Shown here piece after piece: positions 1-64,000 of a stretch of DNA of 64,000 nt (the first letter of the stretch is position 1; each line of letters starts with the position of its first letter). Position numbers and translations under genes: made by a program. The DNA is taken from assembly GCF_021648885.1 (NCBI RefSeq), contig NZ_JAKJHZ010000003.1:310001-374000 (forward strand), given 5' to 3'. This DNA is from Nocardioides potassii. Its GTDB lineage: Bacteria > Actinomycetota > Actinomycetes > Propionibacteriales > Nocardioidaceae. Under the pieces are notes generated by a model. The model was not told the DNA's origin, did not search any database, and worked only from the letters and a program-made list of their open reading frames with translations.

Positions 1-139
1 CGGCGCGGTCCAGGTCGACGACCAGCGCGGCCAGTACGGCCCGGGCACGGGTTGGGTCGTGTTCGCCGACCCGGAGGGCAACCAGTTCTGCATCCTTCGC
101 TCACAGGGTGAGGTCGACGCCGGGCCGCCCGCGTCCTGA
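1..139 (+). CDS. VOC/glyoxalase-like protein, C-terminal end (partial)
   Basis: The gene enters from the left edge; the reading frame starts at base 2 and gives the last 45 residues. The stretch GWVVFADPEGNQFCIL is the usual closing strand of a vicinal-oxygen-chelate (glyoxalase/bleomycin-resistance) domain, in which the Glu of DPEGN often contributes to the metal site. The substrate cannot be told from this fragment. It converges on the secreted-protein gene at 208-894, with a hairpin between them. Confidence 0.75.
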   Translation, partial: GAVQVDDQRGQYGPGTGWVVFADPEGNQFCILRSQGEVDAGPPAS

Positions 140-154
140 GACCGACATGAAATG

Positions 155-195
155 GCGACGACCCCCGGTGGACCGTGTCCGCCGGGGGTCGTCGT
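155..195. terminator. Bidirectional terminator hairpin
   Basis: Bases 156-171 pair with 179-194 over 16 positions, with a single G-U-type wobble and a 7-base loop. It lies between two convergent genes (stops at 139 and 208), so it can serve both strands. There is no long T tail, as usual in this GC class. Confidence 0.7.
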
Positions 196-207
196 ACGCG
201 TGTCGGG

Positions 208-894
208 TCAGCCGACGAACGTCTTCCAGACGAAGCCGTTGGCGAGGTACTTCGCGTCGCCCTTGACGACGAAGCTCCAGTACCAGGTGCCGCCGCGACG
301 CGGCAGGGTGACCTTGTACTTGCCGGCCGAGGTCGTCTTGATGGTCTTGAAGGACTTGTAGCCCTTGTTCTGCTTCTTCGAGACCTTGATGACGATCTTC
401 TTCTTGCCGTAGTTGGGCGTCACCTTGCCCTTGATCACGAACCCGTTCTTCGGGTAGGTGATCTTGCGGGCGACCTCGACGCCCAGCGGGGCGGACTCGC
501 TCGCGGCGTAGTTGTCGGCGTACTGGTTGGCCGCCGTGCCGCCGCTGTAGGTGGCCTTGTAGGCGGTGTTCTGGGCCGGCTTGAAGTCGGTCCACGAGAT
601 GTAGCCGCTGGCGGGCTGGGTCTCGACGGCGGTCCAGGTGGTGGAGCCGGCGGGCATCGCCCACAGGGTGGCGGTGTCGGCGTCGTTGTAGGGCGAGAGG
701 CCGTCGGAGGAGTCGATCTCCGAGGTGAGCGACATGTCGTCGCCGTAGACCACGCGCGGCTCGCCGTAGCTGACGGTGAGCGTGATGGTGGTGGTCAGGT
801 TGTCGCTGGCCTGGCTGGGCGCGGCGATCGCGATCGGCGTGATGCCGGCGATCGCGGCGGTGACCGTGAAGGCCACGAGTCGGTTGGTGCGCAT
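208..894 (-). CDS. Secreted protein of unknown function, likely beta-sandwich
   Basis: The product is 228 residues. It begins with a clear Sec signal peptide (MRTNR, a hydrophobic run, then cleavage near PSQAS-D). The middle (about 35-130) is rich in Thr, Ser, Tyr and alternating hydrophobics, as in Ig-like beta domains, and the last ~90 residues are Lys/Tyr/Gly-rich with the flavour of a carboxypeptidase-regulatory-like or Ig-like repeat. No catalytic motif is visible. GAGAGG about ten bases upstream is the likely ribosome site. I do not recognise the family; an exported surface or matrix protein is the most that can be said. Confidence 0.7.
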   Translation of the reverse strand: MRTNRLVAFTVTAAIAGITPIAIAAPSQASDNLTTTITLTVSYGEPRVVYGDDMSLTSEIDSSDGLSPYNDADTATLWAMPAGSTTWTAVETQPASGYISWTDFKPAQNTAYKATYSGGTAANQYADNYAASESAPLGVEVARKITYPKNGFVIKGKVTPNYGKKKIVIKVSKKQNKGYKSFKTIKTTSAGKYKVTLPRRGGTWYWSFVVKGDAKYLANGFVWKTFVG

Positions 895-992
895 GTCCCC
901 GTTGTTCCTCTCGAGAGAAGGTCAGATGCAGGTGGAGTCCGGTGTGGTCTGGGTGCTACCCCGTGGCACGTGGGGCAAACCCACCGCCCCCG

Positions 993-1031
993 TAGACTTA
1001 TCACCTCCCCCCATCCCGCGGGACGGGGGCC
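993..1031 (+). promoter_or_regulatory. Putative mfd promoter and leader hairpin
   Basis: TAGACT at 993-998 is a reasonable -10 hexamer; no good -35 is visible. The predicted leader then holds the perfect palindrome TCCCGCGGGA (1014-1023), flanked by C-run and G-run arms that can extend the stem, about 45 bases before the mfd start. Confidence 0.35.
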
Positions 1032-1068
1032 TTCTCGCATGCCCCCGATCCTTCCGAAGGAACCCCTC

Positions 1069-4000
1069 GTGCCGTCCACGCCGCTCCTCGCCGTCGCCGA
1101 GCGCGTCGTCTCCGCACCCACGCTCGGCGGCGCGCTGGCTGACGCGGCGGTGCGCAACGCCCTCGACCTGACCGGCCCGGGAGCCGTCCGCCCGTTCGTG
1201 GTGCACGGCCTGCTCGCCCGCGGTCGCACCGTGCTCGCGGTGACGGCCACGTCCCGCGAGGCCGAGGACCTGGTCGAGGAGCTCGGCGACCTCGTCGACC
1301 CCGACACGGTCGCCTACTACCCGAGCTGGGAGACGCTCCCGCACGAGCGCCTCAGCCCCCGCAGCGACACCGTCGGTCGCCGCCTCGCGGTGCTGCGCCG
1401 GCTGCGCCACCCCGGCACGGACGCGACCAACGGCCCGCTCAAGGTCGTCGTCGCGCCGATCCGGAGCCTGCTCCAGCCACAGGTCCCCGGTCTCGCCGAC
1501 ATCGAACCGGTCGAGCTGGTGCCCGGCGACTCCCGGCCGCTGGAGGACGTCGTCCGCGGCCTCGCCGAGGCGGCGTACACGCGCGTCGACATGGTCGAGC
1601 GACGCGGCGAGTTCGCCGTGCGCGGCGGCATCGTCGACGTCTTCCCGCCCACGGAGGAGCACCCGCTGCGCGTGGAGTTCTGGGGCGACGACGTCGAGGA
1701 GATCCGTGCCTTCGCCGTCTCCGACCAGCGCACGCTCGAGACGGTCCAGCGCCTGTGGGCGCCGCCGTGCCGCGAGCTGCTGCTGACCGACGACGTACGA
1801 CGTCGCGCCGCGGAGCTCGGGCAAGCACACCCGCAGCTGCTCGAGCTCACCGACAAGATGGCCGCCGGGATCGCGGTCGAGGGCATGGAGTCGCTGGCGC
1901 CGGTGCTCGTCGACGAGATGGAGCTGCTCGTCGACCTGATGCCGGCCGACACGACCGTGCTGGTCCTCGACCCCGAGCGCGCCCGCAGCCGGGCGCACGA
2001 CCTCGTCGCGACGAGCGAGGAGTTCCTCGGGGCGTCGTGGGCAGCGGCCGCCGGCGGTGGCACCGCGCCGATCGACCTCGGCGCCGCGTCGTACCGCGAG
2101 ATCGCCGACGTCCGCCTCCACGCGCTCGGGCTCGGCCACGCCTGGTGGACGGTGAGCCCGTTCGGCCTCGACGAGGTCGAGGACGAGTCGCTCAGCCTGC
2201 CAGTCCACCCCGGCGAGGCCTACCGCGGCGACCTCGAGCAGGCGGTCACCGACATCCGCGACTGGCTCGACCGCGGCCTCGACGTGGTCGTCGTCCACGC
2301 CGGTCACGGTCCCGCGCAGCGCTTCGTCGAGCTGCTCGGCGAGCACGACGTCGCGGCCCGGCTGGTGGAGGAGGGCGGCACGGCCGGCGCCGGCGTCGTC
2401 ACGGTCACGTGCGGCCACGTCGTCAACGGCCTCGTGGACGACCAGGCGAAGGTCGCCGTCGTCACCGGCGACGACCTGTCGGGCCAGAAGGCGTCCACGC
2501 GCGACATGCGCAAGATGCCCACGCGCCGCAAGAAGCAGATCGATCCGCTCGAGCTCAAGGCCGGCGACTACGTCGTCCACGAGCAGCACGGCGTGGGCCG
2601 GTTCGTCGAGATGAAGCAGCGCGAGATCGGCGGCGCGGTCCGCGAGTACCTCGTCCTGGAGTACGGCGCCAGCAAGCGCGGCGGGCCCAACGACATGCTC
2701 TACGTCCCGGCCGACACCCTCGACCAGGTCACCCGCTACGTCGGCGGTGAGAACCCGGCGCTCGACCGCCTCGGCGGTGGCGACTGGACCAAGCGCAAGA
2801 ACAAGGCGCGCCGCGCCGTCCGCGAGATCGCCGCCGAGCTGATCAAGCTCTACGCCGCGCGGCAGGCCACGAAGGGCTACGCCTACGGCCCCGACACCCC
2901 GTGGCAGCGCGAGCTCGAGGACGCCTTCCCGTTCACCGAGACCGTCGACCAGCTGACGACCGTCGACGAGGTCAAGGCCGACATGCGCCAGGTCGTCCCG
3001 ATGGACCGCCTCGTGTGCGGCGACGTCGGCTACGGCAAGACCGAGATCGCGGTGCGGGCGGCCTTCAAGGCCGTGCAGGACGGCAAGCAGGTGGCCGTGC
3101 TGGTGCCGACGACGCTGCTCGTCACCCAGCACATGTCGACCTTCTCCGAGCGGATGAGCGGCTTCCCCGTCGTCATCAAGGGGCTCTCGCGCTTCCAGAC
3201 CGACAAGGAGGCCAAGGAGGTCATCGCCGGCCTCGCCGACGGCTCGGTCGACATCGTGGTCGGCACCCACCGCTTGCTCAACCCCGACATCAAGATGAAG
3301 GACCTCGGCCTCATCATCGTCGACGAGGAGCAGCGCTTCGGCGTCGAGCACAAGGAGCAGATGAAGCGGATGCGCACGTCCGTCGACGTGCTGTCGATGA
3401 GCGCGACGCCGATCCCGCGCACGCTCGAGATGGCGGTGACCGGCATCCGCGAGATGTCGACGATCACCACCCCGCCGGAGGAGCGGCACCCGGTCCTGAC
3501 CTACGTCGGCGCCTACGAGGACCGGCAGGTCGTCGCCGCCGTGCGGCGCGAGCTGCTGCGCGAGGGCCAGGTCTTCTACATCCACAACCGCGTGCAGTCG
3601 ATCGAGAAGGCGGCCGCCCGGATCCGCGAGCTGGTGCCCGAGGCGCGGGTCGCGACCGCCCACGGCCAGATGGGCGAGCACGCCCTCGAGCAGGTCATGC
3701 TCGACTTCTGGGAGAAGCGCTTCGACGTGCTGGTGTGCACGACGATCGTGGAGAGCGGCCTCGACGTCTCCAACGCCAACACGATGATCATCGAGCGCTC
3801 CGACACGCTCGGCCTCTCGCAGCTGCACCAGCTGCGCGGTCGCGTCGGTCGCTCGCGCGAGCGCGCCTACGCCTACTTCCTCTACCCGGCCGAGAAGCCG
3901 CTCACCGAGACCGCCCACGAGCGCCTCGCGACGCTGGCCCAGCACTCCGACCTCGGTGGCGGCATGGCGATCGCGATGAAGGACCTCGAGATCCGCGGCG

Positions 4001-4626
4001 CCGGCAACCTGCTCGGCGGCGAGCAGTCCGGCCACATCGCCGACGTGGGCTTCGACCTCTACGTCCGGCTCGTCGGCGAGGCGGTCGCGGAGTTCAAGGG
4101 CGGCACCGAGGAGGAGCTCGCCGAGGTCCGCATCGAGCTGCCCGTCGACGCGCACCTGCCGCACGACTACATCCCCAGCGAGCGGCTCCGCCTCGAGATC
4201 TACAAGCGCCTCGCGGAGGTGCGCTCGGACGCCGATGTCGAGGAGGTGCGCGCCGAGCTGGTCGACCGCTACGGCGAGCCGCCCGAGGTCGTGCAGTCAC
4301 TCCTGTTCGTGGCGCTCTTCCGGGCCCGGTGCCGCCAGGTCGGCGTGGGGGAGGTGACGGTCGCCGGCAAGTACGTCCGGTTCGCGCCGGTCGACCTCCC
4401 GGACTCGCGCGTCGTACGGCTGCAGCGGCTGCATCCGAAGAGCATCGTCAAGGCGCCGGTGCGTACGATCCTCGTGCCGCGACCGCAGACCGCGGGGTTC
4501 CCCGTGCGTCCGGTGGGCGGCGTGGCCCTGCTTGAATGGGCCCGCGGCGTGATCGACGACGTGATCGCCTCGCCGGCACCTCCACCCGCAGCAGACCCAG
4601 CAGAGACCTCGAGGAGCGACTCGTGA
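1069..4626 (+). CDS. mfd: Transcription-repair coupling factor Mfd
   Basis: The product is 1185 residues, the normal length for Mfd, the ATP-driven translocase that removes RNA polymerase stalled at lesions and recruits UvrA. The order is right: a UvrB-like N-terminal part (YYPSWETLPHERLSP), the RNA-polymerase-interaction domain (DYVVHEQHGVGRF, near residue 500), Walker A GDVGYGKTE (near 650), the Walker B-type DEEQ (near 750), the helicase C lobe with GRVGRS, and the C-terminal regulatory domain. I chose GTG at 1069 over ATG at 1039 because GAAGGA at 1056-1061 sits 7 bases before it. It overlaps the lipoprotein gene downstream by 4 bases (GTGA), so the two are probably cotranscribed. Confidence 0.97.
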   Translation: MPSTPLLAVAERVVSAPTLGGALADAAVRNALDLTGPGAVRPFVVHGLLARGRTVLAVTATSREAEDLVEELGDLVDPDTVAYYPSWETLPHERLSPRSDTVGRRLAVLRRLRHPGTDATNGPLKVVVAPIRSLLQPQVPGLADIEPVELVPGDSRPLEDVVRGLAEAAYTRVDMVERRGEFAVRGGIVDVFPPTEEHPLRVEFWGDDVEEIRAFAVSDQRTLETVQRLWAPPCRELLLTDDVRRRAAELGQAHPQLLELTDKMAAGIAVEGMESLAPVLVDEMELLVDLMPADTTVLVLDPERARSRAHDLVATSEEFLGASWAAAAGGGTAPIDLGAASYREIADVRLHALGLGHAWWTVSPFGLDEVEDESLSLPVHPGEAYRGDLEQAVTDIRDWLDRGLDVVVVHAGHGPAQRFVELLGEHDVAARLVEEGGTAGAGVVTVTCGHVVNGLVDDQAKVAVVTGDDLSGQKASTRDMRKMPTRRKKQIDPLELKAGDYVVHEQHGVGRFVEMKQREIGGAVREYLVLEYGASKRGGPNDMLYVPADTLDQVTRYVGGENPALDRLGGGDWTKRKNKARRAVREIAAELIKLYAARQATKGYAYGPDTPWQRELEDAFPFTETVDQLTTVDEVKADMRQVVPMDRLVCGDVGYGKTEIAVRAAFKAVQDGKQVAVLVPTTLLVTQHMSTFSERMSGFPVVIKGLSRFQTDKEAKEVIAGLADGSVDIVVGTHRLLNPDIKMKDLGLIIVDEEQRFGVEHKEQMKRMRTSVDVLSMSATPIPRTLEMAVTGIREMSTITTPPEERHPVLTYVGAYEDRQVVAAVRRELLREGQVFYIHNRVQSIEKAAARIRELVPEARVATAHGQMGEHALEQVMLDFWEKRFDVLVCTTIVESGLDVSNANTMIIERSDTLGLSQLHQLRGRVGRSRERAYAYFLYPAEKPLTETAHERLATLAQHSDLGGGMAIAMKDLEIRGAGNLLGGEQSGHIADVGFDLYVRLVGEAVAEFKGGTEEELAEVRIELPVDAHLPHDYIPSERLRLEIYKRLAEVRSDADVEEVRAELVDRYGEPPEVVQSLLFVALFRARCRQVGVGEVTVAGKYVRFAPVDLPDSRVVRLQRLHPKSIVKAPVRTILVPRPQTAGFPVRPVGGVALLEWARGVIDDVIASPAPPPAADPAETSRSDS

Positions 4627-5294
4627 GCAAGACCCGCCTGATGACGGCCGCGACCGTGGGAGTCGCCGGGCTGCTGCTCACCGGGTGCGGCAGCGCGTCC
4701 CCCGGGATCGCGGCGAAGGTCGGCGACGAGACGATCTCCAACCGGACCATCGACACGGCCACCGAGCACTACTGCACCTCGGTGGGCGACCAGCTCGAGT
4801 CGCCGGTGCCGATGAGCTTCGTGCGGCAGTACGTCGTCCAGCTCCTGACGCTGCGCGCGCAGGTCGACCAGATCGCCGACGAGTACGGCGTCACCCCGGG
4901 CTCGACCTACCAGAACGACGTCGCCCAGCGGCAGGGCACCGCCGCCACGATGCCCGAGGACGTGCGCGACGACTACATCAAGCTCACCTCGACGCCTGCC
5001 TACGCGCAGGACATCGTCGACCAGGTCGGCGCGAAGGTCCTTGAGGACCGCGGCGTCACTGACCCGACGAGCGACGAGGCCACCCAGGCCGGCGTCGACG
5101 TCCTCAACACGTGGCCCGACGCCAACGGCATCGAGATCGACCCGCGCTACGGGCTCGAGAGCGTGGACGGTGTGCTGAAGCCGATCGACACCAACACCTC
5201 GGTGGCGGTCGGCGACACGGCCAAGTCGGGCCTCGCCGACACCCCCGACGCCGAGTTCGCCGGGACCCTCCCCTCGACGCAGCGCTGCGGCTGA
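4623..5294 (+). CDS. Lipoprotein with SurA N-terminal-like region
   Basis: The product is 223 residues and starts with a GTG that overlaps the mfd stop (GTGA). A lipoprotein signal ends at LLTGC, with the lipidated Cys at residue 22. The mature start AKVGDETISNRTID resembles the chaperone region of SurA/PrsA proteins, where a short strand precedes a helical core. No PPIase (parvulin) domain follows, so a chaperone-only or unrelated role is possible. It sits between mfd and mazG; a lipoprotein (LpqU) occupies a similar place in mycobacteria, but I cannot say they are homologous. Confidence 0.75.
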   Translation: MSKTRLMTAATVGVAGLLLTGCGSASPGIAAKVGDETISNRTIDTATEHYCTSVGDQLESPVPMSFVRQYVVQLLTLRAQVDQIADEYGVTPGSTYQNDVAQRQGTAATMPEDVRDDYIKLTSTPAYAQDIVDQVGAKVLEDRGVTDPTSDEATQAGVDVLNTWPDANGIEIDPRYGLESVDGVLKPIDTNTSVAVGDTAKSGLADTPDAEFAGTLPSTQRCG

Positions 5295-5299
5295 CACGC

Positions 5300-7503
<2,204 letters not shown>

Positions 7504-7532
7504 CCGGGGCAGACGCCTCACCGGGCGCGTTG

Positions 7533-7558
7533 CGCCTCACCGAAATCTCGGTGCAGGC
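7533..7558 (+). other. Small hairpin between eno and the ftsB-like gene
   Basis: CACCGA (7538-7543) pairs with TCGGTG (7548-7553) around a 4-base loop, and GCCT/AGGC extends the stem past one bulged base. It may weaken readthrough from eno. It lies just before the -10-like CAGACT (7563-7568), which stands 7 bases from the next start codon. Confidence 0.4.
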
Positions 7559-7575
7559 AAGGCAGACTGGCCCGC

Positions 7576-8214
7576 ATGCCTTCCCAGCGTCGTACGTCAC
7601 GCGGTGGGCCGAGCGGCAGCGGACGCGGAGCGAGGCCGGGCAGCAGCACGCGGCCCGGCGACCGGTCCACCCGGCCGCGCACGGCAGCGAACCGGGGGCC
7701 GGGCGCGTCGCAGGCCGCCGACACCGGCACGCAGACCGCCGTACGACCGGCGGCTCGGCGCAGCACCCGCCGTCCGCGCTTCACCGGGCGCGCGGCGGTG
7801 CTGGTGCTCGTGCTCGCCGTGCTGACGGTCTCCTACGCCTCCTCGCTCCGGGCCTACCTCCAGCAACGCGCCCACATCGGCGAGCTGAAGTCGCAGATCG
7901 CCGAGCGCGAGGCCAACATCAACGACCTCGAGCGCGAGAAGCAGCGGTGGGACGACCCGGCCTACGTGAAGGCCCAGGCGCGCGCCCGCTTCGGCTACCT
8001 CATGCCCGGCGAGCAGGGCTTCGAGGTGATCGGCGAGGACGGCAAGCCGCTCGAGGCGCAGGCCACGCTCAACGACCCGGCCGACGTGATCAAGACCGTG
8101 CCCAAGGCGTGGTGGACCGCCGCCTGGGAGTCGATGGAGCTCGCCGGCAACCCCCCGAAGCCCGGCGAGGAGCCGGCCGACCTCATCGACGGAACGAGCG
8201 AGAGCACGCAGTGA
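7576..8214 (+). CDS. FtsB/DivIC-family septum formation initiator
   Basis: The product is 212 residues. The first ~70 are disordered and rich in Arg, Ser and Pro, followed by one transmembrane helix (about 73-92, AAVLVLVLAVLTVSY) and a coiled coil (about 100-125, IGELKSQIAEREANINDLEREKQRW). The stretch DDPAYVKAQARARFGYLMPGE is characteristic of DivIC/FtsB, bitopic proteins that bridge FtsQ and FtsL at the division site. CAGACT lies 7 bases before the ATG and there is no Shine-Dalgarno, so a leaderless transcript is plausible. The stop overlaps the DUF501 start by 4 bases. Confidence 0.88.
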   Translation: MPSQRRTSRGGPSGSGRGARPGSSTRPGDRSTRPRTAANRGPGASQAADTGTQTAVRPAARRSTRRPRFTGRAAVLVLVLAVLTVSYASSLRAYLQQRAHIGELKSQIAEREANINDLEREKQRWDDPAYVKAQARARFGYLMPGEQGFEVIGEDGKPLEAQATLNDPADVIKTVPKAWWTAAWESMELAGNPPKPGEEPADLIDGTSESTQ

Positions 8215-8741
8215 GCGACACCCCCGACAGCGCGATCGACCCGGCCGACGTCGAGGCCATCCGCGCCCAGCTCGAGCGCAGGCCACGGGGCATCGACTCG
8301 ATCGGCCACCGCTGTCCGTGCGGCAACCCCGACGTCGTGACGACGGAGCCGCGACTGCCCGACGGGTCGCCGTTCCCGACGACCTTCTACCTCACCTGCC
8401 CACGCGCGGCCTCGCGCATCGGGACGCTCGAGGGCTCGCACGTGATGAAGGACATGGAGGCCCGGCTCGGCACCGACGAGGAGCTCGCCGCCGCCTACCG
8501 CTCTGCCCACGAGCGCTACCTCGCGTTCCGGGCCGAGGTGGGGGAGCGGGCCGGGCTCGACGTGCCCGAGATCGAAGGGATCTCCGCCGGGGGGATGCCC
8601 GACCGGGTGAAGTGCCTGCACGTGCTCGCCGCCCAGTCGCTCGCGATGGGCCGCGGCGTGAACCCGCTCGGCGACGAGGTCCTCGACGCCCTCGGCGAGT
8701 GGTGGGCCCAAGGGCCTTGCGTCCCCCGCCCGGCAGAATGA
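8211..8741 (+). CDS. DUF501 domain protein
   Basis: The product is 176 residues from a GTG that overlaps the previous stop (GTGA). DUF501 proteins are actinobacteria-enriched and of unknown biochemistry. Visible marks are RCPCGNPDVV, the conserved PFPTTFYLTCP segment, RIGTLEGSHVMKDMEARL, and a C-terminal GMPDRVKCLHVLAAQSLA with conserved Cys and His that could bind metal. It sits between ftsB-like and ppx genes as in mycobacteria (Rv1025), suggesting cotranscription. Confidence 0.9.
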   Translation: MSDTPDSAIDPADVEAIRAQLERRPRGIDSIGHRCPCGNPDVVTTEPRLPDGSPFPTTFYLTCPRAASRIGTLEGSHVMKDMEARLGTDEELAAAYRSAHERYLAFRAEVGERAGLDVPEIEGISAGGMPDRVKCLHVLAAQSLAMGRGVNPLGDEVLDALGEWWAQGPCVPRPAE

Positions 8742-8745
8742 CCGC

Positions 8746-9663
8746 ATGAACGACCTCGTCGCGGCGATCGACTGCGGCACCAACTCGATCAAGGTCCTCA
8801 TCGGCAGCCGTCGCGACGACGGCACGCTCGACGTCGTGCTGCGCGAGTCACGTGTCGTCCGGCTCGGCCAGGGCGTCGACCGCACCGGGCGTCTGGCCGA
8901 CGAGGCGCTGGAGCGGACGTTCGTCGCGATCGACGAGCTCGGCGCGATGATCCGCGACCACGGCGTCGGGCCGGACCGGATGCGCTTCTGCGCCACCTCG
9001 GCCACCCGCGACGCGAGCAACGCGGCGGTCTTCGCCGAGGGCGTACGACGTCGCCTCGGCATCGCGCCCGAGGTGCTCTCCGGGGACGAGGAGGCGGCCC
9101 TCGTCTACGCCGGTGCCATCGCTGCCCAGTCGCCGATGCCGCCCGAGCCGGTCCTGGTCGTCGACATCGGCGGCGGCTCGACCGAGCTGGTCCTCGGCGA
9201 GGGCGAGGAGCGTCGCTCGATCTCGATGGACATCGGCTCGGTGCGGCTGCACGAGCGGCACCTGCACGGCGACCCGCCCGCGGCGGCCGAGGTCGCGGCC
9301 TGCGTCGCCGACATCGACCAGCACCTCGACTCCTCCGGCATCCCGCTCGACCGTGCCCGGACCGTGATCGGGACGTCGGGCACCATCAAGACGCTCGCCT
9401 GCGGCGTGCTCGGGCTCGATGCCTACGACCGCGACGCCTTCGACGGGGCGGTCCTCGCCAACGCCGGGACCTCCGACTTCGTCGACCGGCTGGTCGCGAT
9501 GACGGTCGAGGAGCGTCGGGCGCTGCCCTACATGCACCCCGGGCGCGCCGACGTGATCGACGCCGGAGCGCTGATCTGGAGCGGGATCCTGGCGCGCGTG
9601 CCGGTGCCCGACCACCTCGTCTCCGAGGCCGACATCCTCCACGGCATGGCCGCCGCGATCTGA
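8746..9663 (+). CDS. Ppx/GppA-family exopolyphosphatase
   Basis: The product is 305 residues, the short actinobacterial type with only the ASKHA-fold catalytic core. It has AAIDCGTNSIKVLI at the start (phosphate 1), FCATSATRDASN, and VLVVDIGGGSTELVLG (phosphate 2). Family members hydrolyse terminal phosphate from polyphosphate or convert pppGpp to ppGpp; the short mycobacterial paralogues prefer short polyphosphate. It starts 4 bases after the DUF501 stop, and CAGAAT lies 6 bases before its ATG. Confidence 0.92.
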   Translation: MNDLVAAIDCGTNSIKVLIGSRRDDGTLDVVLRESRVVRLGQGVDRTGRLADEALERTFVAIDELGAMIRDHGVGPDRMRFCATSATRDASNAAVFAEGVRRRLGIAPEVLSGDEEAALVYAGAIAAQSPMPPEPVLVVDIGGGSTELVLGEGEERRSISMDIGSVRLHERHLHGDPPAAAEVAACVADIDQHLDSSGIPLDRARTVIGTSGTIKTLACGVLGLDAYDRDAFDGAVLANAGTSDFVDRLVAMTVEERRALPYMHPGRADVIDAGALIWSGILARVPVPDHLVSEADILHGMAAAI

Positions 9664-9673
9664 TGGGCCTCTG

Positions 9674-10486
9674 ATGGGCCTGCCGCACCCGATCGTGGGC
9701 GGTGACTTCACCAGCCCGGTCACCCCGGGCACCGGGTGGCCGGACGACCCGGCGGACCTCCACACGTCCGTGGCCCGCGACGCCGACGACGTACGACGTC
9801 TCGCTGCCACCGACGACCTCGCCGAGCTCGACGCCCGGGTGAGCGTCTGCTCGGCGTGCCCGCGGCTGGTGACGTGGCGCGAGGACGTCGCGGTCGAGAA
9901 GCGGGCGTCGTTCGCCGACCAGCCCTACTGGGGACGGCCGATCAACGGCTGGGGCGATCCTGAGCCGTCACTGCTCATCGTCGGGCTCGCGCCCGCCGCC
10001 AACGGCGGCAACCGGACCGGGCGGATCTTCACCGGCGACCCCAGCGCGGAATGGATCTTCGGCAGCCTGCACCGCACCGGGTGGGCCAGCCAGCCGACCA
10101 GCGAGCACGCCGGTGACGGCCAGCGGCTGCTCGACGCGCGGATGGTCGCGACCGTGCGGTGCGCGCCGCCGGAGAACAAGCCGACCCCCGCCGAGCGCGA
10201 CACCTGCGCGCCCTGGATCGCCGCCGAGCTGGCCCTGCTGCCCACCGTGCGCGTCGTGGTCGCGCTCGGCGCCTTCGGCTGGGACGGTGCTGTGCGGTCG
10301 CTGGTCGCGGCCGGTGCGGAGCCGCCGGTGAAGCGCCCGAAGTTCGGTCACGGGGTCGAGCTCGTCCTCGGCGACGTGACGCTCATCGGGTGCTACCACC
10401 CCTCGCCGCACAACACCTACACCGGCCGGCTCACCCGCGCGATGACCGACGCGGTCTTCGAGCGCGCCCGTGCGCTGACAGACTGA
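9674..10486 (+). CDS. Uracil-DNA glycosylase, family 5 (UdgB type)
   Basis: The product is 270 residues. The active-site motif GLAPAANGGNRTGRIFTGD and the closing motif HPSPHNTYTG mark family 5, the thermophile and actinobacterial UDGs that remove uracil and some deaminated purines. Cys residues near 59, 62, ~163 and ~178 fit the 4Fe-4S cluster of families 4 and 5. The start follows a 10-base tandem duplication (TGATGGGCCT at 9661-9670 and 9672-9681); the first copy contains the ppx stop and a dead-end ATG. The N-terminal ~45 residues precede the usual domain start, so a later start is possible. Confidence 0.88.
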   Translation: MGLPHPIVGGDFTSPVTPGTGWPDDPADLHTSVARDADDVRRLAATDDLAELDARVSVCSACPRLVTWREDVAVEKRASFADQPYWGRPINGWGDPEPSLLIVGLAPAANGGNRTGRIFTGDPSAEWIFGSLHRTGWASQPTSEHAGDGQRLLDARMVATVRCAPPENKPTPAERDTCAPWIAAELALLPTVRVVVALGAFGWDGAVRSLVAAGAEPPVKRPKFGHGVELVLGDVTLIGCYHPSPHNTYTGRLTRAMTDAVFERARALTD

Positions 10487-10505
10487 CCCCGTCGCTGGGC
10501 GGCAC

Positions 10506-10579
10506 GCCCCGGTATCCCAACCGGTAGAGGAAGCGGTCTTAAAAACCGCACAGTCTGGGTTCGAACCCCAGCCGGGGCA
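10506..10579 (+). tRNA. tRNA with UAA anticodon (nominally tRNA-Leu), short variable arm
   Basis: A 74-base cloverleaf. The 7-bp acceptor stem is GCCCCGG with CCGGGGC; the D arm has GG in the loop and only three pairs; the anticodon stem is GCGGT/ACCGC with loop CTTAAAA, so the anticodon is TAA (reads UUA); the T arm is CTGGG-TTCGAAC-CCCAG; the discriminator is A; CCA is not encoded. The variable region is only ACAGT (5 bases), whereas bacterial tRNA-Leu normally has a long type II arm. I recall a leucine tRNA at the same place after ppx in mycobacteria. See the findings. Confidence 0.9.
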
Positions 10580-10588
10580 CCCTCGTCC

Positions 10589-10975
10589 TCATCGGCCCCG
10601 AGGGTCGTCGACGTTCACGGTCGGGACGCCGCCGCCGACCCGCGCGATGACGGCGAGCGACGGCTCACCGCTCGGGTTCGACTCGCGGTGGACCGTCCAC
10701 GCCGGCACGTGGACGAAGTCGCCCGCGACCGCGTCGAGGTAGCCCTCGCGGCCCTCGAACTCGAGGCGCAGCACTCCGCGGACGACGTACAGGCTCGACT
10801 CGTTGCGATCGTGGTGGTGCCAGCCCGACACGGCACCGGGCTCGGTCACGACCTGCCCGGCCCACAGCAGCGGCAGCTCGAACGCCAGCGCGCGCTGCAT
10901 CCCGAGGGTCGGGTCGGCCGCCTCCAGGTCGGCGGGCGTGTAGACCCGGACGGGACGGGGCAGCTCGTCGGTCAT
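10589..10975 (-). CDS. Cupin-domain protein
   Basis: The product is 128 residues and a single small cupin barrel. Motif 1 appears as GWHHHDRNESSLYVVRGVLRLEFEG with three adjacent His; motif 2 as GDFVHVPAWTVHRESNPSGEP with the last metal His. The fold binds a metal and could be an enzyme or a sensor; the sequence does not decide. I start at the ATG of MTDELPRPV rather than an upstream in-frame ATG (11080), which would add a low-complexity leader. It is convergent with the tRNA. Confidence 0.82.
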   Translation of the reverse strand: MTDELPRPVRVYTPADLEAADPTLGMQRALAFELPLLWAGQVVTEPGAVSGWHHHDRNESSLYVVRGVLRLEFEGREGYLDAVAGDFVHVPAWTVHRESNPSGEPSLAVIARVGGGVPTVNVDDPRGR

Positions 10976-11104
10976 GCGACGACTCTTGCGCCCCCGGGTT
11001 CGTACATCAAGCGGGCTGCACGAGGGGACCAAGGCCGTGGGGACGACCTCGCCGGGTGCGGGATCAGACTTTGGTAGCACGCTGCCTGAGAAGTTGCTGT
11101 GAGG

Positions 11105-11130
11105 GGAACGGCGCCCGTTCCGTGCGCGTT
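11105..11130 (+). promoter_or_regulatory. ECF-type promoter candidate and palindrome upstream of the Bax1-like gene
   Basis: GGAAC (11105-11109), exactly 18 bases, then GTT (11128-11130) matches the pattern used by SigR/SigH/SigE-type stress sigma factors. A perfect inverted repeat GGAACGG-CGC-CCGTTCC (11105-11121) overlaps it. A housekeeping-like pair TTGAAC (11130) and TAGAGT (11151) with 15-base spacing is an alternative. The start codon is about 105 bases downstream. Confidence 0.4.
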
Positions 11131-11235
11131 TGAACAGGTGTCATCCCGGCTAGAGTGGGGTGGAAAGAACAGGCGCCGTCACCGCGACGGCGTCGCACCT
11201 CCGGAACCTCCGGGGGCGGCCTCCAAGGAGAGACC

Positions 11236-12102
11236 ATGAGAAGCAACAATCCCGTGTTCACGCGTTCCGAGGAGTTCAACCGCGCCTCGTCGAACGCCTA
11301 CGGCAACCAGACCTACGCCGGTGGGGGCCAGACCTACCCCGGCTACGGCGACGCCGGGTCCGACCCGTCCCAGTGGGGCACCGGCACGCCCGGTCAGGTC
11401 GACCAGGGCCGGATGACCGTCGACACGGTCGTCCAGAAGACCGCCATCTCCGTCGCACTGGTGTTCGCGGCTGCGTTCGCCACGTGGTGGTGGATCGGCG
11501 ACGTCGTCGAGAACAACTTCCTCAACGAGGACGCCCTCGGCCGCGCCTACATGCTGACGATGCTCGGCGCCGGCGGCGCGTTCATCCTGTCGCTGGTCAA
11601 CTCGTTCAAGCGGGTCATCAGCCCCGCCCTGGTGATGATCTTCGCCCTCGCCGAGGGTGTCGCGCTGGGTGCGCTGAGCAAGGTGTTCGAGGCCCAGTTC
11701 CCCGGCATCGTGACCAGTGCCGTCCTCGGCACGTTCGCCGCCTTCGCGGGCACGCTCGCCGCCTACAAGTTCCTCAACATCAAGGTCGGCGACAAGTTCC
11801 GGCGCGGTGTGGTCGCCGCGATGTTCGGGATGGTCGGCCTCGGCCTGCTGTCCCTCGTGCTCAGCCTCTTCGGCATCCAGTCGCCGCTCTACGGCGACGG
11901 CCCGATCGGCTTCGTCTTCGCGGCCGCCGGCCTGGTGCTGGGCATCTTCATGCTGATCCTCGACTTCGACTACGTCGAGCAGGGCGTCGCCGCCGGTCTC
12001 CCCGAGCGCGAGTCCTGGCGTGCGGCCTTCGGCCTCACCGTCAGCCTGGTCTGGATCTACACCAACCTGCTCCGCATCCTCGCGATCCTGCGAGGCGACT
12101 GA
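11236..12102 (+). CDS. Bax inhibitor-1/YccA-family membrane protein
   Basis: The product is 288 residues. A Gly/Tyr/Gln-rich cytoplasmic head (about 1-70) precedes seven hydrophobic segments, the layout of the actinobacterial Bax1-I (former DUF4870/YccA-like) family. Conserved acidic residues near the end (LILDFDYVEQGVAAGLPERESW) match the pore-lining Asp pair of BI-1 proteins that conduct calcium in a pH-dependent way. AAGGAG (11225-11230) is 5 bases from the ATG. The upstream region carries a stress-type promoter candidate. Function in bacteria is poorly defined. Confidence 0.88.
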   Translation: MRSNNPVFTRSEEFNRASSNAYGNQTYAGGGQTYPGYGDAGSDPSQWGTGTPGQVDQGRMTVDTVVQKTAISVALVFAAAFATWWWIGDVVENNFLNEDALGRAYMLTMLGAGGAFILSLVNSFKRVISPALVMIFALAEGVALGALSKVFEAQFPGIVTSAVLGTFAAFAGTLAAYKFLNIKVGDKFRRGVVAAMFGMVGLGLLSLVLSLFGIQSPLYGDGPIGFVFAAAGLVLGIFMLILDFDYVEQGVAAGLPERESWRAAFGLTVSLVWIYTNLLRILAILRGD

Positions 12103-12131
12103 TCACACGCTGATCAGCACCCGCTGAGCTC

Positions 12132-12175
12132 CGCCGGCCCGCTCGAGCACGCCTCGGGCGGGCCGGCGTCATTTC
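12132..12175 (+). terminator. Terminator after the Bax1-like gene
   Basis: CGCCGGCCCGC (12132-12142) pairs perfectly with GCGGGCCGGCG (12158-12168), with a further CGAG/CTCG pairing inside. It is followed by GTCATTT. It lies 30 bases after the stop. Confidence 0.75.
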
Positions 12176-12188
12176 GTGCTGGTCTCGG

Positions 12189-12236
12189 CGGTGGTCCACC
12201 CACATTCCGTGCCCGCGAAATGTGGCTCAGCCACCG
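12189..12236. repeat. Dispersed palindromic repeat family A, copy 1
   Basis: A 48-base element with outer arms CGGTGG/CCACCG, inner arms CCACATT/AATGTGG and a variable 10-base centre. The right half also folds alone as GTGGCT-C-AGCCAC and the left as GGTGG-T-CCACC. It is 82 bases from copy 2 in the same convergent gap and related to copy 3 near 42.65 kb. Confidence 0.85.
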
Positions 12237-12270
12237 CTCAGGAGTGGTGTACGGCGTGTCGTTCCGTGGG

Positions 12271-12318
12271 CGGTGGTCCACCCACATTCCATGCGTTCCG
12301 AATGTGGCTCAGCCACCG
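12271..12318. repeat. Dispersed palindromic repeat family A, copy 2
   Basis: The arms are base-for-base those of copy 1 (first 20 and last 18 bases identical), but the central ~10 bases differ. Inner arms CCACATTC (12282-12289) and GAATGTGG (12300-12307) pair perfectly. Its right arm contains the stop codon and last codons of the SGNH hydrolase gene (stop 12309-12311). Confidence 0.85.
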
Positions 12319-13349
12319 CTCGGGGGAGCCGGAGTAGTCGCCTCGTGCTCCTCGTGCTCGCCGGGGGACTCGGCGTCGGTGGCGGGGCGGCGGCGGCGGT
12401 GGCGCAGCTCGACCCAGCGCCCGCGCAGGCCGCGCTGGTTGCCGCCGACCTCCGTGCCGTCGACCTCGGTGCCGGGTGTACGCGCTGCGCGCACCGCGGC
12501 GGCCGCGACCGGGAGGATGCCCTCGCGGCGGCGCGGCTCGGGCAGGGCCTCGTCCTCGGGAAGCAGGTCGAGGGCGGCCAGGCACGACGGGATCAGCACC
12601 GACGCCAGCTGGCGGTACCCCTCGGCCGACGGGTGGAACCGGTCCGGCCCGAAGAGCACCGCCGGGGCGGCGTCGAACTCGGGGCCGAGGATGTCGCCCA
12701 GCGACACCGACCGGCCGCCGTTCTCGACGACGGTGATCGTCTGTGCGGCGGCGAGGCGCCGCGACCAGCTGCGGGCCACCTGCTTCAACGGCGGCGGGAT
12801 CGGCCGGATCGTGCCGAGGTCCGGGCACGTGCCGACGACCACGGCGATGCCTGCCTCGCGCAGGCGTCGTACGCCCTCGGCGAGGTGGCGCACCGACGCG
12901 GACGGCAGCACGGAGTGGGTGACGTCGTTGGCCCCGATCAGTACGACGGCGAGGTCGGGGTGGGTGCCGATGGCGGCGTCGGCCTGGTCGGCCAGCGCGC
13001 TCGACTGGGCACCGACCTTGGCGAAGGAGCGCAGGTGGACGCGGCGGTCGGCCTGCGCGGCCACGCCGGTCGCGAGGTGCGCGCCCGTGGTGTCCTCGAC
13101 CCGCTCGACGCCGTAGCCGGCGGCGCTGGAGTCGCCGAGCAGGGCGATCCGGATGGCGGGCCCGGGCCGGCCGCGGCCGTACCAGCCGGTGGAGTCGAGC
13201 GCGGCGTCGGTCGCGTTGCCGATGAGGCGCCGCGCGAGCTTGGCCTCCAGCACCAGGACGCCGTACAGGCCCCCGCCGAGCACGGACAGCCCACCGCCGC
13301 CCAGCGCTGCTGCCGACGCCAGCTTCCGTGCTGCTCCGGTTGCCCCCAC
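12309..13349 (-). CDS. SGNH/GDSL-family hydrolase
   Basis: The product is 346 residues from a GTG start. An N-terminal hydrophobic stretch (about 10-35) could be a signal anchor. Block I is IALLGDSSAAGYG with the nucleophile Ser, block III is LIGANDVTH, and block V DRFHPSAEGY supplies Asp and His. SGNH enzymes cleave esters of lipids, sugars or cell-wall acyl groups; the substrate is unknown. The C-terminal ~70 residues are charged and low-complexity, and the final codons lie inside a palindromic repeat. It is divergent from cbs with only 40 bases between the start codons. Confidence 0.88.
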   Translation of the reverse strand: MGATGAARKLASAAALGGGGLSVLGGGLYGVLVLEAKLARRLIGNATDAALDSTGWYGRGRPGPAIRIALLGDSSAAGYGVERVEDTTGAHLATGVAAQADRRVHLRSFAKVGAQSSALADQADAAIGTHPDLAVVLIGANDVTHSVLPSASVRHLAEGVRRLREAGIAVVVGTCPDLGTIRPIPPPLKQVARSWSRRLAAAQTITVVENGGRSVSLGDILGPEFDAAPAVLFGPDRFHPSAEGYRQLASVLIPSCLAALDLLPEDEALPEPRRREGILPVAAAAVRAARTPGTEVDGTEVGGNQRGLRGRWVELRHRRRRPATDAESPGEHEEHEATTPAPPSGG

Positions 13350-13377
13350 GATTCAATGTTACGGAACGGTAGGTCGT

Positions 13378-13383
13378 TAGATT
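13378..13383 (+). promoter_or_regulatory. -10 element for a leaderless cbs transcript
   Basis: TAGATT lies 6 bases before the GTG at 13390, and no Shine-Dalgarno sequence is present. Transcription would start at or next to the start codon. Confidence 0.5.
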
Positions 13384-13389
13384 GGCCGG

Positions 13390-14784
13390 GTGCAGTACGC
13401 GAACTCCGTCCTCGACCTGATCGGCAACACCCCGCTCGTCCGGCTCGGCCGGACGCTCGACCTGGAGGGTGGCCCCGACGCCGGCCCCCTGGTCCTTGCG
13501 AAGGTGGAGTACCTCAACCCCGGCGGGTCCGTGAAGGACCGCATCGCCACGCGCATGATCGAGGCGGCGGAGGCGTCCGGCGAGCTCCAGCCCGGCGGCA
13601 CGATCGTCGAGCCGACGTCCGGCAACACCGGTGTCGGGCTGGCGATGGTGGCCCAGCAGAAGGGCTACAAGTGCATCTTCGTGTGCCCCGACAAGGTGAG
13701 CGTGGACAAGCGCAACGTCCTGAAGGCCTACGGCGCCGAGGTCGTGGTGTGCCCGACCGCGGTCGCGCCCGAGCACCCGGACTCCTACTACAACGTCAGC
13801 GACCGGCTCGCCTCCGAGCCGGGCGCGTGGAAGCCCAACCAGTACGCCAACCAGCACAACCCGCGCTCGCACTACGAGACCACCGGCCCGGAGATCTGGG
13901 AGCAGACGGAGGGCAAGATCACGCACTTCGTGTGCGGCATGGGCACCGGCGGCACGATCAGCGGCGTCGGGCGCTACCTCAAGGAGCAGAACCCCGACGT
14001 CCAGGTCATCGGCGCCGACCCGGCCGGCTCGGTCTACTCCGGCGGCACCGGCCGCCCCTACCTCGTCGAGGGCGTCGGTGAGGACTTCTGGCCCGACACC
14101 TACGACCGCACCGTCGCCGACCGCGTCATCGAGGTCTCCGACGCCGACTCGTTCGCCTTCACCCGGCGTCTCGCCCGCGAGGAGGCGCTGCTCGTCGGCG
14201 GCTCGTGCGGCATGGCGGCGTGGGCGGCGCGGCAGGTCGCCCAGGAGCTCGCGGCCGAGGGCCGCACCGACGCCGTCGTCGTGGTCCTGCTGCCCGACTC
14301 AGGCCGCGGCTACCTGACCAAGATCTTCAACGACGAGTGGCTCGCCCAGTACGGCTTCGCCTCGGGCGCCGACGCCGACCACCGCACCGTCGGCGAGGTG
14401 CTGCGCGGCAAGTCCGGCCGGCTGCCCGACCTCGTGCACACCCACCCCGGCGAGACGATCGCCGAGGCCGTCCACATCCTCCAGGAGTACGGCGTCAGCC
14501 AGATGCCCGTCGTCCGCGCGGAGCCGCCGATCGTGGCCGCCGAGGTCGCGGGGTCGGTGTCCGAGCGCACCATCCTCGACGCGCTGTTCACCGGCGCCGC
14601 CAAGCTGACCGACCGCGTCGAGGACCACATGTCCCAGCCGCTGCCGACGATCGGCTCGACGGAGGCCGCGACCGACGCCGTCAGCCTCCTCGGCACGGCC
14701 GACGCCGTGCTGGTGCACGAGGACGGCAAGCCCATCGGCGTCCTCACCCGCCAGGACCTCCTCACCTTCGTGGCCGCCCCGTGA
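13390..14784 (+). CDS. cbs: Cystathionine beta-synthase
   Basis: The product is 464 residues, the same length I recall for mycobacterial Cbs (Rv1077). It condenses serine (or O-acetylserine) with homocysteine. The PLP lysine lies in NPGGSVKDRIA, the phosphate loop in TSGNTGVGLA, and GTGGTISGVGRYLKE follows. A tandem CBS (Bateman) regulatory pair fills about 335-460 (ETIAEAVHILQEYGVSQMPVV and DAVLVHEDGKPIGVLTRQDLL). The GTG start follows a -10-like TAGATT by 6 bases. The stop overlaps the next gene by 4 bases. With metB at 37 kb it could support transsulfuration in both directions. Confidence 0.95.
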   Translation: MQYANSVLDLIGNTPLVRLGRTLDLEGGPDAGPLVLAKVEYLNPGGSVKDRIATRMIEAAEASGELQPGGTIVEPTSGNTGVGLAMVAQQKGYKCIFVCPDKVSVDKRNVLKAYGAEVVVCPTAVAPEHPDSYYNVSDRLASEPGAWKPNQYANQHNPRSHYETTGPEIWEQTEGKITHFVCGMGTGGTISGVGRYLKEQNPDVQVIGADPAGSVYSGGTGRPYLVEGVGEDFWPDTYDRTVADRVIEVSDADSFAFTRRLAREEALLVGGSCGMAAWAARQVAQELAAEGRTDAVVVVLLPDSGRGYLTKIFNDEWLAQYGFASGADADHRTVGEVLRGKSGRLPDLVHTHPGETIAEAVHILQEYGVSQMPVVRAEPPIVAAEVAGSVSERTILDALFTGAAKLTDRVEDHMSQPLPTIGSTEAATDAVSLLGTADAVLVHEDGKPIGVLTRQDLLTFVAAP

Positions 14785-15209
14785 GCGCCGTGCGCCTGCG
14801 CGTCGCGGCGCTCGCACTGCTCTGCGCCGGCATCCTCGCGGGCTGCGGTGGTGGTGGCGACGACATCGACACCGGCACGGACCCGGTCGAGGTCGAGGTC
14901 GGCAAGGCCTTCAGCTGGAACGGCTTCGCCGTCGAGGACGGGTGGGAGCTCAACCCCATCGAGCGGTCCGCCGGCGGTGACGAGGTGACCACGCCGGAGG
15001 TGAAGGGCACCATCAAGAACACCCTCGAGGAGGAGCGCGCCGCGATCTTCCAGATGGTGTTCTCCTCCGACGGCGACCCCGTCGCGACGCTCAACTGCTC
15101 GGCGGCGAAGATGATCGAGGGCCAGTCGCAGGAGTTCCTCTGCCCGGGCCTCAACACCACCATGCCCGAGGACTACGACGCCGTCGTGGTGCAGGAGTAC
15201 ACCCGCTGA
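14781..15209 (+). CDS. Small lipoprotein of unknown function
   Basis: The product is 142 residues. The GTG start overlaps the cbs stop (GTGA). The signal ends in a lipobox LAGC with Cys 22, followed by a Gly-rich tether. The mature part (FSWNGFAVEDGWELNPIERSAGGDEVTTPEVKGTIKN) reads like a beta-sandwich of the kind seen in FxLYD or DUF4352-type extracellular proteins: a short conserved VKGTIKN, then Cys residues at LNCSAAK and LCPGLN that could pair. The partner and role are unknown. Confidence 0.8.
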   Translation: MSAVRLRVAALALLCAGILAGCGGGGDDIDTGTDPVEVEVGKAFSWNGFAVEDGWELNPIERSAGGDEVTTPEVKGTIKNTLEEERAAIFQMVFSSDGDPVATLNCSAAKMIEGQSQEFLCPGLNTTMPEDYDAVVVQEYTR

Positions 15210-15210
15210 C

Positions 15211-15990
15211 GTGGCGGACCTGACGCTCGAGGTCGTCCTCTTCCTGGTCCTGGCTGCGCTGGTCGCGGGCTTCGTCGACGCGGTGGTCGGCGGCGGTGGG
15301 CTGGTGCAGCTGCCGGCGCTGCTCGTGGGCCTGCCGGGCGCGTCGGTGGTGCAGATCGCCGCCACCAACAAGCTCGCGTCCTTCTGCGGCACCTCCATCA
15401 GTGCGACGACGTACGTCCGGCGCATCCGCCCCGACCCGCGGACGTTCCTGCCGCTGATGGCCGCCGCCTTCGCCGGGTCGACCGGTGGCGCGCTCGTCGC
15501 CTCCCTGCTGCCGCGCAGCGCCTTCGACCCGATCATCCTCGTCGTGCTCGTGCTGGTGGGCGGCTACGTGTGGTTCAAGCCGAGCGTCGGCGAGCTGACC
15601 AGCCTGCGCTTCCGCGGCGGCCGGCACCTCACCGCCGTACTGACGACGGGGCTGACGATCGGCTTCTACGACGGCGCGATCGGTCCCGGCACCGGGTCGT
15701 TCCTCGTGTTCGCGCTCGTCGGGCTGCTCGGCTACAACTTCCTCGAGGCCTCCGCCAAGGCCAAGCTCGCCAACTGGGCGACCAACCTCGCCGCCCTCGT
15801 GGTCTTCGTGCCGCAGGGCGCGGTCATCTGGCAGCTCGCCCTGCCGATGGCGGCGGCCAACATCGTCGGCGGCTACCTCGGCGCGCGCCTGGCGATGGCG
15901 CGGGGCTCGCGCTTCGTGCGGGCGTTCTTCCTCGTCGTGGTGTCGGGCTTCGTCGTCCGGCTCGGCGGAGACGTCCTCGGCTGGTGGTGA
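15211..15990 (+). CDS. TauE/SafE-family anion exporter
   Basis: The product is 259 residues from a GTG directly after the lipoprotein stop. It is almost wholly hydrophobic. The repeated motif of the family is present: GFVDAVVGGGGLVQLPALL in the first half and GFYDGAIGPGTGSFLVFALV in the second. TauE/SafE proteins export sulfite, sulfoacetate or related organic anions; its place right after cbs makes a sulfur substrate a reasonable guess, but that is context only. Confidence 0.9.
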   Translation: MADLTLEVVLFLVLAALVAGFVDAVVGGGGLVQLPALLVGLPGASVVQIAATNKLASFCGTSISATTYVRRIRPDPRTFLPLMAAAFAGSTGGALVASLLPRSAFDPIILVVLVLVGGYVWFKPSVGELTSLRFRGGRHLTAVLTTGLTIGFYDGAIGPGTGSFLVFALVGLLGYNFLEASAKAKLANWATNLAALVVFVPQGAVIWQLALPMAAANIVGGYLGARLAMARGSRFVRAFFLVVVSGFVVRLGGDVLGWW

Positions 15991-16006
15991 CCGGTACCCT
16001 CCCCAC

Positions 16007-17071
16007 GTGGGAGCGGTCTCGTCGGTCGATGCGTTCCAGCGCCGTCATCCCGTCGTCGGCTTCCCGCTGGCGGTCGTCTACAAGTACTTCGACGACCAGG
16101 GGCCCTACCTCGCCTCGGCGCTGACCTACTACGCCTTCGTCTCGATCTTCCCGCTGATGCTGCTCGGCAGCTCGATCCTCGGCATCATCCTGCGCGGCGA
16201 GCCCAACTGGCAGCAGTCGATCCTCGACTCCGCCCTGGCCCAGTTCCCGATCATCGGCGACGAGCTGGGCCGGCCCAACGGCCTGTCGGGCTCGTTCACG
16301 GGTGTCGCGGTCGGCGCCCTCGCCGCGCTCTACGGCGCGATGGGTCTCGGCCAGGCCCTCCAGAACACCCAGCACGTCGCCTGGTCGGTGCCCCGCAACA
16401 GCCGGCCCAACCCGTTCTACGCCCGCCTCAAGACGCTCGTCCTCCTCGTCACCGCGGGGTTCTCGCTGCTCGTGGTCTCGGTGGTGTCGACGATCGCCAG
16501 CACCACCGACGTCTTCACCGAGGTGCTCGGCCCCGGCCGCCAGTACTTCCTGCCGGTGCTGACCATCCTGGTGGTCGGGACGTTCCTGACGCTCCTGTTC
16601 CGCTACGCCGCCACCGGGCAGCACTCGTTCCGCCGCGCAGCGCCGGGCGGTTACTCGCTGGCGGTGATGTGGCAGCTGCTGCAGATCGCGGGAGCGGCCT
16701 ACGTCAACAACGTCCTGGTCGACACCTCGTCGATGACCAAGACGTTCGGGCTCGTCCTCGGCCTCATCGGCTTCCTCTGGATCGGCGCGGTCATGGCCGT
16801 CCTGGCGATGGAGATCAACGTCGTCGCCGCACGCCGGCTCTGGCCGCGCGCCCTGCTGACGCCGTTCACCGACAACGTGCAGCTCACCGACGCGGACCGG
16901 GAGGCCTACGCGCTCTACGCCCGGATGCAGCGGCACAAGGGGTTCGAGAAGGTGCAGGTCGTCTGGGAGCCGGGCCCGGCCGAGCGCACGCGGTCCGACG
17001 ACGGGACATCGGACGGAACGGCTGAGCGGGCCGCGGCGTCCGACGGCCATGGACGACCTGACCCGCGGTGA
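16007..17071 (+). CDS. YihY/BrkB-family membrane protein
   Basis: The product is 354 residues. Family signatures are DDQGPYLASALTYYAFVSIFP near the N-terminus, the middle segment GVAVGALAALYGAMGLGQAL, and LGLIGFLWIGAVMAVLAMEIN. About six membrane segments are followed by a charged cytoplasmic tail of ~70 residues. The family (often mislabelled ribonuclease BN) has no settled function. TACCCT lies 6 bases before the GTG, so the mRNA may be leaderless. Its last 23 bases overlap the next gene in another frame. Confidence 0.9.
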   Translation: MGAVSSVDAFQRRHPVVGFPLAVVYKYFDDQGPYLASALTYYAFVSIFPLMLLGSSILGIILRGEPNWQQSILDSALAQFPIIGDELGRPNGLSGSFTGVAVGALAALYGAMGLGQALQNTQHVAWSVPRNSRPNPFYARLKTLVLLVTAGFSLLVVSVVSTIASTTDVFTEVLGPGRQYFLPVLTILVVGTFLTLLFRYAATGQHSFRRAAPGGYSLAVMWQLLQIAGAAYVNNVLVDTSSMTKTFGLVLGLIGFLWIGAVMAVLAMEINVVAARRLWPRALLTPFTDNVQLTDADREAYALYARMQRHKGFEKVQVVWEPGPAERTRSDDGTSDGTAERAAASDGHGRPDPR

Positions 17072-17531
17072 CCTGAAGACCCTCGCACGGGTGCTTCCGG
17101 CGGGGTTGGCGATCGCACTCGTCGTCGCCTTCTTCCTCCTTGCGCCCGGACCGGTCGGAGCGCGTGCCCATGGGGCGGCAGTCGACCGCTGGGCCGAGCA
17201 CGAGCCGACTGCGTACTCCTTCGACACGTCGTACTGCTCAGGCATGTGTGCCGAGTGCACGACGCACGTCACGGTGCGGGACGGTGAGGTCGTCGGCACC
17301 ACCCGAAGTCGGGGCTGCGGTCCGTCCCGCGACGCCGGCCCGACGATCGACGACATGCTCGACCTCGCCGACCAGATGCGGCCGCGGCTCTTCGGCGCTC
17401 ACGTGACGATCACCTACGACGGCTACTGGGGCTTCCCGGCCTCCATCACCGAGACGTGCGGCGAGGGCTACTCCGACTGCGGCAGCGGCTGGTCGGTCCG
17501 CAACTTCGAGGTCGTCGAGGACCTCAGCTGA
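17049..17531 (+). CDS. DUF6174-like exported protein
   Basis: The product is 160 residues. One hydrophobic segment (about 17-36) serves as a signal or anchor. The outer domain has YSFDTSYCSGMCAECTTHVTV and VRDGEVVGTT, typical of DUF6174, which resembles a cystatin-like fold. Six or so Cys residues (CSGMCAEC, GCGP, ETCGEGYSDCG) could form disulfides. The ATG lies inside the yihY coding end, so translation is probably coupled. The 3' end overlaps the convergent YchJ gene by 8 bases. Confidence 0.75.
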   Translation: MDDLTRGDLKTLARVLPAGLAIALVVAFFLLAPGPVGARAHGAAVDRWAEHEPTAYSFDTSYCSGMCAECTTHVTVRDGEVVGTTRSRGCGPSRDAGPTIDDMLDLADQMRPRLFGAHVTITYDGYWGFPASITETCGEGYSDCGSGWSVRNFEVVEDLS

Positions 17532-17874
17532 CGTCGCCGTCCACGTAGAACCATCGCCCTGCCCGCTGCTCGAAGCGGCTGACCTCGTGCATCTCGCCGC
17601 CCTCCCAGGAGGCGACGAACTCGACCGTGTCGCCCTCGGCCCGCACGACCCGCAGACCGGTCCAGCGCGTCGACGGGTCCGGTCGTAGGTCGTCGGGCCG
17701 GGTGCGCGGGTGCCACGTGCGGAACAGGTGGTCGGCGTCGCCGCGGACGAAGGCGGTGTAGCGCGAGCGCATCAGCTGTTCGGGCGTGCTCGCCTGCTCG
17801 CGGTTGGCCAGCAGTGGCCCGCAGCAGTCGTCGTACGCCGCTCCGGTGCCGCAGGGGCAGGCTGGCCGGTCCAT
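17524..17874 (-). CDS. YchJ-family (UPF0225) protein with SEC-C motif
   Basis: The product is 116 residues. It opens with the zinc-binding SEC-C motif CPCGTGAAYDDCC, followed by the YchJ domain (QASTPEQLMRSRYTAFVRGDADHLFRTWHP), an NTF2-like fold. The biochemical role is unknown. It is convergent with the DUF6174-like gene and divergent from the RG-rich gene. Confidence 0.9.
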   Translation of the reverse strand: MDRPACPCGTGAAYDDCCGPLLANREQASTPEQLMRSRYTAFVRGDADHLFRTWHPRTRPDDLRPDPSTRWTGLRVVRAEGDTVEFVASWEGGEMHEVSRFEQRAGRWFYVDGDVS

Positions 17875-17900
17875 GCGCTGAGAGTAGGGGAACCAGCGTG

Positions 17901-17950
17901 TTGGTCTGCTTGTGCAACGGTGTAATCATGTAAGTACTGCAAAAAGGAGG
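17901..17950 (+). promoter_or_regulatory. Strong promoter and Shine-Dalgarno of the RG-rich gene
   Basis: TTGGTC (17901-17906) and TAATCA (17923-17928) are spaced by 16 bases in an unusually AT-rich stretch. TGTAA occurs twice with an 8-base period (17921 and 17929). AAAGGAGG (17943-17950) is a near-perfect ribosome-binding site 7 bases from the first ATG. Confidence 0.5.
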
Positions 17951-17957
17951 CAGACAC

Positions 17958-18575
17958 ATGATGACCCGAGACGAGTACGACGAGAGCCGCGGACGCGGTG
18001 AGGGACGAGGCCGCGGACGACGCGGCCAACGGGGCGAGCGGGGGGAGCGGGGCCGACGTGGCGGTTGGCAGGTCGCCGACCTGCCGCCCGCGGACGACGC
18101 CGCCGACTGGTTCCGCGGACGCCTGCCCGACGGCTGGTTCAGCGAGATCGACGTGCGGATCGACCGCGAGGAGATCACGGTGATCGGCACCCTGAGCGAG
18201 GAGCAGTCCGAGGGCGCCAACGGCGCCGCGGCGGAGGGCCGCATCTCGCGGTTCCGGTCCGAGACCAAGGCCGAGCGCATCGAGATCGCGCTCGAGGCCC
18301 AGGCGCGCTACCAGCGCAAGGTGTCGTGGGGGGTGTGGCTCGGTGGGACCGAGGCGCTCTTCACCCACGTCGCGGCCCCGGTGATGACCCGGCTGCGCCA
18401 GCCCGAGCGGCAGGTGCTCGACACCCTCGTCGACGCCGGCGTCGCCCGCTCCCGCTCCGACGCGCTCGCCTGGTCGGTGCGGCTGGTCGGCGAGCACGCC
18501 GACGAGTGGCTGGGCCGGCTCCGCGAGGCGATGGCCGAGGTCGACAAGCTGCGTGGCGAGGGCCCTGCCCTCTGA
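17958..18575 (+). CDS. RG-rich protein of unknown function
   Basis: The product is 205 residues. The first ~37 residues are a run of Arg, Gly and Glu repeats (ESRGRGEGRGRGRRGQRGER), like the disordered nucleic-acid-binding tails of RGG proteins. After that comes a compact domain: WFRGRLPDGWFSEIDVRIDREEITVIGTL, then a basic helix with RISRFRSETKAERIEIALEAQARYQRKVSWGV, then two helices about RSRSDALAWSVRLVGEHADEWL. I do not recognise a named family. The very strong ribosome site and promoter suggest high expression. A nested hairpin follows the stop. RNA or DNA binding is inference from the tail only. Confidence 0.75.
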   Translation: MMTRDEYDESRGRGEGRGRGRRGQRGERGERGRRGGWQVADLPPADDAADWFRGRLPDGWFSEIDVRIDREEITVIGTLSEEQSEGANGAAAEGRISRFRSETKAERIEIALEAQARYQRKVSWGVWLGGTEALFTHVAAPVMTRLRQPERQVLDTLVDAGVARSRSDALAWSVRLVGEHADEWLGRLREAMAEVDKLRGEGPAL

Positions 18576-18577
18576 CG

Positions 18578-18664
18578 CGCAGGTTGACGGACCGAACCCG
18601 GGCCGCCTCGCTCGACCGAGCGGGGCGGCCCGCCTCAATTCGCTGTTCGGTCCGTCGACCTGCG
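18578..18664. terminator. Large nested palindrome after the RG-rich gene
   Basis: The inner hairpin GGGCCGCC (18600) pairs with GGCGGCCC (18624), continued by CGCTCG/CGAGCG around a 2-base loop: a GC-rich terminator. Around it, 18579-18597 pairs with 18645-18663 over 19 positions with one mismatch. The right outer arm ends 4 bases before the -10 of the dinB-like gene. Confidence 0.7.
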
Positions 18665-18667
18665 GAC

Positions 18668-18673
18668 TAGGTT
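18668..18673 (+). promoter_or_regulatory. -10 element for a leaderless DinB-family transcript
   Basis: TAGGTT lies 7 bases before the ATG at 18681 with no Shine-Dalgarno between them. Confidence 0.45.
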
Positions 18674-18680
18674 GCGGCCC

Positions 18681-19217
18681 ATGACGATCGAGCGGACCGA
18701 CCCGCCCTACGCCGCAGACGAGGCCGGCATGCTGCGCGGCTTCCTCGACCACTACCGCGCCACGATCCGGCTCCAGGCGAGCGGGCTCACCGACGAGCAG
18801 CTGGACCAGCCGTTGCCGCCGAGCGACCTGACCCTCGGCGGGATGCTCAAGCACCTCGCCTTCGTCGAGGACTACTGGTTGTCCTACAACCTCGCCGGGC
18901 ACGACCCGGCGCCGCCGTGGGACACCGCGCCGTGGGGCGAGGACGCCGACTGGGACTGGCACAGCGCGGCCGGTGCGTCCCACGCCGAGCTCGACGGGCT
19001 GCTCGTCGAGGCGATCGGTCGCTCCGACGCGTGCCTCGACGCGGCGCTCGCTGCCGACCCCGACCTCGGACGGCTCGTGGCCCGCCCGCGTGACCCGGCC
19101 AAGGGCGAGACCGCCACGACCCGGTGGGTGCTGGTGCACATGGTCGAGGAGTACGCCCGCCACGCCGGCCACGCCGACCTGATCCGCCAGTCGATCGACG
19201 GCGCCACGGACGTCTGA
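18681..19217 (+). CDS. DinB/DUF664-family protein
   Basis: The product is 178 residues. It fits the four-helix DinB fold: FLDHYRATIRLQASGLTDEQL, then LGGMLKHLAFVEDYW with the first metal His, and VLVHMVEEYARHAGHADLIRQSIDG with the second and third. In actinobacteria this DUF664 group includes mycothiol-dependent S-transferases, which fits the Mca gene elsewhere in the window. The actual substrate is unknown. I start at 18681 (MTIERTDPP), consistent with the leaderless -10. Confidence 0.85.
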   Translation: MTIERTDPPYAADEAGMLRGFLDHYRATIRLQASGLTDEQLDQPLPPSDLTLGGMLKHLAFVEDYWLSYNLAGHDPAPPWDTAPWGEDADWDWHSAAGASHAELDGLLVEAIGRSDACLDAALAADPDLGRLVARPRDPAKGETATTRWVLVHMVEEYARHAGHADLIRQSIDGATDV

Positions 19218-19249
19218 CCACCAGGCTGCGGATCTGCTGGAATGGGCCC

Positions 19250-19897
19250 ATGGCCGACCCGATCCGCGTCTACCTGCTCGACGACCACGACGTGGTCCGC
19301 GAGGGCCTCCGCTTCCTGCTGGAGCAGCAGGACGACATCGAGGTGGTCGGCGACTCCGCCAGCGCCGTCGAGGCGGCCGCCCGCATCCCGGCGCTGCGCC
19401 CGGACGTCGCCGTCCTCGACGCGCGCCTGCCCGACGGGTCGGGCATCGAGGTGTGCCGCTCGGTGCGTGCGGTGGACCCGTCGATCAACGCGCTCATCCT
19501 GACGTCGTACGACGACGACGAGGCGCTGTTCGCCGCGATCATGGCCGGGGCGTCGGGCTACGTCCTCAAGGAGATCCGCAGCTCCGACCTGGTCACCGCC
19601 GTGCGCCACGTCGCGGCCGGCAAGTCGCTCATCGACCCGGCCATGACCGCCACCGTCCTCGAGCGGATCCGCAAGGGTCCCGAGACGCCTGACGAGCTCG
19701 CGTCCCTGACCGAGCGCGAGCGGGTGCTGCTCGGCCACATCGCCGAGGGCCTCACCAACCGCCAGATCGCCGACCAGATGTTCCTCGCCGAGAAGACGGT
19801 GAAGAACTACGTCTCCAGCATCCTGGCCAAGCTCGGCCTCGAGCGGCGTACGCAGGCCGCCGTGCTCGCGTCCAAGCTGCTGCGCGAGGAGCAGTAG
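19250..19897 (+). CDS. devR: DevR/DosR-like NarL-family response regulator
   Basis: The product is 215 residues, close to DevR of mycobacteria (217). The receiver domain (about 5-120) has acidic DDHD at 11-14, phosphoacceptor Asp 57 in VLDARLPDGSG, the Thr of LILTSYDD and the Lys of YVLKEIR. A LuxR/NarL HTH follows (about 150-205: LTERERVLLGHIAEGLTNRQIADQMFLAEKTVKNYVSSIL). TGGAAT lies 6 bases before the ATG. Its likely partner kinase is the DevS-like gene on the other strand at 20666-22234, and palindromes resembling DevR boxes occur upstream of two neighbours. Symbol assigned by similarity; exact orthology is unproven. Confidence 0.88.
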   Translation: MADPIRVYLLDDHDVVREGLRFLLEQQDDIEVVGDSASAVEAAARIPALRPDVAVLDARLPDGSGIEVCRSVRAVDPSINALILTSYDDDEALFAAIMAGASGYVLKEIRSSDLVTAVRHVAAGKSLIDPAMTATVLERIRKGPETPDELASLTERERVLLGHIAEGLTNRQIADQMFLAEKTVKNYVSSILAKLGLERRTQAAVLASKLLREEQ

Positions 19898-19903
19898 GCG
19901 GTC

Positions 19904-19917
19904 GGGACCTTGGTCCC
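19904..19917 (+). promoter_or_regulatory. DevR-box-like palindrome upstream of the DoxX-family gene
   Basis: GGGACC-TT-GGTCCC, with perfect 6-base arms, matches the mycobacterial DosR core (GGGACT-WW-AGTCCC) except for one symmetrical change. It is about 100 bases upstream of the DoxX-family start and just after the devR stop. Confidence 0.65.
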
Positions 19918-20017
19918 CCAGGAGTGGTGACGTCCTCCTCTCGGCGTGGACGCCGCGCGCGACGAGGCTGGAGGCACCGGAAGGGATCCGGTCACCACTA
20001 CCGAGGAGGCGATGGCG

Positions 20018-20611
20018 ATGAACGTCATCCACCGCCAGCACCACATCAGCACCGAGGGCGTCACCATGTCGGAGACCGAGGAGCACGTCCCCACCGGGCT
20101 CTCCCGCGCCCTCGCCGTCCTGCGGATCGCCTTCGGGATCACGTTCCTGTGGGCGTTCCTCGACAAGACCTTCGCGCTCGGCTTCCACACCGGCTACGGC
20201 CAGGACGGGACGCTCGACCGCTTCGGCCCCGCCGCCTGGATCAATGGCGGCAGCCCGACCGAGGGCTTCCTCACCTTCGGCGTCCCCGCCGACAACCCGT
20301 TCCACGGCTTCTTCGCCTCGCTCGCCGGGCACGCGTGGGTGGACTGGCTGTTCATGGCCGGCCTCCTGGGCATCGGCGTGACCCTGCTCCTCGGGGTGGG
20401 CATGCGGATCGGCACTGCCGCCGGAGCCCTGATGTACGCCTTCATGTACGCCGCCTCGCTCCCGCTCGAGAACAACCCGGTGGTCGACGACCACCTGGTC
20501 GGGATCATCGTGATGGCCGTCCTCGCCCTCGGCGCGGCCGGCAGCACGTGGGGGCTGGGTCGCTGGTGGAGCAGCACGGACGTCGTGCAGGAGCACCCCG
20601 TCCTGCAGTGA
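20018..20611 (+). CDS. DoxX-family membrane protein
   Basis: The product is 197 residues with four membrane segments (RALAVLRIAFGITFLWAFL, then DWLFMAGLLGIGVTLLLG, GTAAGALMYAFMYAASL, and LVGIIVMAVLALGAAG). DoxX/DoxD-like proteins are linked to quinone-dependent thiosulfate or thiol oxidation and redox homeostasis. I chose ATG 20018 because GAGGAGG at 20003-20009 is 8 bases upstream; ATG 20012 is too close. The 5' leader contains a 9-bp inverted repeat (AGTGGTGAC at 19923 and GTCACCACT at 19991). The DevR-type box upstream suggests control by the neighbouring regulator. Confidence 0.82.
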   Translation: MNVIHRQHHISTEGVTMSETEEHVPTGLSRALAVLRIAFGITFLWAFLDKTFALGFHTGYGQDGTLDRFGPAAWINGGSPTEGFLTFGVPADNPFHGFFASLAGHAWVDWLFMAGLLGIGVTLLLGVGMRIGTAAGALMYAFMYAASLPLENNPVVDDHLVGIIVMAVLALGAAGSTWGLGRWWSSTDVVQEHPVLQ

Positions 20612-20628
20612 CACACCCGGCCCAGGGA

Positions 20629-20656
20629 GGACCCGGCACCGCAGGGTGCCGGGTCC
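20629..20656. terminator. Bidirectional terminator between the DoxX and DevS-like genes
   Basis: A perfect 12-bp stem (GGACCCGGCACC with GGTGCCGGGTCC) closes a 4-base loop, in the 54-base gap between two convergent stops. Confidence 0.85.
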
Positions 20657-20665
20657 TTCAGCGTC

Positions 20666-22246
<1,581 letters not shown>

Positions 22247-22708
22247 CTACGCCAGTCGTCGTACGGGCAGGAACTCCCAGGGGTCCCAGCCGCCGCCGAG
22301 CTGGCGGCCGGTGACCTCGGTCCAGGGGATCCGGACGAGCAGGTGGCGCTGTCCCTCGGCCCACGGACGCGGCTGCCACGAGCGGGCGATCCGCGCGAGG
22401 GCCTCGTGGTCGTCGACGAAGGACGCCCGGCCGCGCACGACCACGCTCCAGCCCCGCTTGAGCTCGTGGTCGAACTGGTCGACCTCGAAGCAGACCTGCG
22501 CGTCGCGACCGTAGGTCCCCAGCAGGCTGTAGGCCGTCGTGCGCACGAGCACGGACTCCGGTCCGTCGCCGCGCTCGCCTGCGTCCACGGCGTAGTTGAC
22601 CGGGATGATGTGGGGACCGTCCGGCGTGCCCAGCGCCACCCGGCCGGCGACGCCGGCCCGGAGCAGGCGCGAGCAGTCGTCGCGGGACAGGTCGTACGAC
22701 ATGGGCAT
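22247..22708 (-). CDS. Pyridoxamine 5'-phosphate oxidase-like FMN split-barrel protein
   Basis: The product is 153 residues. It has LRAGVAGRVALGTPDGPHIIPVNYAVD, VLVRTTAYSLLGTYGRDAQVCFEVDQFD and WSVVVRGRASFVDD, the strands of the flavin- or F420-binding split barrel that is common in actinobacterial stress regulons. It is more likely a flavin or F420 reductase or heme oxygenase-like protein than a true PdxH. The first ATG has AGGAGG 5 bases upstream. A DevR-like box lies about 60 bases upstream, and the DevS-like kinase gene follows directly. Confidence 0.85.
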   Translation of the reverse strand: MPMSYDLSRDDCSRLLRAGVAGRVALGTPDGPHIIPVNYAVDAGERGDGPESVLVRTTAYSLLGTYGRDAQVCFEVDQFDHELKRGWSVVVRGRASFVDDHEALARIARSWQPRPWAEGQRHLLVRIPWTEVTGRQLGGGWDPWEFLPVRRLA

Positions 22709-22764
22709 GGGGTCCTCCTCCGGCTCGGACTCCCAGCGTGCCTCCGGCGCACCGCCCCCGGGCA

Positions 22765-22778
22765 GGGCCGAAGGTCCC
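22765..22778 (-). promoter_or_regulatory. DevR-box-like site upstream of the FMN split-barrel gene
   Basis: On the minus strand it reads GGGACCTTCGGCCC, sharing GGGACCTT and the 3' CCC with the box at 19904. It is centred about 63 bases before the start codon at 22708. Confidence 0.55.
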
Positions 22779-22790
22779 GGGCCGACCCGC

Positions 22791-23723
22791 CTACTGCCCC
22801 TGGTCGGTGATGAGCCCTCCGGTCGTCGGCTGGTAGGGGTTGAGGCCGTGGTCGATGGCGTACTGCTTGAGGTAGCCCTCCTGGCCCAGCACCTTGATCC
22901 GCTCGGCGATCTTCGCCGCCTCGGCCTTCTCGACCTCGACCTGCGCCTGCGCGGCCTTCACCTGGGCGGCGGCCTCGGCCTCCTTGGCCTTGGCGCGGGC
23001 GACGGCCTCCTGCTGGGCGACGAGCGCGGCCTTGACGGCGTCCGGCGGCACCGGCTTCTGCAGGGTGATCGCGAAGTCGGTGAAGAACTCCTCGTCGCCG
23101 TCGATGTTGCGACCGACCAGCTCGGGCATCTGCTCGAGGACGTCCTGCTCCCACTGCGCCTTGACGGCCGGGTCGGTGTAGAGCTCGGTGTAGGTGTAGT
23201 TCTGGCTGGCGCGGTCGATCGCGGTCTCGAGCGGTCGGCTGATGTAGACGCTGAGCATCGAGAGCCAGCCGGCCGAGCCGTTGCCGTCGGTGGAGTCCAT
23301 GTAGGCGGCGTAGCGGTTGCCGATGAGGTCGTGGAACTTCTGCAGCGTCTTGCAGTCGGTGTTGAGCAGGAAGGCGGCAACCCCGTCGACGGACATCTCG
23401 ATGCCGTCCTTGCTGACGAACGTGACCGGGCCGCGGTCGCCGTTCTCGCCGAAGACGTAGTTGCGCTGGCTCTTGGGGTACGAGTAGTGCTTGTCGCCGG
23501 GCCCGTCCCACACGCGCGTCGAGCTCTCCACGCAGTCCTGGAACCGTCGCGGCGTGAACGCGCCGTCGCTGTAGTGCAGGGCCACCTGGTCGGGGCCGGT
23601 CGACACGGTCGTCGGGCGGACGAAGACCAGCACGCCGATCGCGAGGACCAGCAGCAGGAGGAACACCCCCGACACCTTCTTGAGCGCTCCGGCGCCGCTG
23701 GCGATCTTGTTCGTGGTGGCCAT
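22791..23723 (-). CDS. SPFH/Band 7 (prohibitin-like) membrane protein
   Basis: The product is 310 residues. One membrane helix (about 17-35, GVFLLLLVLAIGVLVFV) is followed by an SPFH domain (about 40-225) and an Ala/Lys/Glu-rich coiled coil (about 235-280, with VARAKAKEAEAAAQVKAAQAQ) that should drive oligomerisation. Such proteins scaffold membrane microdomains and often guard membrane proteases. The ATG has GAGGA 5 bases upstream. It is preceded 8 bases upstream by a small membrane-protein gene on the same strand. Confidence 0.85.
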   Translation of the reverse strand: MATTNKIASGAGALKKVSGVFLLLLVLAIGVLVFVRPTTVSTGPDQVALHYSDGAFTPRRFQDCVESSTRVWDGPGDKHYSYPKSQRNYVFGENGDRGPVTFVSKDGIEMSVDGVAAFLLNTDCKTLQKFHDLIGNRYAAYMDSTDGNGSAGWLSMLSVYISRPLETAIDRASQNYTYTELYTDPAVKAQWEQDVLEQMPELVGRNIDGDEEFFTDFAITLQKPVPPDAVKAALVAQQEAVARAKAKEAEAAAQVKAAQAQVEVEKAEAAKIAERIKVLGQEGYLKQYAIDHGLNPYQPTTGGLITDQGQ

Positions 23724-23731
23724 CAGGGTCC

Positions 23732-23995
23732 TCAGGCGTCCGGGCCGCGGGAGATGCGGCGGTGGTGGGTCTGGATCTCGTCGATGATGATCGTGGAGAG
23801 CTCGGGGGAGACGTCGCGGTGCTGCCACGCCAGCTCGCGCAGCTGCTCGATGAAGGCGTCGCGCTCGGCGAGGTCGCGCGATGGCGCGGTCGGGGCGGCG
23901 GCGGGCGTCGTACCGACGCCGGCAGACATGCGGCCTGCCCAGAAGGCGACGCCGATCAGCACGAGCACCAGAATCGGGAGCAGCGGACCCATCAT
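23732..23995 (-). CDS. Small membrane-anchored protein
   Basis: The product is 87 residues. It begins with one hydrophobic helix (MMGPLLPILVLVLIGVAFWAG), then a short Ala/Pro linker and a charged helical tail (RDLAERDAFIEQLRELAWQHRDVSPELSTIIIDEIQTHHRR). No family is recognised. The SPFH gene starts 8 bases after its stop, so the two are probably cotranscribed and may interact. The start has two consecutive ATGs; the first is given. Confidence 0.7.
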   Translation of the reverse strand: MMGPLLPILVLVLIGVAFWAGRMSAGVGTTPAAAPTAPSRDLAERDAFIEQLRELAWQHRDVSPELSTIIIDEIQTHHRRISRGPDA

Positions 23996-24099
23996 GGCCG
24001 CATCCTGCCCTGTCGCGCGGGGTTGAACCCTGCTTTCCCCACTGGTCCAGATCGGCGTCCGGGGCAGGTTCGAGCGCACTCCACGTTGACGGCCGGGTC

Positions 24100-24105
24100 T
24101 AGCGT
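24100..24105 (+). promoter_or_regulatory. -10 element for the AAA ATPase operon
   Basis: TAGCGT is 7 bases before the GTG at 24113. The same hexamer and spacing occur before the AI-2E permease gene at 40032. Confidence 0.4.
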
Positions 24106-24112
24106 GGAGAGC

Positions 24113-25528
24113 GTGACGGACCAGAGCACCCAGCACCCCTCCAGCTCCCACCCCGAGGCGGGCACCCTCGGCCAGCTCCGCGCCAGCGGCCACCAGCAGA
24201 AGACGCTCCGCCAGGAGCTGCGCGACAACCTGCTCGCGCGCCTGCGCGGCGGCGAGGACCCGTGGCCCGGCCTGCACGGCTTCTCCGAGAGCGTGATCCC
24301 GCAGGTCGAGCGCGCGCTGCTGGCCGGCCACGACATCGTGCTGCTCGGCGAGCGCGGGCAGGGCAAGACCCGGCTGCTGCGCTCGCTGGTCGGCCTCCTC
24401 GACGAGTGGTCCCCGGTCATCTCCGGCTCCGAGCTGGGCGAGCACCCCTACGAGCCGATCACGGTCACGTCGCAGCAGGCCGCGGCGACGTACGGCGACG
24501 ACCTGCGCATCTCGTGGCGCCACCGCGACGAGAGGTACGCCGAGAAGCTCGCGACGCCCGACACGTCGGTCGCCGACCTGATCGGCGACGTCGACCCGAT
24601 GAAGGTGGCGGAGGGCCGGCACCTGGGTGACCCCGAGACCATCCACTTCGGGCTGATCCCGCGCAGCCACCGCGGCATCGTCGCCATCAACGAGCTGCCC
24701 GACCTCGCCGAGCGGATCCAGGTCGCGATGCTCAACGTGATGGAGGAGCGCGACATCCAGATCCGCGGCTACATCCTGCGGCTGCCGCTCGACGTGCTCG
24801 TCGTCGCCAGCGCGAACCCGGAGGACTACACCAACCGCGGCCGGATCATCACACCGCTCAAGGACCGCTTCGGCGCCGAGATCCGCACCCACTACCCGCG
24901 GGAGGTGGAGGAGGAGATGGCGGTCATCGAGCAGGAGGCCGACCTCGTCGCCGAGGTGCCGACCTACCTCCTCGAGGTGCTCGCCCGCTTCACCCGCAAC
25001 CTGCGCGACTCCCAGGCGGTCGACCAGCGCTCGGGCGTGAGCGCGCGCTTCGCGATCGCCGGCGCCGAGACCATCGCCGCCGCGGCGCTGCACCGCGCGA
25101 CGACGCAGGGGGAGGACGAGGCCGTGGCGCGCGTGGTCGACCTCGAGACCGCGGTCGACGTGCTCGGCGGCAAGATCGAGTTCGAGACGGGCGAGGAGGG
25201 ACGGGAGACCGAGATCCTCACCCACTTGCTCCGCACCGCCATCGCCGAGACGGTCCGCGCCCACCTCGCCGGCATCGACCTGCGCCTGCTCGTCGAGGCG
25301 ATCGAGGAGGGCGCGATGGTCAGCACCGGCGCCCGCGTCGGCGCGCGCGACTTCCTCGCCGGCCTGCCGGTGCTGGGGGAGTCGGAGCTCTACGACGCGG
25401 TGTGCGACCGCCTCGGCGCGACCAACGACGGCGAGCGCGCGGCTGCCATCGAGCTCGCGCTGGAGGGGCTCTACCTCGCCCGCAAGATCGGCAAGGACAC
25501 CGACGCCGGGGAGACCGTCTATGGCTGA
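24113..25528 (+). CDS. MoxR/ChlI-like AAA+ ATPase
   Basis: The product is 471 residues. Walker A is GERGQGKT at 79-86; Walker B-like GIVAINELPDL and sensor 1 VVASANPEDYTNRG follow, with the arginine finger near ITPLKDRFGAEI. The layout resembles sigma-54/magnesium-chelatase I-type ATPases and recalls Rv0958 of M. tuberculosis. Such ATPases act with a VWA partner to remodel or insert cofactors into target proteins; the partner is encoded two genes downstream. The frame overlaps the GNAT gene by 8 bases. Confidence 0.88.
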   Translation: MTDQSTQHPSSSHPEAGTLGQLRASGHQQKTLRQELRDNLLARLRGGEDPWPGLHGFSESVIPQVERALLAGHDIVLLGERGQGKTRLLRSLVGLLDEWSPVISGSELGEHPYEPITVTSQQAAATYGDDLRISWRHRDERYAEKLATPDTSVADLIGDVDPMKVAEGRHLGDPETIHFGLIPRSHRGIVAINELPDLAERIQVAMLNVMEERDIQIRGYILRLPLDVLVVASANPEDYTNRGRIITPLKDRFGAEIRTHYPREVEEEMAVIEQEADLVAEVPTYLLEVLARFTRNLRDSQAVDQRSGVSARFAIAGAETIAAAALHRATTQGEDEAVARVVDLETAVDVLGGKIEFETGEEGRETEILTHLLRTAIAETVRAHLAGIDLRLLVEAIEEGAMVSTGARVGARDFLAGLPVLGESELYDAVCDRLGATNDGERAAAIELALEGLYLARKIGKDTDAGETVYG

Positions 25529-26066
25529 GCGCCCCTCGCTGGTCGAGGTGCGAGCGCAGCGAGCCTCGAGACCCGTGCTGCGTCCCGCCGCCACCGACGA
25601 CATCCCGGCCCTCGTCGCGCTCGGCCGCGCCGTCGTGCCGCCGACCTACGGCCCGATCGACGCGGCGTACGCCCAGCGGATGATCGACGAGTGGTGGACG
25701 CCGGCCGTCTTCACCCGCTCCATGCAGACCAACCGCCACCTCGTCGCCGAGGTCCACGGGGAGGTCGTCGCGCTGTCGTCGTTCGGCCGTCTGTCACGGT
25801 CCTACCGCGAGTTCCCGTACGTCGACGGTGACCGCGAGGTGATGTGGAAGCTCTACGTCCATCCCGACCACCACGGCCGCGGGATCGGCAGCCGGCTGCT
25901 CGCCGAGGTCGAGACGCTGGTCGAGGGGGACGAGCTGTGGCTCGAGGTCGTCGACGGCAACGACCAGGCGTTCGGGTTCTACCGCGCCCGCGGCTTCACC
26001 GAGGTCGAGCGCTCGAGTGACGGCCAGTGGCCCGACGACGTCTGGATGAGGAAGGTGCTGCGGTGA
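25521..26066 (+). CDS. GNAT-family N-acetyltransferase
   Basis: The product is up to 181 residues. Motif A is VMWKLYVHPDHHGRGIGSRLLAE (acetyl-CoA pyrophosphate loop RGIGS), and GNDQAFGFYRARGFTEVE is motif B. The substrate is unknown. The first ~18 residues are encoded by a dispersed repeat (25540-25573), and a GTG at 25575 (VLRPAATDD) gives a more typical domain start; which one is used is open. The gene sits between the AAA ATPase (8-base overlap) and VWA gene (4-base overlap). Confidence 0.85.
   Translation: MAERPSLVEVRAQRASRPVLRPAATDDIPALVALGRAVVPPTYGPIDAAYAQRMIDEWWTPAVFTRSMQTNRHLVAEVHGEVVALSSFGRLSRSYREFPYVDGDREVMWKLYVHPDHHGRGIGSRLLAEVETLVEGDELWLEVVDGNDQAFGFYRARGFTEVERSSDGQWPDDVWMRKVLR
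25540..25573. repeat. Dispersed repeat family B, copy 1
   Basis: The core GCGAGCGCAGCGAG is flanked by TGGTCGAG and CTCGAGACC, giving an imperfect palindrome. It lies within the N-terminal codons of the GNAT gene. The second copy is at 35129. Confidence 0.7.
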
Positions 26067-28057
26067 GCCGCTTCCAGAAGTACGCCGGCGGCGACCCGCT
26101 CGCGCCTCCCGTCGACCTCGCCGACGCGCTCGACGCGATCGGCCAGGACGTGATGGCCGGCTACTCGCCCGAGCACGCGATGCGCGAGTACCTCCGGCGC
26201 GGGAGCCCCGACCAGGCCGGGCTCGACGAGCTCCAGCGCCGCGTCGCTGAGCGGCGACGCGAGATCCTCCAGCGCAACAACCTCGACGGCACGATGCGGG
26301 AGGTGCGCGAGCTCCTCGACAAGGCCGTGCTGGCCGAGCGCGGCCAGCTCGCCCGCGACATCACGATGTCGGACTCCGACCGCGACTTCCGCGAGATGGT
26401 GCTGGACAACCTGCCGTCGTCCACCGCTGCGGCGGTGAGCGAGCTGTCGTCGTACGACTGGCAGTCGTCCGACGCACGCGAGGCCTACGAGCAGATCAAG
26501 GACCTGCTCGGTCGCGAGCTCCTCGACCAGCGGTTCGCCGGCATGAAGCAGGCGCTCGAGGGCGCCACCGACGAGGACCGGGCCGCGGTCGCCGAGATGC
26601 TGTCGGACCTCAACGACCTGCTCGAGAAGCACGCGGCGGGTGGCGTTAGCGACGAGGAGTTCGAGGACTTCATGGACAAGCACGGGGACTTCTTCCCCGA
26701 GCGGCCAGCCAACATGGAGGAGCTCCTCGACTCGCTCGCCCAGCGCGCGGCAGCGGCGCAACGGATGCTGAACTCGATGACCGAGGAGCAGCGGCAGGAG
26801 CTCATGGAGCTCTCGCAGCAGGCCTTCGGCTCGCCCCAGCTGATGGAGCAGCTGGCGCGGATGGACGCCAACCTCCAGGCGCTGCGTCCCGGCGAGGACT
26901 GGTCGGGCTCGGAGAGCTTCGAGGGGGACCAGGGCATGGGCCTCGGCGACGGGACCGGTGCGCTGCAGGACCTCGCGCAGCTCGACCAGCTGTCCGACCA
27001 GCTCGCCCAGTCCTACCAGGGCGCCCGGCTCGACGACGTGGACCTCGACGCGCTGGCCGACCAGCTGGGCCCGGAGTCGGCCTTCGCCGCGAAGACCCTG
27101 CAGGAGCTCGAGCAGGCGCTGCGCGACAGCGGCTACCTCAAGCGCGGGTCCGACGGGGAGCTCAGGCTCTCGCCGAAGGCGATGCGCCAGCTCGGCAAGG
27201 CACTGCTGCGCGACGTGGCCGACCGGATGAGTGGCCGCAGCGGCGCCCGGGAGACGCGTACGACGGGGCTCGCCGGCGAGCCGTCCGGCGCCACCCGCCG
27301 GTGGGAGTTCGGCGACACCGAGCCGTGGGACGTCCCGCGCACGATCACCAACGCGGTGCTGCGCGACGGTGGCACCTTCCCCATCCGCATCCAGGTCGAC
27401 GACATCGAGGTGACCGAGACCGAGGCCCGCACCCAGGCCGCCGTGGCACTCCTGGTCGACACGTCGTTCTCGATGGCGATGGACGGCCGGTGGGTGCCGA
27501 TGAAGCGTACGGCGCTCGCGCTGCACCAGCTGGTCCGCTCACGGTTCCGCGGCGACGACCTGCAGCTCATCGCCTTCGGACGCCACGCGCAGGTGATGGA
27601 GATCGAGCAGCTGACCGCGCTGGACGCGAAGTGGGACAAGGGCACGAACCTGCACCACGGCCTGCTGCTCGCCAACCGGTTCTTCCGCAAGCACCCCAAC
27701 GCGCAGCCCGTGCTGCTGGTCGTCACCGACGGCGAGCCGACCTCGCACCTCGAGGCCGACGGCGAGGTCTGGTTCTCCTACCCGCCGCACCCGCTCACGA
27801 TCGCCCACTCGGTGCGCGAGCTCGACGCGGCCGCGCGGCTGGGGGCTCAGGTGACGTTCTTCCGGCTCGGCGAGGACCCGGGCCTGGCGCGCTTCATCGA
27901 CTCGATGGCCCGGCGGGTCGACGGCCGGATGGTGAGCCCCGAGCTCGACGACCTCGGAGCCGCGGTGGTCGGGTCCTACCTCGGCTCACGCGGACCCGGG
28001 ACGTCGTACCGCGAGCACTTCGGCGACTTCTACGGCGGTAGGGGGTTCTGGGTCTAG
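26063..28057 (+). CDS. VWA-domain protein, partner of the AAA ATPase
   Basis: The product is 664 residues from a GTG overlapping the GNAT stop. Residues 1-380 are helical, acidic and Gln/Met-rich with no known fold; the C-terminal von Willebrand A domain (about 455-640) has the MIDAS ligands DTSFSM (Asp near 466), the Thr of KGTNLHHG and VTDGEPTSH. I recall Rv0959 as the mycobacterial counterpart. With the AAA gene this forms a MoxR-VWA chaperone-like pair. The target protein is not evident. Confidence 0.87.
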   Translation: MSRFQKYAGGDPLAPPVDLADALDAIGQDVMAGYSPEHAMREYLRRGSPDQAGLDELQRRVAERRREILQRNNLDGTMREVRELLDKAVLAERGQLARDITMSDSDRDFREMVLDNLPSSTAAAVSELSSYDWQSSDAREAYEQIKDLLGRELLDQRFAGMKQALEGATDEDRAAVAEMLSDLNDLLEKHAAGGVSDEEFEDFMDKHGDFFPERPANMEELLDSLAQRAAAAQRMLNSMTEEQRQELMELSQQAFGSPQLMEQLARMDANLQALRPGEDWSGSESFEGDQGMGLGDGTGALQDLAQLDQLSDQLAQSYQGARLDDVDLDALADQLGPESAFAAKTLQELEQALRDSGYLKRGSDGELRLSPKAMRQLGKALLRDVADRMSGRSGARETRTTGLAGEPSGATRRWEFGDTEPWDVPRTITNAVLRDGGTFPIRIQVDDIEVTETEARTQAAVALLVDTSFSMAMDGRWVPMKRTALALHQLVRSRFRGDDLQLIAFGRHAQVMEIEQLTALDAKWDKGTNLHHGLLLANRFFRKHPNAQPVLLVVTDGEPTSHLEADGEVWFSYPPHPLTIAHSVRELDAAARLGAQVTFFRLGEDPGLARFIDSMARRVDGRMVSPELDDLGAAVVGSYLGSRGPGTSYREHFGDFYGGRGFWV

Positions 28058-28079
28058 AGGACCGTGCTTGGCTGGTGCC

Positions 28080-28553
28080 GTGACCGACCAGCTGACTGCC
28101 CGTCGATTCATCGAGGCCGCGCCCTCGGCGGTCTTCTCCGTGCTGTGCGACCCGGAGGGACACGTCGACATCGACGCCTCCGGCATGCTGCAGTCGGCGG
28201 AGGGTGGTGTGGTCGGCGCGGTCGGTGACCGATTCGTCGTCCACATGGACCGTGAGGCGCTCGGTGACCTCCCGATGGGCCGGTACGACGTGGAGGTGGT
28301 GATCGATCGGTTCGAGCGGGATCGCGAGATCGCGTGGTGGATCGACGGCACGATCAAGCCGCCCATCGGACACACGTACGGCTACCTCCTCGAGGAGGGC
28401 GAGGTGGGGAGCACCCCGGGCACGTGGGTGACGTCCGTCTACGACTGGTCGCGGGTCTCCGACGACTGGCGTCCGATCTTCCCGGTCATCGACCAGAGCG
28501 CCCTGCGGGCCACCCTGGGGATCCTGGACCGGGTGGTGCGCCGCCGGGGCTAG
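28080..28553 (+). CDS. SRPBCC (START-like) family protein
   Basis: The product is 157 residues. ARRFIEAAPSAVFSVLCDPEGHVDIDASG is the first strand-helix of the SRPBCC fold; MGRYDVEVVIDRFERDREIAWW and HTYGYLLEEGE continue the curved sheet. These proteins bind hydrophobic ligands and include cyclases and lipid carriers; the ligand is unknown. I use GTG 28080. Its stop overlaps the convergent SnoaL-like gene by 4 bases. Confidence 0.8.
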   Translation: MTDQLTARRFIEAAPSAVFSVLCDPEGHVDIDASGMLQSAEGGVVGAVGDRFVVHMDREALGDLPMGRYDVEVVIDRFERDREIAWWIDGTIKPPIGHTYGYLLEEGEVGSTPGTWVTSVYDWSRVSDDWRPIFPVIDQSALRATLGILDRVVRRRG

Positions 28554-28954
28554 CGACCGGAGGCCTCGAGCATCCGCGCCAGCTCGGCCCCCATGTGCTC
28601 GATGACGGCCTGGAGGGCCTTGGCGGGACGCACCATCACCGTGAAGTCGACGATCTGTCCGTCCTCGTCCCACGTGATCATGTCGATCCCGGAGACGTCG
28701 AGCCCGCCGACCTCGGTGCGGAACTGGAGGACCGCGGAGTCGTCTCCGAGCCACTCGCGCTCGTAGGACAGCGCCGGGCCGAGCACGGCGAACGCGGCCG
28801 TCAGGTAGCCCACGACGGTGTCGCGCCCGACCTGCGGGGTGTGCACGGCAGGGCTGCGGAAGACCGCGTCCTCGGCGATCAGCGCAGGCAGCCCGGCGGG
28901 GTCGCGGCTCTCGACGACGGCGTGCCAGCGGGCCAGTGCGCGTGCTGCATCCAT
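28550..28954 (-). CDS. SnoaL-like (NTF2 fold) protein
   Basis: The product is 134 residues. ARWHAVVESRDPAGLPALIAEDAVFRSPAV is the characteristic opening of SnoaL-like/NTF2 proteins, followed by VVGYLTAAFAVLG and a C-terminal sheet DEDGQIVDFTVMVRP. The cone-shaped pocket can hold small hydrophobic substrates; function is unknown. It is divergent from the MFS gene with 55 bases between starts. Confidence 0.82.
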   Translation of the reverse strand: MDAARALARWHAVVESRDPAGLPALIAEDAVFRSPAVHTPQVGRDTVVGYLTAAFAVLGPALSYEREWLGDDSAVLQFRTEVGGLDVSGIDMITWDEDGQIVDFTVMVRPAKALQAVIEHMGAELARMLEASGR

Positions 28955-29009
28955 GGCGACATCGTGCCAGCCGGCCACGGCAGGGCGCGGGTCTGGCAGG
29001 GTCTGGCAC

Positions 29010-30182
29010 GTGGAGCTCCGAGACCTGCCGCGCGTCGTCTGGGCGCTGGCGGCGGCGAGGTTCGTGTCGTCGGCTGCGTCGTTCACCATGCTGTTCCTCA
29101 CCCTCTACCTCACCGGACCGCGGGAGATGTCGACGGCCACGGCGGGCCTGCTCGCCGGCACGGTGGGCGTCGGCTTCCTCGTCGGCAACTTCACCGGTGG
29201 TCGGTGGGGCGACCGGTACGGCCACCGCCGGGTGCTGCTCGGGGCGAGCTCGGCCGGCGGCCTGCTCCTCGTCGTCGTACCGCTCCTGCCGCTGTGGGCC
29301 CTGGTCGGGCTGCTGCCGGTGCAGTCCTACCTGATGGCGACGGGGTCGGTGTCGTCCGGCGCGCTCTCGGCGCTCGCGGTCCCGCGCGGCCAGCGTCGTA
29401 CGTCGGTGGCTGTCGGCCGGGCCGCCTCCAATGCCGGCTTCGTGCTGGGGCCGCCCCTGGGTGCACTGCTCGTGACGTGGAGCTACGAGGCGATGTTCGT
29501 CGTCGACGGCCTGGCCGTGATCGTCGTACGTCTCGCCCTGAGCCGGCTCCTGCCACGTGACGCCCCCGACATTGTCGCCGCGCGACCGGTCGGCCACGGC
29601 CTGCTGACGGCGCTGCGGGCGGACCGGTCGCTGGTCGTGCTGCTCGTCGGCGTCGTGCTCGTCGACCTCGTCTACCGCCAGCTCTACTCGACCCTCCCAC
29701 TCCACCTGCGCGACTCCGGCCAGCCCGTCTGGCTCTACGCGTCGGTGATCGCGGTCGGGAGCGGGCTGATCCTCGTCCTCGAGATCCCGGTGACCCAGTG
29801 GCTGCAGGGGCGCGGGGCGTACGGCGTCATCTCGCTCGGCTACGCGCTCGTCGGCCTGGGCACGGCGATGTTCGCGCTCCCGGTGTCCGTCGCGTCCGTG
29901 CTGCTGGCGATGGTCGTGCTCACCGCCGGCGAGATCCTCTACAAGACCACCGCCACGGCCCACGTGCTCGACCAGGCGCCCGACCACCTCGTCGGCCAGT
30001 ACCAGCGGCTCTACACCGGCGCGGCCACCAGCGGGACGCTGATCTCCGCGCCCGTCGGCACGGCCGTCTATGCCGCCGCCCCCGGCCTGCTCTGGCCGCT
30101 CATGGCCGCCCTGGCACTCGCCGCGGCGGCGTTCGTCCTGCTCGCCCGCCGGGTCGCCGGCACCCCTGTAACGCCGGGTTAG
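29010..30182 (+). CDS. MFS transporter
   Basis: The product is 390 residues with about 12 membrane segments. The loop 2-3 motif appears as NFTGGRWGDRYGHRRVLLG and motif C-like residues as SNAGFVLGPPLGALLV, which points to a drug:H+ antiporter-type exporter. The substrate is unknown. The GTG start is preceded by CAGGGT at 7 bases (weak). The stop codon is inside the left arm of a 17-bp perfect inverted repeat. Confidence 0.85.
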   Translation: MELRDLPRVVWALAAARFVSSAASFTMLFLTLYLTGPREMSTATAGLLAGTVGVGFLVGNFTGGRWGDRYGHRRVLLGASSAGGLLLVVVPLLPLWALVGLLPVQSYLMATGSVSSGALSALAVPRGQRRTSVAVGRAASNAGFVLGPPLGALLVTWSYEAMFVVDGLAVIVVRLALSRLLPRDAPDIVAARPVGHGLLTALRADRSLVVLLVGVVLVDLVYRQLYSTLPLHLRDSGQPVWLYASVIAVGSGLILVLEIPVTQWLQGRGAYGVISLGYALVGLGTAMFALPVSVASVLLAMVVLTAGEILYKTTATAHVLDQAPDHLVGQYQRLYTGAATSGTLISAPVGTAVYAAAPGLLWPLMAALALAAAAFVLLARRVAGTPVTPG

Positions 30183-30239
30183 GAGGTGTACCCCCCCCCA
30201 TGCACTGCAGTCGGTACAGCTGCTAACCCGGCGTTACAG
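30166..30239. repeat. 17-bp perfect inverted repeat at the MFS gene end
   Basis: CTGTAACGCCGGGTTAG (30166-30182) is the exact reverse complement of 30223-30239. Inside are TGTACC/GGTACA arms and a run of nine C. It lies between the convergent MFS and UbiB-family genes, overlaps the MFS stop, and can terminate both; its length is unusual for a plain terminator. Confidence 0.8.
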
Positions 30240-30265
30240 CGCACATGGAGGGCCGGCCGGCAGGA

Positions 30266-31609
30266 TCAGGCCTCGGCGAAGCCGGGCAGCGACTCCTCGA
30301 GGATCTCGCGGAAGGGCGCGGTGGCGTTGAGCTGGCTGAGCATGCCGATGGCGCCGACCCAGGTGCGGTGGATGAGGAGGTACGACGTCGGCAGGTTGAG
30401 CTTGAGGGCGAGCGCGAACTCCTCCGAGCGGGGGTCGTTGACCCGTTCGAACTGGCCGCGCATCCACTCGCGGGTGAAGGTGAAGCGCTCGACCGCCGCC
30501 GGCTCGACGAACGGGGCGAGGTAGGACAGCACCATCTCGGGGTCCACCTCGATCCTGTCCCGGATGAAGCCCTCCTCGCGCAGCCCGGCCACCAGCGACT
30601 CCGGGTCGGCCTCGAGCGCGATGCGCAGCAGCCGTCCGGTGGCGGGCGGCATCGACCCGCCCTCGAGACGGGCGACCGCGCCGAAGTCCAGCACTCCGAT
30701 GCGGCCGAGGCCGCCGTCGGCCGCGGGCAGGATGCGGAAGTTGCCGGGGTGGGGGTCGGCGTGCAGCATCCCGGTGAGCCGAGGACCCTCGAAGAGGAAG
30801 CGGACGAACAACTCACCGTAGTGGTCGCGCTCCTCCTGCGTGCCCTCGCGGATGACGTGCGCCAGCGAGTGGGGCGAGTCGAGCCACTCGGTGACCAGCA
30901 CCTGCTCGCCGACGGCGACGACACCCGGCACCTTGATGTCGGGGTGGTCGGCGAAGGCGTCGGCGTAGGCCGCCTGCGCCTCGGCCTCCAGGTGGTAGTC
31001 GAGCTCGTCGGCGGCGCGCGCCTGGAGCTCGGCGACGAGCGGCTTGATGTCGAGGCCCGGGAAGACCGGCGCCATCCCGCGGGCGACGCGCGCGATCTGG
31101 CGCAGGTCGGCCATCAGCGCCTCGCCGGCGCCGGGGTACTGGACCTTGACCGCGACGTCGCGCTCCTCGCCGTCCACCAGCCAGCGGCCGCGGTGGACCT
31201 GGCCGATCGAGGCGGCGGCGGTCGGGGCGCCGTCGAGCCAGACCAGCCGCTCCTTCCAGTCCGCGCCCAGGTAGGTGGTGAGCTGCTGGCGGACCGTCGC
31301 GGTCGGCATCGGGGGAGCGGAGTCCTGGAGCGCGGTGAGGTGCTCGCGGTAGGGAGCGGCCAGGTCCTCCGGCAGCGCCGACTCGAGCACGCTGAGGGCC
31401 TGGCCGAACTTCATCGCACCGCCCTTCAGCTCGCCGAGCGTGCGGAACAGCTGCTCGGCGGTGCGCTGCTGGACCTCGCTCATCACCACGTCGGCGTTGC
31501 GCCCGCCCAGGCGCTTGCCGAACCCGATCGCCTGCCTGCCGGCGTACCCCAGGGGGAGCGCGGCGAGGCGGGCCGTGCGGGCGGCTGCCTTGCGCGGGAG
31601 CTCGGTCAT
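30266..31609 (-). CDS. UbiB/ABC1/AarF-family atypical kinase
   Basis: The product is 447 residues. Family marks are the KxGQ helix GGAMKFGQALS, the Ala-rich nucleotide loop APTAAASIGQVHRG, the Lys of VAVKVQYPG, the catalytic loop MLHADPHPGNF and the metal site VLDFGA. These proteins act on membrane quinone or lipid biosynthesis through ATPase activity. It is divergent from the subtilase gene. Confidence 0.92.
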   Translation of the reverse strand: MTELPRKAAARTARLAALPLGYAGRQAIGFGKRLGGRNADVVMSEVQQRTAEQLFRTLGELKGGAMKFGQALSVLESALPEDLAAPYREHLTALQDSAPPMPTATVRQQLTTYLGADWKERLVWLDGAPTAAASIGQVHRGRWLVDGEERDVAVKVQYPGAGEALMADLRQIARVARGMAPVFPGLDIKPLVAELQARAADELDYHLEAEAQAAYADAFADHPDIKVPGVVAVGEQVLVTEWLDSPHSLAHVIREGTQEERDHYGELFVRFLFEGPRLTGMLHADPHPGNFRILPAADGGLGRIGVLDFGAVARLEGGSMPPATGRLLRIALEADPESLVAGLREEGFIRDRIEVDPEMVLSYLAPFVEPAAVERFTFTREWMRGQFERVNDPRSEEFALALKLNLPTSYLLIHRTWVGAIGMLSQLNATAPFREILEESLPGFAEA

Positions 31610-31744
31610 GGGGCCATTGTCCCCTGCCGCGCAATCCGCCCGTGGCAGGGCGCCGAACCACCGCTGTCCGCAGGTTCCGTGACCCGTCGCGTCCTGCGTC
31701 GTTGAGGGGGCAACACACCCCACACCCCCTCGGGAGGGATCACC

Positions 31745-33226
31745 GTGCGACTCAGGACGACCCTCGCCTGCACGGCGAGCATCCTCGCGGCCTCGGCCGC
31801 CTTCACCGCCGGTGGCACCGCCACCGCGGCCGTGCAGGGCGCCGCGCCGCTGCAGCAGGCCAACGTCTCGGACTTCCTCGCCACGCAGCTGACCGGGCTC
31901 ACCGGCAAGACCACCGTGCTCGTGCACGGCACCGACATCACCGCGGCCCGCCAGGCGGTCGCCGCGACCGGGATGGCCAAGAAGGGCGAGTACCGGCAGA
32001 TCGGTGTCGTGATCGCCAACGCCACGAAGTCGCAGATCGCCGCGGTCCGCACCCAGAGCGGCGTGACCTACGTCGAGGGCGGCGCCCAGCCGATCGAGTT
32101 CTTCGCCGACCAGGCCGAGACGTCCAACACCGCGACCCGCGGGGCCGAGGCGGCCTCGACGCTCACCGGCGCCGACGGCAGCCCGCTGACGGGCAAGGGC
32201 GTCAGCGTCGCGGTCATCGACTCCGGTGTCGACCCGACCCACCCCTACTTCAAGGAGGCCGACGGCTCGTCGGCCGTGGTGGCCAACCTCAAGGCGCTGT
32301 GCGAGCCGCTGACCGAGACCTGCTCGGTCCAGCGCGTCCCCGCGTTCGTCGACACCGACACGCTCTCGGTCGGCGGACACGGCACGCACGTCAACGGCAT
32401 CGTGGCGGGTCGCCCGACGACGCTGAGCGACGGCGGCCAGCTCCAAGGCGCTGCTCCCGGCGCCAAGCTGGTGTCGATCTCGACCGGTGCCGGCATCGTG
32501 ATCCTCGGCGCCGACTCGGCGCTCAACTGGGTGCTGGAGAACCACGCCGCTCCGTGCGGCGCGGGCGTCCCGGCCTCGACCTGCCCGCCGATCAAGGTCA
32601 CCAACAACTCCTACGGCCCGACCGGCGGGGGCGAGTTCGACCCGGAGTCGGCGACCGTCAAGCTCCAGCGGGCGCTCGCGGCCCAGGGCGTGGTCACCGT
32701 CTGGGCGGCCGGCAACGACGGCGGGGACGGCTCGACGAGCCTCACCAACCCGCCCGGGCAGGACCCGACCGGCGGCATCCTGTCCGTCGCCTCGTTCTAC
32801 GACCAGGACACCGGCACCCGTGACGGCACGGTCTCGGAGTACAGCTCACGCGGCGCGTCGGCTGACGCCTCGACTTGGCCCGACATCTCGGCGCCCGGCG
32901 AGAACATCACCTCGTCGTGCCGCCTCTACTTGGCGATCTGCGCGACCGGCCTCGACCCGCAGAACGGTCCCGGCGCGCTGGACATCGGCACGTTCAACAC
33001 GATCAGCGGCACGTCGATGGCTGCTCCGCACATCGCGGGGATCGTCGCCCAGCTGTTCCAGGCCAAGCCGTCCGCGACCCCCGCCGACATCGAGCGGGCG
33101 CTGAAGGTCTCGGCCCACAAGTACACCGACGGGGCCGGCTACGTGTCCGGCCCGCTCGGCACCACGTCGTACGACAAGGGCTACGGCCTCGTCGACGTGG
33201 TCGCCGCCGTCGCGGCGCTGGGCTGA
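31745..33226 (+). CDS. Secreted subtilisin-family (S8) serine protease
   Basis: The product is 493 residues. A Sec signal peptide (about 1-29, cut near TATAA) is followed by an I9-like propeptide (TTVLVHGTDITAARQAVAATG...YVEGG, to ~118). The catalytic triad is intact: Asp in VAVIDSGVD, His in GHGTHVNG, Ser in SGTSMAAPHIAG; the oxyanion Asn is in WAAGNDG. There is no C-terminal anchor. The GTG has GGGAGGG just upstream. A GAGGGGG/CCCCCTC hairpin (31705-31731) lies in the short leader and could affect initiation. A terminator follows. Confidence 0.95.
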   Translation: MRLRTTLACTASILAASAAFTAGGTATAAVQGAAPLQQANVSDFLATQLTGLTGKTTVLVHGTDITAARQAVAATGMAKKGEYRQIGVVIANATKSQIAAVRTQSGVTYVEGGAQPIEFFADQAETSNTATRGAEAASTLTGADGSPLTGKGVSVAVIDSGVDPTHPYFKEADGSSAVVANLKALCEPLTETCSVQRVPAFVDTDTLSVGGHGTHVNGIVAGRPTTLSDGGQLQGAAPGAKLVSISTGAGIVILGADSALNWVLENHAAPCGAGVPASTCPPIKVTNNSYGPTGGGEFDPESATVKLQRALAAQGVVTVWAAGNDGGDGSTSLTNPPGQDPTGGILSVASFYDQDTGTRDGTVSEYSSRGASADASTWPDISAPGENITSSCRLYLAICATGLDPQNGPGALDIGTFNTISGTSMAAPHIAGIVAQLFQAKPSATPADIERALKVSAHKYTDGAGYVSGPLGTTSYDKGYGLVDVVAAVAALG

Positions 33227-33301
33227 CCGACCCGGGTCACACCAGCGCTGACACAGACCCTCCAGGGGGGAGCCGCCGCGCGACAGGGGCGCGGTGGACG
33301 T

Positions 33302-33340
33302 AGCGGGCGGGAGCGAGAGCTCCCGCCCGCTTTCCTGTTC
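33302..33340 (+). terminator. Intrinsic terminator after the subtilase gene
   Basis: A perfect 13-bp stem (AGCGGGCGGGAGC with GCTCCCGCCCGCT) around GAGA, followed by TTTCCTGTT. Confidence 0.88.
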
Positions 33341-33367
33341 CGGCAGCCCCTCGTCCGGGTCCACGGG

Positions 33368-33398
33368 CAGACTTGGGGCCATGGGACCGGGAAGGTGA
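33368..33398 (+). promoter_or_regulatory. -10 element and 5-codon leader ORF before the DUF1905 gene
   Basis: CAGACT (33368-33373) lies 7 bases before an ATG at 33381 that opens a five-codon frame (MGPGR, stop 33396-33398). The DUF1905 ATG follows 6 bases later, with GGAAGG inside the small frame as a possible ribosome site. Confidence 0.35.
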
Positions 33399-33404
33399 TC
33401 GGGG

Positions 33405-33689
33405 ATGGAGCTCGAATTCAGCGGTGATCTCGTGGAGTGGCGCGGGCCCGCGCCCTACCACTTCGTGCCGCTGCCCCTCGACGCCGCCGACCTCGTCGAC
33501 GAGGTGAAGGCCGAGGTCGTCTACTGGGGCGTGGTGCCCGTGCGCGCGTGGATCGGCGCGACGGAGTTCACGACCTCGATGTTCCCGCGCGAGCAGACCT
33601 GGTTCCTGCCGGTGAAGGACGCGGTGCGGAGGGCCGAGGGGATCGCCCTCGGCGACGTGGTCGACGTACGCCTGCAGGTCGGGCGGTAG
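33405..33689 (+). CDS. DUF1905 domain protein
   Basis: The product is 94 residues, a single DUF1905 domain: ELEFSGDLVEWRGPAPYHFVPLP, then WGVVPVRAWIGATEFTTSMFPRE and YLPVKDAVRRAEGIALGDVVDVRL-like ending. The fold is a small beta barrel of unknown role, often next to bacteriocin-protection (YdeI/OmpD) domains, which are absent here. It converges on the CDP-alcohol transferase gene with a 4-base gap. Confidence 0.88.
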   Translation: MELEFSGDLVEWRGPAPYHFVPLPLDAADLVDEVKAEVVYWGVVPVRAWIGATEFTTSMFPREQTWFLPVKDAVRRAEGIALGDVVDVRLQVGR

Positions 33690-33693
33690 CGGC

Positions 33694-34425
33694 TCAGCCG
33701 GCGGCGGGAGCGGTGCGGCGACCGCGGCGGGCCGTCAGGTAGAGGCTCAGCCCCACGTAGTAGGCGACGTAGGCCAGCGAGACGGCGAGCCAGACGGCGC
33801 TCGGGTCGGGCGCCTGCACGAGCAGCACCGCGTAGCTGACCAGCCAGAGGCAGGTCAGCGCGAGCGTGGGCGCCTGCAGGGTGGTCGTGCGAGAGGGGTA
33901 GACGTAGCCGATCGGCACGAACACCAGCACCGAGCACACCAGCAGGACGCCGGCGGCGGCCGCCGGCGTCAGGTCGAGCACGACGATGTAGAACGCCGCG
34001 ATGTTCCAGTAGCTCGGGAAGCCGAGGAAGAGGTGGTCGTCGGTCTTCGCGTCGACACGGCAGAACTGGTACGCCGAGGCCAGCAGCGGCACGACTGCGA
34101 GCACCTTCGCCGAGGCCCCGTCACCGAGGAGGCCGGCGCTCCAGAGCAGCACCATCGGGATGAAGGCGTAGGTGATGTAGTCGACGATGTTGTCGAGCAG
34201 CGCCCCGTCGAACCACGGCACGTGGCGCTTGACCTGCACCCAGCGCGCGAGCATGCCGTCCGTGCCGTCGACGACCATCGCCGCCAGGAACAGCCAGAGG
34301 CACTGCGTGGTGTCGCCCTCCATGACCGCGACGACGGCGAGGAACGCCAGCACGAGCCCGGAGGCCGTGTAGGCGTGCACGAGCCAGGAGGCGAGGGCCG
34401 GGAAGGTGCGCCGGGGGGAGGCCAC
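33694..34425 (-). CDS. CDP-alcohol phosphatidyltransferase, Pcs-like
   Basis: The product is 243 residues with about 7 membrane segments. The CDP-alcohol motif is present as DGTDGMLARW followed by GALLDNIVD, with the spacing seen in phosphatidylcholine synthases rather than the standard x8. FVPIGYVYPSRTTTL near residue 180 is also typical of Pcs proteins, which join CDP-diacylglycerol to free choline. Whether choline or another alcohol is used is not certain. The start is GTG, with GAGGAGG just upstream. Confidence 0.82.
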   Translation of the reverse strand: MASPRRTFPALASWLVHAYTASGLVLAFLAVVAVMEGDTTQCLWLFLAAMVVDGTDGMLARWVQVKRHVPWFDGALLDNIVDYITYAFIPMVLLWSAGLLGDGASAKVLAVVPLLASAYQFCRVDAKTDDHLFLGFPSYWNIAAFYIVVLDLTPAAAAGVLLVCSVLVFVPIGYVYPSRTTTLQAPTLALTCLWLVSYAVLLVQAPDPSAVWLAVSLAYVAYYVGLSLYLTARRGRRTAPAAG

Positions 34426-34580
34426 GTCCCTCCTCGGTCGTCGGTGGATGCGTCGAGAGGTGGATCATGTCAGACCGGTCCGGACCACATCCAACCTTCA
34501 TGCAACCTCGGGTGCGGGTCCCGCGTCCTCCGTGTGCCCCGGACGACCGGGAGCACGACACAGAAACGGACACCAGCACC

Positions 34581-35123
34581 ATGCGTACGACCATCCTGAG
34601 CGCCGCGACCCTCACGGTCGCGGCCCTCGCCCTCACCCAGCTCCCGGCCAGCGCCGACGGCATCGGCGTCTCCGACCCGCAGGACCTCGGCCACGGCGTC
34701 GACCTGCGCTCCGTGGAGGTCCGGCACGGTGGGAAGAACGTGGTCGTGACCACGACCCACACCGACCTGGTGGAGTCCTTCCGGTCCGGCTCGTCCGGCT
34801 CGGTCTTCATCGACACCGACCCGAGCGACCCCGGCCCCGAGTTCGTCCTCCAGGGCGGCTACTTCGTCGGCACCGACTACGCCCTGCTGACCACCGACGG
34901 CTTCGCCAGCTCCGCCGTCGGGGAGCCCGTCGAGGGCTCGTACCGGATGACGGTCGACTACGAGCGGGATCAGGTCCGGATGCGGATCTCGCGCGCGGCC
35001 CTGGGCAACCCCGACGAGGTCCGGGTCGCCGTACGGGTCGCAGGCTCGCGCCCGGACGGCAGCAGCACCAGGCGCGACTGGCTCGGCGCCCCGAGGTCCT
35101 TCACCGACTGGGTCGCCCAGTGA
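34581..35123 (+). CDS. Secreted protein of unknown function
   Basis: The product is 180 residues. It starts with a signal peptide (MRTTILSAATLTVAALALTQLPASA-DG). The mature part (VDLRSVEVRHGGKNVVVTTTHTDLVESFRSG, then VFIDTDPSDPGPEFVLQGGYFVGTDYALL) looks like a beta-rich domain; no catalytic pattern is seen. An upstream in-frame ATG (34467) would add residues before the signal peptide and is unlikely. The 155-base gap before it contains no other clear element. Confidence 0.72.
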   Translation: MRTTILSAATLTVAALALTQLPASADGIGVSDPQDLGHGVDLRSVEVRHGGKNVVVTTTHTDLVESFRSGSSGSVFIDTDPSDPGPEFVLQGGYFVGTDYALLTTDGFASSAVGEPVEGSYRMTVDYERDQVRMRISRAALGNPDEVRVAVRVAGSRPDGSSTRRDWLGAPRSFTDWVAQ

Positions 35124-35128
35124 GGCTC

Positions 35129-35167
35129 GGTGGTTGATGCGCGAGCGCAGCGAGACTCGACACCACC
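35129..35167. repeat. Dispersed repeat family B, copy 2
   Basis: GGTGGTTGA, GCGAGCGCAGCGAG, then CTCGACACCACC. It shares the 14-base core and flank pattern of the copy at 25540 and lies between two convergent genes, where it may also terminate transcription. Confidence 0.7.
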
Positions 35168-35176
35168 CTCGGCCGC

Positions 35177-35530
35177 CTACTTGATCTCGCGGACCTCTTG
35201 CGGCCACCCGCACCCCTCGGCCACCTTGGCCGCCCAGTGCCGCGCCTCCTCGATCGTCTCGACCTCGATGATCGTGATGCCGCCGAGGTACTCGGTCACC
35301 TCGGTGTAGGGGCCGTCGGTCACCAGCATCTCGCCGCTGGTGCCGTCGGCGCTGAAGGCCAGCTCCATGTCCTCGACGAGGCCGCCGGCGAACACCAGGA
35401 CGCCGGCGTCCCGCATCTCCTGGACGACGGCCCGCGAGGGCTCGACGCGGGTCAGGTACCACTCCGCCGGGTGGTCCCCGACCCACTGCTGCATGAAGTA
35501 GATGGCGTACCTGGTCGTCGGCTGGGTCAT
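35177..35530 (-). CDS. YCII-related (YciI-like) protein
   Basis: The product is 117 residues. RYAIYFMQQWVGDHP and GVLVFAGGLVEDMELAFSADG, then DGPYTEVTEYLGGITIIEVETIEEA, are the dimeric ferredoxin-like YCII fold of the type found beside ECF sigma factors (DGPF-like motif). No sigma gene is adjacent. ATG 35530 has AGGAG 4 bases upstream and is preferred over ATG 35542. Confidence 0.85.
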   Translation of the reverse strand: MTQPTTRYAIYFMQQWVGDHPAEWYLTRVEPSRAVVQEMRDAGVLVFAGGLVEDMELAFSADGTSGEMLVTDGPYTEVTEYLGGITIIEVETIEEARHWAAKVAEGCGWPQEVREIK

Positions 35531-35605
35531 GTCACTCCTCATCCCGGGGCCGCCTCGTGCGGCCCTCCGACACTCTGACGGACGAAGCGGCCCGGAATCG
35601 ACAGG

Positions 35606-36256
35606 TCAGGCGGACTCGGGGAACTTCACGCCCGTGTTGGCGTGGCAGCGGTAGCCGAAGGGGTTCTTGGCGAGGTACTGCTGGTGGGCGTCCTCGGCGT
35701 AGTAGTACGGCGTCTCGCTGGCGGGGCGGATCTCGGTGGTGATGTCGCCGAGGCCGCGGCGGGCGAGCTCCTCGCCGTAGGCCTTGGTCAGCTCGCGCGC
35801 GGTCTGCTCCTGCTCCGGCGTGGTCCAGTAGATCGCGGAGCGGTACTGGGTGCCGACGTCGTTGCCCTGGCGCATGCCCTGGGTCGGGTCGTGGATCTCG
35901 AAGAACCGCTTGACCAGGTCGGCGTAGGACACCACGGCGGGGTCGAACACGATGCGGACGGCCTCGGTGTGGCCGGTGCGGCCGCTGCAGACCTCGTCGT
36001 AGGTGGGGTTCGGGGTGATGCCGCCCGCGTAGCCGACCGAGGTCGACCAGACGCCGGGCACCTGCCAGTAGATCTCCTCGGCGCCCCAGAAGCAGCCGAG
36101 GCCGAGGATCGCGACCTCGTGGCCGGCCGGGACCTCGTCGGTGACGACGGGCGTGTGGAGGACGACGTGCTCGCCGAGGGTCCACATCTGCTGCTCACGG
36201 CCGGGCAGGGCCTGGTCGGGCGTGGGCAGGGTGCTGGGCTTGCCGAATCCGAACAT
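35606..36256 (-). CDS. msrA: Peptide methionine sulfoxide reductase MsrA
   Basis: The product is 216 residues. The active-site [13 protein letters not shown] holds the catalytic Cys; [32 protein letters not shown] and [18 protein letters not shown] follow. It reduces methionine-S-sulfoxide in proteins using thioredoxin or an equivalent. The C-terminal [12 protein letters not shown] holds a possible resolving Cys. MsrB is not adjacent. Confidence 0.96.
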
Positions 36257-36313
36257 GGCTCCATTCTCCCTCCTCACGCAAGGCGTCCCGAGCGTGGCCT
36301 ACGTGGAATTACG

Positions 36314-36323
36314 TGGTCTAGAC
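36314..36323 (+). promoter_or_regulatory. dre-like motif upstream of the collagen-like gene
   Basis: TGGTCTAGAC, centred on the palindrome GTCTAGAC, shares 10 bases with the DasR-responsive element core (TGGTCTAGACC). It is about 90 bases before the start at 36410. A GntR/UTRA regulator of the right family lies at the window end, but the link is inference. Confidence 0.3.
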
Positions 36324-36409
36324 GTCGTGCTGCCACCGATGTGCTGACCGAGGCGGCAGAGAAGTGTGCTGCCAACCGATCCGCTCGGATCCTGATCGAA
36401 AGGCACCAC

Positions 36410-37069
36410 ATGCTGTTCCGTTCCAGCACCTACGCCAACGTCGCCTCGACGCTGGCGCTCGTCGTCGCCCTCGGGGGCACGAGCTACGCCGCCGTGGCAG
36501 TCGCCAAGAACTCCGTCGGCTCGCCGCAGATCATCAACTCCTCCATCAAGAGCGCCGACGTGAAGAACGGCTCGCTCCAGGCCATCGACTTCAAGTCAGG
36601 CGAGCTGACCGCCGGCGCGCAGGGTCCTGCCGGTCCTGCCGGCCCGGCCGGACCTGCCGGCCCCGCGGGCGCTGCCGGCCCGGCCGGACCGCAGGGCGCG
36701 CCGGGCGCGGCGATCGCCGTGGCCAGCTACGCCGCCGACGGCACCAAGCTGATGTCCAAGGTCGACGGCGTCGACCTGGCGTGCTCGGGGTTCTGCCTCG
36801 CGCCCTCCCGGCGGGTCCGCGTCTCCAAGCTCGGGACAGGTCGCTACTGCCTGCACGTCGAGAAGAACGTCGGGACGATCTTCGCTCCTGACTACCAGCC
36901 CTACGTGTCGTCCGCCGGCTACGACTACGTCGCCAACGTGACGCTCAACGGCAGCGCGACGGGCTTCGGTCAGCAGTTCACCGGATGCGAGACCAGCGGT
37001 TTCGACCTGCGCACCTACGACGCTGCGGGCGCCGCCGCCGACCGGCCGTTCAACGTCATCATCAACTGA
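36410..37069 (+). CDS. Secreted protein with collagen-like repeats
   Basis: The product is 219 residues. A signal-like hydrophobic N-terminus (ANVASTLALVVALGGTSYAAVAV) is followed by the KNSVGSPQIINSSIKSADVKNGSLQAIDFK stretch that recurs in actinobacterial exported proteins, then about nine Gly-Pro-Ala-type triplets (GPAGPAGPAGPAGPAG) near 70-97, and a C-terminal globular domain with Cys pairs (ACSGFC, YCLH, GCETSG). Collagen triplets suggest a trimeric stalk with the C-terminal domain at the tip. GAAAGG lies 7 bases before the ATG. Confidence 0.82.
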   Translation: MLFRSSTYANVASTLALVVALGGTSYAAVAVAKNSVGSPQIINSSIKSADVKNGSLQAIDFKSGELTAGAQGPAGPAGPAGPAGPAGAAGPAGPQGAPGAAIAVASYAADGTKLMSKVDGVDLACSGFCLAPSRRVRVSKLGTGRYCLHVEKNVGTIFAPDYQPYVSSAGYDYVANVTLNGSATGFGQQFTGCETSGFDLRTYDAAGAAADRPFNVIIN

Positions 37070-37084
37070 CGTTTGCCGTGACCG

Positions 37085-37122
37085 ACGGCCGTCACCTCCT
37101 TGGGGAGAGGTGGCGGCCGTTC
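37085..37122 (+). terminator. Terminator after the collagen-like gene
   Basis: ACGGCCGTCACCTC pairs with GAGGTGGCGGCCGT (one wobble) around an 8-base loop, followed by TTCGG. It ends 24 bases before the metB -10. Confidence 0.75.
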
Positions 37123-37145
37123 GGCTGCCCGGGAGAGGCTGGGTC

Positions 37146-37151
37146 TACGCT
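37146..37151 (+). promoter_or_regulatory. -10 element for a leaderless metB transcript
   Basis: TACGCT is 6 bases before the GTG at 37158; there is no Shine-Dalgarno in between. Confidence 0.5.
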
Positions 37152-37157
37152 CGAGCG

Positions 37158-38318
37158 GTGACCCAGGAACGTGCCAACAAGACCGGGTTCGAGACGCGTG
37201 CGATCCACGCCGGCTACGAGCCCGACGCGATGACCGGGGCGGTCAACCCGCCCATCTACGCCAGCAGCACCTACAAGCAGGACGGCGTCGGCGGCCTGCG
37301 CGGCGGCTACGAGTACAGCCGCTCCGCCAACCCCACGCGTACGGCGCTCGAGGGCGCGCTCGCGGCCGTCGAGGACGGTGAGAAGGGGTTCGCCTTCGCC
37401 TCCGGCCTGGCCGCCGAGGACGCGATCATCCGGGCGCTCACCGCACCCGGTGACCACGTGGTCATCCCCGACGACGCCTATGGCGGCACGTTCCGCCTGT
37501 TCGACAAGGTCGCGAAGCTCTGGGGCACCGCCTACAGCGCCGCGCCGGTGGCCGACACGGAGGCCGTGGCGGCCGCGGTCGAGCCCGGTCGCACCAAGCT
37601 CGTCTGGGTCGAGACGCCGACCAACCCGATGCTGACCATCGGCGACATCGAGGCCCTCGCCGCCGTCGCCCACGACGCGGGCGCGCTGCTCGTCGTCGAC
37701 AACACCTTCGCCTCGCCCTACCTCCAGCAGCCGCTGACGCTCGGCGCGGACGTCGTGGTGCACTCGACGACCAAGTACGTCGGCGGTCACAGCGACGTCG
37801 TCGGGGGAGCGGTCGTCGTACGCGACCTGGACCTCGCCGAGAGGATCGGCTTCCACCAGAACGCCATGGGAGCGGTCGCCGGCCCGTTCGACGCGTTCCT
37901 CACCCACCGCGGCCTCAAGACGCTCGGCGTACGGATGGATCGCCACTGCGACAACGCCGAGAAGGTCGTCGAGTTCCTCGACGGCGACCCGCGGGTCAGC
38001 GAGGTCATCTACCCCGGGCTCGCGGCGCACCCCGGGCACGAGGTGGCGGCCCGGCAGATGAAGCGCTTCGGCGGCATGATCTCGTTCCGCGTCGCGGGCG
38101 GCGAGCAGCAGGCGCTGGCCGTGTGCGAGCGCGCCGACGTCTTCACCCTGGGCGAGTCGCTCGGCGGCGTCGAGTCGCTGATCGAGCACCCGGGCCGGAT
38201 GACCCACGCGAGCGTCGCCGGCACCGACCTCGAGGTGCCGGCCGACCTGATCCGACTGAGCGTCGGCATCGAGAGCATCGACGACCTCGTCGCCGACCTC
38301 GACCGGGCGCTCGGCTGA
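37158..38318 (+). CDS. metB: Cystathionine gamma-synthase (Cys/Met metabolism PLP enzyme)
   Basis: The product is 386 residues, the usual length. It condenses an activated homoserine ester with cysteine, or in some actinobacteria works in the reverse gamma-lyase sense. The PLP lysine is in HSTTKYVGGHSD; PPIYASSTYKQD, YEYSRSANPTRTALE, FASGLAAEDAI and VVDNTFASPYLQQPL are standard family blocks, and the end has SLGGVESLIEHPGRMTH. GTG 37158 follows a -10-like hexamer. With cbs at 13.4 kb it recalls the Rv1077-Rv1079 neighbourhood, here separated by about 22 kb. Confidence 0.93.
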   Translation: MTQERANKTGFETRAIHAGYEPDAMTGAVNPPIYASSTYKQDGVGGLRGGYEYSRSANPTRTALEGALAAVEDGEKGFAFASGLAAEDAIIRALTAPGDHVVIPDDAYGGTFRLFDKVAKLWGTAYSAAPVADTEAVAAAVEPGRTKLVWVETPTNPMLTIGDIEALAAVAHDAGALLVVDNTFASPYLQQPLTLGADVVVHSTTKYVGGHSDVVGGAVVVRDLDLAERIGFHQNAMGAVAGPFDAFLTHRGLKTLGVRMDRHCDNAEKVVEFLDGDPRVSEVIYPGLAAHPGHEVAARQMKRFGGMISFRVAGGEQQALAVCERADVFTLGESLGGVESLIEHPGRMTHASVAGTDLEVPADLIRLSVGIESIDDLVADLDRALG

Positions 38319-38319
38319 C

Positions 38320-38637
38320 GTGGCCGACCAGCCCGACGTCCGGTTCTCGCTCGCCAACGAGCGCACCTTCCTGGCCTACGAGCGCACCGCGGTCGGACTG
38401 GTCGCCGCTGCTCTCGCGGTCTTCCACCTGCTCGACCCGTCCTGGCCGCAGCGGCTGCTCGGCATCCTGCTCGTGGCGTCCGCCCTCCTCGCGGCGATCG
38501 GCGGGTGGCTGCGCTACCGCCAGGCGGACCGGGCGATCCGGGCCGGCCAGGACCTCGCCGCCGGCGTCACCGTGCCCCTCCTCGCGGCAGCCGTGGTCGT
38601 GGTGATCGTCGCGGCCGGGATCTCGGTGGTCCTGTGA
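38320..38637 (+). CDS. YidH-family (DUF202) membrane protein
   Basis: The product is 105 residues. RFSLANERTFLAYERTAVGLVAAALA is the DUF202 signature; three hydrophobic segments follow. The role is unknown. The GTG follows the metB stop by one base, and the stop overlaps the GlmL-like start by 4 bases, so metB, this gene and the GlmL-like gene look like one operon. Confidence 0.88.
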   Translation: MADQPDVRFSLANERTFLAYERTAVGLVAAALAVFHLLDPSWPQRLLGILLVASALLAAIGGWLRYRQADRAIRAGQDLAAGVTVPLLAAAVVVVIVAAGISVVL

Positions 38638-40034
38638 GCGCCACCGTGACGGCCTGCGTCGACTTCGGCTCCACCTTCACCAAGGCCGCACTGGTCGACC
38701 TCCGCACCGGCGAGCTCCTGGCCACGGCCAGCCACCCGACCACCCTGCCTGACGCCGCGGGGGATGGTGACGTGCTCGACGGGTACGACGCCTGCATGCA
38801 CGCGCTGGCCGAGCAGGAACCTGCCGCCGCGGAAGCCGACGTGCTCGCGTGCTCGAGCGCCGGCGGCGGGCTGCGGATCGCGGTGGTCGGCAACGAGGAG
38901 CTGGTGACCGCCGAGGCCGGCCGCCGGGTCGCGCTGTCCAGCGGCGGCAAGGTCGTGCTGGTGCTCTCCGGGGGGCTCGACGACGCGAAGCTGGCGGACC
39001 TGCGGAGCTCCCAGCCCGACGTGGTCCTCCTCGTCGGCGGCACCGACGGCGGCAACTCCGAGGTGCTCGAGGGCGATGCCGACCTCCTGTCGCGCACGCC
39101 GTGGCCCGGCCCCGTGGTCGTCGCCGGCAACGTCGAGTCCCAGGCGAGGGTGTCCGACCTGCTCGACCGGTCCGGGACGCCCTACGTGCTCGCCGACAAC
39201 GTCGTGCCGCGGATCGGGGTGCTCGCTCCCGACAGTGCCCGCGCGGCCATCCGCGAGATGTTCCTGTCCCACGTCATCGGCGGCAAGCACCTCAGCAGCC
39301 GCACCGACGCCCGCGGCCGGAGCTTCACCGACCTCGTCCGCGGCGCCACCCCCGACGTGGTCCTCACCGGGGTCGAGCTGCTCGCGCGCGGCCTCGACGA
39401 CGAGCACCCCGGTGCCGGCGATGTGGTCGTCGTGGACGTCGGCGGCGCCACGACCGACGTGCACAGCGTCGTCGAGCTCGACCCCGAGGACAGTGGCCTG
39501 GCCCGCGAGGTCGTCGCCACCACGCCCGTCACGCGCACCGTCGAGGGCGACCTCGGCATGCGGTGGTCGGCGGTGTCGACCGTCGAGGCCGCCGGTCGCG
39601 AGGACCTGCGCGCGGCCGCCGTACGGCGTCGCGGGCAGCCCGACCTCCTGCCCGACTCCGACGAGGAGCGGGACACCGACCTCGAGATCGCCGCCGCCGC
39701 GGTGCGGATCGCGCTCGAGCGCCACGCGGGCCGGTCGAAGGTGGTGGTGAGTCCCGAGGGTCGGGTGGTCGAGCGCAGCGGCAAGGACCTCCGCGAGGTC
39801 GACCTGCTGGTCGGCTCGGGCGGGGTGCTGCGCCACGGCGGCCCGGACGCCGTACGACGTGTGCTCGAGCCCGCGACGGGTGATGCCTTCGAGGGCGGGT
39901 GGCAGCTGCCGCGCGACCCGGCGGTCGTCGTGGACCACGACTACGTCCTGGCAGCTGCCGGCCTCCTGGCTGCCGAGCACCCGGTGGCGGCGCACCGGCT
40001 GGTCGAGCGGCTGCGCACGGCGGGGCGTCGGTAG
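38634..40034 (+). CDS. GlmL/MutL-like ASKHA ATPase (glutamate mutase accessory type), orphan
   Basis: The product is 466 residues, the usual GlmL length. It has CVDFGSTFTKAALVD (phosphate 1), VLLVGGTDGGNSEVL, and VVVVDVGGATTDVHS (phosphate 2), all of the family annotated as glutamate mutase L or MutL. In clostridial B12 clusters it lies with GlmS/GlmE and is thought to reactivate or chaperone the adenosylcobalamin mutase. No mutase gene is visible here; neighbours are DUF202 and an AI-2E permease. The start is a GTG overlapping the previous stop. Confidence 0.85.
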   Translation: MSATVTACVDFGSTFTKAALVDLRTGELLATASHPTTLPDAAGDGDVLDGYDACMHALAEQEPAAAEADVLACSSAGGGLRIAVVGNEELVTAEAGRRVALSSGGKVVLVLSGGLDDAKLADLRSSQPDVVLLVGGTDGGNSEVLEGDADLLSRTPWPGPVVVAGNVESQARVSDLLDRSGTPYVLADNVVPRIGVLAPDSARAAIREMFLSHVIGGKHLSSRTDARGRSFTDLVRGATPDVVLTGVELLARGLDDEHPGAGDVVVVDVGGATTDVHSVVELDPEDSGLAREVVATTPVTRTVEGDLGMRWSAVSTVEAAGREDLRAAAVRRRGQPDLLPDSDEERDTDLEIAAAAVRIALERHAGRSKVVVSPEGRVVERSGKDLREVDLLVGSGGVLRHGGPDAVRRVLEPATGDAFEGGWQLPRDPAVVVDHDYVLAAAGLLAAEHPVAAHRLVERLRTAGRR

Positions 40035-40037
40035 CGT
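40032..40037 (+). promoter_or_regulatory. -10 element for the AI-2E permease gene
   Basis: TAGCGT, 7 bases before the GTG at 40045, inside the end of the GlmL-like gene region (its stop is 40032-40034). Confidence 0.4.
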
Positions 40038-40044
40038 GGGAGGC

Positions 40045-41412
40045 GTGAGCGACGATCGGGACCGGGCGGACGAGGAGGAGACCGGTCGTCGCCGGTTCTT
40101 CGCGGCCCTCGGCCGCGGTGAGGACGACGACGGGCTCGCCGAGCGGATCGTGAGCCAGTGGGCCCAGGCGCGCGCCGAGCGGCGTGCCGAGCCGGTGATC
40201 GCGGCCGGCCCCTCCAACTTCAGCCGGGCCCAGGTGCCGTGGGGCCTCGACCTCGCGGCCGCGTGGTCGTGGCGGCTGATCGTGATCACCGTCGCGATGC
40301 TCGGCCTGCTGTGGACGCTGCGCTACTTCGCGGTCATCACGCTGCCACTGGCCATCTCGCTCCTGATCGCCGCCCTGGCGGTGCCCCTGGTCAACCTCCT
40401 GCGCCGGATCGGCATGCCCCGCGGCCCGTCGACCGGCATCGTGATGGTGCTCGGGATCGGCACCGTCGCACTGCTGCTGACGTTCGTCGGGCAGCAGGTC
40501 GCAGCCGGGGCCAGCGACCTCGCCGACTCCGTGGTCGAGGGCCTGCAGCAGGTGCGCGAGTGGCTGCGCACCGGACCGTTCCACGTCTCCGACTCGCAGC
40601 TCGACGGCTACATCGAGAGCGTGCAGAAGACCGTGACCGACAGCACCGGGACCGACGGCATGGTCACCCGGGTGACCGAGGTCGGCACCGCTGTCGGCCA
40701 CGTCGTGGCGGGCTTCTTCATCGTGCTCTTCTCGACCTACTTCTTCCTCGCCGACGGTGACCGGATCTGGGCCTGGATGGTGCGGCTCGCGCCGCGCGCG
40801 GCCCGGGAGCGGGTCGACGCCTCGGGCCGGGTGGCGTGGGTGTCGCTGACCCAGTTCGTCCGCGCGACCGTGCTCGTCGCCCTGGCGGACGCGATCGGCA
40901 TCATGCTGGTGGCCTTTTTCCTCGACGTGCCGTTCGTCGTCGCGATCGGGGTGCTGGTGTTCCTCGGCGCGTTCGTCCCGATGATCGGCGCGACGATCGC
41001 CGGCTCGGTGGCCATCCTGGTCGCGCTCGTCGACCAGGGCCCGTGGACCGCCCTGCTGATGCTGGTCGGCGTGATCATCGTCCAGCAGCTCGAGGGCCAC
41101 GTCCTGCAGCCCTTCCTCATGGGCCGCTTCGTCTCGCTGCACCCGCTCGGCGTCATCGTCGCCATCGGGTGCGGCGTCCTCGTGGCCGGCGTCGCCGGCG
41201 CGCTCATCGCCGTACCGCTGGCGGCGGCCGGCAACGCCGTCGCCCAGCACCTGGCCTCCTACACCGACATCGGCGAGGACGAGCCCGACGACGCCCTCGA
41301 CGACGATCTCGCGCCCGACGGCTCACCGCCGTCGAGCACCCCGCCGGACGACGGGCCGCTGTCCGGGCCGGACGCTCCCGACGACCACACCCGGAAGGAC
41401 GAGGACCGATGA
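40045..41412 (+). CDS. AI-2E family transporter
   Basis: The product is 455 residues. A charged cytoplasmic head (1-70) precedes eight or so membrane segments; FVPMIGATIAGSVAILVALV and QQLEGHVLQPFLMG are family marks. The C-terminus (about 415-455) is Asp/Pro-rich. Members export small molecules or exchange Na+/H+, and only some handle AI-2, so the name is not a function. ATGA couples it to ilvA. Confidence 0.88.
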   Translation: MSDDRDRADEEETGRRRFFAALGRGEDDDGLAERIVSQWAQARAERRAEPVIAAGPSNFSRAQVPWGLDLAAAWSWRLIVITVAMLGLLWTLRYFAVITLPLAISLLIAALAVPLVNLLRRIGMPRGPSTGIVMVLGIGTVALLLTFVGQQVAAGASDLADSVVEGLQQVREWLRTGPFHVSDSQLDGYIESVQKTVTDSTGTDGMVTRVTEVGTAVGHVVAGFFIVLFSTYFFLADGDRIWAWMVRLAPRAARERVDASGRVAWVSLTQFVRATVLVALADAIGIMLVAFFLDVPFVVAIGVLVFLGAFVPMIGATIAGSVAILVALVDQGPWTALLMLVGVIIVQQLEGHVLQPFLMGRFVSLHPLGVIVAIGCGVLVAGVAGALIAVPLAAAGNAVAQHLASYTDIGEDEPDDALDDDLAPDGSPPSSTPPDDGPLSGPDAPDDHTRKDEDR

Positions 41413-42617
41413 CCGAGCAGGTGGGCCTTGCGGACATCGCCGCCGCGCGCGAGGTCCTTGAGGGCGTGACCGTGACGACCCCGATGGAGGAGTCGCGCTG
41501 GCTGTCCTCGCTCGTCGGCGGGCCGGTGCTGCTCAAGTGCGAGAACCTCCAGCGCACCGGCTCCTTCAAGGCCCGGGGCGCCTTCGTCCGGATCTCGCGG
41601 CTGTCGGAGGAGGAGCGCGCCCACGGCGTCGTCGCCGCCTCGGCCGGCAACCACGCGCAGGGCGTCGCGCTCGCCGCGACCACGCTCGGCATCCGTTCCA
41701 CCGTGTTCATGCCCGAGGGCGCGCCGATCCCGAAGGAGAAGGCGACCCGCGGCTACGGCGCCGACGTCGTCTTCCACGGCCGCTACCTCGAGGACTCGCT
41801 GGCCGCGGCCCGCGCGTTCGCCGAGGAGACCGGTGCGGTCCTGATCCACCCCTTCGACCACGTCGACGTCGTCGCCGGGCAGGGCACGCTCGGCCTGGAG
41901 GTGCTTGAGCAGGTGCCGGACGTACGGACGGTGCTGGTGCCGGCCGGCGGCGGCGGGCTGCTGGCCGGGGTCGCGATCGCCATCAAGGCGCTGCGCCCGG
42001 ACGTGCGTGTGGTGGGCGTGCAGGCCGAGGGTGCGGCGGCGTTCCCCGGATCGCTCGCAGCGGGCCAGCCGGTGCCGCTCGAGTCGATGAGCACGATGGC
42101 CGACGGCATCGCGGTCGGACGGCCCGGCGACATCACCTTCGCCGCCGTGCGCGACCACGTGGACGACATCATCACCGTCTCCGAGGAGTCGTTGTCACAG
42201 GCGTTGCTCGCCCTGGTGGAACGCGCCAAGCAGGTCGTCGAGCCCGCGGGAGCCGCCGCCGTCGCCGCGCTGCTCGACAACCCCGGCGGGTTCGAGACGC
42301 CCGCCGTCGCCGTGCTGTCCGGCGGCAACATCGACCCGTTGCTGCTGAGCAAGGTGATCCGGCACGGTCTCGCCGCGGCCGGTCGCTACCTCTACCTGCT
42401 GGTCTGCATCCCCGACGTGCCCGGCGGGCTCTCCTCGCTGCTGGCCGAGATCGGCGACGAGGGCGCCAACGTCCTGGAGGTCGCGCACGAGCGGATCTCG
42501 CCGTCGCTGACCCTCAACGAGGTCGAGGTCCGCATCCAGCTCGAGACCCGCGGCGAGGCGCACGCCGAGCACCTGGTGGAGCGGCTGCGCCAGCGGGGCT
42601 ACCGCGTCGCCGGCTGA
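41409..42617 (+). CDS. ilvA: Threonine dehydratase (ammonia-lyase), ACT-containing
   Basis: The product is 402 residues. The PLP Lys is in LQRTGSFKARGAF, the phosphate loop in SAGNHAQGVAL, and VPAGGGGLLAGVA follows. A C-terminal ACT-like domain (about 330-400, YLYLLVCIPDVPGGLSSLLAEIG) regulates it. It converts threonine to 2-oxobutanoate for isoleucine synthesis, or for catabolism in the TdcB sense. The length is between the two classes, so either role is possible. A palindromic repeat follows the stop. Confidence 0.92.
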   Translation: MTEQVGLADIAAAREVLEGVTVTTPMEESRWLSSLVGGPVLLKCENLQRTGSFKARGAFVRISRLSEEERAHGVVAASAGNHAQGVALAATTLGIRSTVFMPEGAPIPKEKATRGYGADVVFHGRYLEDSLAAARAFAEETGAVLIHPFDHVDVVAGQGTLGLEVLEQVPDVRTVLVPAGGGGLLAGVAIAIKALRPDVRVVGVQAEGAAAFPGSLAAGQPVPLESMSTMADGIAVGRPGDITFAAVRDHVDDIITVSEESLSQALLALVERAKQVVEPAGAAAVAALLDNPGGFETPAVAVLSGGNIDPLLLSKVIRHGLAAAGRYLYLLVCIPDVPGGLSSLLAEIGDEGANVLEVAHERISPSLTLNEVEVRIQLETRGEAHAEHLVERLRQRGYRVAG

Positions 42618-42633
42618 GCCGTCGTACGCCGGT

Positions 42634-42697
42634 CTCCTCGAGCGGTGGCCCAACCACATTCGGGCGCGAGGAATGTGGCTCCACCACCGCCGAGGAG
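42634..42697. repeat. Dispersed palindromic repeat family A, copy 3
   Basis: The core CGGTGG...CCACATTC...GAATGTGG...CCACCG (42643-42689) matches copies 1 and 2 in spacing, and an additional outer stem CTCCTCG/CGAGGAG (42634-42640 and 42691-42697) extends it. It lies in the gap between ilvA and the convergent greA. Confidence 0.82.
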
Positions 42698-42742
42698 CCG
42701 ACACGACCCCGACACGCCGAAGGGCGGTGATCGGGTGAGACG

Positions 42743-43234
42743 TCAGGCGCGGTAGGGCTCGGCGTCGACGATCGTCACGCTGAGCTCCTTGCCGGTAGGC
42801 GTGGAGTAGGTGACCGTGTCGCCCTTGGACTTGCCGTTGATCGCGGCGCCCATGGCCGACTCGGGGGAGTAGACGTCGAGCGTGTCGCCCTCGCTCAGGT
42901 TCTCGCGGGCGCCGAGCAGGAACTTCTCGTGGTCGCCGTCACCGAAGTCGACGGTCACGACCATGCCGGGCTCGACGACGCCGTCGTCGGGAGGCGTCTC
43001 GCCCACCTCGGCGCGCCGGAGCATGTCCTCGAGCTGGCGGATCCGGGCCTCCTGCTTGCCCTGGTCGTCCTTGGCCGCGTGGTAGCCGCTGTTCTCCTTG
43101 AGGTCGCCCTCGTCGCGCGCGGCGGCGATCTTCTCGATGATCTCCTGGCGCTTGGGGCCCTTCAGGTCGTCGAGCTCGGCCTGCAGCTTGTCGTAGGCCT
43201 CCTGGGTCAGCCAGATGGTGCCCTGGTCGGTCAT
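42743..43234 (-). CDS. greA: Transcription elongation factor GreA
   Basis: The product is 163 residues. The N-terminal coiled coil carries ARDEGDLKENSGYHAAKDDQ, with the acidic tip residues that stimulate RNA cleavage in backtracked RNA polymerase; the C-terminal FKBP-like domain has GDTLDVYSPESAMGAAINGKSKGD. AGGAG is 7 bases before the ATG. A long upstream region with internal repeats suggests leader-mediated control (see findings). Confidence 0.96.
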   Translation of the reverse strand: MTDQGTIWLTQEAYDKLQAELDDLKGPKRQEIIEKIAAARDEGDLKENSGYHAAKDDQGKQEARIRQLEDMLRRAEVGETPPDDGVVEPGMVVTVDFGDGDHEKFLLGARENLSEGDTLDVYSPESAMGAAINGKSKGDTVTYSTPTGKELSVTIVDAEPYRA

Positions 43235-43295
43235 GTCGTTGCTCCTGCTTCGCGGTTGGTACGGGGTGTGCTCCGGGGATGCGACTGGGTGTGAC

Positions 43296-43433
43296 TGGAC
43301 GTTCTGGGTGTGCCCCAGCGCACCCGGAGGGGGTCGGTGGTTCTTCGTCCGTCCGATCGGCGTCGGCGCGGTCACGGAGCTCAGGCTCGGCATGGACCAG
43401 CGCACCCGGGGACGGGCAGAACGTCCAGATTAG
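43296..43433 (-). promoter_or_regulatory. greA promoter and repeat-rich leader
   Basis: On the minus strand TAATCT (43428-43433) is a good -10, giving a leader of roughly 185 bases. The stretch contains an 11-bp inverted repeat (TGGACGTTCTG at 43296-43306, its complement at 43417-43427) and a 13-base direct repeat (CCAGCGCACCCGG at 43315 and 43397). Confidence 0.45.
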
Positions 43434-43468
43434 CAACACCCGCGCCAAAAAGCAGGTCAGCAGAAAGG

Positions 43469-43858
43469 TCAGCGGGGGCGGGGCTGCCCGTCGCTCGTGC
43501 AGCCGAGCTTCTCGACCGTCGTGGCGCGCCGCTCGGTGCGGATCACGACCTCGTTGGTGCCGTTGGTCGGTGTGAAGGCCAGCTCGCCGACCGGTGTGTG
43601 GTCCTCGGCGAACGCGCGCAGCCGGCACGTCGCGTCCACGCCCCCGCCGACGCGGACGTCGAGGCGCGCCTCGGTCTCGTGGTCGCTCGTGACCTGGAAC
43701 GACACGAGCTCGGAGCGGACGGCCGGGGTGGCGTGGAACCACATCGTCCAGCCGAGCCACCCGAGACCGACGACCGCGAGGACGGCGGCCAGCGACATGG
43801 CCACGGGGCGTCGCCACCCGGGCGCGGTGCCGTAGCGGTCGGCGAGGTCGGTGGTCAC
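43469..43858 (-). CDS. DUF4307 membrane protein
   Basis: The product is 129 residues. A short cytoplasmic head (TDLADRYGTAP) and one membrane helix (about 19-39) precede an outer beta domain (VSFQVTSDHETEARLDVRVGGGVDATCRLRAF). DUF4307 is actinobacterial and always near greA and mca in my recollection (Rv1081c). Function unknown. GTG start with TACCCT 7 bases upstream. Confidence 0.88.
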   Translation of the reverse strand: MTTDLADRYGTAPGWRRPVAMSLAAVLAVVGLGWLGWTMWFHATPAVRSELVSFQVTSDHETEARLDVRVGGGVDATCRLRAFAEDHTPVGELAFTPTNGTNEVVIRTERRATTVEKLGCTSDGQPRPR

Positions 43859-43865
43859 GGTGAAG

Positions 43866-43871
43866 AGGGTA
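43866..43871 (-). promoter_or_regulatory. -10 element for leaderless DUF4307 transcript
   Basis: TACCCT on the minus strand, 7 bases before the GTG at 43858. The -10 for mca on the other strand lies 12 bases away. Confidence 0.45.
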
Positions 43872-43883
43872 AGAGAGGGCTCC

Positions 43884-43889
43884 TAGGAT
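43884..43889 (+). promoter_or_regulatory. -10 element for leaderless mca transcript
   Basis: TAGGAT, 7 bases before the ATG at 43897. It overlaps an in-frame upstream ATG (43888), which argues for the later start. Confidence 0.5.
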
Positions 43890-43896
43890 GGAGACC

Positions 43897-44796
43897 ATGG
43901 CCCGACCCCCCGCGGACCGGTCGAAGACCGGGCTCCGACTGATGCACGTCCACGCCCACCCCGACGATGAGTCGAGCAAGGGCGCCGCCTCCACCGCCAA
44001 GTACGTCGCCGAGGGCGTCGACGTCCACGTCGTCACCTGCACGGGTGGGGAGCGCGGCTCGGTCCTGAACGAGAAGATGGACCGCCCCGAGGTGTGGGAG
44101 AACATCACGGAGATCCGCCGCGAGGAGATGCACCGCGCCCGCGACATCCTCGGCATCAGCCAGGACTGGCTTGGCTTCGTCGACTCCGGCTGGCCCGAGG
44201 GCGACCCCAAGCCGCCGCTGCCGGAGGGCTGCTTCGCGCTGGTCCCGCTGGAGGAGTCGGCCGAGCGCCTGGTGCGGCTGATCCGCGAGTTCCGCCCGCA
44301 CGTCGTGACGACGTACGACGAGCGCGGGGGGTACCCGCACCCCGACCACATCCGCTGCCACGAGGTCTCCGTCGCGGCCTTCGAGGCGGCCGGCGACCCG
44401 GAGAAGTACCCCGACGCCGGTGAGCCGTGGCAGCCGATGAAGCTCTACTACCACCACGGCTGGAGCTGGGCGAAGACCAACGCCCTGCACGAGGCGATGC
44501 TCGCCCACGGCCTGGAGTCGCCCTACACGGAGCGGCTCGCCACCTGGGAGCGCGAGCCCGACTGGGACGACCGGATCACCACGAAGGTCCCGTGCGGCGA
44601 GTACTTCGGGGTCCGCGACCAGGCGCTGCTGGCCCACGCGACTCAGATCGACCCCGACGGCATGTGGTTCGCGATCCCGCGCGAGATCCAGCAGAAGACC
44701 TGGCCCACCGAGGACTACGAGCTGGTGTCGTCGACGGTCGAGAGCACGCTGCCGGAGGACGACCTCTTCGCGGGCATCCCGATCCCCGCACCCTGA
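43897..44796 (+). CDS. mca: Mycothiol S-conjugate amidase Mca
   Basis: The product is 299 residues. Zinc-binding LmbE/PIG-L motifs are HVHAHPDDESSKG and GGYPHPDHIRCHE. Mca cleaves mycothiol S-conjugates to a mercapturic acid and GlcN-Ins, a detoxification step in actinobacteria. The length and TGGERGSVLNEKMDRPEVWENITEIRREEM suit Mca rather than MshB, although the two are close paralogues. The neighbourhood greA-DUF4307-mca-small membrane protein matches Rv1080c-Rv1083. Confidence 0.92.
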   Translation: MARPPADRSKTGLRLMHVHAHPDDESSKGAASTAKYVAEGVDVHVVTCTGGERGSVLNEKMDRPEVWENITEIRREEMHRARDILGISQDWLGFVDSGWPEGDPKPPLPEGCFALVPLEESAERLVRLIREFRPHVVTTYDERGGYPHPDHIRCHEVSVAAFEAAGDPEKYPDAGEPWQPMKLYYHHGWSWAKTNALHEAMLAHGLESPYTERLATWEREPDWDDRITTKVPCGEYFGVRDQALLAHATQIDPDGMWFAIPREIQQKTWPTEDYELVSSTVESTLPEDDLFAGIPIPAP

Positions 44797-44819
44797 CGGG
44801 GAAGTGGGAGACTGGGGGC

Positions 44820-45068
44820 ATGCTCGACCAGCTGATCGTCCCGCTGTCCATCCTGATGGACACGACTCCCGACCCCACCGAGGTGAAGGCCGGTCCGCTG
44901 GGCTTCGCGGTGTGGATGTTCATGATCGTCGCGGTCGTGGTCATCGGGTTCAGCCTCGTCAAGCAGCTGCGCAAGGCGCAGGCCGCCAAGGACGCCGGGG
45001 TCTACGGCGACGAGCCGGTCACCAGGGATGACGCGGCCGAGACGCCCTCGACGACCGAGGAGCGGTGA
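44820..45068 (+). CDS. Small membrane protein downstream of mca
   Basis: The product is 82 residues with one membrane helix (about 31-47, FAVWMFMIVAVVVIGFSL) and a charged tail. It is the same size and place as Rv1083 in my recollection. Function unknown. GAGACT lies 6 bases before the ATG. It converges on the MMPL gene with an 8-base gap. Confidence 0.75.
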   Translation: MLDQLIVPLSILMDTTPDPTEVKAGPLGFAVWMFMIVAVVVIGFSLVKQLRKAQAAKDAGVYGDEPVTRDDAAETPSTTEER

Positions 45069-45076
45069 TCGCGCGC

Positions 45077-47224
45077 TCAGTCGCGTGACCAGCGCGCGGG
45101 CAGCCACCAGTTCCACGCGCCCAGCAGCGTCATCGACGCCGGCAGCAGCAGGCCGCGCACGATCGTGACGTCGATGAGCACGGCGACCGTCATGCCCACT
45201 CCGATCTCCTTGACGGCGACGAGCTCGCCGAGCGCGAAGCCGAGGAACACGATCACGATCGCGACGGCGGCGAGGGTCACTACCGGTCCCGAGGCGGTGA
45301 TGCCGGTGAGCACGGCCCGGTCGTTGATCGCGCGGGGCTCGACCTCGCCCGCACGTCGGCGCGGCGGGCGGGCGGAGCGGGCCGCGTCCCAGGCCTCGCG
45401 GATCCTGGCCACGAGGAACACGTGGTAGTCCATCGACAGCCCGAACGCGAACATGAAGAGCAGCAGGGGAGTGGTCACGTCGATCGCACCCCACGGGTCG
45501 AAGCCGAGGAGTGAGGAGCCCCACCCCCACTGGAAGACGGCCACCACGACACCGAGCGTCGCGCCCAGCGAGAGCAGGTTGAGGACGATCGCCTTGAGGG
45601 GTACGACGATCGAGCGGGTGAGCACGCCGAGCAGCAGGGCCGTCAGAAGGGCGACGACCAGCACCGCGAGCGGCGCCCGCTCAGCAAGAGCGTCCCGAGT
45701 GTCGACCAGCTCGGCGGTGGGCCCGCCGACCGTCGCCGCCGGGCCGAGGTCGGCGGCCCGCAGCCGGCGCACGAGGTCCTGGGCCTGGGGTCCGTCGTAG
45801 TCCCCGGCGGCGTCGGGGAGCGGTTCGACGAGGATGTGGCTGCTGTCGTCCGGGCCAGGGTCGAGCAGCATCACGTCGGCCACGCCGGGCATGGCGTCCA
45901 GCGTGGCCATCGCCGCCGCGGTCTCGGGAGAGGTGTACGGCGCCTCGAGGAGCACCGTGACCTGGGTCGCGGTCTCGTCGGGGAAGCCCGCGTCGATGGC
46001 GGCCAGCGCCAGCCGTGGCTCGCTGTCCCGCGGGAGCGACCGGGTGTCGGAGTTGCGCAGGTCGAGTCCGAGCAGCGGAGAGGCGAGCACGACCAGGAGG
46101 GCGGTGCATCCCACGAGCACCAGCCACGGCCGTCGCTGGGCGAGGCCGGCCAAGCGGGCCAGGAGGGAGTGGGCGCTGGGCGTCCCGCCGAGGAACCGGC
46201 CGGCACCCGGGGCGGGCACCCGTGCGTGGCCCCACGCGATCAGCACGGGTGCGAGGGTCAGTCCGGCAAGGGTGGCCGCACCCACCGCGACCAGCCCGCC
46301 GACGGCCATCGGGGAGAGGACCGGGTCGCCGACCAGCAGCAGGCCGGTCAGTGCGGTGGCGACCGTGAGCCCCGAGACGAGCACGGTGCGCCCGGCGGTC
46401 GCCAGCGTGCGGCCGAGGACCGTGGCGAGGTCCGTCGACCGCGGGGCCGCCGCCCGCTCCTCGCGGAACCGGCCGAGGAGCAGCAGGGCGTAGTCGACAC
46501 CCAGCCCGAGGCCGAGCAGGGTCACCACGTTGACGGCGTACTCGCTCACGGACGTCACGCGCGCGAGTCCGGCGAGCGCCAGCAGCGCCGCGCAGACGGC
46601 CCCGAGCGCGGTGAGCACAGGAAGGGCGCCGGCGACGACGCCTCCGAGCGTGAGGGCCAGGACGCCGAGCAGCAGGACGACGGCGACGCCTTCCCCGCGC
46701 GCGGCGTCGCGGACGGCCTGGTCACCGAACGCCTCCTCCGCGAGCAGCGGTCCGCCGACGAGTACCTCCGGCATCGCGACTCGACGAAGCGTCTCGGCCA
46801 CCTGCCCGGCGGTGGTCACAGCGCCGTCGCGGTCCAGCGCCGGGTCGAGCTCCACCACCACCACCGTGCCGAGCCGATCCGGGGCGACCAGGTCCTGGGC
46901 ACCCGTCGTCCACGGGTCGCGCACCTCGACGACGCCGGGGAGCTCACGCACCTCGTGCAGCACGCGGGAGGCCTGGTCGACGAGGTCGACGGCGAAGACG
47001 TCCGTGCCGGTGAGCACGGCGACGACGAGCTCCCCCTCGGGGTCGACCGACTCGAGTCGCTGCGCGACCTGCGCCGACTCCGCCGACTCGCGCAGGGGAT
47101 CCGGCGTCTGCGCCAGGTCGAAGACGCCACCGCCCACGGTGGCGCCCAGCAGGACCAGGACCAGCCACGCCCCGCCGACCCAGTGGCGCCCGCGGTGGAG
47201 CACCCGCCCCAGGTCGTCCAGCAC
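45077..47224 (-). CDS. MMPL-family RND transporter
   Basis: The product is 715 residues with the RND layout: one membrane helix, a large outer loop, a cluster of helices, a second loop, and a second helix cluster. Marks are NVVTLLGLGLGVDYALLLLGRFREE in the first half and FMFAFGLSMDYHVFLVARIREAW in the second, carrying the proton-relay Asp. MMPL proteins export lipids or siderophores across the membrane; the cargo is unknown. TACAGT lies 6 bases before the GTG start (leaderless). Confidence 0.92.
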   Translation of the reverse strand: MLDDLGRVLHRGRHWVGGAWLVLVLLGATVGGGVFDLAQTPDPLRESAESAQVAQRLESVDPEGELVVAVLTGTDVFAVDLVDQASRVLHEVRELPGVVEVRDPWTTGAQDLVAPDRLGTVVVVELDPALDRDGAVTTAGQVAETLRRVAMPEVLVGGPLLAEEAFGDQAVRDAARGEGVAVVLLLGVLALTLGGVVAGALPVLTALGAVCAALLALAGLARVTSVSEYAVNVVTLLGLGLGVDYALLLLGRFREERAAAPRSTDLATVLGRTLATAGRTVLVSGLTVATALTGLLLVGDPVLSPMAVGGLVAVGAATLAGLTLAPVLIAWGHARVPAPGAGRFLGGTPSAHSLLARLAGLAQRRPWLVLVGCTALLVVLASPLLGLDLRNSDTRSLPRDSEPRLALAAIDAGFPDETATQVTVLLEAPYTSPETAAAMATLDAMPGVADVMLLDPGPDDSSHILVEPLPDAAGDYDGPQAQDLVRRLRAADLGPAATVGGPTAELVDTRDALAERAPLAVLVVALLTALLLGVLTRSIVVPLKAIVLNLLSLGATLGVVVAVFQWGWGSSLLGFDPWGAIDVTTPLLLFMFAFGLSMDYHVFLVARIREAWDAARSARPPRRRAGEVEPRAINDRAVLTGITASGPVVTLAAVAIVIVFLGFALGELVAVKEIGVGMTVAVLIDVTIVRGLLLPASMTLLGAWNWWLPARWSRD

Positions 47225-47230
47225 GGGCCG

Positions 47231-47236
47231 ACTGTA
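47231..47236 (-). promoter_or_regulatory. -10 element for a leaderless MMPL transcript
   Basis: TACAGT on the minus strand, 6 bases before the GTG at 47224. Confidence 0.5.
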
Positions 47237-47250
47237 ACCGGGGTCACCCC

Positions 47251-47272
47251 TTTTGACGAAAATCAGTCAAAA
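47251..47272. promoter_or_regulatory. Operator-like inverted repeat in an AT-rich patch
   Basis: TTTTGAC-N8-GTCAAAA, perfect 7-base arms. It lies in a roughly 50-base AT-rich island (47251-47302) about 100 bases upstream of the large secreted protein and 30 bases from the MMPL start. Confidence 0.5.
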
Positions 47273-47353
47273 GTTGTTCTCATTTCGCAATAACCCGTTT
47301 ACGGTGAGGTCGATCACATCCCGGGCGACCGCGCGGGATCTCAGGAGGAAACG

Positions 47354-50300
47354 GTGTCGAATCCCTTGCTACCCGTCCGAGCTCGTGACGCGTCGCGGCC
47401 ACGCCCCCGCACCCGGTGGGGTGCGGCGCTGCTGGTCGGCGCCGTCGCCGCCAGCCTCGCCGCGGTGGCGCCCAGCGCCTCGGCCGTCCCGGCGGGCGAC
47501 GAGCCCGGGCTGACCATGCGGGCCTACCAGCTCGGCGCGGGCATCTCTGAGCTCTGCCAGCTCAAGTCCGGGCAGACGCCCAACGTCGACCTGCTCAAGC
47601 AGGTCATCGACTGGGACGCCCCCGACGACTTCGGCGGGCTCCAGGACGACTTCGTCGTCGAGGCGCTGGCCAACCTCAGCGTGCCGACCACCGGCACCTA
47701 CAAGCTCCGCCTCACCAGCGACGACGGCTCGCGCCTCACCGTGGACGACCAGGTGGTCGTCGACAACGACGGGCTGCACGGCACCGAGGCAGTGGAGGGC
47801 AGCGTCACCCTGACCGCCGGCACGATCCACCGCCTGCGGGTCGACTACTTCGAGGCCGGCGGCGGCGAGCGGCTGCTGCTGGAGTGGATGCCGCCGGGTG
47901 CGACCACCTTCTCCGTGGTGCCGACGTCGGCGCTGAGCACCGAGGCCAACGTCACCCGCGTGACCACCCCGGGGTTCAAGCAGTGCGAGGGCCAGGACGA
48001 CTCGGCCGGCGACGGCCTGCAGCTCGACGGCGTCAACCCCGCCTACGACCTCGTGAACCTGCGCCCCGACGGCTTCGAGCCGCAGGTGACCGGGCTGGAG
48101 TGGGACGGCGACGACCTGCTGGTGCTGACCTGGGGCGGCAACGGCAACGACCAGGGCAACGTCTCCCTCGGTGAGCTCTACCGGCTCGAGGGCGTGAAGG
48201 CCGCGACCTCGCCCGCCGACGTGACCCGCACCAGGATCGCCAGCGGACTCAAGGAGCCGCAGGGCATCAAGGTCGTCGACGGCAGGATCTACGTCTCCGA
48301 GAAGACCGGGCTGATCGAGCTGCTCGACGCTGACAGCGACGGGGTCTACGAGGGCCACGACGACATCGCGACCTATCCCTTCGACGGCAACTTCCACGAG
48401 TTCGGCTTCGGCATGCTCTACGACGAGGCCACCGACCAGTTCCACCTCAACCTGTCGGTGTCGATCAACCTCGGCGGCGCGACGACCGTGCCGCAGGGCT
48501 CCTACAACCGCGGCACCCACATCACCGTCGACCGCCAGGACGGCACCATCGACTACGTCGCGGGCGGTCTCCGCACCCCGCACGGGATGGGCTGGGGTCC
48601 CGACGGCGAGATCTTCGTGACCGACAACCAGGGCGGCTGGCTGCCGGCCAACAAGCTCATCGAGATCAAGCCCGGCGAGTTCTACAACCACTACACCACC
48701 GAGCCCGACGGCACGCCCGGTCGCTTCGACGACCAGCCGGTCACCAAGCCGGTGCTGTGGATGCCGCAGAACGAGATCGCCAACTCCCCGAGCACCCCGA
48801 TCGTGGTCGAGGAGGGCCCCTACGCAGGCCAGCTGTTCATCGGCGACGTGACCTACGGCGGCCTGCAGCGCGCCGACCTCGAGGAGGTCGGCGGGGCCAA
48901 GCAGGGCGCGGTGTTCCGCATGACCCAGGGCCTCGAGGCCGGCGTCAGCCGGGTCCTCGCCGGGCCCGACGGCTCGCTGATCGTCGGAGGCCTCGGCGCC
49001 GGCGGCAACTGGGGCCAGACCGGGAAGCTCCGCTACGGCCTGCAGAAGCTCGACCTCAGCGGCGACACCCCGTTCGACATGGCCTCGATGGACGTCGTCG
49101 AGGGCGGCTTCGAGATCGAGTACACCAAGCCCCTGTCGGCCGAGACGCTCGCCGACCTCGCCTCGAAGTACCGTCTCGAGCAGTGGCACTACCGGGCCAC
49201 CTCGCAGTACGGCGGACCGAAGCTCGACGAGGAGACCCTCGAGGTCACCGAGGCCGTGGCCAGCGCGGACCACAAGACCGTCACGCTGAAGGTCGACGGC
49301 ATGAAGCCCGACCGCGTCGTGCACCTGCGCTCCCCGCGTCCCTTCGCCGCCGAGTCCGGCGAGACGCTGTGGAGCACCGAGGCCTGGTACACCCTCAACA
49401 CCTACCCCGGGTACGTCGAGCCGGAGCCGCAGGCGCCTGCCGACGGCATCTACGAGCTCGAGGACGGCCAGCTCACCGGCACCGCCGGCATCGACACCGA
49501 GCACGCCGGCTACACCGGCTCGGGCTTCGTCGACGGCATCCAGTCCATCGGCTCGGGCACCTCGGTCGAGGTGGTCGCGCCGACGGCGGGGGCGTACGAC
49601 CTGCAGATCCGCTACGCCAACGGCCCCAACCCCCAGCCGAACCAGGCGAAGAAGATGTCGCTCTACATCGGTGAGGAGAAGCAGACGATCGTCCTCCCGC
49701 CGTTCGCGGACTGGAAGACGTGGGGCACGTTCACCGTGCGGGCCACGCTCCCTGCCGGGAGGACCCGTGTGGAGATCGTCTACGAGCAGGGCGACGACGG
49801 CAACGTCAACCTCGACCACCTCAAGGTCATCGACCCCGACGCCGGGCGGGTGGAGGCCGAGGCCGGCACCATCACCGGTCAGGACAACCGTGTCCAGACC
49901 GAGCACGCCGGCTACAGCGGCACGGGCTACGTCGGTGGCTTCGAGAACGACGGCACGGCGGTGACCTTCGACGTCACTGCTGCGTCGGCCGGCTTCCACG
50001 ACGTCACGATCGGCTACGCCAACGGGCCCAACCCGCAGCCCGACCAGACCAAGGCGATGTCGCTCTACGTCAACGGTGCGTTCGTCAAGAAGCTCTCCTT
50101 CCCTCCCACCGGCTCCTGGAAGACCTGGGGGACCATCACGGACCAGGTCGAGCTCACCGCGGGCACCAACGTCATCAAGATCGCTCGCGATCCCGGTGAC
50201 AACGGCAACCTCAACCTGGACTACCTCGACCTCGGCGAGCGCCAGGCGTGCGCACCGGGTGAGACCCCGGGGCCCGATGACGAGTTCGACGGAGACACGC

Positions 50301-52174
50301 TGGACACCTGCCGTTGGAGCACCATCGTCAACAAGACGGCGACCGGAGTCAGCGTGACCGGCGGCCAGCTGGTGATCAAGGCCCAGTCGGGCGACCTGTC
50401 CGGCGGCGCGGTCGACGCGAAGAACATGATCCTCCAGGACTCGCCGGCCGACGGTCCCTGGGCCGCCACCACGCAGGTGACCATGACGGGCACCGACGAC
50501 TACCTCCAGGGTGGTGTGGTCGCGTGGACCGACGCGATGAACTACGCCAAGCTCGTCGCGATGGAGAAGCCGGACGGCGACTGGGTCCTCGAGCTGGGTC
50601 GCCGGGTCAACGGCGAGATGCTCTACACCAACGCCGACCTGCCCGACGGGGCTGCGCCCGACCAGCTGCAGCTGCAGATGGTCTCGACCGGCACCGCCAT
50701 CCAGGGACGCTGGTCGGTCGACCAGGGCCAGACGTGGAGCTCGATGGGTTCGGGCTACCCGAGCACGGGGCTCGTCGCGCCCAAGATCGGCGTTGCCGCC
50801 TACAACGGCACCGGCACCCAGACCGGCGCGTTCGACTGGTTCCGCCTCGACGGCGATCCCGTCGTCGAGCCGGACACCTGTCAGGCGACCGCGGCCGATC
50901 CCGGCTACCGCATGCTGTTCGACGGCACGGCCGAGAGCCTCGAGGGCTGGAAGATGGCCGGTCCCGGCCTGTTCACCCGTGAGGCCGACTGCTCGCTGAA
51001 GACCAACGGCGGCCTGGGCCTGCTGTGGCACTCCGACCCGCTGGACGACGACTACTCGCTCCAGCTGGACTGGAAGCTCGCCGGCGACGACAACGGCGGC
51101 GTCTTCGTCGGGTTCCCGAACCCGGAGACGACGCCCCGCTACGACGGTGACGCTCCCAACCCGGCCGGTGACCCCTGGGTGGCGGTCGACCGCGGCTACG
51201 AGATCCAGATCGACGCCACGGACCTGCCCGACCGCACGACCGGCGCCGTCTACACGTTCCAGGGCGCCAACGACCAGCGCGATGCGGCGCTCGAGCCGGT
51301 CGGGCAGTGGAACCACTACGAGATCAAGGTCGAGGGCAAGCGGATCCGCGTCTACCTCAACGACGTGCTCGTCAACGACTACACCAGCCCGGCGAGCGAG
51401 TCGAAGCGGTTGACCTGGCCCAGCCACATCGGGATCCAGAACCACGGCGGCGGCGACGAGGTCTACTACCGCGACATCCAGGTCAAGGACCTCGCCGACC
51501 CGGAGAACGTCGCCTCGACAGTGACGGTCACGGCTCCGGAGCAGGTGGAGACCGGGAAGACCGCGCAGGTCGAGGTCGAGGTCACCTCGGCGGCCGAGGA
51601 GGTCGCGACCGGCGAGGTGGTGCTGTCGGTCGACGGCAACGACCTGCCGGGCGTCGAGCTCGAGGACGGCACGGCGACGTTCGACGTCGGTCCGTTCGCG
51701 CAGGCCGGCACGGTGGAGCTGGAGGCGTCGTACGCCGGCGACCTGGCGCACGACGCGGGACAGGGCAGCGCCACGATGAAGGTGGTCTCGCCGACCGCCC
51801 CGCCCACGACCCCGCCGACGACCACGCCCACCCCGCCGACCACCCCGCAGGGCGGCACGGCTGAGCCGACGGTGAAGGTGCTCGGGCGCGGGACAGCGGA
51901 CGCGACGCCGAACCGGCGCAAGGCGAAGCTCACGCTCCGCTGCGGCTCGGACGACTGCGCGGGCAAGGTGGTGCTCCGCACCACCGGGAAGAAGGCGAAG
52001 CGCCTCGGTGCGGCGACCTTCGACCTCGGCGCACGCGACAAGGGCAGGATCACGCTCACCCTCACCAAGCGGGCGCGCACCCTCCTCGGAGCGAGCAAGA
52101 CGGTGAAGGCCGTCCTCGTCGTCCGGTTCGAGGACGGCCCGACCCAGAAGGTGAGGGTCCGACTCACCCGGTGA
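47354..52174 (+). CDS. Large secreted protein: PA14, GSDH-type beta-propeller, two CBM6-like domains, DUF1349-like and 3-keto-disaccharide-hydrolase (DUF1080) domains
   Basis: The product is 1606 residues. Domains in order: Sec signal (cut after ~44, SASA); PA14 (about 53-180); a six-bladed propeller resembling sugar dehydrogenases (about 234-560; GGLRTPHGMGWGPDGEIFVTDN); two CBM6/35-type modules (about 697-826 and 831-962) that are duplicates; a DUF1349-like sheet (about 976-1169); a DUF1080 domain (about 1184-1379; GYRMLFDGTAESLEGW, FVGFPNPE, WNHYEIKVEGKRIRVYLND, IGIQNHGGGDEVYYRDIQVK); an Ig-like domain (about 1386-1477); a Pro/Thr linker and a short C-terminal domain. No cell-wall anchor is seen. 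AGGAGG is 5 bases from the GTG. It may oxidise and cleave glycosides outside the cell. Domain borders are approximate. Confidence 0.85.
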   Translation: MSNPLLPVRARDASRPRPRTRWGAALLVGAVAASLAAVAPSASAVPAGDEPGLTMRAYQLGAGISELCQLKSGQTPNVDLLKQVIDWDAPDDFGGLQDDFVVEALANLSVPTTGTYKLRLTSDDGSRLTVDDQVVVDNDGLHGTEAVEGSVTLTAGTIHRLRVDYFEAGGGERLLLEWMPPGATTFSVVPTSALSTEANVTRVTTPGFKQCEGQDDSAGDGLQLDGVNPAYDLVNLRPDGFEPQVTGLEWDGDDLLVLTWGGNGNDQGNVSLGELYRLEGVKAATSPADVTRTRIASGLKEPQGIKVVDGRIYVSEKTGLIELLDADSDGVYEGHDDIATYPFDGNFHEFGFGMLYDEATDQFHLNLSVSINLGGATTVPQGSYNRGTHITVDRQDGTIDYVAGGLRTPHGMGWGPDGEIFVTDNQGGWLPANKLIEIKPGEFYNHYTTEPDGTPGRFDDQPVTKPVLWMPQNEIANSPSTPIVVEEGPYAGQLFIGDVTYGGLQRADLEEVGGAKQGAVFRMTQGLEAGVSRVLAGPDGSLIVGGLGAGGNWGQTGKLRYGLQKLDLSGDTPFDMASMDVVEGGFEIEYTKPLSAETLADLASKYRLEQWHYRATSQYGGPKLDEETLEVTEAVASADHKTVTLKVDGMKPDRVVHLRSPRPFAAESGETLWSTEAWYTLNTYPGYVEPEPQAPADGIYELEDGQLTGTAGIDTEHAGYTGSGFVDGIQSIGSGTSVEVVAPTAGAYDLQIRYANGPNPQPNQAKKMSLYIGEEKQTIVLPPFADWKTWGTFTVRATLPAGRTRVEIVYEQGDDGNVNLDHLKVIDPDAGRVEAEAGTITGQDNRVQTEHAGYSGTGYVGGFENDGTAVTFDVTAASAGFHDVTIGYANGPNPQPDQTKAMSLYVNGAFVKKLSFPPTGSWKTWGTITDQVELTAGTNVIKIARDPGDNGNLNLDYLDLGERQACAPGETPGPDDEFDGDTLDTCRWSTIVNKTATGVSVTGGQLVIKAQSGDLSGGAVDAKNMILQDSPADGPWAATTQVTMTGTDDYLQGGVVAWTDAMNYAKLVAMEKPDGDWVLELGRRVNGEMLYTNADLPDGAAPDQLQLQMVSTGTAIQGRWSVDQGQTWSSMGSGYPSTGLVAPKIGVAAYNGTGTQTGAFDWFRLDGDPVVEPDTCQATAADPGYRMLFDGTAESLEGWKMAGPGLFTREADCSLKTNGGLGLLWHSDPLDDDYSLQLDWKLAGDDNGGVFVGFPNPETTPRYDGDAPNPAGDPWVAVDRGYEIQIDATDLPDRTTGAVYTFQGANDQRDAALEPVGQWNHYEIKVEGKRIRVYLNDVLVNDYTSPASESKRLTWPSHIGIQNHGGGDEVYYRDIQVKDLADPENVASTVTVTAPEQVETGKTAQVEVEVTSAAEEVATGEVVLSVDGNDLPGVELEDGTATFDVGPFAQAGTVELEASYAGDLAHDAGQGSATMKVVSPTAPPTTPPTTTPTPPTTPQGGTAEPTVKVLGRGTADATPNRRKAKLTLRCGSDDCAGKVVLRTTGKKAKRLGAATFDLGARDKGRITLTLTKRARTLLGASKTVKAVLVVRFEDGPTQKVRVRLTR

Positions 52175-52180
52175 CGTGCC

Positions 52181-52215
52181 TCCGGGTGGTCAGGCTCAGC
52201 GCCTGACCACCCGGA
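52181..52215. terminator. Bidirectional terminator
   Basis: A 15-bp perfect stem (TCCGGGTGGTCAGGC and its complement) around a 5-base loop, between the large secreted gene and the convergent methyltransferase, whose stop codon lies in the loop. Confidence 0.82.
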
Positions 52216-52825
52216 CCAGGCAGTCCCAGGCCGTACGCCGTTCCTCGCCGCCGTGCTCGTGGTGGTCCGCGGAGGCGGTCGTGACCTCGCGCGCGACCCG
52301 CCCGGCGTGGACCACCTCGAGCTCGAGCCCGTCGAGCCCGTCGAGGTCGGCGAGCACGTCGTCGGCCGTCATCAGCACCGACGGGTCCTGCGGCCCGCCG
52401 GTGCCCTCGGTGAGGTTGGTCGAGTCGTGGGCGACGAGGAAGAGGGTCCTGCCCGGCCGCAGCATCGCGAACGCGTTGCGCACCGCTGACCGTCGCTCGT
52501 CAGCCGGTAGCTGGAGGTAGGCGACCACCACGAGGTCGGCCGGCTCGGGTGGCATCCACGTCGTCGCGTCGGCACGGACCCAGGTGACGTCGAGGTCTCC
52601 TGCGAGCCGGGCACCCTTGTCGAGCGCGACCTGAGAGAAGTCGACCGCGGTCGCCCTCCAGCCGCGCGACGCGAGCCAGATCGCGTTGCGCCCCTCGCCC
52701 GCGGCGAGGTCGACGGCCGTGCCGGGCGCGAGGTCGGAGAGCTCGGCGGCCACGAACTGGTTGGGCTCGGCCGACCAGACGAGGTCGCTGGCGGCGTACC
52801 GCTCGTCCCAGGCGCGTGCGTCCAT
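52196..52825 (-). CDS. Class I SAM-dependent methyltransferase
   Basis: The product is 209 residues. Motif I is AVDLAAGEGRNAIWLASRGW, motif II ATAVDFSQVALDKG, and VRADATTWMPPEPADLVVVAYLQLP follows. The layout resembles tellurite-resistance-like (TehB) methyltransferases: EPNQFVAAELSDLAPG near the start and the acidic VDLAAGEGRN. The substrate is unknown. It lies 9 bases after the GH36 gene on the same strand. Confidence 0.85.
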   Translation of the reverse strand: MDARAWDERYAASDLVWSAEPNQFVAAELSDLAPGTAVDLAAGEGRNAIWLASRGWRATAVDFSQVALDKGARLAGDLDVTWVRADATTWMPPEPADLVVVAYLQLPADERRSAVRNAFAMLRPGRTLFLVAHDSTNLTEGTGGPQDPSVLMTADDVLADLDGLDGLELEVVHAGRVAREVTTASADHHEHGGEERRTAWDCLVRVVRR

Positions 52826-52834
52826 GCGGCCAGC

Positions 52835-54970
52835 CTAGGGTCGAGACGCCGCCGGTCGGGCGACCGCACGCAGGACCCGTGCCTCCTCGGGCGCGAGCAC
52901 GGGCAGCGCCACCCCGACCCGGGCCAGGACGTGCCCGGCGAGCCCGACCCCGGACGCGGACCAGGAGCCGGTGAGGTCGGCCCCGCCCCCGGACGGCGGA
53001 AGCTCCTCGGTCAGGTCGTAGGTGAGAGCGGGGTCGAGCCCGGTGAGCCGCAGCGGAGCAGGGTGCTGGGTCTCCGTCTGCGCGACGCTGGCCACGACGT
53101 ACCACGCCTCGGACCTGTCGTCGGCCACGACGCCGGTCACGACGACGGCGGGGTCCGGGTGGTCGGGGTGCACGAGGCTCCCGGAGGCGATGAGAGGGCG
53201 CACGCGCTTGTGCAGGTCGATCCACGAGCGGAGCTCGGCGAGACCCGCCTCGTCGAGCTGCGTCATGTCCCACTCGATACCGAACGAGTAGAGCAGCGCG
53301 GTCGCGGCGCGGTAGCGCAACGCGTGCGTCCGACCCGTGGTGTGCGAGGTCGGCCCGCCCACGTGCGAGCCCATCAGCTCGGGTGGGACCAGCAACGACG
53401 TCCACCTCTGGAGGTGCTGCCGCTCGAGGGGGTCGATCGTGTCACTCGGCCAGATGCGGTCGGTGCGCGTCAGGACCTCGGCATCCACCCGTGCGCCTCC
53501 GGACGAGCACGACTCGATCTCGAGCGCGGGGTGGGCGTCGCGCAGCTCGTCGAGCAGCCGGTAGGCCGCCAGCGTCTGGCCGTGCACCGCCGGCCGGCCC
53601 GCGTGCGTCGCGTCGGTGAGGTCGCGGTTGTGGTCCCACTTGAGGTAGGAGATGTCCAGCCCGTCGAGGAGGGCGAGGAGCGCGTCGCGCACGTCCGCGA
53701 AGGCGTCGTCGTCCTGCAGGTCGAGGACCTGCTGGTGGCGCCACTCGGGTGGCAGTCCTGCCCGCCCCCGCAGCACCCGCTCCGGGTGCTCGCGGGCGAC
53801 CTCGGAGTCGAGGTTGACCATCTCGGGTTCCACCCAGAGGCCGAACTCCATGCCGCGGCCGGTGACGTGCTGCACCAGCGGGCCGAGGCCGTCGGGCCAG
53901 ATCGTCGGGTCGACCCGCCAGTCGCCGAGCGCGGAGGTGTCGTCGCGGCGCCCCAGGAACCACCCGTCGTCGAGGACGAAGCGCTCGACGCCGACCGACG
54001 CGGCCACGTCCGCGAGCTCGGTGAGCCGCTCGAGCGACTGGTCGAAGTAGACCGCCTCCCACGTGTTGGCGATGACCGGCCGATCGGTGCGTTCGCGGGG
54101 TGCCACCGCGCGCAGGTGGGCGTGGAAACGGTGGCTGAGCGGGTCGAGGCCGGCGGGCGACCACGAGCCGAGCAGCCAGGGGGACCGGTAGGTCTCGCCC
54201 GGCGCGAGCACGACCTCGCCTGCCGTGAGCAGCTCGCCACCGCCGAGGAGGCAGTCGCCCTCCGGCGTGCGCTCGGCGTACGTCGTGTGGTTGCCGCTCC
54301 AGGCGGTGTGCACGGCCCACACCTCACCGCTGGCGAAGTCGAAGCCCGGTGTGCCCGACACCAGGAGGAGGGTGGCGTCGTGGCCGGTGCGGCCGTGCCG
54401 CGCGTCCCGACGGTGCGTGCCCTGCACCCAGGGGTGGCGCTGGGGAGCGCGCTCCTTGCACCACCTCCCGGTGAGGTCGAGCAGCTCGGTGGCGTGCGCC
54501 CCGACCGGGAGCGCCGACAGCACGGAGGTCAGGTGGAGGTCGCCGTCGGCGGCGTTGGTGACCGACGTCCGCGTGTGGAGCAGGCCGCCGTCGTCCAGCG
54601 CGAGCTGGACCATGACGTCCCAGCCCGCCTCGGCGTCGCTCGAGGTGCAGGTGAGGGCGCTGTCGCCGACGCTGGTCTGCCACTCGACCAGGCTGGGCGC
54701 CGCCGCGGCGGAGTCGCCGCCCACCCGGTGACCCTCCAGCGCGGGGGTGCCGGCGAAACCGCGGGTGCCGTCGGGCACGAGGCCCGTCGCGCGCGGGACG
54801 TCGTACGACGACCGCGCGACGCCCGGCCGCCGGGCCGCGACCAGGGCGGCGAGGGCGTCGTCGTCCAGGTCGCCCAGCCCGGCGCCCCAGTGCGCGACGA
54901 ACGGGATCCCGGCGTCGTCGCTGCCCAGCACGATGCTGACGCCACCGTTGCTCAGGTGCGCCACGGTCAT
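52835..54970 (-). CDS. Alpha-galactosidase, GH36
   Basis: The product is 711 residues, the usual length. The nucleophile Asp is in ISYLKWDHNRDL and the acid/base Asp in RIWPSDTIDPLERQ; FVLDDGWFLGRRDD, GLWVEPEMVN and IESCSSGGARVD are signature blocks. It hydrolyses terminal alpha-1,6-galactose from melibiose or raffinose-type sugars. No signal peptide, so it is cytoplasmic. The start overlaps the DeoR stop by 4 bases. Confidence 0.95.
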   Translation of the reverse strand: MTVAHLSNGGVSIVLGSDDAGIPFVAHWGAGLGDLDDDALAALVAARRPGVARSSYDVPRATGLVPDGTRGFAGTPALEGHRVGGDSAAAAPSLVEWQTSVGDSALTCTSSDAEAGWDVMVQLALDDGGLLHTRTSVTNAADGDLHLTSVLSALPVGAHATELLDLTGRWCKERAPQRHPWVQGTHRRDARHGRTGHDATLLLVSGTPGFDFASGEVWAVHTAWSGNHTTYAERTPEGDCLLGGGELLTAGEVVLAPGETYRSPWLLGSWSPAGLDPLSHRFHAHLRAVAPRERTDRPVIANTWEAVYFDQSLERLTELADVAASVGVERFVLDDGWFLGRRDDTSALGDWRVDPTIWPDGLGPLVQHVTGRGMEFGLWVEPEMVNLDSEVAREHPERVLRGRAGLPPEWRHQQVLDLQDDDAFADVRDALLALLDGLDISYLKWDHNRDLTDATHAGRPAVHGQTLAAYRLLDELRDAHPALEIESCSSGGARVDAEVLTRTDRIWPSDTIDPLERQHLQRWTSLLVPPELMGSHVGGPTSHTTGRTHALRYRAATALLYSFGIEWDMTQLDEAGLAELRSWIDLHKRVRPLIASGSLVHPDHPDPAVVVTGVVADDRSEAWYVVASVAQTETQHPAPLRLTGLDPALTYDLTEELPPSGGGADLTGSWSASGVGLAGHVLARVGVALPVLAPEEARVLRAVARPAASRP

Positions 54971-55770
54971 GCGTCGTCCACCTCGTCGAGGTCGTCGACC
55001 GGGTCGACCACCAGCAGCTCGCCGACGTGGTCGGTCAGGGCGCCGCTGGCCTGGGCGGGCAGCCCGGAGTCGGTGACGAGCACGTCGGCCTCCGAGAGCC
55101 CGGCCATGCTGCTGAGACCCACGACGCCCCACTTGCTGGAGTCGGCGCACACGATGAGCCGCCGCGACCGCTCGATCATGGCGCGGTTGGTCTCGGATTC
55201 GAGGAGGTTGGGCGTGCTGTAGCCCGCGCGCACGTCCATCCCGTGCACGCCCATGAAGAAGGCGTCGACGTGCAGGCTGCGGAGCGAGGACACCGCCACG
55301 GGGCCCACCAGGGCGTCGGACGGGGTTCGCAGGCCACCCGTCAGCAGCACCGACGTCGTGGGCTCGCCGAGGCGGTGGAGGACATCGGCCACCCACACCG
55401 AGTTGGTCACGACGGTCAGGTCCGGGATCCGGGCGATGTGCTCGGTGAGCGCGTGCGTGGTGGTGCCGGCCGAGACCGCGATGGCCATGCCGGGTCGCAC
55501 CAGGTCGGCAGCAGCGGTCGCGATCGCCTCCTTCTCCCGGCGGTGCTGGACCGACTTCGCGGCGAAGCCCGGCTCCGACGACGACGGCTCGGCGACGGCG
55601 AGCGCGCCACCGTGGACCTTCTCCAGCAGGCCCTCGCGGTGCAGCGCCACCAGGTCGCGCCGCACGGTCATGTCGGACACGCCCAGCAGCTCGACGAGGT
55701 CGGTGACGCGCACGGTCCCGTCGCGGCTGAGCTCGGAGAGGATCCGGCCCCGTCGCTGCGCCGCGAGCAT
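54967..55770 (-). CDS. DeoR-family regulator
   Basis: The product is 267 residues. The N-terminal HTH (RILSELSRDGTVRVTDLVELLGVSDMTVRRDLVAL) is standard DeoR, and the sugar-phosphate-binding DeoRC domain has VSAGTTTHALTEHI and VLLTGGLRTPSDALVGP. It lies between the two galactosidase genes (1-base overlap with GH42, 4-base with GH36), so it is likely the operon's own regulator. Its effector would be a sugar phosphate. Confidence 0.92.
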   Translation of the reverse strand: MLAAQRRGRILSELSRDGTVRVTDLVELLGVSDMTVRRDLVALHREGLLEKVHGGALAVAEPSSSEPGFAAKSVQHRREKEAIATAAADLVRPGMAIAVSAGTTTHALTEHIARIPDLTVVTNSVWVADVLHRLGEPTTSVLLTGGLRTPSDALVGPVAVSSLRSLHVDAFFMGVHGMDVRAGYSTPNLLESETNRAMIERSRRLIVCADSSKWGVVGLSSMAGLSEADVLVTDSGLPAQASGALTDHVGELLVVDPVDDLDEVDDA

Positions 55771-57791
55771 CAGGACCTCCGGCCGGCAAGGTCGAGGGTC
55801 TCGCGGACGACGGCGACCCCGCCCGGCGGGACGAGGAGGTCGCCGGCGACGGGGCGACCGGTGACCAGCTCGACGCCGTCGACGGGGACCGGGGCTTCGT
55901 CGTCCCCGTGGTTGATCACGAAGAGCCAGCTGGCGTCGTCCCTCGCCCTCCGGGTCACCTCGACGGACGGGGAGGCGCCGGGCAGCCGTGCTGCACCGGA
56001 CTCGCCCACCAGTCGCTCGACGAGGCGGTCGGTACCGGCGGCGTCGAGCCGGGTGGCGACGTACCAGGCGCTCCCGCGACCCACGTCGTGTCGTGTCACG
56101 GCAGGCAGTCCGGCTGCCGGGCCGTCGGCATGGGTCGCCACCGCCTCGGCGCCGGCGAGCTCGAGGTCCTCGGTCCACACGTCGGCCGTCACCGCGTCCG
56201 CACCGAGGCCCTCCACCTGCACCGACTCGCCCTCGAGCAGCGGCATGAGCTCCGTGACGCGCACCCCGAGGAGGTCGCGGAAGGCGCCTGGGTAGCCGCC
56301 GAGCCGGATGTGGTCGGACTCGTCGACGATGCCGCTGAAGTAGGTCACGACCACTGTCGTACCCCGTTCGGCTGCCGCCACGAGCGCGGCGACCGTCTCG
56401 TCGGAGACCAGGTAGAGGGTCGGGACCACGACGAGCGTGTAGGGCGACAGGTCGGCCGTCGGGTGGACGACGTCGACCCCGACCCCGTACGCCGACAGCG
56501 CGCGGTGGAGGTCCTCGGCGCGGTCGCGGTAGCGGACGTCGACGCTCGGGTGCGAGTCGAGCTCGCACCCCCACCACGCCTCGTAGTCGAAGAGGATCGC
56601 GGTGTCGTTGCGGGCCTCGCTCCCCGTGACCTCCTCGATCGCGTCGAGGATGCCGGAGAGCTCGACCACCTCGCGCCACTGCCGGGTGTCGGTGCCGGCG
56701 TGGGGGAGCAGCCCGGAGTGGAACTTCTCGGCGCCCGCCCGCGAGGCTCGCCACTGGAAGTAGAGCACCGCGTCGGCGCCGTGCGCGACGTGGGCGAGGC
56801 TGTTGCGGATCATCTCGCCCGGCCGCTTGGCGCGGTTGCGGGGCTGCCAGTTGACCGCGCTCGTCGAGTGCTCCATCAGCAACCACGGGCGTCCGCCGGC
56901 CGTGCCGCGCGTCAGGTCGGCGCTGAACGCGAGCTCGTGGTGGCCGCCTGCATCGGCGGCGATGAGGTAGTGGTCGTTGGAGACGACGTCGAGCTCGCGC
57001 CCCCACCGCAGGTAGTCCATCTCCATCGTCTGGCGCATGACCATGAAGTTCGTGGTCACCGGCACCCCGGGGGAGACGCGGTGCAGCACGTCGCGCTCGA
57101 CGACGAAGTTGTCGAGCAGCTGGTCGGAGGAGAAGCGCAGGAAGTCGAGCTGCTGGGTCGGGTTGGCGTGGGTCGGCGCGCTCCTCGGCGGCAGCACCTG
57201 CGCGAAGTCGTCGTAGCGCTGCGACCAGAAGGCGGTGCCCCAGGCCTCGTTGAGCCCCGCCACGTCGCCGTACCGGTCGCGCAGCCACGTGCGGAACGCC
57301 TCGGCGCTGACGTCGCAGTAGCACCGGGCGTTGTGGCAGCCGATCTCGTTGGACACGTGCCACAGCGCGAGCGCGGGGTGGTCGCGGTAGCGCTCGGCCA
57401 TCGCGGTGCAGAGCTCGAGCGCGTGCTCGCGGTAGACCGGGGAGCTGGGGCAGAAGGACTGCCGGCCTCCCGGCCAGAGCGTCCGCCCGTCCTGGGTGAC
57501 GGGCAGCATCTCCGGGTGGCGCTGGGTCAGCCACGGGGGTGGCGACGCGGTGGCGGTCGCCAGGTCGACGCGGACGCCCGCGGCGTGGAGCTCGTCCATC
57601 TGCTCGTCGAGCCATCCGAACTCCCAGGCACCCGGTCGGGGTTGGATCCACGCCCACGAGAACACGCCCACGGTCACCAGGTCCACGCCGGCGGCGCGCA
57701 TCAGCTCGCGGTCCTCGCGATGTGCCGTGGTGTCCCACTGCTCGGGGTTGTAGTCGCCACCGAAGGCGAGGGGCGGCAGGGGCGTCGGCAT
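55770..57791 (-). CDS. Beta-galactosidase, GH42
   Basis: The product is 673 residues. FGGDYNPEQW opens the barrel; the acid/base Glu is in WHVSNEIGCHN, the nucleophile Glu in LLMEHSTSAVNWQPRN. The zinc-cluster Cys motif CHNARCYC is present. Domains B (trimerisation) and C follow to the end. No signal peptide, so it hydrolyses imported galactosides. I start at ATG 57791; 12 residues upstream could be added in the same frame. Confidence 0.95.
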   Translation of the reverse strand: MPTPLPPLAFGGDYNPEQWDTTAHREDRELMRAAGVDLVTVGVFSWAWIQPRPGAWEFGWLDEQMDELHAAGVRVDLATATASPPPWLTQRHPEMLPVTQDGRTLWPGGRQSFCPSSPVYREHALELCTAMAERYRDHPALALWHVSNEIGCHNARCYCDVSAEAFRTWLRDRYGDVAGLNEAWGTAFWSQRYDDFAQVLPPRSAPTHANPTQQLDFLRFSSDQLLDNFVVERDVLHRVSPGVPVTTNFMVMRQTMEMDYLRWGRELDVVSNDHYLIAADAGGHHELAFSADLTRGTAGGRPWLLMEHSTSAVNWQPRNRAKRPGEMIRNSLAHVAHGADAVLYFQWRASRAGAEKFHSGLLPHAGTDTRQWREVVELSGILDAIEEVTGSEARNDTAILFDYEAWWGCELDSHPSVDVRYRDRAEDLHRALSAYGVGVDVVHPTADLSPYTLVVVPTLYLVSDETVAALVAAAERGTTVVVTYFSGIVDESDHIRLGGYPGAFRDLLGVRVTELMPLLEGESVQVEGLGADAVTADVWTEDLELAGAEAVATHADGPAAGLPAVTRHDVGRGSAWYVATRLDAAGTDRLVERLVGESGAARLPGASPSVEVTRRARDDASWLFVINHGDDEAPVPVDGVELVTGRPVAGDLLVPPGGVAVVRETLDLAGRRS

Positions 57792-57822
57792 GCGCCCACT
57801 GTGGCGACCCTCACGTGGGGAA

Positions 57823-57920
57823 GTCAACGTTTCAACCGTGGATTACGTCGAAAAATGTTTGATCAAGTCCGAATTGAGGCGGGTTTGGCCTTGACGAGGG
57901 TGTGCCGACGGTCACATGCT
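57823..57920. promoter_or_regulatory. Divergent control region of the galactosidase and ABC operons
   Basis: GTCAACGTTTCAAC (57823-57836) and TTGATCAA (57859-57866, a perfect palindrome) are operator candidates for the DeoR regulator. For the ABC operon TTGACG (57891-57896) and CATGCT (57915-57920) are spaced by 18 bases. GGAGG (57948-57952) is the ribosome site, 6 bases from the GTG at 57959. Confidence 0.45.
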
Positions 57921-57958
57921 GTGGCTCCCTGTTCGGTTTTGTCCCCCGGAGGTCTCCC

Positions 57959-59290
57959 GTGTCACGTCCCCTCTCCACCGCCATCCCCCGCTCCACCGTG
58001 GCCACGACGGCCGCGACGCGCCGCTCCGTGCTCCGAGGGCTGGGGCTCGGCGGGCTCGCCGTCGGCGGTGCCAGCCTGCTCGCGGCGTGTGGCGGCGACA
58101 GCGGCGGCGGTGCTGCCAGCGGGTCGGGCGCGACGGTGAAGTTCGGCATCAACGAGGCGGAGGGCGCGGGCGCGGCCCACGACCGCCTGGCCGCGATCGC
58201 GCAGGCCTACCAGAAGGAGTCCGGGACCAAGGTCGAGGTCAACGCGGTCGACCACAACACCTTCCAGGAGAGCATCAACACCTATCTCCAGGGCACGCCC
58301 GACGACGTCTTCACCTGGTTCGCCGGGTTCCGGATGGCGCAGTTCGCCGAGAACGGCCTGATCACCGACCTCAGCGACGAGTGGCCCATCGACGGCCTCA
58401 ACGACTCCTTCAAGCAGGCGTCCACCGCGGCCGACGGCAAGCAGTACTTCGTGCCCATCAGCTACTACCCGTGGGCCGTCTTCTACCGCAAGTCGGTCTT
58501 CGAGAAGAACGGCTGGGAGGCGCCGACCACCAACGACGACTTCATGGCGCTGATGGACGACATGCAGGGCAAGGGCATCACGCCGTTCGCGTTCGGCGAC
58601 AAGGACGGCTGGCCGGCGATGGGGACGTTCGACATCCTCAACATGCGCCTCAACGGCTTCGACTTCCACATGAGCCTGATGGCCGGCGACGAGGCCTGGG
58701 ACGGCGACGAGGTCAAGGGCGTCTTCGACACGTGGCGCAAGCTCCTGCCCTACCACCAGGCCGACCCGCTCGGGCGTACGTGGCAGGAGGCCGCCACCGC
58801 GATGGGCAAGGGCGAGTGCGGCATGTACCTGCTCGGCACCTTCGTCGTCGACGCCCTCGGCGAGAACGGCGAGGACCTCGACTTCTTCACCTTCCCCGAG
58901 CTCGACTCCTCCATCGGCTCGGACGCGCTCGACGCGCCGATCGACGGCTTCTGCGTCGCCGCGGCGGGCAAGAACCAAGAGGCGGGCAAGGCGATGGCGA
59001 AGTGGCTCGGCAGCGCCGCCGCGGCCGACGCGGGCAACAACGCCGCCGACGCGCCCTTCATCGCCGCCAACTCCGGCGCCAGCACCTCCACCTACAGCGA
59101 CCTGCAGAAGAAGTCGGCCGAGGTCGTCGGCGCGGCTGCCAACATCGCGCAGTTCATGGACCGCGACACCAACGCCGACTTCGCCAACACGGTCATGATC
59201 CCGTCCATCCAGGCGTTCCTGAAGAACCCGGACGACATCGACGGGGTGACGGCCAGCATCCAGGAGCAGGCCAACTCCATCTTCGGCTGA
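57959..59290 (+). CDS. ABC sugar transporter, substrate-binding lipoprotein
   Basis: The product is 443 residues. The signal is Tat-like (TRRSVLRGLGLGGLAVGG) and ends in a lipobox SLLAAC with Cys 44. The mature domain (VNAVDHNTFQESINTYLQGTPDDVFTWFAGFRMAQFAENGLI) is a family 1 carbohydrate-binding type. It sits divergent from GH42, so galactosides are a likely ligand. It opens the operon with two permease genes. Confidence 0.92.
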   Translation: MSRPLSTAIPRSTVATTAATRRSVLRGLGLGGLAVGGASLLAACGGDSGGGAASGSGATVKFGINEAEGAGAAHDRLAAIAQAYQKESGTKVEVNAVDHNTFQESINTYLQGTPDDVFTWFAGFRMAQFAENGLITDLSDEWPIDGLNDSFKQASTAADGKQYFVPISYYPWAVFYRKSVFEKNGWEAPTTNDDFMALMDDMQGKGITPFAFGDKDGWPAMGTFDILNMRLNGFDFHMSLMAGDEAWDGDEVKGVFDTWRKLLPYHQADPLGRTWQEAATAMGKGECGMYLLGTFVVDALGENGEDLDFFTFPELDSSIGSDALDAPIDGFCVAAAGKNQEAGKAMAKWLGSAAAADAGNNAADAPFIAANSGASTSTYSDLQKKSAEVVGAAANIAQFMDRDTNADFANTVMIPSIQAFLKNPDDIDGVTASIQEQANSIFG

Positions 59291-59293
59291 GTC

Positions 59294-60229
59294 ATGACAC
59301 ACCTCGACGAGGCGCCACGGTCGGAGAAGGCCGTGGCGCCCGCCCAGGGCCGCGAGAAGAAGCTGCCGGGCCGTGACCGGTTGACCGTCATCACGATGGT
59401 GGCGATCCCGCTCGTCCTCGTCGTCCTGCTCGTGTGGGTGCCGGCGCTGCTGTCGGTCGCGCTGTCGTTCGGCAAGTGGAACGGGTTCGGCGACATCGAC
59501 ACCATCGAGTGGGTCGGCGTCCAGAACTACAAGGACATCTTCACGATCTACCCGGCGTTCTGGCCGGCGGTGCAGCACAACCTCATCTGGCTGGGATTCC
59601 TCTTCCTGTTCCCGACCGTGCTGGGGATGCTGCTCGCCGTGGTGCTGGACCGCGAGATGCGGGGCAGCCGGTTCTACCAGACGGCGTTCTACATGCCGGT
59701 GGTGCTGTCGCTGGCCCTCATCGGCTTCATCTGGCAGCTCTTCTACTCCCGCGACCAGGGGCTCATCAACCAGGTGTTCCACAGCGAGGTCGACTGGTAC
59801 GGCGACCCCGACATCAACCTCTGGGCGGTGCTGGTCGCCACCGCGTGGCGTCACACCGGCTACATCATGCTCATCTACCTGGCCGGGCTGAAGGGCATCG
59901 ACGCCAGCCTGCGCGAGGCCGCCGCCGTCGACGGCGCCAACGAGGTGCGCACCTTCTTCAGCGTGATCTTCCCGGTGATGCGGCCCATCAACATGGTCGT
60001 CGTCGTCATCGTGGTGATCGAGTCGCTGCGTGCCTTCGACCTGGTGTGGGTCATCAACAAGGGCCGCAACGGGCTGGAGGTCATCGGCGCGCTGGTGGCG
60101 CAGAACGTGATCGGTGAGGCGACGCGGTACGGCTTCGGCTCCGCGCTCGCGGTGATCATGATGCTGATCTCGTCGGTCTTCATCACCATCTACCTACGGA
60201 CCGTCTTCCGCGAGGAGCGACAGCGATGA
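59294..60229 (+). CDS. ABC sugar transporter permease 1 (MalF type)
   Basis: The product is 311 residues with six membrane segments. The EAA loop is LREAAAVDGANEVRTFFSVIFPVMRP. It pairs with the next permease, whose start overlaps its stop by 4 bases. No ATPase gene is in this operon. Confidence 0.93.
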   Translation: MTHLDEAPRSEKAVAPAQGREKKLPGRDRLTVITMVAIPLVLVVLLVWVPALLSVALSFGKWNGFGDIDTIEWVGVQNYKDIFTIYPAFWPAVQHNLIWLGFLFLFPTVLGMLLAVVLDREMRGSRFYQTAFYMPVVLSLALIGFIWQLFYSRDQGLINQVFHSEVDWYGDPDINLWAVLVATAWRHTGYIMLIYLAGLKGIDASLREAAAVDGANEVRTFFSVIFPVMRPINMVVVVIVVIESLRAFDLVWVINKGRNGLEVIGALVAQNVIGEATRYGFGSALAVIMMLISSVFITIYLRTVFREERQR

Positions 60230-61155
60230 CCTACGAGACCCCCGTCGCGGTCGCGCCACCCGAGCGCCGCGCGGCCGCGCCGGTGCGCCGGGAGGGTGGC
60301 GTGCTCAGCCAGCGTCGCGGCACGGTGGCGACGGTGATCATGGCGGTGCTCGCGCTGCTCTGGCTCTTCCCGCTCGTGTGGGCGCTCATCAACTCCTTCC
60401 GCGAGTACGAGTACACCCAGGTCAACGGCTACCTGTCCTTCGGCGGCTGGACCACCAGCAACTACCGGCAGGCCTGGTCGCAGGGCGACTTCGGCCTGCA
60501 CATGAAGAACTCGTTCCTCATCACCGTGCCGGCGGTGCTGCTGACGCTCTGGCTCTCCTCGATGGTCGCGTTCGTGCTGGCTCGCTTCAGCTACCGCTTC
60601 AACCTCGCGCTGCTGGGAGTCTTCCTGGCCGCCAACCTGCTGCCGCCGCAGGCCCTGCTCATCCCGGTCTTCCGGATGTTCCGCGAGGTCCCGCTGCCCT
60701 ACTTCATGAGCGACTCGGGATCGATGCTCAACAGCTTCTGGGCGCTGATCCTCGTCAACACCGCGTTCCAGATGGGCTTCTGCACGTTCGTGCTCAGCAA
60801 CTACATGAAGACGCTCCCGCACGAGATCTACGAGTCGGCCGAGCTCGACGGGGCGAGCGTGTGGCGGCAGTACTGGCAGCTGACGATGCCGCTGGTGCGT
60901 CCTGCGCTCGCGGCACTCGCGACGCTCCAGGTCACCTGGGTCTACAACGAGTTCTTCTGGGCCACGGTGCTGATCCAGCAGGGCGACAAGCTGCCGGTCA
61001 CCTCGGCCCTCAACAACCTGCGGGGCCAGTTCTTCACCGACACCAACCTGGTCGCGGCCGGATCGATCATCGTCGCGCTGCCGGTCCTCGTGGTGTTCTT
61101 CGCCCTGCAGAAGCAGTTCGTCTCCGGCCTCACCCTGGGCTCGACGAAGGGCTGA
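60226..61155 (+). CDS. ABC sugar transporter permease 2 (MalG type)
   Basis: The product is 309 residues with six membrane segments. The EAA loop is IYESAELDGASVWRQYWQLTMPLVRP. ATGA overlap with permease 1. The ATPase must come from elsewhere, as in the shared MsiK system of actinobacteria. It converges on nagA with a 3-base gap. Confidence 0.93.
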   Translation: MTYETPVAVAPPERRAAAPVRREGGVLSQRRGTVATVIMAVLALLWLFPLVWALINSFREYEYTQVNGYLSFGGWTTSNYRQAWSQGDFGLHMKNSFLITVPAVLLTLWLSSMVAFVLARFSYRFNLALLGVFLAANLLPPQALLIPVFRMFREVPLPYFMSDSGSMLNSFWALILVNTAFQMGFCTFVLSNYMKTLPHEIYESAELDGASVWRQYWQLTMPLVRPALAALATLQVTWVYNEFFWATVLIQQGDKLPVTSALNNLRGQFFTDTNLVAAGSIIVALPVLVVFFALQKQFVSGLTLGSTKG

Positions 61156-61158
61156 TGC

Positions 61159-62294
61159 TCAGCGGGTGACCCAGGTGCCCGCGCTCATCACCCGGACGAC
61201 CTCGAGGTCGTCGTCGAGCACGACGAGGTCGGCGCGACGGCCGGGCTCGATCGCGCCGACCCCGTCCGGCCCGTCGAGGCCCCACATCCGCGCGGGCGTC
61301 GTGCTGGCGGCGTGCACGACGTCGGCGAGGGGCAGCCCCGCCGTCCGTACGGCGAACCGGACCGCCGCGTCCATCGTGAGCGTCGAGCCCGCGATCGCGC
61401 CGTCACCGTCGTCCGACGCGAGCCGGGCGATGCCCTCGCGCACCTCGACGGCCATCTGGCCGAGCGCGTAGTCGCCGTCCGGTGCGCCGGCCGCCGCCAT
61501 CGCATCGGTGACGAGGAGGCAGCGGCCCGGCTTGGCGGCGAAGACCGTGCGGAGCACGGCGGGGTGGAGGTGGACGCCGTCGGCGATCAGCTCGACGTCG
61601 ACGGGGGAGTCGAGCAGGGCGCCGACCGGCCCGGGGTCGCGGTGGTGGAGCGGACGCATCGCGTTGAAGAGGTGGGTGCCGAGCCCGGCTCCGGCGTCGA
61701 GGGCGGCACGCGCCTCGTCGTACGTCGCGTCGGTGTGCCCGATGGCGGCGAGCACGCCGGCGTCGACGAGGCGTCGTACGGCGTCGAGGCCGCCGGGCAG
61801 CTCGGGAGCGAGGGTCACCATGCGCACGGCACCGTCGCCGGCTCCGAGCAGCGCGTCGACCGATGCAGGGTCGGGAGTGGCGAGGGATCCGGGCTGGTGG
61901 GCGCCCGAGCGCTGTGGGCTCAGCCACGGTCCCTCGAGGTGGATGCCTGCGAGCCGGCCGTCCCGGACGAGCAGCGCGAGCTCCCGCACGGCGTCGACCA
62001 TCCGGTCCTGGGTGTCGGTGACCAGGCTCGCGGCCATCGATGTGGTGCCGTGGGCGAGGTGGGTGGCGGCGACGACGTCGGCTGCGTCCGCCGTACCGGT
62101 GTCGAAGGACGCGCCGCCTCCCCCGTGGACGTGCAGGTCGACGAACCCGGGGACGACGGTCGCGTCCCCGAGGTCGACGTCGGGCGGGCGCGGCGGCGCG
62201 CCTTCGCCGACCTCGGCGATGCGCTCGCCGTCGAGGAGCAGCCACCCCGGCGCGAGGATCCGCGCCGGGGTGACCACCTGGGAGGCGGAGAGGA

Positions 62295-62298
<4 letters not shown>
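61159..62298 (-). CDS. nagA: N-acetylglucosamine-6-phosphate deacetylase
   Basis: The product is 379 residues, the usual length. Metal-site blocks are DLHVHGGGGASFDTG, AGIHLEGPWLS, IGHTDATYDEA and THLFNAMRPLHHR, with the catalytic Asp in LLVTDAMAAAG. It deacetylates GlcNAc-6-P from the PTS uptake gene upstream on the same strand (4-base overlap). Confidence 0.95.
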
Positions 62299-63550
<1,252 letters not shown>

Positions 63551-63554
<4 letters not shown>

Positions 63555-64000
63555 GAGGACCGCTTCCTTCCGTTCCTTCTGGTGGTGCTGGGGGTCTTCC
63601 CGGTGGCGCCCGGGGCGGCGCCGAGGCTCATGTGGACCTGGTAGCGGTCGCCGCGGTAGCGCGAGACGACGTGCTCGACCGGTCGTCCCGCCGCGCTCGA
63701 CACGCGGCGGAAGACGAGGAGCGGGGTGTGGACCGCTGCCTCGAGGCGGCGCGCGGTGGCACCCTCGGCCGACTCGCCCCAGAGCGTCTGCTCGGCGGCG
63801 TCGATGACGAGGCCGTGGCGCTCGGCGAACAGTGTGTAGAGCGAGCCCGTGAGGTCCTCCGTGTCGAGGTCGGGCAGGAGGGAGCGGGGGTACCACCCCT
63901 GCTCGATCGCCATCGGCTGGCCGTCGGCGAGGCGCACGCGGTCGATCCGCCAGGCGGTCCCGTGGGCGCCGAGCCGCAGCGACGTCACGACCTCCGGGGG
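63551..64000 (-). CDS. GntR-family regulator, UTRA-domain part (5' end beyond the window)
   Basis: The visible 149 residues form the UTRA effector domain of a HutC/DasR-type GntR regulator: RIDRVRLADGQPMAIEQGWYPRSLLPDL, FAERHGLVIDAAEQTLWGESA, HTPLLVFRRVSSAAGRPVEHVVSRYRGDRYQVHMSL. The frame remains open to the right edge, so the winged HTH is off the window. The stop overlaps the EIIC start by 4 bases. UTRA domains of this set bind GlcNAc-6-P or GlcN-6-P, which fits the genes it heads. Confidence 0.88.

Follow-up and report, generated by a model that had tools for sequence, protein, structure and literature searches.

Can one exported bacterial protein both oxidise a glycoside and cleave the 3-keto product? 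This question is raised by a gene located on the plus strand, at positions 47354..52174, of the 64,000-nucleotide stretch of DNA from the soil bacterium Nocardioides potassii analysed here (the window). That glycosides can be split by way of 3-keto intermediates, and not by ordinary glycosidases alone, has been recognised only recently. The gene is one uninterrupted frame of 1606 aa with GTG as the start codon. Its codon GC by position (0.67/0.48/0.96) is what a genuine gene shows at 71.6% GC. It is preceded by an AGGAGG-like ribosome site, the GAGG of which is conserved when the upstream regions of this gene and of 16 Nocardioides loci are aligned. Since 16 Nocardioides contig loci encode this long protein too, with 1569-1710 aa and 48-80% identity, the long frame is not a product of chance. 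The gene encodes a single exported multidomain chain that joins a propeller and a DUF1080 domain. A search through openly licensed PMC papers, a scope in which absence is not proof, revealed no paper on this domain architecture.

All modules of the chain are described in the 5' to 3' direction on the plus strand. A predicted Sec-type signal peptide (47354..47485) was read by eye from the sequence as a basic start, a hydrophobic run and an AxA-like end near residue 44. It is followed by PA14 (residues 50-189, 47501..47920; Pfam E 5.8e-26), the six-blade propeller delimited by the AlphaFold model and fold comparison (residues about 200-570, 47951..49063), and an Ig-like part within the same model, conserved beyond actinomycetes (residues about 575-690, 49076..49423). 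Two CBM35 copies recognised by Pfam (residues 700-825, 49451..49828, and residues 832-960, 49847..50233, the latter with E 4.9e-24) precede a GH43_C2-like module of concanavalin fold (residues 976-1164, 50279..50845; Pfam E 4.8e-8). PF06439 (DUF1080, 3-keto-disaccharide hydrolase; residues 1185-1378, 50906..51487; Pfam E 3.9e-31) comes next, accompanied by a Big_3_5 Ig domain (residues 1393-1477, 51530..51784; Pfam E 8.7e-9). The chain ends, behind a Pro/Thr linker, with a basic C-terminal module without a Pfam match, defined from sequence (51869..52171). The initial annotation had described one exported chain of six domains, and the single frame, Pfam matches and AlphaFold model confirm those it named, the sugar-dehydrogenase-like propeller, two CBM35, PA14 and DUF1080. 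Four further modules had escaped it: the Ig-like part behind the propeller, the module resembling GH43_C2, Big_3_5 and the C-terminal module.

The match of the DUF1080 domain to PF06439 reaches 109 bits, compared to the Pfam cut-off of 26.8, and the domain model has a pLDDT of 94.5. Its nearest solved folds are 9fbe, 3hbk, 8v31 and 3osd. The top match is the 3-keto-glycoside eliminase/hydratase 9fbe (Z 21.7, 3.0 A, 187 aligned), tied with further structures up to BT2157 3osd (Z 20.8, 3.0 A, 188 aligned). The 14 entries in fold rows 1-14 (Z 18.6-21.7) are also those matched by the DUF1080 sequence profile, and the first row outside the family appears at Z 17.2.

Residue conservation in this domain was followed in two alignments. 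Alignment A5 has 54 rows, plasmid homologues included (from 56 DUF1080 domains, L016, L030, L031, L032, L036, L078 and L080 were left out), while A6 is reduced to 49 actinomycete rows by leaving out also L015 and four plasmid rows. Asn1247, Gly1249, Glu1283, Gln1285, Tyr1300, Trp1319, Tyr1322, Asn1336, Gln1362, His1364 and Arg1373 are invariant in 49/49 rows of A6. With plasmid rows included, Glu1283 and Gln1285 (51200..51208, +), Asn1336 and Gln1362 are kept in 54/54 rows, and His1364 of the QxHG motif (51443..51445, +) and Arg1373 in 51/54. Asp1287 seemed invariant in A6, but A5 aligns another residue at this place and it was dropped from the site. His1364 may correspond to His275 of the Bacteroides thetaiotaomicron lyase, a position estimated from residue numbers; an H275N variant of this lyase is mentioned in PMC13273386. 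Predicted fold and conserved residues make a convincing case that the DUF1080 site is intact and that the domain is closest to 3-keto-glycoside eliminase/hydratases, in accordance with the putative 3-keto-glycoside-cleaving role first proposed for it.

The AlphaFold model of the propeller has six blades (pLDDT 88.7). Its nearest folds are PQQ sugar dehydrogenases, with sGDH 1qbi at Z 28.4 (3.0 A, 316 aligned) versus Z 23.7 for the best structure that is not a PQQ-type dehydrogenase. No Pfam family was above its cut-off in the propeller of the 1606-aa protein, NHL reaching only 16.7 of 20 bits; in the same protein PF07995 (GSDH) and PF23500 gave no match up to E 1, and TIGR02604 scored 16.8 bits, under the cut-off of 122.2. 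Two relatives, L026 (31.6 bits) and L060 (28.9 bits), exceed the PF23500 cut-off of 27, and L026 matches TIGR02604 with 35.8 bits (E 5.7e-9), far under the 122-bit cut-off. A PDB sequence search with the propeller disclosed mainly designed repeat propellers with weak scores and was uninformative. We regard the propeller as a distinct six-blade branch, a distant relative of DUF7133/TIGR02604 whose modelled fold resembles that of PQQ sugar dehydrogenases.

To locate a candidate active site, propeller residues were mapped by blade order and by the full-length structural alignment. As this alignment runs in order (model residues 24-375 versus sGDH 4-452), the automatic profile-profile alignment of the propeller with GSDH, which had a two-blade shift and low confidence, was set aside. 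Blade-wise alignments were used instead; of the six crops, blade 4 and blade 6 were in the expected register, and His348 was placed by eye because blade 3 was out of register. His348, Glu349, Arg386, Arg407, Asp424, Asn425, Gln426, Asp498, Arg506 and Gln517 are invariant in 81/81 actinomycete propeller rows of alignment A1, a redundant set in which some G genomes are those of contig loci and from which L001, L009, L082 and L084-L087 were left out. The same polar set, with the exception of Asp424, is kept in four aligned non-actinomycete homologues. His348-Glu349 (48395..48400, +), invariant also in 10/10 rows of A4, would by blade order bring a His to the place of the sGDH catalytic His144. 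Arg407-Thr408 (48572..48577, +; each 81/81 in A1) would occupy the place of the sGDH Arg228-Asn229 dyad. On this mapping the dyad Asn is replaced by Thr in all 81 actinomycete rows, in a register set by blade order where the profile aligner favoured a shifted one, and by Ser in the four non-actinomycete rows.

The Arg pair for PQQ carboxylates (sGDH 406/408) was not found in the propeller: R-x-R, invariant in 30 GSDH rows of alignment A2, has no counterpart where blade 6 is aligned. A Lys377-type PQQ contact is also named in PMC6881789. Among PQQ synthesis proteins PqqE alone was searched, and the best match in the source genome has 107 bits versus the cut-off of 381, matches in control genomes being also below it; supply of PQQ from outside is possible. 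With the Arg pair missing, the dyad Asn replaced and PqqE below cut-off, a PQQ site as such, for which the initial annotation had suggested a check, is not supported. An electron carrier domain is absent from the 1606-aa chain. No C..CH motif occurs in it, nor in the corresponding frames of 86 loci, of which nine are truncated at the locus edge. Because the PQQ-holding Arg pair is missing and the chain is without an electron carrier, the oxidising chemistry of the propeller is still a guess. The combined lack of cofactor residues and of the DUF1080 site, named at the outset as what would speak against an enzyme of this kind, was found by half: the DUF1080 site is present, and the propeller has, by blade order, part of the catalytic set, without the PQQ clamps.

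PA14, propeller and DUF1080 are combined within one frame in 52/71 contig loci, a proportion that may favour DUF1080 carriers as loci were found by peptide patterns from the 1606-aa protein, DUF1080 patterns included. The same was observed in 7/8 other loci of the phylum sample, a set that overlaps with the 71 contig loci. The DUF1080 part is missing in 19/71 relatives (Micromonospora and two Actinoplanes relatives), so a DUF1080 partner is not required for the propeller to work. DUF1080 falls into two classes (split 100/99), both of them fused to this propeller; class A is in addition fused to GSDH, the propeller in ThuA proteins. Since DUF1080 is repeatedly fused to two unrelated propellers, the pairing is directly testable.

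Homologues outside actinomycetes were found at ten plasmid places in six records; the best place in each record was examined, and the four others, from two Catenovulum records, were left out. In all five of these records whose best homologue covers most of the propeller (78-85%; Catenovulum twice, Runella, Rufibacter and Gemmatirosa), cytochrome c or cupredoxin is fused or adjacent at the best place. In Runella and Rufibacter, a PF06439+PA14 gene is directly upstream of the propeller homologue, and two Catenovulum homologues reach 24.4 and 24.9 of 25 bits with PF07995. The QxHG His is absent from the Rufibacter upstream PF06439 gene and from the Catenovulum PF06439 gene, and is shifted one residue later in that of Runella; all three have Lys instead of Arg1373. 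As far as sequences tell, comparison with plasmid homologues supports the pairing of this propeller with DUF1080, as do the two DUF1080 classes fused to it. The dehydrogenase-like nature ascribed to the propeller is also supported by its modelled fold and by the electron carriers, partly with PF06439 genes, that accompany these homologues.

We have also addressed the genomic neighbourhood, in which GH42, GH36 and an ABC importer were initially described as adjacent, with galactosides suggested as inducers to look at. These genes are present: a GH36 alpha-galactosidase-like gene (52835..55789, -), a GH42 beta-galactosidase-like gene (55770..57827, -) and sugar ABC importer genes for a binding protein and two permeases (57902..61155, +). 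Between the studied gene and GH36 there is a methyltransferase gene (52196-52825) on the opposite strand, GH36 and GH42 also lie on the opposite strand, and the cluster does not share a transcription unit with the gene 47354-52174. The neighbour survey showed no conservation of this cluster, which is near in 6/16 Nocardioides loci, or in 6/15 with a contig that extends far enough (the L025 contig stops 274 bases past the gene and was excluded). For these reasons it was abandoned as the main context clue.

The conserved neighbour in Nocardioides is an MMPL-family exporter gene (45077..47224, -), found beside the gene in 16/16 contig loci and kept in six of them though eight other searched neighbours are missing. 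MMPL is also just upstream in 6/8 Catellatospora loci (54-56% identity). At E 1e-20, no MMPL match was detected in the other 51 propeller contig loci (six with <4 kb upstream), and the linkage is absent in the sister genus g8 and in 8 loci of the phylum sample. An MMPL paralogue lies near a GSDH-PKD gene of the source genome (3/6 paralogue loci, one or two genes between), an observation not used as evidence. The divergent intergenic region of 129 bp (47225..47353) contains a block (47268-47282) conserved in most aligned Nocardioides loci. Within 2 mismatches this block occurs once in the genome, so no regulon shared with a sugar cluster on contig C12 was found by means of it, and shared regulation was discarded. 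A palindrome scan of upstream regions revealed none in common.

The sugar cluster just mentioned has a linked counterpart in g8, where RbsA, RbsC, RbsB and Gfo genes are followed by the propeller gene, all in the same orientation, and a ROK gene lies on the other strand (2/2 genomes, family sample). In the source genome, the ROK-RbsABC-Gfo cluster on C12 is 58-66% identical to the g8 run, and a gene weakly like IolE comes after it. Compared with levoglucosan dehydrogenase NF052479 (cut-off 650 bits), the g8 Gfo (L146) scored 383 bits and that of the source genome 369 bits over full length; by these scores, Gfo of the linked run is a levoglucosan-dehydrogenase relative and not an equivalog. Gfo near the propeller gene is a minority context, observed in 3/73 contig propeller loci and 0/8 phylum-sample loci. 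A search of the source genome for Gluconate_2-dh3 (PF13618), the family of the LacC-type subunit, gave no match, with control matches in Caulobacter and Haloferax.

Combining these results, we give nearly even chances to a secreted glycan-processing enzyme in which a single chain unites the two halves of the 3-keto-glycoside route. Anchoring on a glycan or oligosaccharide would fall to PA14 and the two CBM35 copies, the propeller would oxidise a sugar hydroxyl, presumably at C3, and DUF1080, as suggested by its fold and conserved site, would then remove the leaving group by elimination and add water. Following the linked gene run in g8, the freed 3-keto sugar may be imported by a ROK-regulated RbsABC importer and reduced inside by a Gfo oxidoreductase, both of the kind encoded on C12. 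The extracellular oxidise-then-cleave enzyme proposed at first is partly supported: the DUF1080 half and the fold and carrier context of the propeller are, a PQQ site as such and the galactoside context are not. In a more specific form, which we hold as a tentative and somewhat doubtful proposal, the propeller would be a new class of secreted sugar-3-oxidase without the sGDH-type PQQ clamp or electron-carrier domain, perhaps using O2 or a diffusible acceptor. One exported chain would accordingly oxidise glycosides and carry out both the elimination and the hydration step, and a linked or distant RbsABC/Gfo cluster would see to the uptake of the 3-keto sugar.

The missing PQQ clamps, the chain without an electron carrier and the 19/71 relatives composed of a propeller with carbohydrate-binding modules only would also fit a binding or structural propeller, with DUF1080 acting on 3-keto sugars from other enzymes or organisms. 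This is unlikely in our estimate: a polar set invariant in 81/81 rows and, Asp424 apart, in four non-actinomycete homologues would be unusual if the propeller were only a scaffold, homologues outside actinomycetes come with electron carriers, and a LacC-type subunit that could make 3-keto sugars instead is missing from the genome, although Gfo-type enzymes are present. We consider it quite improbable that the propeller itself is a glycosidase whose products DUF1080 processes or merely binds. This possibility derives from the distant relation to TIGR02604 (16.8 bits for the 1606-aa protein, 35.8 for L026) and from Lac161_ORF7 of Verrucomicrobia, in which TIGR02604 and HEAT parts are combined with cytochrome c. 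In PMC5342196 the purified Lac161_ORF7 is reported to free glucose from lactose with a Km of 1.8 mM and a kcat of 13.2 per s. However, the relation is remote and far under the 122-bit cut-off, Lac161_ORF7 carries cytochrome c, and its overexpression in E. coli with a glucose oxidase kit readout makes contaminating host activity conceivable. Similarly low probability is assigned to a role in the own envelope, in which the protein would trim or oxidise a glycolipid or wall glycan handled by the adjacent MMPL exporter; the constancy of this neighbour in Nocardioides (16/16) and Catellatospora (6/8) agrees with it, but MMPL is unlinked in g8 and in 8 phylum-sample loci, and CBM35, PA14 and the g8 sugar genes fit nutrition.

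Regardless of mechanism, a propeller and DUF1080 are carried by one protein that appears to be exported, whereas other bacteria keep such a pairing in separate proteins. If one chain both oxidises and cleaves, extracellular opening of glycans could follow a path that goes unnoticed in screens for glycosidases. A function would also be attributed to a propeller family so far annotated by resemblance only, with one protein available for testing it.

Among known systems, sGDH and AA12 pyranose dehydrogenases share with the propeller six blades and, as far as blade order tells, probably also the positions of the catalytic His and of one Arg; they differ in the PQQ carboxylate Arg pair, the dyad Asn (here Thr), the Pfam GSDH match and the cytochrome domain. 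DUF7133/TIGR02604, the PVC-type heme-binding CxxCH proteins, are distant sequence kin, but a CxxCH heme part is absent here. In the BT2156-BT2160 route of B. thetaiotaomicron, the PF06439 protein BT2157 has the same fold and a sequence-profile match to DUF1080 of the present chain, and a Gfo-type oxidoreductase also occurs in the g8 linked gene run. Glycoside/disaccharide 3-dehydrogenases are separate proteins in that route (NCBIfam BT_2158_fam and BT_2159_fam, both NAD-dependent), in contrast to propeller and PF06439 on one exported chain. Strains with BT2157 and BT2158 deletions are described in PMC11501099 as having no growth defect on raffinose-family sugars, so caution is needed about the physiological weight of the 3-keto-glycoside route. 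For Caulobacter crescentus LacABC and DUF1080, oxidation and cleavage outside the cytoplasm were proposed for lactose (PMC9007349), a likeness to the order of events suggested here, although lactose dehydrogenase has three separate components there and its LacC-type Gluconate_2-dh3 is unmatched in our source genome. Actinomycete ThuA-GSDH-PKD-DUF1080 proteins (L084 and L086 with CBM6, L045 with F5/8 type C) differ in the propeller family (PF07995), the ThuA domain and the lack of a PA14 match. They likewise unite a sugar-dehydrogenase propeller and DUF1080 on one chain, L084 and L086 with the class A domain, and L086 adjoins RbsC, RbsB and Gfo genes.

The gene at window 47354-52174 (+) encodes 1606 residues in one frame with strong third-position GC, including a signal peptide read by eye. 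Pfam assigns PA14, two CBM35, a GH43_C2-like module, PF06439 (DUF1080, the 3-keto-disaccharide hydrolase family) and Big_3_5. The propeller of this copy exceeds the cut-off of no Pfam family, and is visible, followed by an Ig-like part, in the AlphaFold model of residues 195-700 (mean pLDDT 88.7), built with an 81-row alignment. An antisense open frame of 1460 residues, window 47369-51751 (-), spans most of the gene and is probably an effect of high GC, not a gene.

The closest solved fold to the propeller model is soluble PQQ glucose dehydrogenase (sGDH; 1qbi, Z 28.4, 3.0 Å, 316 aligned). Other PQQ-type sugar dehydrogenases score Z 26.4 or more, and SMP30-type lactonases lower (Z 23.7). Roles of sGDH residues follow passages of PMC6881789 and PMC6881810. 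The initial annotation proposed a dehydrogenase-like propeller, and the sGDH catalytic set appears to be kept in part: by blade order, the positions of the catalytic His (sGDH 144; placed by eye) and Arg228 are held by His348 and Arg407, while Asn229 corresponds to Thr408. Blade 6 does not keep the Arg pair 406/408: Gly-Val-Ser-Arg-Val is aligned there, and one position further there is Arg or Glu. These assignments are moderately sure, because the profile aligner preferred a register shifted relative to blade order. Invariant in all 81 actinomycete rows are His348, Glu349, Arg386, Arg407, Asp424, Asn425, Gln426, Trp429, Trp469, Asp498, Arg506, Gln517 and Trp553; four gammaproteobacterial and Bacteroidota homologues also keep these 13, apart from Asp424, which is Glu in one. 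Together they resemble an active site, though not demonstrably one for PQQ. A C..CH motif is absent from the matching frames at all 86 loci, and the window's genome gave no PqqE match above its cut-off and four matches to PF07995 (GSDH).

The DUF1080 domain, the single PF06439 match in the window's genome, was modelled with pLDDT 94.5. Its nearest solved fold is the 3-keto-glycoside eliminase/hydratase 9fbe (Z 21.7, 3.0 Å, 187 aligned), within about 1 Z unit of the solved PF06439 proteins 3hbk, 8v31, 8tda and 3osd (BT2157; Z 20.8, 3.0 Å, 188 aligned); the first non-family folds are 1oq1 (Z 17.2) and CBM66 (16.7). Asn1247, Gly1249, Glu1283, Gln1285, Tyr1300, Trp1319, Tyr1322, Asn1336, Gln1362, His1364 and Arg1373 are invariant in 49/49 aligned actinomycete domains. 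Estimated from residue numbers, His1364 of the QxHG motif should be the counterpart of His275 in the Bacteroides thetaiotaomicron 3-keto-O-glycoside lyase, whose H275N variant is described as hydration-deficient in PMC13273386. PMC9007349 cites BT2157 as a 3-ketotrehalose hydrolase and names a DUF1080 protein as important when Caulobacter uses lactose. The domain is very probably active on 3-keto sugars.

The same long protein is present at 16 Nocardioides contig loci, whose rows stand closest to the window's copy in the DUF1080 tree, in keeping with a Nocardioides origin of the window's genome. Counting the window's own genome, the propeller occurs in 11 of 149 genomes of the family sample and 8 of 296 of the phylum sample. 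In actinomycetes it is fused to DUF1080: the domain is on the chain in 52 of the 71 intact-frame contig loci, the other 19 (17 Micromonospora, 2 Actinoplanes) having carbohydrate-binding modules without it, and in 7/8 loci from other phylum-sample genomes, a set that partly shares genomes with the contig loci. A gene with a CopC domain (L049 6844-7713) precedes, in the same orientation, a PA14-propeller gene that lacks DUF1080; its counterparts, as assigned by clustering, precede such genes in 12 other Micromonospora loci.

The DUF1080 tree separates two classes (split support 100/99), with the long row L133 meeting the split and the bootstrap not settled. Class A comprises the domains of the starred propeller clade (Nocardioides, L010 and Motilibacter; 100/98) and those of the ThuA-GSDH proteins of L084 and L086; class B is found on the remaining propellers of the same tree. 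One domain of each class resides on a single Salsipaludibacter protein. This protein (L048 7884-14165) has 2094 residues and also carries glucodextranase-like C-terminal parts. Because two classes occur on it, this propeller was joined to DUF1080 at least twice, or the domain was replaced on it.

Outside actinomycetes, a protein search of plasmid records matched 10 places in six records, of which the best place in each was examined. Each of the five loci whose match covers most of the propeller comes with an electron carrier. On two Catenovulum plasmids a cytochrome c gene precedes the propeller gene, by 1 and 4 bases; in Runella cytochrome c is fused to the frame and in Rufibacter a cupredoxin is, and in Gemmatirosa cytochrome c is matched in part (35 of 90 positions) close to the end of the frame. 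The Sinorhizobium locus (match to 32% of the query) has no carrier among its neighbours. Directly upstream of the propeller, at 78 bases in Runella and 2 bases in Rufibacter, is a gene combining PF06439 and PA14. One Catenovulum locus has a DUF1080 gene upstream, separated by two genes, and the other has no DUF1080 gene among its neighbours. The QxHG His is missing in the upstream genes of Rufibacter (QGDQG) and Catenovulum (QSEG) and one residue later in Runella (QGDHG), and Lys replaces Arg1373 in all three, while a second Rufibacter DUF1080 gene keeps both His and Arg. Such variation speaks against a uniform mechanism. The PF06439 genes L136 5848-7734 and L133 6066-6941, which lie near such propellers and show this loss of His with Lys for Arg, might encode binding proteins or work in another way.

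In both genomes of a sister genus in the family, the propeller-DUF1080 gene comes after RbsA, RbsC, RbsB and Gfo oxidoreductase genes in the same orientation, and a ROK gene lies on the opposite strand (Pfam assignment from L146 only). Over its full length this Gfo scores 383 bits against the levoglucosan dehydrogenase profile, whose cut-off is 650; that enzyme's product is a 3-keto sugar, according to PMC10066097. Shortly downstream of this gene run, on the other strand, is a multicopper-oxidase-like gene (L146 11533-12582). L026, L042 and L045 likewise have ROK, RbsABC or Gfo relatives alongside, and the ThuA-type L086 has RbsC, RbsB and Gfo. In the window's genome, another contig (C12, L161 4108-11481) carries in a row ROK, RbsA, RbsC, RbsB and a levoglucosan-dehydrogenase-like Gfo, these five 58-66% identical to the sister-genus cluster, and a weakly IolE-like gene (47 bits, cut-off 290). 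The Gfo linkage is a minority feature (3/73 contig propeller loci; none of eight phylum-sample loci). Nocardioides litoris has a ROK gene 53% identical to the sister-genus one beside its MMPL and propeller-DUF1080 genes (L025 4254-5462).

From the observed domain content, predicted folds, conserved sites and gene associations, the initial annotation's oxidation by the propeller followed by DUF1080 cleavage on one secreted chain has slightly less than an even chance, lowered from an even one because the site His is missing from two of the three PF06439 genes found close to propellers outside actinomycetes. The propeller would oxidise a sugar, putatively of a glycan, at C3 with a presumed cofactor and acceptor, cleavage would come second, and the product would enter through the RbsABC cluster. 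A live rival ties the enzyme to an MMPL exporter through envelope glycolipids. The exporter gene, window 45077-47224 (-), lies 129 bases away and adjoins the propeller gene in 16/16 Nocardioides contig loci (15 divergent, L025 on the same strand); it is kept in L019, L020, L021, L023, L025 and L041, where 0/8 other window neighbours searched are present, and is just upstream in 6/8 Catellatospora loci. The other 51 propeller contig loci show no MMPL at E 1e-20 (six with under 4 kb upstream). By coordinates, it is adjacent in the nine same-genus family-sample genomes that have the propeller, which overlap the contig loci, and not in the two sister-genus genomes. Two elements in window 47225-47353 are conserved upstream in most aligned Nocardioides loci: the AT-rich block CAAAAGTTGTTCNCA and one resembling CCTAGGGTG. 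The former occurs once in the genome within two mismatches. Paralogous MMPL genes (54-59% identical) lie one or two genes from a GSDH-PKD gene in 3/6 paralogue loci (L139 3441-9312, L140, L142).

Also alive is the alternative that the propeller itself is a glycosidase, given that the verrucomicrobial Lac161_ORF7 (TIGR02604-HEAT-cytochrome c) reportedly releases glucose from lactose (PMC5342196); it is a remote relative, and the result may instead reflect part of an oxidative route. The 3-keto-glycoside route and each domain type are already known. For the single-chain combination, widespread among the sequence collections searched, no description was found in the CC-licensed papers searched. 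Among published activities, that of Lac161_ORF7 comes closest to the propeller. DUF1080 is also joined to an unrelated GSDH propeller, in actinomycete proteins combining ThuA, GSDH (PF07995), PKD, CBM6 or F5/8 type C, and DUF1080 (L084 9457-14232, L086 4644-8549, L045 11322-15887), a second propeller type paired with this domain.
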